NCBI GenBank assembly: GCA_027491035.1
Contig: JAIXWZ010000094.1
Coordinates: forward strand, 1-36,113
DNA: 36,113 bases
Direction: 5' to 3'
Source of the DNA: Comamonadaceae bacterium
GTDB lineage: Bacteria; Pseudomonadota; Gammaproteobacteria; Burkholderiales; Burkholderiaceae_C
The number at the start of each line of letters is the position of its first letter. Position 1 is the stretch's first letter. Below are positions 1-36,113 of this stretch, piece after piece. The notes beneath the pieces were generated by a model that did no database searches, had not been told where the DNA came from, and saw only the letters and a list, made by a program, of their open reading frames with translations. Made by a program: the position numbers and the translations under genes.

Positions 1-584
<584 letters not shown>

Positions 585-606
585 GGTTGGTTGCGGTGTG
601 TGAGAC

Positions 607-1425
607 TCAGTAGACCAGCCGCTCAGGTCTAATTTCCTGCAAGATGGTGGTGGCGATTTCTTCGATTGACTTGGTTGTGGTCGACAGCCAGCGTATGCCT
701 TCGCGTCGCATCATCGCCTCGGCCTCATGGATCTCGTGGCGGCAGTTGTCCAAGCTGGCGTAGCGGGAATTGGGCCGGCGTTCATTGCGGATCTGCGACA
801 GGCGCTCGGGCGCAATGGTCAGGCCAAAAATTTTCTTGCGGTGCGATGCCAGTGCCGGCGGCAGTTGGCGGCGCTCAAAGTCTTCCGGAATCAGGGGATA
901 GTTGGAGGCCTTGAGTCCGTGCTGCATGGCCAGGTAAAGCGAGGTCGGCGTTTTGCCGCTGCGGCTGACACCGACCAGGATCACATCGGACTGCTGCAAG
1001 TCGGTATGGCTCTGGCCGTCGTCGTGCGCCAGCGAAAAATTGATGGCCTCGATCCGGTCGTCGTATTCCTTGCTCTTAGAGGCGTCCGAAAAGCGTCCGA
1101 CCCGGTGGTTGGATTTGATACCCAGCTCGCTTTCAAGCGGCGCGACGAACATGCCGAACATGTCGAGCAACATGCCCTTGCTTTCGCGGATCACCGACAG
1201 CACTTCCATGTTGACCAGGGTGGTGAAGACGATGGGTCGCTTGCCCTCGAGTTCAGCCGTGTGATTGATTTGCCGCAGAGCCTGGTGGGCTTTGTCGACC
1301 GTGTCGACAAAGGGCAGGCGCACATGGCGCGGCTTGATCTCGAACTGCGCCAAGATGGCATTGCCGAAGGTTTCGGCAGTGATGCCTGTGCCATCGGAGA
1401 TAAAGAAGACAGTGCGTGTGGGCAT
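607..1425 (-). CDS. ppsR: PEP synthase regulatory protein (bifunctional kinase/pyrophosphorylase, DUF299)
   Basis: The 272-aa protein begins [20 protein letters not shown], the conserved opening of the PpsR/DUF299 family, and carries the P-loop GVSRSGKT at residues 152-159. In the family it phosphorylates PEP synthase at a threonine next to the catalytic histidine using ADP, inactivating it. It reactivates the enzyme by phosphate-dependent dephosphorylation that releases pyrophosphate. The length is close to the E. coli protein. It sits divergent to its presumed target ppsA across a 685-bp repeat-containing intergenic region, an arrangement that supports the assignment. Activity is inferred from the family. 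Confidence 0.96.
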
Positions 1426-1486
1426 GGTGGGCAGTGGGTTCGAGGGCTGGGCCGGCCGTCCGGCCCCTCGGTGCCGTCAGTGGATG

Positions 1487-1497
1487 TTGATTATCAA
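1487..1497. promoter_or_regulatory. Perfect 11-bp palindrome upstream of ppsR
   Basis: TTGATTATCAA is a perfect dyad about 62 bp upstream of the ppsR start. On the minus strand it includes GATAAT, which resembles a -10 element. It could be a promoter element or an operator half site. No regulator can be named from the sequence. Confidence 0.25.
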
Positions 1498-1580
1498 TCG
1501 CCTCGGTCTCCACGGCCTTCGGCCTAGCGACGAGGGGACATCAGCGTGATCGCGCACCTGGTCGTCATTGCGCACCTCGC

Positions 1581-1951
1581 CGTCATTGCGAGGAACGAAG
1601 CAATCCATTGCGACCTTGGCACAGGCACTTGGATTGCCACGGCGCTGCGCGCCTCGCAATGACGAAAGGGGTGGTCATTTCGCCCCCGCCCCGTCACTGC
1701 GACCCCAACTTGTCATTGCGAGGAACGAAGCAATCCATTGCGACCTTGGCACGGGCATATGGATTGCCACGGCGCTGCGCGCCTCACAATGACGCAAGGG
1801 GTGGTCATTTCGCCCCCGCCCCGTCACTGCGCCCCCAACTTGTCATTGCGAGGAACGAAGCAATCCATTGCGGCCTTGGCACAGGCACGTGGATTGCCAC
1901 GGCGCTGCGCGCCTCGCAATGACGGAAGGGCTAGCGCGCCTCGCAATGACG
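1581..1951. repeat. Three 130-bp tandem repeats with nested palindromes (REP/BIME-like)
   Basis: Units begin at 1581, 1711 and 1841, exactly 130 bp apart and almost identical; the third is cut short near 1930. Each holds an outer inverted repeat, TGTCATTGCGAGG or CGTCATTGCGAGG at the left and CCTCGCAATGACG at the right, about 80 bp apart. An inner pair, GCAATCC and GGATTGC, lies within it. An extra right half lies at 1934-1951 and a degenerate left half at 1563-1573. The structure resembles mobile palindromic intergenic repeats that recur in many proteobacterial genomes. There is no coding capacity; short ORFs here only read through the repeats. The repeats take up most of the ppsR-ppsA intergenic region (1426-2110). 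Confidence 0.9.
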
Positions 1952-1990
1952 CAGGCCGGACGTCCTCGCAAACGCGGCAGGGCTTGCACC

Positions 1991-1996
1991 TACAAT
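1991..1996 (+). promoter_or_regulatory. Possible -10 element for ppsA
   Basis: TACAAT followed by ACGGG lies 115 bp before the ppsA start, just downstream of the repeats. It resembles the TATAAT-n-CGGG element ahead of rpsF. No convincing -35 box is visible at 16-18 bp upstream. Confidence 0.3.
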
Positions 1997-2110
1997 ACGG
2001 GTCACTCGCTCACCTGCTCCCATGCCCCGCTGCCGCCCCCTAAAACCAGAAAAAGGCCAGCAGCCGCTCATGGCGATCTCACCGGTTTTTAAACCTCCCG
2101 GAGTTTTGTC

Positions 2111-4504
2111 ATGTCCCACCTGTTCGAGGCGGCCGCCCTGGTCGTTGCGTTTGAAAACCTGAGGATGAGCGATGTCGAGGCGGTTGGCGGCAAGAACGCC
2201 AGCCTCGGCGAGATGATTTCGCAGCTGCCCACGGGCGTGCGCGTGCCCACTGGCTTTGCCACCACGGCCCATGCGTTTCGCCAGTTCCTGGCCCATGGTG
2301 GACTCGACGCGAAAATCAAGCAGCGGCTCGATGGGCTCGATACCGACGATGTCAATGCGCTGGCCAGCGCCGGGGCCCAGATCCGCCAGTGGATCGAGGC
2401 GCAGCCTTTTCCAGCCGACCTCGAGCAGGCGATACGCAGCGAATTTGCCCGGCTCAGCGCGGGCAATGCCCAGGCCAGCTTCGCGGTGCGCTCTTCGGCC
2501 ACGGCCGAAGACTTGCCAGATGCGTCCTTTGCCGGCCAGCAGGAGACCTTCTTGAACGTCGTCGGCATTGACGATGTGCTGCACAAGATGAAAGAGGTGT
2601 TTGCCTCGCTCTACAACGACCGAGCCATCAGCTACCGGGTGCACAAGGGTTTTGCCCATGCCGACGTGGCCCTGTCGGCCGGCGTGCAGCGCATGGTGCG
2701 CTCTGATTTGGGCGCTGCCGGTGTGATGTTCACGATTGACACCGAAAGTGGCTTTGAGGATGTGGTGTTCATCACGGCCAGCTATGGGCTGGGCGAGACG
2801 GTCGTGCAGGGGGCGGTCAATCCCGATGAGTTTTATGTGCACAAGCCCATGCTGCGCGCCGGCAAGCGCGCGCTGATTCGGCGCAACCTGGGCTCCAAGT
2901 TGATCCAGATGGAGTTCGCCAGTCCGGCGCAAAAGCAGGCCAGCGGCAAGCTGGTGCAGATCACCGACGTGCCGGTGGAGCTGCGCAACCGCTACTGCCT
3001 TAGCGACGCCGAGGTCGAGCAGCTGGCCCACTACGCGCTGGTGATCGAGGCCCATTACGGCCGGCCGATGGACATCGAATGGGGCAAGGACGGCGTTGAC
3101 GGTCAGATCTATATCTTGCAGGCCCGGCCCGAGACGGTCAAAAGCCAGTCCAAGGGGCAGGCGGAGCTGCGTTACAAGCTCAAAGGCTCGGGCACCGTGC
3201 TGGCCTCTGGCCGTGCGATTGGGCAAAAAATCGCCACCGGCGCGGTGCGGCGCGTGGCCCACATTGGCGAGATGGACCAGGTGCAACCGGGCGATGTGCT
3301 GGTGACCGACATGACCGATCCGAACTGGGAGCCGGTGATGAAGCGCGCCAGCGCCATCGTGACCAACCGGGGGGGGCGCACCTGCCACGCCGCCATCATC
3401 GCGCGCGAGTTGGGCATTGCCGCGGTGGTCGGCTGCGGCGATGCGACCGAAAAGCTCTCCACCGGCATGCTCGTGACCGTCAGCTGCGCCCAGGGCGACA
3501 CCGGCTTTATCTACGACGGGCTGATCGAGACCGAGGTCACCGAGGTCGAGCGCGGCCAGATGCCGCCGCTGGATCTCAAAATCATGATGAACGTGGGCAA
3601 CCCGCAGCTGGCCTTTGACTTCGCGCAGATGCCCAACCAGGGCGTTGGGCTGGCGCGGCTGGAGTTCATCATCAACAACAACATCGGGGTACACCCCAAG
3701 GCAATATTGGACTACCCGGCCGTCGATGCCGACCTGAAGAAGGCGGTCGAGAGCGTGGCGCGCGGGCATGCCTCGCCCAGGGCTTTTTATGTCGACAAAG
3801 TGGCCGAGGGCGTGGCCACGATTGCGGCGGCGTTCTGGCCCAAACCGGTGATCGTGCGCCTGTCGGACTTCAAGTCCAATGAATACCGCAAGCTCATCGG
3901 CGGTTCGCGCTACGAGCCCGAGGAAGAAAACCCGATGCTGGGGTTCAGGGGTGCTGCACGCTACCTCAGCGCCGATTTTGCCGAAGCTTTTGCGATGGAG
4001 TGCGAGGCCCTCAGGCGGGTGCGCGATGAGATGGGCCTGGTCAATGTCGAGGTGATGGTGCCTTTTGTGCGCACGCTGGGACAGGCCGAAGCGGTGACTG
4101 ATCTGCTTGCCCGCAAGGGACTCAAGCGCGGCGACAACGGTCTGCGCGTCATCATGATGTGCGAGGTGCCGAGCAACGCAGTGCTGGCCGATGCCTTCCT
4201 GGCGTATTTCGATGGCTTTTCGATCGGCTCGAACGATTTGACGCAGTTGACCCTGGGGCTCGATCGCGATTCGGGGCTGGAGATCTTGGCTCGGGACTTT
4301 GATGAGCGCGATCCGGCCGTCAAGGCTTTGCTGTCGCAGGCCATCGCCGCCTGCAAGCGCCACGGCAAGTATGTGGGCATTTGCGGCCAAGGCCCGAGCG
4401 ATCACCCAGATCTCGCCCTGTGGCTGCAGCAGGAGGGCATCGACTCGCTTTCGCTCAACCCGGACACGGTCCTAGAGACCTGGAAGCGGCTGGCCGGCTC
4501 TTGA
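2111..4504 (+). CDS. ppsA: Phosphoenolpyruvate synthase (EC 2.7.9.2)
   Basis: The 797-aa protein (E. coli PpsA is 792) has the three expected regions. These are an N-terminal pyruvate/ATP-binding domain ([11 protein letters not shown] near residue 26; [19 protein letters not shown]), a swivelling phosphohistidine domain with [15 protein letters not shown] and catalytic His about residue 426, and a C-terminal PEP-utilising barrel ([34 protein letters not shown]). It converts pyruvate and ATP to PEP, AMP and phosphate, the entry to gluconeogenesis from three-carbon acids. The threonine two residues before... the His motif (RTCH) is the site expected to be modified by PpsR. A GGAG box lies a few bases before the ATG. 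The gene stands alone, with 152 bp to the next gene. Confidence 0.97.
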
Positions 4505-4656
4505 ACGGCACCTGAACGACACCTGAACGGGTGCGGGAAATCACCGACCCTTCTTCGGTACTCGGCCCCTTGGGCAGGGTTTAAGCTCGCCCCACCGTTG
4601 CGCGGCTTGGGTCAAGTCGGCACGGTGTGCCCCGGGGCAGGGGCCAAGGAGCACGA

Positions 4657-4920
4657 TTGGAGCCACAACAACAGCGCCGCGAGATCTACTGGAAGCAAAC
4701 CGGGCGGGTGACGGTCGTCTTGATGATCCTGTGGTTCGTCGCGGGGCTGGGCGTCCATTTTTTTGCGCGGGACTTGAACTTTCGCTTTTTCGGCTGGCCG
4801 TTTTCATTTTGGATGGCGGCGCAGGGCTCGCTGCTGATCTTCCTGCTCATCGTGGTGGCTTATGTCTGGATCATGGAGCGGCTCGATCGCGAGCATGGTT
4901 TTGAAGAGGACCTGAGCTGA
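4657..4920 (+). CDS. DUF4212 small subunit of sodium/substrate symporter (TTG start)
   Basis: The protein is 87 aa if it begins at TTG 4657. That start is chosen because AAGGAG (4646-4651) sits five bases upstream; the farther GTG at 4627 has no such site. The sequence EPQQQRREIYWKQTGRVT, two membrane segments (about residues 17-36 and 52-74) and the acidic tail match DUF4212 proteins. These are small membrane partners encoded immediately before large VC_2705-type sodium:solute symporters. Its stop overlaps the next ATG by one base (TGATG), so translation is probably coupled. The transported solute, likely a carboxylate such as acetate, is inferred from relatives only. Confidence 0.9.
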   Translation: MEPQQQRREIYWKQTGRVTVVLMILWFVAGLGVHFFARDLNFRFFGWPFSFWMAAQGSLLIFLLIVVAYVWIMERLDREHGFEEDLS

Positions 4921-7046
4921 TGGGCCGCGTGCCCCGTTCTTTTCGCACCGCGCAGCCGACCAGTGCCACGCAGCGGGCTGCCGAGCAGGAGGGGATTGGG
5001 CGAGAACTCAACGTTCTGCTGGCCTGGTTCACCCTGGGCGTGGTGGGCTTTATCGTGCTGCTTGGGCTGCTCGAGTTCATGGGCCTGTCGCGCCGATGGA
5101 TCGGCATGACCTTTCTCATGGGCACGCTGGCCCTGTATGCCACCATCGGCATCCTCAGTCGCACCACCGATGCGGCCGAATACTATGTGGCGGGGCGGCG
5201 GGTGCCGGCCTTTCACAACGGCATGGCCACCGGCGCCGACTGGATGTCGGCGGCCTCGTTCATCGGGGTGGCGGGCACGCTTTACTTGACGGGCTACAAC
5301 GGCCTGGCGTTCATCATCGGCTGGACGGGCGGCTACTGCCTGGTCGCGTTGCTGCTGGCACCCTATCTGCGCCGCTTTGGTCAGTTCACCATCGCCGACT
5401 TCCTGGGCGAGCGCTACGGCGGGGTGATGCCCCGTCTGTTGGGTATCGCTGCAGCCATTTTGTGCTCCTTTGTGTATGTGGTGGCGCAGATTTACGGTGT
5501 GGGCATCGTGACCGCACGGCTGACGGGCGTGGACTTTGAGGTCGGTATCTTTCTGGGTCTAGGGGGCATCTTGGTGTGCTCTTTTCTCGGCGGCATGCGG
5601 GCGGTGACCTGGACGCAAGTGGCGCAGTACGTCATCTTGATGATTGCCTACCTGGTGCCGGTGGTCTGGCTCTCGGTCAAGCAAACTGGCGTGCCCGTGC
5701 CGCAGGCGGTTTACGGCTACCAGCTCGAGAAGGTCTCGGCCATGGAGCAGCGCCTGATCGATGATCCGCGCGAGATCGAAGTCAGGCAGGCGTATGCGCA
5801 ACTGGCCGAGCAATTGCGGCAAAAGCTGCGCGATCCCGGTCCGGCCTTGCGGCAAGAGCGGCGCCAGGCCGAGCAGCGCCTGGCCACGCTGCAGGCGTCT
5901 TTGGCACCGGCGCTGGAGATTGCAGCGGCCGAGAAGGCGCTGTCCGGCCTGCCCAGGGACGTGCCGTCGGCCCGTGCGCAGTGGAGTCAGGCGCTGGCTC
6001 AGGCGGAGATCAAAAGCCGGCCGCTCAATGGCATGCCGCCGCACGCGCAGCAGTTTGCTGGTGATCCCCAAGGCAGCGCGGCCGAGCGCAGCGAGTTCGA
6101 ACTGTCCCGGCGCAACTTCTTGGCGCTGGTGTTTTGCCTCATGGTGGGCACTGCTGCCTTGCCGCACATCCTGATTCGCTATTACACCGTGCCTTCGGTC
6201 AAGCAGGCCAGGCGATCGGTGGCCTGGTCGGTTCTGTTTATCTTGCTGCTGTACGTCACCGCACCGGCCCTGGCGGTGCTGGTCAAGTACGAGGTGCTCA
6301 GCCTGGTGGTGGGCACCGAGTTCAGCCGGCTGCCCGAATGGGTGGCGGCCTGGAACCGGGTCGATCCGTCCCTGCTCTCGGTGACCGACATCAACCGGGA
6401 CGGCATCTTGCAATTCAATGAAATGACCATCGGCGGCGACGTCATCGTACTGGCAGCGCCCGCCATTGCCGGCCTGCCCTATGTGGTGTCTGCTTTGGTG
6501 GCCGCGGGCGCGCTGGCGGCGGCGTTGTCGACGGCTGACGGCTTGCTGCTGACCATCTCGAGCGCGCTCAGCCACGACCTGTATTACAAGATGATCGATC
6601 CAGAGGCCTCCACCGCCCGGCGGGTGACGATTGCCAAGGTGCTGCTGCTCATCGTGGCCCTGGCGGCGGCCTATATTGCGGCACAGCGGCCAGCCGACAT
6701 CTTGTTTTTGGTCTCGGCGGCGTTTTCTTTTGCGGCGGCGGCATTTTTCCCGGCGCTGGTGCTGGGCATCTTCTGGAAGCGCGCCACTGGCCTGGCGGCT
6801 TCCCTGGGCATGCTTTGCGGGCTGGGGCTGACGATGTACTACATGGCTGTCAACCAGCCTTGGCTGCGCAGCGTCCTGGGCATTGTCCGCCCGGTGGACC
6901 TGTGGTGGGGCATACAGCCCATTTCTGCAGGCGTCTTCGGCGTCCCGCTGGGCTTTGCCGTCATCGTGCTGGTCAGCCTGATCGCGCCCGAGCGCCCCGG
7001 CGCGAGCCGGGACCTGGTCGAGCGCATCCGTTACCCCAGTGCCTAG
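4920..7046 (+). CDS. Large sodium:solute symporter, VC_2705-type (SSS family)
   Basis: This 708-aa protein has many hydrophobic segments and SSS signatures such as EYYVAGRRVPAFHNGMATGADWMSAASFIG and ALSTADGLLLTISSALSHDLYYK. A polar, coiled-coil-like insertion rich in Glu, Gln and Arg (about residues 273-392) separates the helical blocks, typical of the enlarged VC_2705 branch. A 12-residue loop, DINRDGILQFNE (about 490-501), matches an EF-hand calcium loop. The gene forms a two-cistron unit with the DUF4212 gene and most likely drives Na+-coupled uptake of a small organic acid. The neighbouring ppsA fits growth on such acids, but that link is inference. Confidence 0.93.
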   Translation: MGRVPRSFRTAQPTSATQRAAEQEGIGRELNVLLAWFTLGVVGFIVLLGLLEFMGLSRRWIGMTFLMGTLALYATIGILSRTTDAAEYYVAGRRVPAFHNGMATGADWMSAASFIGVAGTLYLTGYNGLAFIIGWTGGYCLVALLLAPYLRRFGQFTIADFLGERYGGVMPRLLGIAAAILCSFVYVVAQIYGVGIVTARLTGVDFEVGIFLGLGGILVCSFLGGMRAVTWTQVAQYVILMIAYLVPVVWLSVKQTGVPVPQAVYGYQLEKVSAMEQRLIDDPREIEVRQAYAQLAEQLRQKLRDPGPALRQERRQAEQRLATLQASLAPALEIAAAEKALSGLPRDVPSARAQWSQALAQAEIKSRPLNGMPPHAQQFAGDPQGSAAERSEFELSRRNFLALVFCLMVGTAALPHILIRYYTVPSVKQARRSVAWSVLFILLLYVTAPALAVLVKYEVLSLVVGTEFSRLPEWVAAWNRVDPSLLSVTDINRDGILQFNEMTIGGDVIVLAAPAIAGLPYVVSALVAAGALAAALSTADGLLLTISSALSHDLYYKMIDPEASTARRVTIAKVLLLIVALAAAYIAAQRPADILFLVSAAFSFAAAAFFPALVLGIFWKRATGLAASLGMLCGLGLTMYYMAVNQPWLRSVLGIVRPVDLWWGIQPISAGVFGVPLGFAVIVLVSLIAPERPGASRDLVERIRYPSA

Positions 7047-7097
7047 GAGTCGGGGCAGGGCGTGGACAGCGCTCTGGGGCAGGAGCCGCATTGGCCC

Positions 7098-7103
7098 TAT
7101 AAT
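7098..7103 (+). promoter_or_regulatory. Probable -10 box of the rpsF operon
   Basis: A perfect TATAAT followed by CTCGGG lies 71 bp upstream of the rpsF ATG, in the 127-bp gap after the symporter gene. The -35 region has no clear consensus match. Confidence 0.55.
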
Positions 7104-7173
7104 CTCGGGTTTTCCTTGCCGCACCCTGAACCGAAGTTGACGCGGGGGCGGCTTTAACCCACAAGGAGTTTGC

Positions 7174-7536
7174 ATGCGTCACTATGAAATCATCTTGCTG
7201 ATCCATCCGGATCAGAGCGAGCAGGTCCCCGCCATGCTCGAGCGTTACAAGGGCATGATCACCACCGGTGGTGGCAAGGTCCACCGGGTTGAGGACTGGG
7301 GCCGCCGGCAGCTGGCCTACCTGATCCAGAAAATGGGCAAAGCCCATTACATCTGCCTGAACATTGAGGCCAGCCAGGCCGTGATGGACGATATCGAGCA
7401 CGCCTTCAAGTTCAATGACGCCGTGCTGCGCCACCTGACCGTGGTCAAGAAAAAGGCCGAAACCGCTCCTTCCGTGATGATGCGCAGCGTCGAGCGTGAA
7501 GAGGCCCGCAAGGCCCAGCAGCAGGAGGCCGCTTAA
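7174..7536 (+). CDS. rpsF: 30S ribosomal protein S6
   Basis: The 120-aa protein begins [21 protein letters not shown] and contains [23 protein letters not shown], the S6 ferredoxin-like fold signature. The C-terminal tail is acidic and glutamine-rich ([12 protein letters not shown]). S6 binds the central domain of 16S rRNA as a dimer with S18, which is encoded two genes downstream. AAGGAG lies seven bases before the ATG. It is the first gene of the rpsF-priB-rpsR-rplI operon. Confidence 0.98.
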
Positions 7537-7598
7537 GCCGACCTGCGGCCGAGGGCCCTGTCGATGCCAGCAGCTTGGGCTGCGCGCGCAGCAAGACC

Positions 7599-7886
7599 TT
7601 GAACCAGATCGAATTGACGGCGCGCATCGCCCAGCTCAGTGAGCTGCGTTACACGCCCGCCGGCTTGCCCGCGCTCAACCTGGTGCTCGATCACGAGGGG
7701 CAGCAAAGCGAGGCAGGCAGCGATCGGCAGGTCAGGCTCTCGATCAAGGCGGTGGCTTTCGGAACACTGGCCGAACAGGCGGCGCGGCTCGATCTGAGCG
7801 CGCCCTGCAGGTTCAAAGGTTTTTTGGCCAGCGCCCGCACCGGCAAAAGCGTCATTTTTCATATTCAAGAACTGAACACCCTTTAA
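7599..7886 (+). CDS. priB: Primosomal replication protein N (PriB), TTG start
   Basis: The 95-aa protein starts at TTG 7599, giving [27 protein letters not shown], which aligns with the usual PriB N-terminus. The farther TTG at 7575 would add eight unlike residues. PriB is a single OB-fold that binds single-stranded DNA and helps PriA reload DnaB at stalled forks. The middle ([24 protein letters not shown]) and the end ([19 protein letters not shown]) fit the fold. Its place between rpsF and rpsR is characteristic. The Shine-Dalgarno match is weak and the start is non-ATG, which may keep PriB output below that of the ribosomal proteins around it. Confidence 0.93.
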
Positions 7887-7896
7887 GGAGTCCATC

Positions 7897-8181
7897 ATGC
7901 CCGGACCAAAACGTTTCTCTAAAGACAAGCGCCCCAAGCGCAACACCCAATCGCTGCTGTTCAAGCGCAAGCGCTTTTGCCGCTTCACCGTGGCCGGCGT
8001 TGAAGAAATTGACTACAAGGACATCGATGTCCTGCGCGATTTCATCGCCGAGAACGGCAAGATCATTCCCGCGCGCCTGACCGGCACCCGGGCCATTTAC
8101 CAGCGCCAGCTCAACACGGCCATCAAGCGCGCACGCTTCCTGGCCATGCTGCCCTACAGCGACCAGCATCGCACCCTCTAA
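7897..8181 (+). CDS. rpsR: 30S ribosomal protein S18
   Basis: The 94-aa protein contains [20 protein letters not shown] and [19 protein letters not shown] followed by [15 protein letters not shown], hallmark S18 segments. It is a small basic protein that pairs with S6 on 16S rRNA. AAGGAG precedes the ATG by seven bases. The gene lies 10 bp after priB and 11 bp before rplI in the same operon. Confidence 0.98.
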
Positions 8182-8192
8182 GGAGCCCGACC

Positions 8193-8645
8193 ATGCAAGT
8201 TATTTTGCTCGACAAAGTCGTCAACCTCGGTGCCCTTGGCGAAGTGGTCAAGGTCAAGGACGGTTACGCCCGCAACTACCTGATCCCCTCTGGACGTGCC
8301 CGCCGCGCCACGGCCGCTGCGGTCAAGGAGTTTGAGGCGCGCCGGGCCGAGCTCGAGAAGGCCGCCGCTGCCAAGCTCGCCCAGGCCCAGGCCGAGGGCG
8401 AAAAGCTCTCAGGCACGACCCTGAAAATGACCCAAAAGGCCGGCGTTGACGGCCGCCTGTTCGGCTCGGTCACCAACGCCGACATCGCCGCCGAACTCGG
8501 TCGCACCGGTTTTCCGGTGCTCAAGGCGCAGGTGCGTATGCCCAACGGCCCGATCAAGGTCGTTGGCGACCACACGGTGGGCGTTTCGCTGCACACCGAT
8601 GTGGCAGTGGACATCACGGTGACGGTCTACGGCGAAACCGCCTGA
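8193..8645 (+). CDS. rplI: 50S ribosomal protein L9
   Basis: The 150-aa protein begins [20 protein letters not shown] and continues [16 protein letters not shown], the L9 signature that binds 23S rRNA. A long helix (about residues 45-75, rich in Ala, Glu and Lys) links to a C-terminal domain ([17 protein letters not shown]). AAGGAG precedes the start. It is the last gene of the operon, and a strong terminator follows 17 bp after the stop. Confidence 0.98.
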
Positions 8646-8662
8646 TCGCGCATCGCGCCCGC

Positions 8663-8686
8663 AAAAGCCGCCTTCGGGCGGCTTTT
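8663..8686 (+). terminator. Rho-independent terminator after rplI
   Basis: AAAAGCCGCC, a TTCG tetraloop and GGCGGCTTTT form a perfect GC stem extended by A/T pairs. The same core is found after phaB. The A-run on one side and T-run on the other would let it work in both directions. Confidence 0.93.
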
Positions 8687-8750
8687 GTTTGGGCGCTGCG
8701 ATCTGGATCGGGCTGAGATTTACACCGGTTTTCCTTGCTCAGTTCACTGC

Positions 8751-8770
8751 TTACCCACAGGTTTGTCCAC
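8751..8770 (+). promoter_or_regulatory. Two DnaA-box-like motifs upstream of dnaB
   Basis: TTACCCACA (8751-8759) and TTTGTCCAC (8762-8770) each resemble the DnaA box TTATNCACA with one or two mismatches. They lie 50-70 bp before the dnaB start and just upstream of a possible -10 (TACGAT, 8793-8798). They may link dnaB expression to DnaA, or be chance matches. Confidence 0.25.
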
Positions 8771-8820
8771 CGCGTGCCTCGAGCGGTCGCGCTACGATGG
8801 GGTCAACGCTCAGGAATTTC

Positions 8821-10221
8821 ATGTCTGCCCTTGCATCCGACTACGACGACGGCTACAGCCCCGATCAACAAATCGCCCAGTTGCGAATTCCGCCCCATTC
8901 GATCGAGGCCGAATCGAGTGTGCTTGGCGGCTTGCTGCTCGACAACGGTGCCTGGGACCGGGTGGGCGACTTGTTGGCCCACACCGACTTTTATCGGCAT
9001 GAGCACCAGCTGATTTATGGCGCCATTGGCGCTCTGGTCAATGCCAGCAAGCCTGCCGATGTGGTGACGGTGTTCGAGCACCTGCAAAACCAGGGCAAGG
9101 ACGATGCGGCAGGGGGATTGCTCTACCTCAATTCGCTGGCGCAGTACGTGCCCAGCGCCGCCAATGTGCGGCGCTATGCCGAAATCGTGCGCGAGCGGGC
9201 GATCTTGCGCAAGCTGGTGGCCGCAAGTGATGAGATTGCCACCAAGGCTTTCAACACCCAGGGCCAGCCGGTTGCCTCTATCCTCGATGAGGCCGAGCAG
9301 AAGATCTTCCAGATCGGCGAGCAAGGCTCGCGCATGAACAACGGCTTTCAGGACATGGGCACGCTTGTGGTGGCCCTGCTCGACCGTGTCGAGGAGATGT
9401 CGCGCAACCCCAATGACATCACCGGCGTGCCCACCGGCTTTGTCGATCTGGACCGCCAGACCTCGGGGCTGCAGGCCGGCGACCTCATCATCTTGGCGGC
9501 CCGCCCGAGCATGGGCAAGACGGCGCTGGCCATCAACATTGCCGAGCATGTGGCGCTGCACGAGGAATTGCCGGTGGCCGTGTTTTCGATGGAGATGGGG
9601 GCGGCGCAGTTGGCGGTGCGTATGGTCGGCTCGATCGGCCGCATTGACCAGACCCGTCTGCGCACCGGCCGCCTGACCGAGGAAGAGTGGCCACGGCTGA
9701 CCGAGGCGATCGAGCGGCTGCGCAATGTGTCGCTGCACATCGATGAGACACCGGGCCTGACGGTCAGCGAGTTGCGCGCCAATGCCCGGCGGCTGGCGCG
9801 CCAGTGCGGCAAGCTCGGGCTGATCGTGGTCGATTACCTGCAGCTCATGAGTGTCTCCAGCGGCATGAGCGACGAGAACCGGGCCACGGCCGTCGGCGAG
9901 ATTTCGCGGGGCCTGAAGATGCTGGCCAAGGAGCTGCAGTGCCCGGTGATTGCCCTGTCGCAGCTCTCGCGTGGGGTCGAGGCGCGCACTGACAAGCGGC
10001 CGATGATGAGCGACTTGCGCGAGTCTGGCGCGATTGAGCAAGATGCCGACGTGATCATGTTCATCTACCGCGACGAGTACTACACCAAAGAGGCGAGCAA
10101 GGACCCGGGGGTGGCCGAGGTCATCATCAGCAAGCAGCGCAACGGTCCGACCGGCACCACCAAACTGGCCTTCGTGGCCAGGCACACCAAGTTCGAGAAC
10201 CTGGCTTCTGGCGACTACTGA
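8821..10221 (+). CDS. dnaB: Replicative DNA helicase DnaB
   Basis: The 466-aa hexameric 5'-3' helicase of the replication fork. Its N-terminal domain has LRIPPHSIEAESSVLGGLLLD. The RecA-like domain carries Walker A ARPSMGKTA (Lys about residue 233), LIVVDYLQLM as Walker B, and the downstream SQLSRGVEARTDKRPMMSDL and ESGAIEQDADVIMFIYRDE motifs. The start is ATG 8821, preceded by AGGA and giving the normal family length. Earlier in-frame codons would run back into the rplI terminator. The gene follows the ribosomal operon but has its own upstream region. Confidence 0.98.
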   Translation: MSALASDYDDGYSPDQQIAQLRIPPHSIEAESSVLGGLLLDNGAWDRVGDLLAHTDFYRHEHQLIYGAIGALVNASKPADVVTVFEHLQNQGKDDAAGGLLYLNSLAQYVPSAANVRRYAEIVRERAILRKLVAASDEIATKAFNTQGQPVASILDEAEQKIFQIGEQGSRMNNGFQDMGTLVVALLDRVEEMSRNPNDITGVPTGFVDLDRQTSGLQAGDLIILAARPSMGKTALAINIAEHVALHEELPVAVFSMEMGAAQLAVRMVGSIGRIDQTRLRTGRLTEEEWPRLTEAIERLRNVSLHIDETPGLTVSELRANARRLARQCGKLGLIVVDYLQLMSVSSGMSDENRATAVGEISRGLKMLAKELQCPVIALSQLSRGVEARTDKRPMMSDLRESGAIEQDADVIMFIYRDEYYTKEASKDPGVAEVIISKQRNGPTGTTKLAFVARHTKFENLASGDY

Positions 10222-10259
10222 GGCGCGCCCGCTGGCGGTGCTGCGATATGCTTTCGGCC

Positions 10260-10889
10260 ATGAAGCTCTACAACTACTTTCGCTCCTCCGCGTCCTACCG
10301 CGTGCGCATCGCGCTGGCGCTCAAGCAACTGCCTTTCGACTATGTGCCCGTCCATCTGGTCAAGGGCGAGCACAAGAAGCCGGAGTTCGGCGCCTTGTCG
10401 GCCGACAGCTTCGTGCCTTTGCTCGAACACGACGGCGCGCACCTGTCGCAGTCGATGGCCATCATGGAGTACCTCGACGAGCTCTATCCCACGCCGCCCC
10501 TGCTGCCAGCCGATGCACTCGGGCGTGCCAAGGTCAGGGCGTTGGCGCAGACCGTGGCCTGCGACATCCATCCGCTCAACAACCTGCGGGTGCTCAAGTA
10601 CCTGGTGCGCGAACTCAAGACCACCGAAGAGGCCAAGAACACCTGGTACCGCCATTGGTGCAGCGTGGGTTTGCAGGCGCTCGAGCGCCAGTTGCAGGGC
10701 AGTGGGCCGTATTGCTATGGTGCAAGCCCCACGCTGGCCGATTGCTGCCTCGTGCCCCAGGTCTCCAACGCGCAGCGCTTTGAGGTCAGCCTAGAGGCGA
10801 TGCCGCGGGTGCGGGCGGTGTACGAGACCTGCATGGCGCATCCGGCCTTCCAGGCGGCCGACCCCGCACGCTGCCCGGACGCTGAGTAG
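10260..10889 (+). CDS. maiA: Maleylacetoacetate isomerase (zeta-class glutathione transferase)
   Basis: The 209-aa protein begins MKLYNYFRSSASYRVRIALAL; SSASYRVRIAL is the zeta-class GST motif holding the glutathione-activating serine. The N-terminal thioredoxin fold includes SFVPLLEHDGAHLSQSMAIMEYLDE. The C-terminal helical domain includes VACDIHPLNNLRVLKYL and YGASPTLADCCLVPQ. The enzyme isomerises maleylacetoacetate to fumarylacetoacetate in tyrosine and homogentisate breakdown, or maleylpyruvate in gentisate breakdown. ATG 10260 is preferred over ATG 10248 because it fits the family N-terminus. No other gene of either pathway is adjacent. Confidence 0.92.
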   Translation: MKLYNYFRSSASYRVRIALALKQLPFDYVPVHLVKGEHKKPEFGALSADSFVPLLEHDGAHLSQSMAIMEYLDELYPTPPLLPADALGRAKVRALAQTVACDIHPLNNLRVLKYLVRELKTTEEAKNTWYRHWCSVGLQALERQLQGSGPYCYGASPTLADCCLVPQVSNAQRFEVSLEAMPRVRAVYETCMAHPAFQAADPARCPDAE

Positions 10890-10899
10890 GCCGGCGGGC

Positions 10900-11706
10900 A
10901 TGCACTGCGACTGGCTGACGCCCGACTGGCCCGCGCCGGGCTGGGTGCAGGCCGTTTTGACCACCCGTGCTGGAGGGGTGTCGCAGGGGCCATTTGCCGG
11001 CATGAACCTGGGCGAGCATGTGGGCGACGATCCGGTGCATGTGCAGGCCAACCGCACCGCACTTGCACACGCCCTGTCGGTGCGGCCGGTGTTCTTGCAA
11101 CAGGTTCACGGCGTTGACGTGATCGAGTTGTCGAGCGACACCCCGGACGGGCTTCGTGCGGATGCAGCCGTGAGCCAGAGGCCGCAACTGGCTTGCACCG
11201 TGATGGTGGCTGACTGCCTGCCCATCTTGTTGACCCATGAGCGCTTGCCTCTGGTGGCGGCGTTGCACGCGGGTTGGCGCGGCCTGGCCGGCCAGGCTGG
11301 GGGTGTCGGTGCGGCCGGCGTCATTGAGTCGACTGTGGCCGCCCTGGCTCGGGCCGCTGGCTGCCCTGTGGCCGAGCTGGCCCCGGGGCTGTTGGCCTGG
11401 CTGGGCCCTTGCATCGGGCCGTCGGCCTTTGAAGTCGGTGCCGAGGTCAGGGCGGCGCTGAGCGCCGGCCGGCCCGATGCGCTGGCGCATTTCTTACCGG
11501 CGGCCAAGGGCAAGTACATGGCCGATCTGCCGGCTTTGGCGCGCCAGCGCCTGGCCAGCCTGGGCGTGGGGCGCTGCTACGGCAACGACGGCAGATCGGC
11601 CTGGTGCACCACCGCGAACGACTCAGTGTTTTTCTCGCATCGGCGCAGCTGGAGCGACTGCGGCGTCACGGGCGGGCGCATGGCCGCCTGCATCTGGCTG
11701 AGATGA
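10900..11706 (+). CDS. pgeF: PgeF/YfiH (LACC1-like) copper-type oxidase or purine nucleoside enzyme
   Basis: The 268-aa protein has the DUF152 signatures: TTRAGGVSQGPFAGMNLG, QQVHG (His about 70), ADCLPIL (Cys about 106), HAGWRG (His about 123), GPCIGPSAFEVG and FFSHRRS near the end. Members were called polyphenol oxidase or peptidoglycan editing factor, and relatives show adenosine deaminase and purine nucleoside phosphorylase activity. The His/Cys/His metal site is intact. It begins 10 bp after maiA, so it may be cotranscribed. The last 84 bp overlap a minus-strand gene. A place upstream of phaC is common in Burkholderiales. Confidence 0.92.
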   Translation: MHCDWLTPDWPAPGWVQAVLTTRAGGVSQGPFAGMNLGEHVGDDPVHVQANRTALAHALSVRPVFLQQVHGVDVIELSSDTPDGLRADAAVSQRPQLACTVMVADCLPILLTHERLPLVAALHAGWRGLAGQAGGVGAAGVIESTVAALARAAGCPVAELAPGLLAWLGPCIGPSAFEVGAEVRAALSAGRPDALAHFLPAAKGKYMADLPALARQRLASLGVGRCYGNDGRSAWCTTANDSVFFSHRRSWSDCGVTGGRMAACIWLR

Positions 11707-11946
11707 GGGTGGCTGTGAAGGTGGCTCGGGTGAATCGGCGGGCGTGGCGTCGGCTGCCCGCTGGGCGGCAGATCGCGCGCGCCGGCGTGCGCCGGTGCCC
11801 ATGATGTAGATGACGATGCTCAGCGGCAAGACGCCGTAGAGCAAAAATGTGCTGATCGCGCCGAGCACGGTGCCCCGCGGGCTGGCCGCCTCGACCACGC
11901 TCATCATGAGCACCACATAGAGCCAGGCGATGACGGTCAGGTACAT
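11623..11946 (-). CDS. Small two-helix membrane protein, function unknown
   Basis: The 107-aa protein begins MYLTVIAWLYVVLMMSVVEA and has two hydrophobic segments (about residues 3-19 and 27-49). A basic stretch (RRRARSAAQR) and a Pro/Ala/Ser-rich cytoplasmic tail follow. Similar small proteins are often found beside phaC in Burkholderiales, from general knowledge. Its last 84 bp run antisense to the end of pgeF; this region encodes the low-complexity tail, so the overlap costs little. No function can be assigned. Confidence 0.72.
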   Translation of the reverse strand: MYLTVIAWLYVVLMMSVVEAASPRGTVLGAISTFLLYGVLPLSIVIYIMGTGARRRARSAAQRAADATPADSPEPPSQPPSSQPDAGGHAPARDAAVAPAAPMREKH

Positions 11947-12101
11947 GGCAGAGGTCAGCTGGGGGATGGTTTAGAGGCGGTTGCCCAATTTCAGTCAGGA
12001 TCGAGCAACCTGCCTGCCCGACAATCATCTCAGTTTTTTTGGTGATTGCGCCCCAGCCGATGCAATAGCCACACCCAGATTCGACCCCTTGGAGACGCCC
12101 C

Positions 12102-13835
12102 GTGACAACTGCCAGCGATGGCTGGGCCGAAGCCGCCCAGCAATTTCAAAAGACGCTCCAGAGCAATTTTCAGCAGGCGTTGTCGGCCCTGCTGCCCGGC
12201 CATGCGCCGGCCGCGCCAAGTATGCTGACCCAGACTTGGCCCTCCAGCGAGGGGCTGGCGGGCGTGCACATCGACCCGGCGCGCCTGCTCGAAATCCAGC
12301 AAGACTACGTTCGCGAGGCCACCGCGCTGTGGAACGCCAGCCTGACCCCGGGCAGCCAGGCGCCTGCCGTGTCCGACCGGCGCTTTGCCTCGCAGGCCTG
12401 GAACAGCAATCCGCTGTCGCACTTTGCCGCCGCCACCTACATGCTCAATGCCAAGGCTTTGTCCTCTATGGCGCATGCGGTCGAGGGCGATGCCAAGACC
12501 CGCGCGCGGGTGGTGTTTGCCGTCGAGCAGTGGCTCGCCGCTGCCGCGCCCAGCAACTTTTTGGCGCTCAACGCCGATGCGCAGAAAAAGGCGCTCGAGA
12601 CCCAGGGCCAGAGCCTGGCGTCGGGCCTGCAGAACCTGATGCACGACATTGGCCAAGGCCATTTGTCGATGACCGACGAGAGCGTGTTCGAAGTCGGCCG
12701 CAATGTGGCCACCACCGAGGGCGCTGTTGTCTTTGAAAACGAGTTCTTCCAGTTGCTTGAATACAAGCCGCTGACGGCCAAGGTGCATGAGCGGCCTTTC
12801 CTGTTCGTGCCGCCTTGCATCAACAAATACTACATCCTTGACCTGCAGCCCGAGAACTCGCTGATTCGCTACGTGGTCGAACAGGGCCATCGCACCTTCG
12901 TGGTGAGCTGGCGCAACCCCGACGAGTCGATGAAGGACAAAACCTGGGACGACTACATCGAGCACGCGGCAATCAAGGCGATCGAGGTCGTGCGCGAGAT
13001 CTCCGGTGCGCCCACGATCAATGCCTTGGGTTTTTGCGTTGGCGGCACCATCTTGGGAACGGCGCTGGCCGTGCTGGCCGCCCGCGGCCAAAAGCCGGTT
13101 CACAGCGCCACCTTCCTGACCGCCTTGCTCGACTTCCGTGACACGGGCGTGCTCGATGTCTTTATCGATGAGCATGCGGTGCGCTTGCGCGAGGTGCAAA
13201 TGGGCAGCAACGGGCTGCTGCGCGGTCAGGACTTGGCCTCAACCTTCAGCTTCCTGCGGCCCAATGATCTGGTCTGGAACTACGTGGTCGACAACTACCT
13301 CAAAGGCGAGAAGCCGCCCGCCTTCGATCTGCTCTACTGGAACAGCGACTCGACCAATTTGCCCGGTCCGTTTTACGCCTGGTATCTGCGCAACACCTAC
13401 CATGAGAACAACCTGGCCCAGCCGGGCAAGGCCGTGGTCTGCGGTGAGAAGATCGACCTGCGCAAGGTCGATATGCCGGTTTACATCTACGGCTCGCGTG
13501 AAGACCACATCGTGCCGGTTGCAGGGGCGTATGCCACGACGCAGTTGCTGCCTGGCAAGAAGCGCTTTGTGATGGGCGCCTCAGGCCATATTGCCGGTGT
13601 GATCAATCCGCCGGCCAAGAAGAAGCGCTCTTACTGGACTTGCGATAAGCTGCCGGCCAGCCATGAGCAGTGGCTCAAGGGCGCGCAGGAGCATGCCGGC
13701 TCCTGGTGGCCGGACTGGAGCGACTGGCTGCGGGCGCAGGCGGGCAAGCAAGTGGCGGCCCCCAAAAGCTATGGCGGGCGAAGATACAAGGCCATCGAGC
13801 CGGCGCCGGGGCGCTATGTCAAGGTCAAGGCCTGA
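12102..13835 (+). CDS. phaC: Class I poly(3-hydroxyalkanoate) synthase
   Basis: The 577-aa synthase polymerises (R)-3-hydroxyacyl-CoA on the surface of PHB granules. The alpha/beta-hydrolase core shows the lipase-like box GFCVGG with catalytic Cys about 312. Asp about 468 lies in YGSREDHIVP and His about 496 in GASGHIAGVINPP, the expected Cys-Asp-His triad. The N-terminal PhaC domain includes SQAWNSNPLSHFAAATYML. The start is GTG 12102 with GGAG seven bases upstream. It leads a phaC-phaA-phaB operon; phaA begins 30 bp after its stop. Confidence 0.97.
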   Translation: MTTASDGWAEAAQQFQKTLQSNFQQALSALLPGHAPAAPSMLTQTWPSSEGLAGVHIDPARLLEIQQDYVREATALWNASLTPGSQAPAVSDRRFASQAWNSNPLSHFAAATYMLNAKALSSMAHAVEGDAKTRARVVFAVEQWLAAAAPSNFLALNADAQKKALETQGQSLASGLQNLMHDIGQGHLSMTDESVFEVGRNVATTEGAVVFENEFFQLLEYKPLTAKVHERPFLFVPPCINKYYILDLQPENSLIRYVVEQGHRTFVVSWRNPDESMKDKTWDDYIEHAAIKAIEVVREISGAPTINALGFCVGGTILGTALAVLAARGQKPVHSATFLTALLDFRDTGVLDVFIDEHAVRLREVQMGSNGLLRGQDLASTFSFLRPNDLVWNYVVDNYLKGEKPPAFDLLYWNSDSTNLPGPFYAWYLRNTYHENNLAQPGKAVVCGEKIDLRKVDMPVYIYGSREDHIVPVAGAYATTQLLPGKKRFVMGASGHIAGVINPPAKKKRSYWTCDKLPASHEQWLKGAQEHAGSWWPDWSDWLRAQAGKQVAAPKSYGGRRYKAIEPAPGRYVKVKA

Positions 13836-13865
13836 CCCTTCTTTTTTTATCGATCGAGGAAGACC

Positions 13866-15044
13866 ATGCAAGACATCGTGATTGTTGCTGCCGCGCGCAC
13901 CGCGGTGGCACGCTTCGGCGGCACCTTGGCCAAGACACCGGCCACCGAGCTGGGCGCAGCGGTGATTTCGGCCGTGCTGGCTCGCGCCGGCCTGTCGCCC
14001 GAGCAGGTGGGCGAGGTCATCATGGGCCAGGTGCTGGCCGCCGGCAGCGGCCAAAACCCGGCCCGGCAGGCCTTGATGAAAGCGGGCCTGCCCAAGGAAG
14101 TGCCGGGTCTGACCATCAACGCCGTGTGTGGCTCGGGCCTGAAGGCCGTGATGCTGGCCGCTCAGGCGGTGGCCTGGGGCGACAGCGAGGTGGTCATCGC
14201 CGGTGGCCAGGAAAACATGAGCGCTTCGCCGCATGTGCTGCCAGCCTCGCGCGATGGCCAGCGCATGGGCGACTGGAAGATGGTCGACACCATGATCGTT
14301 GACGGCTTGTGGGACGTCTACAACCAGTACCACATGGGCATCACGGCCGAGAACGTGGCCAAGGCGCACGGCATCACGCGCCAGATGCAAGACGCTCTGG
14401 CCTTGGCCAGCCAGCAAAAGGCGGCCGCTGCGCAAGAGGCGGGCCGTTTCAAGGACGAGATCGTGCCTTTTTCGATTGCGCAGAAAAAGGGTGATCCCAT
14501 CGTCTTCGCCGACGATGAATACATCAACAAGAAGACCAGCGCCGATGCCCTGGCCGGGCTGCGGCCGGCTTTTGACAAGGCGGGCACGGTCACCGCCGGC
14601 AATGCCTCGGGCATCAACGACGGCGCCGCGGCCGTGATGGTCATGAGCGCCAAGAAGGCGGCCAGCCTGGGGCTGACACCCTTGGCCCGCATTGCGTCTT
14701 TTGGCACTTCGGGGCTCGACCCGGCCACCATGGGCATGGGTCCGGTGCCGGCCTCGCAAAAAGCCCTGGCCCGGGCGGGTTGGAAAACCTCCGATGTGGA
14801 TCTGTTTGAGCTCAACGAAGCCTTTGCAGCGCAGGCGTGTGCGGTCAACCAGGCCCTGGACATCGATCCGGCGCGGGTCAACGTCAATGGCGGTGCGATT
14901 GCCATCGGTCATCCGATTGGCGCCTCTGGCTGCCGGGTGCTGGTGACCTTGCTGCATGAAATGCAGCGGCGCCAGGTGAGCAAGGGTCTGGCCGCGCTGT
15001 GCATTGGCGGCGGCATGGGCGTGGCCCTGACGCTCGAGCGCTGA
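13866..15044 (+). CDS. phaA: Acetyl-CoA C-acetyltransferase (beta-ketothiolase)
   Basis: The 392-aa thiolase condenses two acetyl-CoA to acetoacetyl-CoA, the first step of PHB synthesis. Active-site parts are visible: NAVCGSGLKAV with the acylated Cys 88, GHPIGASG with the catalytic His, and CIGGGMGVAL with the second Cys. The NEAFAAQA and ENMSASPH segments are typical of biosynthetic thiolases. GAGGA lies five bases before the ATG. It lies between phaC and phaB, which supports the biosynthetic over the degradative role. Confidence 0.97.
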   Translation: MQDIVIVAAARTAVARFGGTLAKTPATELGAAVISAVLARAGLSPEQVGEVIMGQVLAAGSGQNPARQALMKAGLPKEVPGLTINAVCGSGLKAVMLAAQAVAWGDSEVVIAGGQENMSASPHVLPASRDGQRMGDWKMVDTMIVDGLWDVYNQYHMGITAENVAKAHGITRQMQDALALASQQKAAAAQEAGRFKDEIVPFSIAQKKGDPIVFADDEYINKKTSADALAGLRPAFDKAGTVTAGNASGINDGAAAVMVMSAKKAASLGLTPLARIASFGTSGLDPATMGMGPVPASQKALARAGWKTSDVDLFELNEAFAAQACAVNQALDIDPARVNVNGGAIAIGHPIGASGCRVLVTLLHEMQRRQVSKGLAALCIGGGMGVALTLER

Positions 15045-15115
15045 ACATTTTTTCCCATAGAGCCAACCGGCCGCGCTGCCGGCTGGTGATTGTTTTTTTA
15101 GACCAAGGAGCAAAC

Positions 15116-15853
15116 ATGACGCAAAAAGTAGCTTACGTGACCGGGGGCATGGGTGGCATTGGCACTGCCATCTGCCAGCGACTGGCCAAGGATGGGTTCA
15201 AGGTGATCGCCGGCTGCGGCCCGACACGCGACTTCAACAAGTGGCTCGATGAGCAGAAGGCCCTGGGCTTTAGCTTCTATGCGTCGGTGGGCAATGTGGC
15301 CGACTGGCAGTCGACGGTCGATGCCTTCAGCAAGTCCAAGGCCGAGCACGGCCCGATCGATGTGCTCATCAACAACGCCGGGATCACGCGCGACCGCATG
15401 TTCGTCAAGATGACGCGTGAGGATTGGGACGCGGTGATCGACACCAACCTGAACTCCATGTTCAACGTGACCAAGCAGGTCGTGCCCGATATGGTCGAGC
15501 GCGGTTGGGGGCGCATCATCCAGATCTCGTCGGTCAACGGTGAGAAAGGTCAGGCCGGTCAGACCAACTACTCGGCGGCCAAGGCCGGCATGCACGGTTT
15601 CTCGATGGCCCTGGCGCAGGAAATGGCCACCAAGGGCGTGACGGTCAACACCGTCAGCCCAGGCTATATCGGCACCGACATGGTCAAGGCCATCCGGCCC
15701 GATGTGCTCGAGAAGATTGTGGCCACCGTGCCGGTCAAGCGCCTGGGCGAGCCCAGCGAAATCGCCTCCATCGTGGCCTGGCTGGCCAGCGAGGAGGGCG
15801 GCTATGCCACCGGCGCCGACTTCTCGGTCAACGGCGGTCTGCACATGGGCTGA
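15116..15853 (+). CDS. phaB: Acetoacetyl-CoA reductase (NADPH)
   Basis: The 245-aa short-chain dehydrogenase begins MTQKVAYVTGGMGGIGTAIC with the TGGMGGIG nucleotide-binding motif. NNAGITRD and the catalytic YSAAK (Tyr 152, Lys 156) are present, and the GCGPTRDF segment matches PhaB enzymes. It reduces acetoacetyl-CoA to (R)-3-hydroxybutyryl-CoA for phaC. ATG 15116 is chosen for the AAGGAG at 15105-15110 and the family N-terminus. It is the last gene of the operon; no phasin or phaR follows, which differs from the Cupriavidus arrangement. Confidence 0.97.
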   Translation: MTQKVAYVTGGMGGIGTAICQRLAKDGFKVIAGCGPTRDFNKWLDEQKALGFSFYASVGNVADWQSTVDAFSKSKAEHGPIDVLINNAGITRDRMFVKMTREDWDAVIDTNLNSMFNVTKQVVPDMVERGWGRIIQISSVNGEKGQAGQTNYSAAKAGMHGFSMALAQEMATKGVTVNTVSPGYIGTDMVKAIRPDVLEKIVATVPVKRLGEPSEIASIVAWLASEEGGYATGADFSVNGGLHMG

Positions 15854-15872
15854 GCCCCGCACCGCAGCACCC

Positions 15873-15900
15873 AAAAAAAGCCGCCTTCGGGCGGCTTTTT
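15873..15900 (+). terminator. Rho-independent terminator after phaB
   Basis: A stem GCCGCC with TTCG loop and GGCGGC, flanked by seven A and five T, starts 19 bp after the phaB stop. The core is identical to the terminator at 8663-8686. It separates the PHB operon from the accessory cluster that follows. Confidence 0.93.
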
Positions 15901-16017
15901 CATGCCATTTCTAGAGATCTCGATCGGCTTGTGGCTCGCATGATGACCCAGTGATGAGCCCACGCGCAGCGTGAGGGCACTTAGGTATCATGTTTGGGAC
16001 GCAAATCAGGAGAATCG

Positions 16018-17010
16018 ATGGCTTTGGAGCGACCGTCTTCCTTGCCCTGGTCCCGGCGACCTGTGGTGCAGACCCCCTTGGCAGTCAGTGCTGACCCTAA
16101 GGACACGCCAGAGCCATTGGATTTGGGGGGCATCCGCATCACGCGCATCGTGGAGTCGCAAGGGCCGCTGCTCAAACCGGCAGAGATCTTTCCGGACTCC
16201 AGCCCCGAGATCATCGAAGCCAACAAACACTGGCTGGCCCCGGCCTACTACGACCCGCCGTCGGACCGCCTGGTGATCTGCATCCAGTCTTTCCTGCTGG
16301 AGACCGATGCGCTGAAGATCCTGGTTGACACCTGCGTGGGTGACTGCAAGCCGCGTGTTCGGCCCGATTTCGATGGGCAGCGCTGGCACTGGCTCGACCG
16401 GCTCGCCGCGCTGGGCATTTCCCCGCAGCAGATCGACGTGGTCCTGTCCACGCACCTGCATGTGGACCATGTGGGCTGGCACACCCGGCTTGAGGGCGGA
16501 CGGTGGCGGCCGACCTTTGAGCGCGCGCGTTACTTGTTCGCGCGATCTGAGTGGGACTACTGGCAGCACAACGAGGGGCACCCGGCACTGGTGCGCACCG
16601 GCGACTACATCGGCGACTCGGTCTGGCCGGTATTCGAGGCCGGGCAGGCGGACCTGGTGGCCATGGACCACGAGATCGCCCCGGGGATCCGCTTGGTGCC
16701 GCTGCCCGGCCACACGCCTGGGCATGTGGGCGTGGCCATCGAAGGCCTGTCGGGCCGGCTGATGCTCACGGCCGATTTGTTTCATCACCCTCTGCAGTGC
16801 AGCTATCCCCAGTGGAACACACGCTTTTGCCTAAACGCCGAACAATCTCGTCAGACGCGTCTGGAAACGATGCGGCGGCTCAGTGAAGAGGGGGCGCTGC
16901 TCATGCCCTCTCATTTCCCGACGGCGCGCCCAGGTCGTCTGCTGGCTGTGCGCGAAGGCGACCCAGAGGCCCGATTAGGCCACGTGTACCGCTACGTCTG
17001 CGACTGCTAA
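16018..17010 (+). CDS. Metallo-beta-lactamase-fold hydrolase
   Basis: The 330-aa protein has the full dinuclear metal site: THLHVDH (His 146, His 148, Asp 150, His 151), GHTPGH (His 232), TADLFHH (Asp 253) and PSHF (His 299). The pattern is closest to the lactonase and organophosphate-hydrolase-like group, where lactone or ester hydrolysis is known. The true substrate is unknown. ATG 16018 is chosen for the AGGAG five bases upstream. No signal peptide is evident, so it is probably cytoplasmic. It is the first gene of the plus-strand catabolic operon; the esterase starts 69 bp after its stop. Confidence 0.88.
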   Translation: MALERPSSLPWSRRPVVQTPLAVSADPKDTPEPLDLGGIRITRIVESQGPLLKPAEIFPDSSPEIIEANKHWLAPAYYDPPSDRLVICIQSFLLETDALKILVDTCVGDCKPRVRPDFDGQRWHWLDRLAALGISPQQIDVVLSTHLHVDHVGWHTRLEGGRWRPTFERARYLFARSEWDYWQHNEGHPALVRTGDYIGDSVWPVFEAGQADLVAMDHEIAPGIRLVPLPGHTPGHVGVAIEGLSGRLMLTADLFHHPLQCSYPQWNTRFCLNAEQSRQTRLETMRRLSEEGALLMPSHFPTARPGRLLAVREGDPEARLGHVYRYVCDC

Positions 17011-17079
17011 AACCGGGCGTCTGGGTTGATTCAAATCATCGGGATAGCACCAATGTTCATTAAAGGGGGCTCCCAAATA

Positions 17080-18573
17080 ATGTCGTCAATCATGACGACT
17101 GACGCTCCACTTGCCCGCACCTCCAACGGCCTGCTTCGCGGCAGCAGCGAAAACGGTATTCACGTCTTTCGCAAGGTCCCTTACGCAGCGCCGCCAGTCG
17201 GCGCTCTGCGCTTTGCCCGGCCCGCACCGGTCGAGTCTTGGCAAGGTGAGCGTGATGCGACGCAACACGGGCCAGTGCCCTTGCAGCCCGTGTCGCGACT
17301 GCGCGCGGCCATGGGTGACTTTCAAGCGGATCAGGGCGAAGACTGCCTGTCGCTGACCATCACCACACCCGGCGTTGACAAGGGCCGCCGCCCGGTCCTG
17401 ATCTGGTTGCATGGCGGCGCCTTCTGGACAGGGGCCGGCTCCATCGACTGGTACTCGGGCGCGTCCCTCTCACATCATGGTGACATGGTGGTGGTGGGGG
17501 TCAATTACCGGCTGGGCGCACTGGGATTCCTGGACATTCCCGGCGTGTCCGACCCCAATCTTGGCCTGCACGATCAGATCGCAGCCCTTGAGTGGGTGCA
17601 TCGGGAAATCGAGCGCTTCGGCGGTGACCCCGACAACATCACCGTGGCAGGCCAGTCTGCGGGGGGGCTGTCGATCCTGGCCATGCTGGGGCATCCGGGT
17701 TGCCGCAAGATGATCCGTCGCGCCATCGTGCAAAGCGCGCCCTTCGGACGCCTGCTCAAGACGCGAGCCGAGTCGCAGGCCATTGCCGCAGCCATCGCCA
17801 AAAAGATAGGGATCACCGATCCCGGGCAATGGCGCACGGTCAGTGCCCAAAGCATCAATGAGGCCCAGCTGGTGGTGGCGCGCAGCATGGCGGCGTTTGC
17901 CAATACCACCCCCGCGTTCATTCCCGTCATCGACCATGAGCTGCTCGGGGAAGACATCATTGGCGCCGCACTGGCCGGCGCGGCCAACTGCGACGTGATG
18001 ATCGGCTACACGCGCGATGAAATGGCCGCGTTCTTCGCACCGGACGAGCAGATCCACCAGGCTTCGCCCGAGCAGTTGCACGCCGTATTCGCCCGGCTCT
18101 TTGGTGCGGCTGCCGACGATGCGATGGCCGAATACCGCCAGCGCGCGCGCGGCCAAGACAACGCGTCGCTTCTGGGGCAGATGCTCGGCGATGCCTCTTT
18201 TGGTGCCGGCGTTTATGAGTTTGCCGAACGACTGGCCGCACTCGGCAGACCTGCGTGGGTGTACCGCTTCGACTGGGCAGCCCCCGACAACCGCTTTGCG
18301 GCTTGCCATTGCTGCGAGCTCCCCTTCATGTTCGACACGCTGCCCGCGTGGCAGGCGCCTATGCTCGAAGGCGGTGAGGCCAGCTCCATGAAGAGACTGG
18401 CCGCGCAGATGCGCGATGCTTGGGCAGCGTTTGCCGCCCGGGGCGATCCTTCCCACCCCGCACTGGCCCATTGGCCCCGCTTTGGGGCAGATAGGCAGAC
18501 CATGCTGTTTGACGTTCACAGTCGGGTGGCCCACGACCCCGCTGGGCGGACGCGGTGGAAATACTGGCCATGA
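17080..18573 (+). CDS. Type B carboxylesterase (para-nitrobenzyl-esterase-like)
   Basis: The 497-aa alpha/beta hydrolase starts RTSNGLLRGSSENGIHVFRKVPYAAPP, a type B carboxylesterase N-terminus. It has the oxyanion HGGAFWTG, nucleophile elbow GQSAGG (Ser 193), Glu about 314 in GYTRDEM and His about 410 in CHCCELPF, a complete triad. It should hydrolyse esters of an aromatic or bulky acid. Start choice is uncertain: ATG 17080 follows AAAGGGGG by ten bases, ATG 17053 and ATG 17092 are alternatives. Its stop overlaps the ABC ATPase start (ATGA), indicating translational coupling with the importer. Confidence 0.9.
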   Translation: MSSIMTTDAPLARTSNGLLRGSSENGIHVFRKVPYAAPPVGALRFARPAPVESWQGERDATQHGPVPLQPVSRLRAAMGDFQADQGEDCLSLTITTPGVDKGRRPVLIWLHGGAFWTGAGSIDWYSGASLSHHGDMVVVGVNYRLGALGFLDIPGVSDPNLGLHDQIAALEWVHREIERFGGDPDNITVAGQSAGGLSILAMLGHPGCRKMIRRAIVQSAPFGRLLKTRAESQAIAAAIAKKIGITDPGQWRTVSAQSINEAQLVVARSMAAFANTTPAFIPVIDHELLGEDIIGAALAGAANCDVMIGYTRDEMAAFFAPDEQIHQASPEQLHAVFARLFGAAADDAMAEYRQRARGQDNASLLGQMLGDASFGAGVYEFAERLAALGRPAWVYRFDWAAPDNRFAACHCCELPFMFDTLPAWQAPMLEGGEASSMKRLAAQMRDAWAAFAARGDPSHPALAHWPRFGADRQTMLFDVHSRVAHDPAGRTRWKYWP

Positions 18574-19340
18574 GCGAGCCCCAAATCCGGTTTGAGGGCG
18601 TTGGGCTCACGCTCGGTGGCGAAGCCATCTACGACGATCTGAGCTTTAGCGTCGAGCGCGGCGAGTTCGTGTGCCTGCTCGGTCCCTCAGGCTGCGGCAA
18701 ATCGACTGCGCTGCGCCTGATCGGCGACTTGCTCGCGGCCAAATCCGGCACCGTGACCGTGGGTGGCAAGCCGCCGTCGCAGGCGTGGCAGGACGTGGCT
18801 TTTGTGTTTCAGTCGCCCCGGCTGGCGCCCTGGCGCAATGCCCTCGAAAACGTGCTGCTGGGCGTCGAGTTGCGAAGCGGGCGCGCCCAAGCGCGTCAAT
18901 CCGAGGCGCGCGCCCGGGAACTGCTGGCGCTGGTGGGACTGTCCGATTCGGCGCACAAGTACCCGTCCATGCTCTCGGGCGGGGAGCGCCAGAGAGTGGC
19001 CATCGCGCGGGCCTTGGCGGTCGATCCCTCCATTGTGCTGATGGATGAGCCGTTTTCGGCGCTCGACCCCAACACCCGCAGGCGCCTGCGCTCCGAGATT
19101 GAAAGCATCTGGCAGCGCACGGGTCGCACCGTGCTGCTGGTGACCCACGACATCGAAGAAGCCATCGTCCTGGCCGATCGCATCGTCCTGCTGTCCAACA
19201 AGCCCACGCGTGTGCTGGAGAGCATTTGCGTCGAGGTTCCACGGCCCAGGCGGCTGTCGGGCCATCCCGACCTGCAAGCGCTCAGGGAGCGCCTGCAGCG
19301 TCTCTTTCAATCCCTTGAGACCCAACCGGAGGAACTTTGA
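18570..19340 (+). CDS. ABC transporter ATP-binding protein, NitT/TauT (SsuB/TauB-like) type
   Basis: The 256-aa ATPase has Walker A GPSGCGKST (38-46), Q-loop FQSPRLAPW, signature LSGGERQR, Walker B IVLMDEPFSALD and the switch His in LLVTHDIEEA. This combination is typical of importers for nitrate, taurine, sulfonates, pyrimidine precursors and aromatic acids. The start is ATG 18570, overlapping the esterase stop by four bases. It would energise the two permeases encoded downstream. Confidence 0.94.
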   Translation: MSEPQIRFEGVGLTLGGEAIYDDLSFSVERGEFVCLLGPSGCGKSTALRLIGDLLAAKSGTVTVGGKPPSQAWQDVAFVFQSPRLAPWRNALENVLLGVELRSGRAQARQSEARARELLALVGLSDSAHKYPSMLSGGERQRVAIARALAVDPSIVLMDEPFSALDPNTRRRLRSEIESIWQRTGRTVLLVTHDIEEAIVLADRIVLLSNKPTRVLESICVEVPRPRRLSGHPDLQALRERLQRLFQSLETQPEEL

Positions 19341-19341
19341 C

Positions 19342-20334
19342 ATGACACTGAGCCGTCGCCATTTCCTGGCTGCATCCACGGCCCCGGCCATTTTGTCGGC
19401 GTCGCCCTTGCGCGCGCAGACCAAACCCAAGGTCAGCTATGCCTACCTTCTCGATCCCGCCTACGACGCCGTGGTGTGGGCGATCAAGAACGGCAAGGTC
19501 CGCTCCAACCTGATCGACGTAGAGGCCACCGGCCTGCTGATCCCCCAATTGCTTCAGGTCACATCCACCAAGCAGTACGACGTCGTCATGACCGCCGTGA
19601 TCGGTGTGCCTGCAGCCGTTGCACGTGGCCTCGAGTTGCGCATCCTGTCTGCCGCGCTTCACACCTCACCGGTGGGCGAAGGCGCTGGGGTGTGGGTCAA
19701 AAAGGGCAGTCCGATCACTTCGCCGAGCGCTCTGAAAGGGCGCACGCTGGGCTCCTATGGCCTGCGATCGACGGGCTACATGTACGTTCGCGAGGCGATT
19801 CGCCTGAAGTTCGGCCTGAACATGGCGCTGGAGGGCGGCGATGTGCGACAGGTCGAAGTCCAGGCTCCCAACCTGCCGGCAGCGCTGGCCACCGGGCAGG
19901 TCGATGCCGCCACGCTCATCCACAGCCAGGCCTGGCGCGCCATGCAAAGCGGCGATTTCGTGAACATCTGCGAGACCAACGCCATCCTCAACGAACGCTA
20001 TGGCCCCCTGGTCTCGGCGGTCAACGTGTCCTACCCCGACCGCCTGGCTCAACGGGCCGAGCACATCATCGAGTTCAACCGCATGCTCAAGGCCTCGGTG
20101 ACCTACGCGCTGAGCAATCGCGATGAGGTGTTCGGTGCGATCGCCAAGCAGGCCAACATCGACCGCGGCTTCCTGGACTGGTGGTTCGACAAGACCACCC
20201 GTGTGCCCGCGGTCTTCGGTGACGAGCATGCCAAGGCTGTCCAGACCGGCTGGAACATCGGGCGTGAACTCGGCATGGTCGCTTCGGTGCCAGATGTTCG
20301 GGCCTACACCTGGGACAAGACCCTGCGTTCATGA
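19342..20334 (+). CDS. ABC transporter substrate-binding protein, NitT/TauT type, Tat-exported
   Basis: The 330-aa periplasmic binding protein has an N-terminal twin-arginine signal, SRRHFLAAS, with probable cleavage near LRAQ about residue 26. The mature part shows the two-lobed NMT1/SsuA-like fold: QYDVVMTAVIGVPAAVARGL, LKGRTLGSYGLRSTGYMYVREA and LPAALATGQVDAATLIHSQAW. Tat export suggests folding before export. GGAGGA precedes the ATG, and its stop overlaps the first permease start by four bases. The ligand cannot be read from the sequence. The neighbouring enzymes point to an aromatic or heteroaromatic acid or ester. Confidence 0.9.
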   Translation: MTLSRRHFLAASTAPAILSASPLRAQTKPKVSYAYLLDPAYDAVVWAIKNGKVRSNLIDVEATGLLIPQLLQVTSTKQYDVVMTAVIGVPAAVARGLELRILSAALHTSPVGEGAGVWVKKGSPITSPSALKGRTLGSYGLRSTGYMYVREAIRLKFGLNMALEGGDVRQVEVQAPNLPAALATGQVDAATLIHSQAWRAMQSGDFVNICETNAILNERYGPLVSAVNVSYPDRLAQRAEHIIEFNRMLKASVTYALSNRDEVFGAIAKQANIDRGFLDWWFDKTTRVPAVFGDEHAKAVQTGWNIGRELGMVASVPDVRAYTWDKTLRS

Positions 20335-21122
20335 GTGCCACAGTCACCGCCCGTCCCGGAGGTCAAACACGGGGCGGGCGCCTTTTGGCGCTTGGCTTTG
20401 TTCTGGCGCTGGTGCTGGCTTGGTATGCGTCGGTCAATCATGTGCCCGCCTACGTGCTGCCCCCGCCGGGCGAGGTTGGTGCTGCCATCCTGAAATTTGC
20501 CACCTCAGCACAGCGTTTGTCCCACCTAGGGGCCACGCTGGCCCACATCGGCTCGGCGATCGCCATTTCTTTTGTGGTGGGCTCTTTTCTGGCGTTTGCT
20601 GCCCATTACGCTCGCTGGAGTGCGCCGTCCATCCACCAGCGTCTGAGCCCCTTTCTGAGTGCGTTTTCCGGCATCGGCTGGACGCTGCTCTCGGTGATCT
20701 GGTTTGGTGTGTCGAGCTTCACGGTGGTTTTCACCATCGTGGTCGTGCTACTGCCCTTTGCCATCGTGAACCTGCGCGAAGGTCTGCTCGCGCTGGACGC
20801 TGAGATCACGGAAATGGGAACCAGCTTCGGGCGCAGGCCCCTGCGCAGCTGGCGCCTGCTGGTGGTGCCCGCGCTGCTGCCCATGGCCGCCGCGACGCTT
20901 CGGATCATGTTCGGCGTCGCATGGAAGGTCACGCTCACCGCCGAATTGTTTGGCGGAGGACGCGGCCTGGGCTACCTGATCAATATGGCGCGCCAAGACT
21001 ACGACACGGCCACCATCTTTGCGGTCATCTTGTTCATCATTGTGGTCGTCACCCTGGCCGATCGGCTGCTTTTTGCGCCGCTCGAACGCCTGACCGCCCG
21101 ACAATTCGCGAGTGCAGCATGA
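20331..21122 (+). CDS. ABC transporter permease 1, NitT/TauT type
   Basis: The 263-aa inner-membrane protein has about six hydrophobic segments and an EAA-type loop (DAEITEMGTSFGRRPLRSWRLLVVPALLP). That loop contacts the ATPase. YVLPPPGEV near the N-terminus is typical of SsuC/TauC permeases. It starts inside the binding-protein stop (ATGA) and ends inside the next permease start (ATGA). It likely forms a heterodimer with permease 2. Confidence 0.93.
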   Translation: MSATVTARPGGQTRGGRLLALGFVLALVLAWYASVNHVPAYVLPPPGEVGAAILKFATSAQRLSHLGATLAHIGSAIAISFVVGSFLAFAAHYARWSAPSIHQRLSPFLSAFSGIGWTLLSVIWFGVSSFTVVFTIVVVLLPFAIVNLREGLLALDAEITEMGTSFGRRPLRSWRLLVVPALLPMAAATLRIMFGVAWKVTLTAELFGGGRGLGYLINMARQDYDTATIFAVILFIIVVVTLADRLLFAPLERLTARQFASAA

Positions 21123-21910
21123 GTTCGGCCTCTGATACCGGTTCCACGCTGAGCCAGGGGCTGACCCGCCGGCCCTGGTCCCTGTGGCTTGCAGACGCCC
21201 TGGTGGTGCTGGCGATCGCGGTCTGGTCGGCCAGTGCAGCCCAGCTGCCCGAATTCGTGCTGCCCGGGCCAACGGCGGTAGGTCTGCGGCTGCTGGACCT
21301 GTTCACCGATGCCGAGTTTTTCATTCACACCGTGGCCTCGACCCTGCGTGTGATCGGCTCCGTGGTCCTGGCTCTGGTGATCGGCGCCACCCTGGCCTTG
21401 ATGGCGCGCGCCTGGCCTTTGCTTGACGGCATCATCAGCGGCTTGATTCAGCCCTTTCTCAGCGCCTTTCCCTCCATCGGCTGGGCCATCCTCGCGGCCA
21501 TCTGGTTCACGCCAGGCCATTTTTCCATCGTCTTTGTTCAGGTCGCCATCCTGGTGCCTTTTTGCATGATCAACGTGGCTGAGGGGCTGCGACAGATCGA
21601 CCGCGAGGTGCTGGAGATGGCCAACAGTTTCACGCGCAGCCGAAAAAGGGTCATCGTTTTGGTGGGGCTGCCGCTGCTGCTGCCCTACCTCATGGGGGCA
21701 CTGCGGATTGCCTACGGCGTCGCCTGGAAGATTGCCCTGGTCGCCGAGTTGCTCGGTTCGACATCGGGGCTGGGCTTTCTGATGCTGCGCGCTCAGGGCT
21801 CAGCCGACCTGACCACGGTCTTGGCTGCATGCCTGGCCATCGTGGCGCTGTTTTTTGCGGGCGAGCGTCTTCTCCTCGATCCGCTGGCCCGGCGCTTTAG
21901 CGTGCGCTGA
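21119..21910 (+). CDS. ABC transporter permease 2, NitT/TauT type
   Basis: The 263-aa protein is a homologue of the upstream permease with the same length and layout: FVLPGPTAVGLRLLDLF, FLSAFPSIGWAILAAIWF and an EAA loop (DREVLEMANSFTRSRKRVIVLVGLPLLLP). The shared motif FLSAF(S/P)(G/S)IGW in both genes suggests an old duplication. ATG 21119 overlaps the previous stop by four bases. Earlier in-frame starts run back through permease 1 in another frame and are rejected. Confidence 0.93.
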   Translation: MSSASDTGSTLSQGLTRRPWSLWLADALVVLAIAVWSASAAQLPEFVLPGPTAVGLRLLDLFTDAEFFIHTVASTLRVIGSVVLALVIGATLALMARAWPLLDGIISGLIQPFLSAFPSIGWAILAAIWFTPGHFSIVFVQVAILVPFCMINVAEGLRQIDREVLEMANSFTRSRKRVIVLVGLPLLLPYLMGALRIAYGVAWKIALVAELLGSTSGLGFLMLRAQGSADLTTVLAACLAIVALFFAGERLLLDPLARRFSVR

Positions 21911-21938
21911 AGCGGCCCGCCGCAGAAAGGTTTTTTCA

Positions 21939-22637
21939 ATGCACCCCGTTGGGATCAGACCCGAGATCATCGATCGCGTGATGGCGCGGCGTGGACGCCT
22001 TCACTGGTTCGACACACTCGACCCCAAGTCCACCGCCTTGGTCGTGATCGACATGCAAAACACTTTTTGTGAGCCAGGCTCGCCCGCAGAAGTGCAGGGA
22101 TCGCGCGGGATCGTTCAGGGCATCAACAGCCTGACTGCACGCCTGCGCTCGATGGGCGTGCCGGTGATCTGGGTGCTGCATGCCAACACCCATGCGCATG
22201 GCCACAGTGACTGGGAGCTGTTTTTCAACCATGTCGTGGCCGGCCAGGTGCGTCAGCGCACCATAGAAGGCCTGGCGCCAGAGCGCCAGCAGGTCTGGAA
22301 GGATTTGCAGACCCACAGCAGCGACATCACCTTGAGCAAAAACCGCTACAGCGCCTTGGTGCCCGGTGCCTCGACGCTTGAGCGGGTGCTGCGCAACCTG
22401 GGCATCGATACCGTCCTCATTGCGGGCACCAAGACCAACATTTGCTGCGAGGCGACGGCGCGCGACGCCATGATGCTGGACTTCAAGGTGGTGATGCTCT
22501 GCGATTGCTGCGCGGCGCTGTCGGACGATGAGCACCGCAGCGCCCTGGAGAACATCATTCAGCAGTTTGGCGACGTGATGACCAGCGACGAGGCACTCGA
22601 CAGGCTGGCAAAAGGCACAGGGCCCTTGTCGCCCTGA
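21939..22637 (+). CDS. Isochorismatase-family cysteine hydrolase (amidohydrolase)
   Basis: The 232-aa protein has the family triad: Asp 38 in VVIDMQNTF, Lys 134 in TLSKNRYSAL and Cys 169 in GTKTNICCEATARDA. The TNxCCExTARDA pattern is close to RutB-like ureidoacrylate hydrolases and other C-N hydrolases (maleamate, N-carbamoylsarcosine) rather than true isochorismatases. It should split an amide or carbamate and release ammonia. It starts 28 bp after permease 2 and is the last gene of the plus-strand operon. It ends 14 bp before the converging dioxygenase gene. Confidence 0.9.
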   Translation: MHPVGIRPEIIDRVMARRGRLHWFDTLDPKSTALVVIDMQNTFCEPGSPAEVQGSRGIVQGINSLTARLRSMGVPVIWVLHANTHAHGHSDWELFFNHVVAGQVRQRTIEGLAPERQQVWKDLQTHSSDITLSKNRYSALVPGASTLERVLRNLGIDTVLIAGTKTNICCEATARDAMMLDFKVVMLCDCCAALSDDEHRSALENIIQQFGDVMTSDEALDRLAKGTGPLSP

Positions 22638-22651
22638 AGCGACGGTCCGCC

Positions 22652-24680
<2,029 letters not shown>

Positions 24681-24684
<4 letters not shown>

Positions 24685-25169
24685 GCGGCAGCGGTCCTCA
24701 TGGCCACCAGGCCCTCGCAGACGGCCTTCACGATGCCCTCGTAGCCGGTGCAGCGGCACAAGTTACCGCTCAGCGCGTGGCGCACCCACTGCGGATCGAT
24801 GGGATCGCAGGCGGCCTCAGGTTCGCCAGCCAGGGCCACGGCGCGCATCAAAAAGCCCGGCGTGCAAAAGCCGCATTGCAGCGCATGGTGACGGCTAAAA
24901 GCCTGCTGCATGGGATGCAGCTCATCGCCCTGGGCCAGGCTTTCCACGGTGTGCAGTGCTCGCCCCTGCATCTGAAGGGCCAGCACGTTGCAGCTTTTGA
25001 TGGGCTTTGCGTCCATCAGCACCGTGCAGGCGCCGCACTGCGCCGTGTCGCAACCCTGATGGGTGCCGGACAGGCCCAGGGGGCCGCGCAAGGCGTCCAC
25101 CAGCAAGGTGTCGGCCTCGAGCCGGGCGCAGTGCTGCGCGCCGTTGATCTGAAGCTTGACGTCGGGCAT
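24681..25169 (-). CDS. Molybdenum hydroxylase 2Fe-2S subunit (CoxS-like)
   Basis: The 162-aa electron-transfer subunit has eight cluster cysteines. The plant-ferredoxin-like site is GCDTAQCGACTV plus a later Cys in IKSCNVLAL; the helical-domain site is CGFCTPG plus CRCTGYEGI. Length and layout match CoxS and related heteroaromatic hydroxylase subunits. It passes electrons from the Mo site to FAD. It lies 22 bp after the aldolase gene and overlaps the FAD subunit gene, so the subunits are made in step. Confidence 0.95.
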
Positions 25170-25191
25170 GGCTGGGGTCCGCGCTTTCGCA

Positions 25192-26172
25192 TCAGGCCAG
25201 ACGCAGGCCGCAGCCCTCGAAGGCTTGGCGTGTGGCGGCCAGCTCGGCCTCGGTCAGGTTGATCAGCGGGCGGCGCACCTGGCCGCCTTGCTGGCCCAGC
25301 AGGTTCTGCCAGGCCTTGGCATGGGCTTGGGGCTTGCCCTTGGGTTTGCTCGCACGAATGGCCTGGCGCACCGGCTCCAGGCTGTCGCGCACCTTGCGCG
25401 CTTGCTCATGCTCGCCAGCAAAGGCCAGTCGTGTGTATTCGTTCATGCGCTGGTCCGCTTGAGTCTGCAACATGTAGGGCGGGGTGGAGCACAGGTAGAG
25501 CTTCCAGCCAAGCTCGATGATGTTGTCCAGCCACTCCGGCTCGTCGGGGTTGCTGACGTGGATCTTGTCGCCCACCAGTTCGGTCAGGCGCGTGTAGCGG
25601 GCCCGGTCGGTGCTGTACTTGATGGCCACGATGTTGGGCAGCTCGGCGATGCGTGCGCACAGCTCGGGGCTCATGACGTAGCCGCAGTCTGGGTGGTTCC
25701 ACATGGCAATGCCAATATCGAGCTGCTCCGAAAGGTAACGGTAATACTCGTAGATGGTCTCGTCGGTGTCGGCGCCGAAGTGCAGCACCGGGCTGTGCAC
25801 GATCACATAGTCGGCGCCGACATGGCGCGAATGGCGAGCCAGGTCCAGCACCACATCCAAGTTGGTGTCCGAGCACGAGGCGACGATGCCGCAGCGGCCA
25901 ATGCCGCCCCGGTCGCCGGCGTCGTGCGCCGCCTCCACCGACAGGTCGATCAGGCGCTTGCGCTCCGCGATCGAGAGGGAAAAGAACTCAGCCTGCTTGC
26001 CGGCAATGAAGAGGCCGCCCAAGTTCAGCTCGCCAATCCAGTGGTCGTAGTTGGCGCGCAAGGCCTTCTCATCTAGGCGCAGCGAGGCGTCAAAAGGGGT
26101 CAGAGCGGCCGCCCACACGCCGACAAAATGTTCGCGGGCGTATTCCTTGGCTTCGGATTTCTTGTAGTCCAT
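25192..26172 (-). CDS. Dihydrodipicolinate synthase-superfamily aldolase/hydratase (not DapA)
   Basis: The 326-aa TIM-barrel protein keeps the Schiff-base lysine (Lys 185 in IVAIKYSTD). It lacks other DapA marks: the GTTGE motif is replaced by AGKQAEF (57-63) and the catalytic tyrosine segment by HSPVLHFG (126-133). So it is probably a class I pyruvate-type aldolase or hydratase-aldolase of a catabolic pathway. Such members include trans-o-hydroxybenzylidenepyruvate hydratase-aldolase. GAGGA lies six bases before the ATG. It is inserted between the Mo subunit gene (28 bp) and the 2Fe-2S subunit gene (22 bp), which ties it to the same pathway. Confidence 0.85.
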   Translation of the reverse strand: MDYKKSEAKEYAREHFVGVWAAALTPFDASLRLDEKALRANYDHWIGELNLGGLFIAGKQAEFFSLSIAERKRLIDLSVEAAHDAGDRGGIGRCGIVASCSDTNLDVVLDLARHSRHVGADYVIVHSPVLHFGADTDETIYEYYRYLSEQLDIGIAMWNHPDCGYVMSPELCARIAELPNIVAIKYSTDRARYTRLTELVGDKIHVSNPDEPEWLDNIIELGWKLYLCSTPPYMLQTQADQRMNEYTRLAFAGEHEQARKVRDSLEPVRQAIRASKPKGKPQAHAKAWQNLLGQQGGQVRRPLINLTEAELAATRQAFEGCGLRLA

Positions 26173-26200
26173 GAGGGGTCCTCTGTTCGTTGGAAGCTGA

Positions 26201-28315
26201 TCAAGACTGCAGGGCCCGCCAGAGTTGTTCGCTGGTCAGGGGAAACTGGAGTTCGCATTCACCCAGTGGGGCCAAGGCATCGCGCGCGGCATTCATCAGG
26301 GCCGCCGGCACGCCGATGCAGCCGGCCTCGCCCACCCCCTTGGCGCCTAGTGGGTTGTTCGGGCTGGGGGTGGACAAACTCTCGATCTCGATAGGCGGCA
26401 CGTCGGTGGCGCGCGGCACGGCGTAGTCCATGAGTGAGCCGGTGAGCAACTGGCCACTGGCGTCGTAGACCAGACGCTCCATCATGGCCTGACCCAGCCC
26501 CTGCACGAGGCCACCGACCAGCTGGCCGTGGGCCAACTTGGGGTTGACGATGTGACCGGCATCATCCACCCAGATGATCTGCTCCACCGTCGGCCGGCCG
26601 GTGTCGCGGTCGACCGAGAGCCGGGCCATGACACAGCCATAGCTCCAGGCCTCTTGGGATTCGAAGCGTTCCTCGGCACTGAGCGGCAAGGCATCACCGG
26701 CCGCACGCCGCGCCAGCAAAGCGCGGCAGGCCTGCACGATGGCGCCGCCGCCGATGGCCGTGCTGCGACTGGCCAGCGCACCGATGCCGGGCGGGCACAG
26801 CGCAGTGTCGCCATAGCGCACCTGGACCTGGGCTGGCTCCACGCCCAGGGCCTGGGCGGCAATCTGCGCGTAGGTCGTGGCATGGCCCTGGCCTTGAGCG
26901 GGCGAACCGCTGGCGACGCTCACCGTGCCGTCGGCATGCCAGTCCACGCGGGCCGACTCCCAACCCTGGCCGCAGGGCTCCACATACATCGCCAGAGCCA
27001 GCCCCACCACCTCGCCGCGCGCGCGGCGCTCGGCCTGCTGGCGCCGCTGCGCCGCATAGCCAAAACGATCGCAAGCCAGTTCCAGCGCGCGCAGGTAGTC
27101 GCCACTGTCGAAAACCTCGCCGGTGGGCGTGGTGTAGGGCATGGCCTGCGCTTCGATGAGGTTGCGGCGGCGAAGTTCAACCGGGTCGATGCCCAACGCG
27201 CGGGCTGCCTTGTCCACCAGCGTTTCCATCAAGAGCGCCGCTTCAGGGCGACCGGCGCCGCGGTAGATGGTGACCGGGGCCGTGTGAGACAGCCCCGCAC
27301 GGCCCTGCACATCGAGCCGTTTAACCCGGTACGGCCCGGGCAGGATGCGCGCGGCGTTGCGCAGCGGGACAACGGCAGAAAACGGCAACCAGGCGCCCAG
27401 GGCGAATTGCAGCTTGGCATCGAGGGCGTGAAAGCGGCCCTCAGGGGTCACCGACAACGTGGCCTGCATGCGGGCGCCACGCCCGTGCATGCCAGCGGTC
27501 AATTCATCAGAGCGTCCGCAGGTCCAGCGTACTGCAGCATTCAAGCGGCATGCCGCCAAAGCAACGGCCAAGTCTTCCGGGCTGAGCGAGGACTTGGCGC
27601 CGAAGGCGCCACCCACTTGGCCGGTGATGACCCGAACACGAGAGGCCTCCCAGCCCAATGCAGCCGCGATATTGGCTTGCGCGCGAGAGGGCGATTGCGT
27701 GCCGAAGTGGACGGTCAAGGCCTCGCCCTGCTCACCCAGCGGGCCTTGCCAGATTGCGAGCATCCCGCGCGGCTCCATCGACATCGCCAGCACGCGCGGC
27801 ACCTCCATCGCCAGCTCGACGCTTAGGGCCGGCGCCAAGTCGGTAGGCTGGGCCCCGTCACCCTGGCGATGATGCACCTGGGTGATGGGCGACCCCTCGC
27901 CAAAATCGGGGAGGGCTTGTAGGGGTTCGAGCTGCAATTGCACCCGGTCCGCCGCCTGCTGCGCCTGCGCCAGGGTGTGGGCCAACACCAGCGCCACCGG
28001 CTGGCCCACATAGACCACACGGTCACGCGCCAGGGGCTCCATCGGTGGCAGCTGAGCAATGGGCAGCAGCGGATTGGGCGCAGGCATGCACACGACGCGC
28101 GCGTCTTCAGTCAGGGTCTGCGCGGTCAGCACCGCCACCACGCCCTCGGCGGCGGCGCCGATTTCGATCGACCGGATCGCCCCGTGCGCCAGCGGGGATC
28201 GCACGAAGGCCGCGTGCAGGGCCTGCGGCGCCTGAACATCGGAGGTGAAGCAGCCCCCGCCTCTCAGAAGGGCCGGATCCTCCCGGCGCAGCGGCAAAAA
28301 ATTGACAGTCGACAT
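26201..28315 (-). CDS. Molybdenum hydroxylase large (Mo-cofactor) subunit, xanthine dehydrogenase/CoxL family
   Basis: The 704-aa subunit has GQVGGAFGAK (232-241), YRGAGRPEAA (351-360), QGQGHATTYAQIAAQ (475-488) and the catalytic Glu 663 in GAKGVGEAG. YRGAGRPE replaces the AYRCSFR loop of true CO dehydrogenases, so it is a form II or heteroaromatic hydroxylase. The stretch between GGGAIVQACRALLARRA and WSYGCVMARL is only about 20-25 residues. In usual members this region is some 60-70 residues longer, so a loop or helix pair is missing. It is the first gene of the minus-strand operon. No good ribosome-binding site is visible before its ATG. Confidence 0.92.
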   Translation of the reverse strand: MSTVNFLPLRREDPALLRGGGCFTSDVQAPQALHAAFVRSPLAHGAIRSIEIGAAAEGVVAVLTAQTLTEDARVVCMPAPNPLLPIAQLPPMEPLARDRVVYVGQPVALVLAHTLAQAQQAADRVQLQLEPLQALPDFGEGSPITQVHHRQGDGAQPTDLAPALSVELAMEVPRVLAMSMEPRGMLAIWQGPLGEQGEALTVHFGTQSPSRAQANIAAALGWEASRVRVITGQVGGAFGAKSSLSPEDLAVALAACRLNAAVRWTCGRSDELTAGMHGRGARMQATLSVTPEGRFHALDAKLQFALGAWLPFSAVVPLRNAARILPGPYRVKRLDVQGRAGLSHTAPVTIYRGAGRPEAALLMETLVDKAARALGIDPVELRRRNLIEAQAMPYTTPTGEVFDSGDYLRALELACDRFGYAAQRRQQAERRARGEVVGLALAMYVEPCGQGWESARVDWHADGTVSVASGSPAQGQGHATTYAQIAAQALGVEPAQVQVRYGDTALCPPGIGALASRSTAIGGGAIVQACRALLARRAAGDALPLSAEERFESQEAWSYGCVMARLSVDRDTGRPTVEQIIWVDDAGHIVNPKLAHGQLVGGLVQGLGQAMMERLVYDASGQLLTGSLMDYAVPRATDVPPIEIESLSTPSPNNPLGAKGVGEAGCIGVPAALMNAARDALAPLGECELQFPLTSEQLWRALQS

Positions 28316-28352
28316 GAGTCCGTATGACCGTGATGGAGCGCCAGATTCGAAC

Positions 28353-28410
28353 TTAGGCCTTCGCTTGTTCCTCGAGCATTCTCAAATTTTCCGACACCAT
28401 TGCGGCGTGA
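28353..28410 (-). pseudogene. Possible C-terminal remnant of a lost gene
   Basis: In the 119-bp gap between mtnP and the Mo-subunit gene, one minus-strand frame reads GHAAMVSENLRMLEEQAKA and a stop, 37 bp before the Mo-subunit ATG. It has the look of an amphipathic protein tail, unlike shadow translations nearby. No homologous family can be named. It may be the end of a deleted upstream gene, for instance a regulator, or chance. Confidence 0.2.
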
Positions 28411-28434
28411 CCCTGCACTCCAGCACCCGCCACC

Positions 28435-29358
28435 TCAGATAGCGCCAGTTGCCAGGCGCTTGAGCAAAGGCGCCAGGCGCTGTCGCACGCTGTCGTCCAT
28501 CGCGGCCACCGGCGTGACCAGTGCGCTGCCCAAGGCCTCATGTGCGGCGCTGATCGGCCGCTCGAGGTGCAGGCGCTCGACCACGTCAGCCACCAGGACT
28601 TGGGCGTTGGTCGCGTTTTCCATGAGGTTGGCCATGGCCATGCTGGCGGTCACCGCCTCGGTGCGTTCGCGCCAGCAGTCGTAGTCGGTCACCAAGGCCA
28701 GGGTGGCATAGGCCATTTCAGCCTCGCGCGCCAGCCGGGCCTCAGGCAGATTGGTCATGCCGATCACGCTGGCGCCCCACTGGCGGTACATCAGGCTTTC
28801 GGCGCGGGTTGAAAACTGCGGCCCGTCGATGCAGACATAGGTGCCGCCGCGGTGGATGCGGCCCCGGCCGAAGCCCCGATTCTGGGCGACCTGCCAGACC
28901 ACGCCCTGCAAGGCCAGACAGATGGGTTCGGCCAGCGAGACATGGGCCACCGCGCCACCGCCAAAAAAGCTGCGCGGCCGCCCGCGCGTGTGGTCGATGA
29001 ACTGATCGGGTAGCACCAGATCGAGCGGCGCAGCCTCTTCGACCAGCGAGCCCACTGCAGACACCGACAGCAGGTAGCGCACGCCCAGGCTCTTGAGCGC
29101 CCAGATGTTGGCCAAAAAAGGAATTTCCGCGGGCAGCAACTTGTGGCCGCGAGCATGGCGGGCAAGAAAGGCAACCCGGGCTTGCCCGAGCCGGCCCACG
29201 GCGATGGCGTCCGACGTGGCCCCATAGGGCGTGTCGATCTGCACCTCGCTGACCTGCTGCAGGCCTGGCATGTTGTACAGGCCACTGCCGCCGATGACGG
29301 CGATCTCCACTGGCTCTTGATGCCATGATGGGGCGGTGGGGATTGCGGCGCGGCTCAT
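28435..29358 (-). CDS. mtnP: S-methyl-5'-thioadenosine phosphorylase
   Basis: The 307-aa nucleoside phosphorylase has IAVIGGSGLYNMPGL, LARHARGHKLLPAEIP, YVCIDGPQFSTRAES and GMTNLPEARLAREAEMAYA. The purine-binding segment VTDYDCW, with Asp as in adenine-specific MTAP, favours methylthioadenosine over methylthioinosine. It splits MTA into adenine and methylthioribose-1-phosphate. ATG 29358 is chosen because it starts a normal family N-terminus. It diverges from arsS with only 42 bp between starts. That suggests shared control and possibly a role in removing adenine from an arsenic-carrying nucleoside. Confidence 0.92.
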   Translation of the reverse strand: MSRAAIPTAPSWHQEPVEIAVIGGSGLYNMPGLQQVSEVQIDTPYGATSDAIAVGRLGQARVAFLARHARGHKLLPAEIPFLANIWALKSLGVRYLLSVSAVGSLVEEAAPLDLVLPDQFIDHTRGRPRSFFGGGAVAHVSLAEPICLALQGVVWQVAQNRGFGRGRIHRGGTYVCIDGPQFSTRAESLMYRQWGASVIGMTNLPEARLAREAEMAYATLALVTDYDCWRERTEAVTASMAMANLMENATNAQVLVADVVERLHLERPISAAHEALGSALVTPVAAMDDSVRQRLAPLLKRLATGAI

Positions 29359-29400
29359 GCACTCGATTATGCTGTGGCCTGCCTTGAAAGGATCTGAACC

Positions 29401-30357
29401 ATGCACGCCACCTTGCCTCTGTTGCGCAAGACCGACTTCCCCGCTTTGCGCCGGGCGTCGCTGCAGACCTTGCAGGTCAATCTGGGTTATCTGTGCAACC
29501 AAAGCTGTGTGCACTGTCATGTGAATGCCGGGCCCAACCGCACCGAGCAGATGGACCGCGCCACCGCTGACCTGGTGCTGGAGGCGGTGGCCGCAGCCGG
29601 TGTGCAGACGCTCGATCTGACCGGTGGCGCGCCTGAGCTCAATGCGCACTTTCGCGGCCTGGTGGCCGGTGCGCGCGCGTTGGGTGTGCGGGTGATCGAC
29701 CGCTGCAACCTGTCGGTGCTGTTCGAGCCCGGCCAGGAGGATCTGGCGGGCTTTTTGGCCGAGCAGGGCGTCGAAGTGGTGGCCTCCTTGCCCTGCTATT
29801 CGCAGGACAACGTCGATCAGCAAAGGGGCGAGGGCGTTTTTGAAAAAAGCATCCGCGCCCTGCAAGCTCTTAATGCGCTGGGCTACGGCCAAAGCGGCTC
29901 GCATTTGCAACTGCACCTGGTCTACAACCCGCAAAAAGCGGTGCTGCCGCCGCCCCAGGCGGCGCTGCAGGCGGACTACGAGCGCTTGCTGATGGCCAAC
30001 TTCGGCATCCGATTCAACCAGCTGTTCACTCTGGCCAATATGCCGATTCAGCGCTTTGGCAGCACGCTGGTGTCCAAGGGGCAGTTTGCCGATTACATGG
30101 CGCTGCTGCGCGCTGCGCACCGGCCCGAGAACCTGGACGGGGTGATGTGCCGATCCACCGTCTCAGTCGACTGGCAGGGCTATCTGTACGACTGCGACTT
30201 CAACCAGATGCTGGGCATGCCCTTGGGCGCGGCCGGCCGCCTGCATCTGCGCGAGCTGCTGGGGCGCGATCTGCACGGGCAGCCGATTGCGGTGGCCGAT
30301 CACTGCTATGGCTGCACGGCCGGGCAGGGCTCGTCGTGTGGCGGTGCCCTGGCCTAA
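29401..30357 (+). CDS. arsS: Arsenosugar biosynthesis radical SAM protein ArsS
   Basis: The 318-aa radical SAM enzyme has the cluster motif CNQSCVHC (Cys 32, 36, 39), preceded by LQTLQVNLGYL. The ArsS-type DLTGGAPELN segment and the C-terminal DUF3641 region CYGCTAGQGSSCGGAL also fit. In characterised cyanobacterial systems ArsS transfers a 5'-deoxyadenosyl group from SAM to dimethylated arsenic, the first step of arsenosugar formation. An AAAGGA box lies eight bases before the ATG. The methyltransferase ArsM that would supply the methylated arsenic is not in the window. It is divergent from mtnP and upstream of the GAPDH-arsJ-arsR genes. Confidence 0.93.
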   Translation: MHATLPLLRKTDFPALRRASLQTLQVNLGYLCNQSCVHCHVNAGPNRTEQMDRATADLVLEAVAAAGVQTLDLTGGAPELNAHFRGLVAGARALGVRVIDRCNLSVLFEPGQEDLAGFLAEQGVEVVASLPCYSQDNVDQQRGEGVFEKSIRALQALNALGYGQSGSHLQLHLVYNPQKAVLPPPQAALQADYERLLMANFGIRFNQLFTLANMPIQRFGSTLVSKGQFADYMALLRAAHRPENLDGVMCRSTVSVDWQGYLYDCDFNQMLGMPLGAAGRLHLRELLGRDLHGQPIAVADHCYGCTAGQGSSCGGALA

Positions 30358-30361
30358 GAGC

Positions 30362-30380
30362 GTCCACTCTCACAGTGGGC
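30362..30380 (+). other. Hairpin just after arsS
   Basis: GTCCACT and AGTGGGC pair (one G-T) around a CTCAC loop, starting 5 bp after the arsS stop. There is no T-run behind it, so it would be a weak terminator or an RNA-stabilising stem. Confidence 0.3.
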
Positions 30381-30468
30381 CGGCGCTTGCGCTGACGCGT
30401 CGCTGCAAGGCTGTCCGATGGGCTTGCCGCATTGGGCTGGCGATGATGAGCATTTGAGGAGAGCCATC

Positions 30469-30624
30469 ATGCCCATCGCCACGCTTTCAAATCAATTGCT
30501 GCCCGCACAAGACGCACCCACGGGGCCGAGCCCGGAGCCGCGGCAGCTCGGGCCCACGCGCAGCGCATTGCGGCGCGCGCCGCGGCCGGCTCGCCGCGCG
30601 CGGTCACACCCGCAGGCTTGCTGA
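30469..30624 (+). CDS. Possible 51-aa basic small protein
   Basis: An ATG at 30469 follows GAGGAG with seven bases spacing. It opens a 51-codon frame beginning MPIATLSNQLLPAQDAPTGP and ending in an Arg/Pro-rich tail. A hairpin (CGCAGGC and GCCTGCG, 30611-30631) covers the stop. The good ribosome-binding site argues for translation; the low-complexity tail and lack of a known family argue against it. It lies in the 348-bp gap between arsS and the GAPDH gene (30358-30705), which otherwise holds no gene. Confidence 0.3.
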   Translation: MPIATLSNQLLPAQDAPTGPSPEPRQLGPTRSALRRAPRPARRARSHPQAC

Positions 30625-30671
30625 GCCTGCGCCGCTGTCACGCGGCTGTCATGAATCGCTCCCACAATTCC

Positions 30672-30690
30672 ACAATCGTTGAAGCGTTGT
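30672..30690. promoter_or_regulatory. Imperfect dyad, possible ArsR operator
   Basis: ACAA-N3-TT-G-AA-N3-TTGT is a 19-bp dyad with six of nine pairs matching. It lies directly before the AAGGAG of the GAPDH gene. Its TTGAA core resembles ArsR sites, and arsR is in this operon. Assignment is tentative. Confidence 0.3.
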
Positions 30691-30705
30691 ACAAAGGAGT
30701 TCTTC

Positions 30706-31749
30706 ATGAGAGTCGGTATCAATGGCATGGGACGCATTGGCCGCCTGGCCCTTCGTGCAGCCTTGGGCGCGGCCGAACGGCCGACGGATGACCCCCGCGC
30801 CGGCAACCGGCTGGAGGTGGTGCACCTCAACGAGATCAAGGGCGGCGCCGCCGCCTGCGCGCATCTGCTGACCTTCGACAGTGTGCAGGGCCGCTGGAGG
30901 GCTGACATCGCCGCCGAGGGCGATGCGGCGGTGCGCATCGACGCTCGCCGGCTGTCGTTTAGCAGCCACGCCCAGCCCACCGACATCGACTGGGGAGCCC
31001 TGGGCGTCGATGTGGTGCTCGAATGCACCGGTAAGTTTCTGACGCCCGAGACCCTCGAAGGCCATCTGCAGCGCGGCGCCAAGCGGGTGATCGTGGCCGC
31101 CCCGGTCAAGACCGGCGGCGTGCTCAATGTGGTGGTGGGCGTGAACGAACAGCAGTACGACCCGGCCAAGGACCGCATCGTTACCGCTGCGTCGTGCACC
31201 ACCAACTGCCTGGCTCCGGTGGTCAAGGTGATCCACGAGAACCTTGGCATTCGGCACGGACAGATCACCACCATCCACGATCCGACCAATACCAACGTGG
31301 TGGTCGACGCGCCGCACAAGGACTTGCGCCGCGCCCGCAGCGCCATGATGAGCCTGGCGCCGACCACCACCGGCAGTGCCACCGCCATCGCCCTGATTTA
31401 CCCTGAACTCAAGGGCAAGCTCAACGGCCACGCGGTGCGCGCGCCGGTGCTCAACGCCTCGCTGACCGATGCGGTGTTCGAGCTGCAAAAGCCCACCACG
31501 GCTGAGGCAGTCAACGCCTTGTTCAAGCAGGCCGCCGCCGGTCCCTTGGCTGGCATTTTGGGTTATGAAGAGCGGCCCCTGGTCAGCGCCGACTACGCGC
31601 GTGACACGCGCAGCGCCATCGTCGATGCGCCCTCGACCCTGGTCACCGATGGCACGCTGCTCAAGGTGTATGCATGGTATGACAACGAGATGGGCTACGC
31701 TTGCCGCATGGTCGATCTGGCTTGCCATCTTGAGCGTCAAGGTCTGTGA
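30706..31749 (+). CDS. ArsJ-associated glyceraldehyde-3-phosphate dehydrogenase
   Basis: The 347-aa enzyme has the NAD-binding start [18 protein letters not shown], the catalytic ASCTTNC (Cys 164) and the closing [13 protein letters not shown]. After His 191 the sequence is IHDPTNTN rather than the usual HSYTxDQ, a pattern of the arsenic-operon GAPDH branch. In known systems it forms 1-arseno-3-phosphoglycerate from glyceraldehyde-3-phosphate and arsenate, which ArsJ exports. AAGGAG precedes ATG 30706. Its stop overlaps the arsJ start (TGATG), so the pair is coupled. Confidence 0.95.
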
Positions 31750-32990
31750 TGCACAGCGCGGTGCGCCATTACGCCATCGTCACGGCGGCCTACTGGGGCT
31801 TTACCCTGACCGACGGCGCGCTGCGCATGCTGGTGCTGCTGCACTTCTACAAGCTCGGCTATTCGCCCATTACCCTGGCCTTTTTGTTTCTGCTCTACGA
31901 GGCCGCCGGCATCGCAGCCAACCTGGTGGGCGGCTGGCTGGCGGCGCGCTATGGCATCACCCGCATGCTGGTGGTGGGCTTGAGCACGCAGATCGCGGGC
32001 TTCGTGCTGTTGTCCATGCTGCAGCCGCATTGGAGCGTGGCGCTGTCGGTGGCCTGGGTGGTGGCGGCGCAAGGCGTGTGCGGCGTGGCCAAGGACCTGA
32101 CCAAGACGGCCAGCAAATCGGCCATCAAGATCACGCAGACCCATGCGCAGCAGCAGGGCGGTCAGGGGCAGCTCTTTAAATGGGTGGCTTGGTTCACGGG
32201 CAGCAAGAATGCGATGAAAGGCCTGGGCTTTTTTGCCGGCGGCTTGCTGCTGCAGACGCTGGGCTTTGAAGGCTCGCTGTGGGCCATGGCCGCATTGCTC
32301 GCTGGGGTGCTCGCTGCGGTGCTTTTGACCCTGCCGCAACTCATGGGCAAGGGCAAAGCCTCGAAGTCGGCGCGTGAGCTGTTCGCCAAAAGCCCGGGCA
32401 TCAACGCCCTGGCCGCGGCCCGCGTGGCCTTGTTTGGCGCGCGCGATGTCTGGTTTGTGGTCAGCCTGCCGGTGTTCCTCTACAGCGCCGGCTGGAGCTT
32501 TACCATGGTCGGGTCGTTCTTGGCGGCCTGGACCATCGCCTACGGCGCGGTGCAGGCGCTGGCGCCGCAGTTGGTCAGGCGCAGTGAAGACGGCTTGAGC
32601 AGCGAGGTGCCGGCCGCACGTGCCTGGTCGGCTGCGCTGGCTCTGGTGCCAGCATTGCTGGCGGTGGCCGTGTTCGTGCAAGTCGGCCAGCTGCAGTGGG
32701 TGGTGGTCGGTGGTCTGGCCGTGTTTGGCTTCGCGTTTGCGGTCAACTCGTCCGTGCACTCTTACTTGATCTTGGCCTATGCGGGCAGCGAGAAGGCGGC
32801 CGAGGACGTGGGCTTTTACTACGCAGCCAACGCGCTCGGCCGCTTTGCGGGCACTTTGCTCTCGGGGGTGCTCTACCAATGGGGTGGGCTGCTGTACGCG
32901 CTGATCGGCTCGGCCTTGATGCTGCTCGTTTGCTGGGCCATCACCTTGCGGCTGCCGCTGCAGCGCGCCCTGGAGCGGCCTGCGGCATGA
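31749..32990 (+). CDS. arsJ: Organoarsenical efflux MFS transporter ArsJ
   Basis: The 413-aa major facilitator protein starts [20 protein letters not shown] and continues TDGALRMLVLLHFYKLGYSP, the conserved ArsJ opening. About twelve hydrophobic segments follow, with a polar loop KDLTKTASKSAIKITQTHAQ in the middle. It exports 1-arseno-3-phosphoglycerate, which then breaks down to arsenate outside, giving arsenate resistance. ATG 31749 overlaps the GAPDH stop by one base, and its own stop overlaps arsR by four. Confidence 0.95.
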   Translation: MHSAVRHYAIVTAAYWGFTLTDGALRMLVLLHFYKLGYSPITLAFLFLLYEAAGIAANLVGGWLAARYGITRMLVVGLSTQIAGFVLLSMLQPHWSVALSVAWVVAAQGVCGVAKDLTKTASKSAIKITQTHAQQQGGQGQLFKWVAWFTGSKNAMKGLGFFAGGLLLQTLGFEGSLWAMAALLAGVLAAVLLTLPQLMGKGKASKSARELFAKSPGINALAAARVALFGARDVWFVVSLPVFLYSAGWSFTMVGSFLAAWTIAYGAVQALAPQLVRRSEDGLSSEVPAARAWSAALALVPALLAVAVFVQVGQLQWVVVGGLAVFGFAFAVNSSVHSYLILAYAGSEKAAEDVGFYYAANALGRFAGTLLSGVLYQWGGLLYALIGSALMLLVCWAITLRLPLQRALERPAA

Positions 32991-33313
32991 ACGAGATCGA
33001 GGCACTGCGGGCCTTGGCCGCCCTGTCCCAGGCCACCCGCTTGGCCATCTTTCGGGCCTTGGTGGCCGCCGGCCCCAACGGTCTGCGCCCTGCCGAGCTG
33101 GCCGGGCAGCTGGAAGTGCCCGCATCGTCCTTGTCCTTTCACCTCAAGGAGCTGCTGCACGCCCAGCTGATCGCCCAGCAGCGGTCGGGCAAGTTCCTCA
33201 TCTACAGCGCCGACTTTGCACGCATGAATGCTTTGCTGGCCTATCTGAGCGAGAACTGCTGCCAGGGGCAGCCCTGCACAGAGCTGGCGCCGGCTGCGTG
33301 CAGGGTGTGCTGA
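32987..33313 (+). CDS. arsR: ArsR/SmtB-family arsenic-responsive repressor
   Basis: The 108-aa winged-helix protein has ALAALSQATRLAIFRALVAAG and the recognition segment LEVPASSLSFHLKELLHAQL. The usual ELCVCDL metal site in the DNA-binding helix is absent: that place reads LRPAELA. Instead five cysteines crowd the C-terminus (Cys 91, 92, 97, 105, 108), similar in kind to the As(III) site of Acidithiobacillus ferrooxidans ArsR. It is the last gene of the operon, overlapping arsJ by four bases (ATGA), and probably autoregulates it. Confidence 0.94.
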   Translation: MNEIEALRALAALSQATRLAIFRALVAAGPNGLRPAELAGQLEVPASSLSFHLKELLHAQLIAQQRSGKFLIYSADFARMNALLAYLSENCCQGQPCTELAPAACRVC

Positions 33314-33315
33314 CG

Positions 33316-33332
33316 GCCCCAGTCGATGGGGC
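33316..33332 (+). other. Short hairpin between arsR and dusA
   Basis: GCCCCA and TGGGGC pair perfectly around a GTCGA loop, 3 bp after the arsR stop. No T-run follows directly, so termination would be weak at best. Confidence 0.35.
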
Positions 33333-33370
33333 TCGGCGACAATCGGCGTTTTGACTGCCGTTGATCGACC

Positions 33371-34378
<1,008 letters not shown>

Positions 34379-34414
34379 CGCGATCTGAGGCGGGCCCATG
34401 TCGGCCCCGATGAT

Positions 34415-35635
34415 TCAGCGCGCCGCCTTTTCGCCGCCAGGCAACGCCAGCAGCGCGGCCAGGCACAGCAGGCCCAGCAGCACCGACAGCCACAGCGCTT
34501 GCGCACCCCAGTGGTCTAGCGCCAGGCCAAAGGCGAAGGGCGCCAGGGCCTGGGCAAAGCGCGCCGGCACCATCAGCAGGCCTTGCCGCAAACCGTAGCC
34601 ATGCGGCCCAAACAGCACCAACGGCAGCGTGCCTTTGGCGATCGTGAGGATGCCGTTGCCCGCGCCGTGCAAGAGCGCAAACGCGATGCCCAGCGGAGCG
34701 CCGAGGGTCAGCAGCAGCGCCGCGCCCAGCGGATGCATGGCTGCGGCCAGGCGCGCCGACAGCAGCGGGTGAACGTGGCGCAGCACGGTGTATTCGAGCA
34801 GCCGGCCGCCGACCTGTGCTGGCCCGATCAAGGCCGCGATCAGCAGGGCCGAGCCCAGACTGATCTGGTGGGCCTGCAGCAGCTGCGGCAGGTGCGCGGC
34901 CATGGCAGTGCTGATGAACCAGGTCAGAGCGAAAGTGGTCGACAGCAGGAGGGCCGCACGGCGGTGCTGCTCGGGCGCAAGGCTGGCCTCTGGCGGCTCG
35001 TCAGCCGCGCTGGGTGGGGGGTGCGGCTCGCCCTGTGACTCGGCTCGTGACCCTACTTGTGCCGGTGAGGCCCGCTGGCGCGGCAGCAGAGCAGCGTACA
35101 GCGGCAAATTGATGAGCAAGTGCACTGCCGCCCAGATCAGGCAGGTCGCGCGCCACCCCAGCTCGCTTTGCAGAGCCGCCGAGACGGGCCAGCCCACGGT
35201 GCTGGCCAGCCCGGCGATCAGTGTGATGCCAGTGATCGGTCCGCGCGAGAGGCGCCCATACATCTGCACCAGCGTGGCAAATGCCCCCTCGTACAGCCCC
35301 GCCGCCATGCCCACGCCGAGCACCGTCCAGGCCAGAAACAGCCCGAGCAGCCCCTGGGCAGAACTCAGGGCTGCCAGGCCGATTGCAAACACCACGCTCG
35401 AGGCCATCAGCACCCGCCTGCCGCCGATGCGGTCGATGGCCCAGCCAGCCAGCGGTCCGATCAGGGCCGAGACCACCAGCGCCCAGGAAAAGGCGGCAAA
35501 CACCCAGCTGTTGGCCAGTCCCATCTCGCGCGCCATGGGCACGGCCAGCATCGCCGGCAGGTAAAAGCTCGAGCCCCAGGCCAGCAACTGAGCCATGCCC
35601 AGCACGATGACGGTGCGCGGTGTGGTCGACGCCAT
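34415..35635 (-). CDS. Major facilitator superfamily transporter, substrate unknown
   Basis: The 406-aa protein has about twelve hydrophobic segments. The MFS loop motif between helices 2 and 3 reads GPLAGWAIDRIGGRRVL, and a polar, Pro/Glu-rich central loop (AQVGSRAESQGEPHPPPSAA) divides two halves. The closing part is LLGLLCLAALLALPGGEKAAR. Helix 1 begins VIVLGMAQLLAWGSSFYLPAML, a pattern common in uncharacterised bacterial exporters. The start is ATG 35635; longer in-frame versions upstream lack MFS-like sequence. It converges with dusA across 36 bp. Adjacency to the arsenic genes does not prove a role there. Confidence 0.88.
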   Translation of the reverse strand: MASTTPRTVIVLGMAQLLAWGSSFYLPAMLAVPMAREMGLANSWVFAAFSWALVVSALIGPLAGWAIDRIGGRRVLMASSVVFAIGLAALSSAQGLLGLFLAWTVLGVGMAAGLYEGAFATLVQMYGRLSRGPITGITLIAGLASTVGWPVSAALQSELGWRATCLIWAAVHLLINLPLYAALLPRQRASPAQVGSRAESQGEPHPPPSAADEPPEASLAPEQHRRAALLLSTTFALTWFISTAMAAHLPQLLQAHQISLGSALLIAALIGPAQVGGRLLEYTVLRHVHPLLSARLAAAMHPLGAALLLTLGAPLGIAFALLHGAGNGILTIAKGTLPLVLFGPHGYGLRQGLLMVPARFAQALAPFAFGLALDHWGAQALWLSVLLGLLCLAALLALPGGEKAAR

Positions 35636-35798
35636 GGGCTGCTTGTTGCGAGGAGAGATCTGGGGGGGCTTGGAACTGCTTGTAGACCGAGCCGCCAGCG
35701 CGCTTTGCCTGTCATCAAACTGCCACGAAAACGACACGAGCTTTTCGTGTGCGTGCCCAACAATTGTGCCAGCGACCCAGCCACAGGAGTGCAGCACC

Positions 35799-35990
35799 AT
35801 GACGTTGAGCTCTAAGCCTCTTGCCGGGCCCCCATCGGGCGCGGCGGCCCTGTCGGCCGCTGCCCTGGAGATCCTGCGCCGCACCGCCCAATACTGGGCC
35901 AGCACGCCGAGCAGCCTGGGAGGCCCGCCAGTGGGTTGGCAGGGCTTGCCCCGCACGGCCCCAAAAGTCGCCGACTCGTTTCAACCATAG
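35799..35990 (+). CDS. Small protein of unknown function (63 aa)
   Basis: ATG 35799 follows AGGAG by nine bases and opens MTLSSKPLAGPPSGAAALSA, then ALEILRRTAQYWASTPSSL, ending VADSFQP. One amphipathic helix (about residues 15-33) is likely. No family is recognised. It is divergent from the MFS gene across 163 bp. That gap has a perfect ACAATTGT palindrome at 35760-35767 that could serve as an operator or promoter part. It lies 14 bp before the next ORF and may be cotranscribed with it. Confidence 0.55.
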   Translation: MTLSSKPLAGPPSGAAALSAAALEILRRTAQYWASTPSSLGGPPVGWQGLPRTAPKVADSFQP

Positions 35991-36004
35991 AACACCGAGA
36001 CACC

Positions 36005-36113
36005 ATGAAAGAACTGCCCAGCCCGACCGAGCCGCTGTCCATCGTGCAATTGCCCAGGGGGGTACTTCATCGACGCTCTGACCCAACCGATAAGGGCCTT
36101 GTTGGGGGCGACA
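36005..36113 (+). CDS. Truncated ORF with probable frameshift at a G run
   Basis: ATG 36005 opens MKELPSPTEPLSIVQLPRG and runs to the window edge. After a run of six G (36057-36062) the current frame reads VLHRRSDPTDKGLVGGD. With one G fewer it would read GYFIDALTQPIRALLGAT, which looks more like real protein. A one-base insertion or sequencing error in the homopolymer is likely. The family is not recognised from this short piece. Confidence 0.45.
   Translation, partial: MKELPSPTEPLSIVQLPRGVLHRRSDPTDKGLVGGD

Follow-up and report, generated by a model that had tools for sequence, protein, structure and literature searches.

A conserved module of a DapA-family protein and 3-hydroxyanthranilate dioxygenase in Pseudomonadota, and a possible second lower pathway for 3-hydroxyanthranilate

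3-Hydroxyanthranilate (3-HAA) is a reactive tryptophan breakdown product, and to our knowledge only one bacterial lower pathway for it is known, which begins with a decarboxylase (ACMSD) for the ring-fission product 2-amino-3-carboxymuconate 6-semialdehyde (ACMS). This classical nba/onb meta-cleavage pathway shares with the locus described here the ring-cleaving 3-hydroxyanthranilate 3,4-dioxygenase (HAO) and the kynurenine-side entry; loci that pair HAO with a DapA-family gene differ in being without ACMSD, RidA deaminase and 2-aminomuconate semialdehyde dehydrogenase (AMSDH) at the cut-offs used, and in carrying the DapA-family protein, a molybdenum (Mo) enzyme or aldehyde dehydrogenase (ALDH), and often aspartate dehydrogenase (AspDH). 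The DapA superfamily includes the hydratase-aldolases NahE and PhdJ, which have in common with the protein studied here a Schiff-base lysine and, as proposed substrate, an unsaturated acid derived from ring fission; the solved-structure matches listed for that protein include dihydrodipicolinate synthase (DHDPS) and N-acetylneuraminate lyase. The meta-cleavage of 2,3-dihydroxybenzoate (opa/dhb) yields the hydroxy analogue of ACMS, 3-carboxy-2-hydroxymuconate semialdehyde, and in one strain an aldolase-family protein is reported to act on this product (PMC6362003); there, however, the product is decarboxylated and then enters the ordinary meta pathway. Plasmid clusters of Phaeobacter, Ruegeria, Rhizobium, Agrobacterium, Chelatococcus and Paroceanicella likewise hold DapA, HAO and AspDH with ALDH or a Mo subunit (one of the stretches examined did not extend to HAO), but are annotated gene by gene, and the inspected feature tables name no such pathway. 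No description of this gene set was found among the matches listed from open-access PMC titles and abstracts, in keeping with the original remark that no pathway with exactly this set was known; subscription or other papers may hold one.

The window (the whole 36,113-nucleotide stretch analysed, from contig JAIXWZ010000094.1 of a freshwater-type Comamonadaceae bacterium) contains between phaB and mtnP, at 16018–28315, all of the 12 predicted genes in the predicted order (Table 1), position 16018 being the start of the ATG of the MBL gene. The two operons are convergent and end 14 nt apart, and dapA is flanked by genes that encode subunits of a single Mo enzyme. The genes of each operon had been thought to be tied by stop/start overlaps; this is so at four junctions, where 4 nt are shared (esterase/ATPase, binding protein/permease 1, permease 1/permease 2 and FeS/FAD; the overlaps depend on the selected start codons, each confirmed as ATG), and elsewhere within the operons there are gaps of 1–69 nt. 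Contigs from two metagenome-assembled genomes (MAGs) of close relatives (L024 and L077; 89–99% protein identity) likewise span the core genes, HAO and the isochorismatase gene without a break, which shows that the junction between the operons is no accident of assembly.

Table 1. Genes of the two convergent operons in the window.
Feature	Position	Strand	Family evidence
MBL-fold hydrolase (lactonase-like)	16018..17010	+	Pfam Lactamase_B
Carboxylesterase (type B); start picked by eye	17080..18573	+	Pfam COesterase
ABC importer ATPase (SsuB/TauB-like)	18570..19340	+	Pfam ABC_tran
NMT1-type substrate-binding protein	19342..20334	+	Pfam NMT1; TIGR01728
ABC permease 1	20331..21122	+	Pfam BPD_transp_1
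ABC permease 2	21119..21910	+	Pfam BPD_transp_1
Isochorismatase-family hydrolase	21939..22637	+	Pfam Isochorismatase
3-Hydroxyanthranilate 3,4-dioxygenase (HAO)	22652..23257	-	NCBIfam NF009763, TIGR03037
FAD subunit of Mo enzyme fused to CoxG domain	23266..24684	-	Pfam FAD_binding_5, CO_deh_flav_C, COXG
2Fe-2S subunit of Mo enzyme	24681..25169	-	Pfam Fer2, Fer2_2
DapA-superfamily protein, proposed hydratase-aldolase	25192..26172	-	Pfam DHDPS
Mo-binding (large) subunit, xanthine dehydrogenase family; proposed aldehyde oxidase	26201..28315	-	Pfam Ald_Xan_dh_C, MoCoBD_1, MoCoBD_2

The HAO passed both family cut-offs (NF009763, 237.7 bits against 220; TIGR03037, 219.6 against 145.95), and a NicX/picolinate-type pyridine pathway was dropped because the protein scores as a true HAO. 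In a 14-row alignment with the C. metallidurans HAO, residues H51, E57, H95, R47, R99 and E110, which we take to be metal ligands and substrate-binding residues, were invariant, as were two CxxC pairs. Since all tested active-site residues are kept and the classical partner genes are missing, the substrate of the core, which had not been apparent earlier, is probably 3-HAA itself.

The DapA-family protein matched Pfam DHDPS at 90.7 bits, and its AlphaFold model (pLDDT 92) had these same two folds, DHDPS and N-acetylneuraminate lyase, nearest among the matches listed, with TM 0.84–0.88 (by target length) to DHDPS chains. K185, the Schiff-base lysine by homology, was invariant in a 35-row alignment. 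The score for the dihydrodipicolinate synthase equivalog TIGR00674 was 77.7, below its cut-off of 206.15, and a lysine-pathway role was dropped for this reason. The GTTGE motif and the catalytic Tyr of DHDPS are replaced by GKQxE and by Trp (W158), respectively, and the reaction may therefore differ from plain aldol cleavage; GKQ[AG]E and A[IVL]KYS were kept in 66/66 DapA copies of at least 280 aa, and the W motif in 65/66. We propose that the protein is a hydratase-aldolase, adding water and then performing a retro-aldol cleavage.

By Pfam the Mo enzyme is complete, with the MoCo, FAD and 2Fe-2S parts of a xanthine dehydrogenase-family hydroxylase; none of its three subunits reached an NCBIfam cut-off, the best match of the large subunit being glyceraldehyde dehydrogenase alpha (503.8 bits, under the cut-off of 790). 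The Mo enzyme was present in 44 of 59 loci with DapA and HAO and an SSADH-like ALDH in 6, with both together in none; of 42 such loci flanked by 5 kb on each side, four (L026, L068, L096, L097) had neither nearby. A further match to the FAD query (34–42%) following HAO in Roseateles/Paucibacter-type loci was interpreted as a CoxG gene of its own. In other lineages an NAD-type aldehyde dehydrogenase stands in for the Mo enzyme, so the latter is likelier to be an aldehyde oxidase working once the ring is open than an enzyme that hydroxylates the ring beforehand. Of the ordered steps originally proposed, ring cleavage and probably aldol cleavage are supported, and the hydroxylation step is the less likely reading.

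We searched 398 evenly drawn Pseudomonadota genomes for the DapA subfamily (E≤1e-60; up to 5 candidates scored per genome) and HAO (E≤1e-20). The former was found in 10 genomes and the latter in 26; all 10 DapA genomes carried HAO, at 0.6–12.7 kb from DapA (hypergeometric 2e-13, relatedness ignored). AspDH exceeded its cut-off in 10/10 HAO genomes with DapA versus 0/16 without, being located away from DapA in three of the 10. ACMSD at E≤1e-50 showed the converse, with 0/10 versus 9/16, the remaining 7/16 also being without it. MMSDH, a possible taker of malonate semialdehyde, occurred in 23/26 HAO genomes of either type and is for this reason uninformative.

The same separation was seen in the fetched loci, where genes were called by codon-position GC (67 loci with DapA, 44 of these flanked by 5 kb on each side; 59 with DapA and HAO). 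ACMSD (50% identity), RidA deaminase and AMSDH were each found in 0/59 DapA+HAO loci at the cut-offs used, and AspDH in 32/59 (29/42 where 5 kb flanked both sides, absent from 13/42); the 20 HAO loci without DapA held ACMSD in 12, RidA in 12, AMSDH in 8 and AspDH in none. At the genome level AspDH exceeded its cut-off in 40/50 (49 with a DapA locus plus that of the window) versus 1/14 controls, and kynureninase in 28/50 module genomes, many of which are MAGs. Many module genomes encode ACMSD-like amidohydrolases with identities reaching 33% (any match at E≤0.001 in 37/50), and one genome (G346) has a 39% match adjoining kynureninase; identity alone does not cleanly separate ACMSDs, because the 38–42% matches that adjoin HAO are probably real ACMSDs. 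The genome of the window, which is 90% complete, had a best ACMSD-like match of 28% (73 bits), a kynureninase that exceeds the cut-off and another that falls under it; AspDH is missing from the window's own cluster, and the only match in the genome lies at C92 beside a TPP enzyme, an ALDH and another Mo hydroxylase.

The minus-strand operon is thus a widely conserved module. One locus (L081) carries Mo, DapA, FeS, FAD, HAO, AspDH, an alpha/beta hydrolase and kynureninase inside 10 kb, and kynureninase adjoins the module in L078 also; on the Phaeobacter plasmid, DapA is grouped with HAO, ALDH, kynureninase and AspDH, and the Chelatococcus and Paroceanicella plasmids have a Mo subunit, DapA, HAO, a Liv importer and AspDH. 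Departures from the arrangement were a DapA locus without HAO in the 10 kb to either side (L072), HAO, ALDH and kynureninase with adjoining insertion sequences and no DapA within the stretch (L109), and, where a contig ends, HAO and a Mo subunit without DapA (L084). In an HAO tree of 74 rows (the window sequence and 73 of 79 HAO loci), nearly all sampled Burkholderiales module HAOs formed one branch apart from the classical HAOs (supports 89/79, not starred); the module HAOs were not one group, the alphaproteobacterial ALDH-type rows and L096 lying outside that branch. Six sequences were left out for short coverage (L061, L078) or a match that read through a stop (L093, L097, L104, L106), and both alphaproteobacterial Mo-type loci are absent from the tree because they are among them. 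L098 had a very long branch.

In the plus-strand operon, the MBL protein had as best match the quorum-quenching lactonase equivalog AidB, at 84.2 bits and thus far under the cut-off of 360; the binding protein gave 54.6 bits with TIGR01728 (cut-off 163.5); the ATPase reached no NCBIfam cut-off among its best 25 matches listed; and the isochorismatase-family protein was under the equivalog cut-offs for RutB (79/378 bits), biuret hydrolase (59/370) and nicotinamidase (41.7/174). A second isochorismatase copy (47%) lies at G000:C45, with one stop inside the matched frame. MBL relatives at E≤1e-60 occurred in 18/300 genomes of the order, its own included, one of them (G052:C305) within a DapA/HAO cluster. 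The esterase and binding protein were found in 0/67 DapA loci; a single locus (L083) had the MBL gene, and the isochorismatase was confined to the close relatives L024 and, at a contig end, L077. The plus-strand operon was accordingly dropped as a conserved part of the module, and the original prediction of one functional set made up of both operons is not supported; in the co-occurrence search it had called for, the minus-strand operon proved widely conserved and the plus-strand operon was not conserved with it.

The view that the locus serves the catabolism of a nitrogen-containing aromatic is supported; what the data show directly is which genes are present, how widely they are conserved and that they keep apart from the classical set. 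Our main reading, to which we assign a probability of about 0.6, is that the minus-strand operon forms the core of a second lower 3-HAA pathway, replacing the classical decarboxylase route. Judging from its family and active site, HAO would open the ring of 3-HAA, supplied from (3-hydroxy)kynurenine through kynureninase, to give ACMS. The Mo enzyme, or elsewhere the SSADH-like NAD aldehyde dehydrogenase, would oxidize an aldehyde, in the simplest case the one in ACMS, to form 2-amino-3-carboxymuconate, which the DapA-family protein, via its Schiff-base lysine, may hydrate at C4 and split between C3 and C4 into iminosuccinate or oxaloacetate and malonate semialdehyde. By our mapping of atoms onto the known structure, C1–C3 of ACMS plus its 3-carboxyl make up the iminosuccinate skeleton. 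AspDH, where it is in the cluster, would trap the four-carbon fragment together with the nitrogen in L-aspartate, and no CO2 would be lost through to this step. The order might also be reversed, the aldol step coming first and the oxidation then converting malondialdehyde to malonate semialdehyde. That many Proteobacteria degrade 3-HAA in this manner, without CO2 loss in the ring-derived steps, with ACMS oxidized, a DapA-type split to iminosuccinate and malonate semialdehyde, and AspDH forming L-aspartate that carries the ring nitrogen, we regard as an even bet.

The same genes could be read in other ways. The DapA-family protein might be a non-homologous ACMS decarboxylase, with the Mo enzyme or ALDH serving as 2-aminomuconate semialdehyde dehydrogenase and the other meta-pathway genes elsewhere; KdgD, a DapA superfamily member, also decarboxylates. 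PMC6362003 reports involvement of DhbB, a class II aldolase, in decarboxylating 3-carboxy-2-hydroxymuconate semialdehyde in Pseudomonas reinekei MT1. We nevertheless consider this decidedly unlikely, given the want of RidA and AMSDH in the 59 loci at the cut-offs used and an AspDH partner, constant in the 10 draw genomes, that has no role in such a route. Mo enzymes hydroxylate pyridines, and ACMS might close spontaneously to quinolinate, which would be hydroxylated by the Mo enzyme or fed to NAD synthesis with AspDH as NadX; the plasmid records do annotate AspDH with an NAD biosynthesis term. This is very unlikely, as replacement of the Mo enzyme by ALDH in other lineages fits aldehyde oxidation and not pyridine hydroxylation, the importers and kynureninase indicate catabolism, and DapA is left unexplained.

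A single 12-gene pathway, in which the importer, esterase, MBL protein and amidase would deliver and trim a 3-HAA-yielding substrate (e.g., an ester, amide or oxazolinone derivative) for the core, would account for the close convergence of the operons, the HAO/isochorismatase junction retained in the two MAGs, the 49% MBL homolog between DapA and HAO in L083, and the SsuB-like ATPases (42–45%) that L047, L075 and L085 carry close to the core; the distribution of the plus-strand genes over the 67 DapA loci, and the finding of no isochorismatase relative at E≤1e-50 in 299 other genomes of the order, make it unlikely. The separate branch of the Burkholderiales module HAOs would suit an HAO whose substrate is another amino-hydroxybenzoate related to 3-HAA, within a module for a different aromatic amine, but the substrate-binding residues tested are invariant with known HAO, both HAO cut-offs were passed and kynureninase adjoins two of the loci, so that we hold this to be highly doubtful.

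If the main reading, a decarboxylase-free second 3-HAA route, is true, the route would be common to freshwater Burkholderiales and marine roseobacters and would add a new lower pathway to those for aromatics derived from tryptophan, linking kynurenine carbon and nitrogen directly to aspartate. The current NAD-biosynthesis, dihydrodipicolinate-synthase and xanthine-dehydrogenase labels of these genes would need correction, and the pathway would suggest a reason for AspDH in many heterotrophs, giving orphan aspartate dehydrogenases a catabolic role.

By gene calling and family searches of the window we recovered the gene order and families given in the original prediction (see table). The two convergent operons lie 14 nt apart from stop to stop, and the dapA-like gene is flanked on both sides by genes for one Mo enzyme. 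The closest named relatives are Comamonadaceae MAGs.

Features of the window and of the AspDH cluster elsewhere in its genome
Feature	Position	Strand	Genes or basis
Plus-strand operon	16018-22637	+	MBL-fold hydrolase, carboxylesterase type-B, SsuB-like ATPase, NMT1-type binding protein, two permeases, isochorismatase-family hydrolase
Minus-strand operon	28315-22652	-	Mo-binding subunit, DapA-family protein, 2Fe-2S subunit, FAD subunit fused to CoxG, 3-hydroxyanthranilate 3,4-dioxygenase (HAO)
phaCAB flank			PhaC, thiolase, SDR families
mtnP flank			phosphorylase-family gene
Radical SAM protein adjoining mtnP	29401-30357	+	ArsS (arsenosugar biosynthesis), 460 bits vs cut-off 300
AspDH cluster, contig C92 (L115)	3-10113		aspartate dehydrogenase (AspDH), TPP enzyme, aldehyde dehydrogenase (ALDH), Mo hydroxylase genes, flavin monooxygenase

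The minus-strand genes recur together as a conserved module. Scanning GTDB contigs with the DapA-family protein as the only query found 54 loci, 47 of them with HAO; six of the seven others had at most 1.4 kb of contig remaining downstream, and only L072 lacked HAO with 10 kb on either side. Named carriers include Limnohabitans, Acidovorax, Roseateles, Paucibacter and Variovorax. Alphaproteobacterial plasmids also carry the gene set, as seen in annotations chosen for HAO (12 from the best 60 of 77 matching records) and DapA (2 from the best 20 of 635): DapA, AspDH, kynureninase, ALDH and HAO (Phaeobacter); Mo subunit, DapA, HAO, Liv importer and AspDH (Chelatococcus, Paroceanicella); and DapA, HAO, AspDH and an SSADH-like ALDH (Rhizobium, Agrobacterium, Ruegeria). 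The plus-strand operon, originally placed in one set with these genes, is not conserved with the core in the stretches compared: esterase and binding protein were each absent from the available stretches of 67 DapA loci, an MBL homolog was present at one (L083), isochorismatase homologs occurred at L024 and at the contig end L077, and SsuB-like ATPases lay near three other cores.

At common cut-offs we scored 59 fetched loci with DapA and HAO, and 20 HAO loci without DapA. The former share HAO ring cleavage with the classical 3-hydroxyanthranilate (3-HAA) pathway, but its decarboxylase ACMSD, RidA deaminase and dehydrogenase AMSDH were each found at none of the 59. The Mo enzyme was present at 44, ALDH at 6, both together at none, and AspDH at 32; where at least 5 kb was available on each side (n=42) the counts were 32, 6 and 29 for Mo enzyme, ALDH and AspDH, and four loci had neither oxidase. 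The 20 loci without DapA held ACMSD at 12 (always with at least 56% identity to the query), RidA at 12, AMSDH at 8 and AspDH at none. Three of these look like truncated or broken module loci: L077 is the contig end of a close relative of the window, the L084 contig stops within the Mo subunit, and L109 has ALDH and kynureninase with adjoining insertion sequences. Module rows from Burkholderiales cluster in the HAO tree (supports 89/79); two ALDH-type Variovorax rows stand within this branch beside a Mo-type Variovorax row, and thus ALDH and Mo enzyme appear to substitute for each other. ALDH-type alphaproteobacterial rows fall outside the branch.

The even draw of 398 Pseudomonadota genomes is the fairer test, since loci gathered by DapA similarity are a non-random sample. 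HAO (E≤1e-20) was found in 26 genomes. Ten genomes had the DapA subfamily (E≤1e-60), and in every one of them HAO shared its contig at a distance of 0.6-12.7 kb. AspDH exceeded its cut-off in 10/10 HAO genomes with DapA vs 0/16 without, the latter including two weaker matches; ACMSD (E≤1e-50) was found in 0/10 vs 9/16. Fisher values are 2e-7 for AspDH and 0.004 for ACMSD, which overstate independence because genomes share families. Eight of the nine ACMSDs share the HAO contig, within about 11 kb; four have 56-64% identity to the query and five 38-42%. AspDH lies 0.9-6.4 kb from DapA in seven of the ten genomes, and away from it in the window's genome, G547 and G574.

Some contexts deserve separate mention. 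L092 (G180:C16) is a third HAO context, with neither DapA nor ACMSD; a 37% Mo subunit and SsuB-like ATPase are near, and, by eye, UbiD-type decarboxylase-like and Rieske oxygenase-like genes. The Woeseia MAG of L074 (G346:C97) has an ACMSD-like gene (39%) adjoining kynureninase and a DapA-ALDH pair apparently on another contig; both 3-HAA routes may occur together there. At six Limnohabitans-like loci (L036, L039, L041, L044, L045, L046) the module adjoins genes resembling those of the abm 2-aminobenzoyl-CoA pathway for anthranilate: benzoate-CoA ligase-like, acyl-CoA dehydrogenase-like and, over cut-off, enoyl-CoA hydratase PRK08258, with an FMN oxidoreductase at L036, L039, L044 and L045.

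Because the aligned HAO retains every tested residue of the characterised enzyme, its product should be 2-amino-3-carboxymuconate 6-semialdehyde, and the exchange of an NAD aldehyde dehydrogenase for the Mo enzyme suggests aldehyde oxidation. The DapA-family protein scores below the DHDPS equivalog level; it keeps the Schiff-base lysine, with GKQxE replacing GTTGE and Trp the catalytic Tyr, and its confidently predicted structure (pLDDT 92) has DHDPS and sialic acid lyase as nearest folds. By our atom mapping, 2-amino-3-carboxymuconate could be hydrated and then cleaved between C3 and C4 to iminosuccinate and malonate semialdehyde. Iminosuccinate, one partner of the AspDH product/substrate pair, would link cleavage to AspDH and account for AspDH as the usual partner; the same cleavage would explain the absence of deaminase, decarboxylase and lower meta enzymes next to HAO.

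The window's genome has tryptophan dioxygenase, kynureninase and a KynB-like Cyclase-family protein adjacent at L122, and at L123 a second kynureninase, below cut-off, with a Liv-like importer and alpha/beta hydrolase. Its best ACMSD-like match is 28%, absences being provisional because the genome is 90% complete. Its single AspDH match lies in the separate C92 cluster, and therefore in this genome either the pathway relies on that copy or its product exits as oxaloacetate and ammonia. That cluster looks catabolic, again pairing AspDH with aromatic-type oxidases; the Mo hydroxylase genes (by eye with a CoxG-like protein) face the flavin monooxygenase, a binding protein that by eye is TctC-like, ALDH, AspDH and the TPP enzyme. 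Of 50 module genomes, many of them incomplete MAGs, 40 have AspDH over cut-off; for kynureninase the number is 28.

In other genomes, Liv-, TRAP- or TctC-type importers lie near the core, and each lineage may plausibly supplement it with uptake and trimming genes of its own; as a conjecture, MBL hydrolase, esterase and amidase in the window could release 3-HAA from a precursor that is an ester, amide or oxazolinone. In C. metallidurans the classical pathway genes are named onb (PMC8879955). We found no description of the present gene set among the open-access papers listed by our searches; with the predicted functions, the module would add a new lower branch to an aromatic pathway already known, as a second, decarboxylase-free route for 3-HAA.
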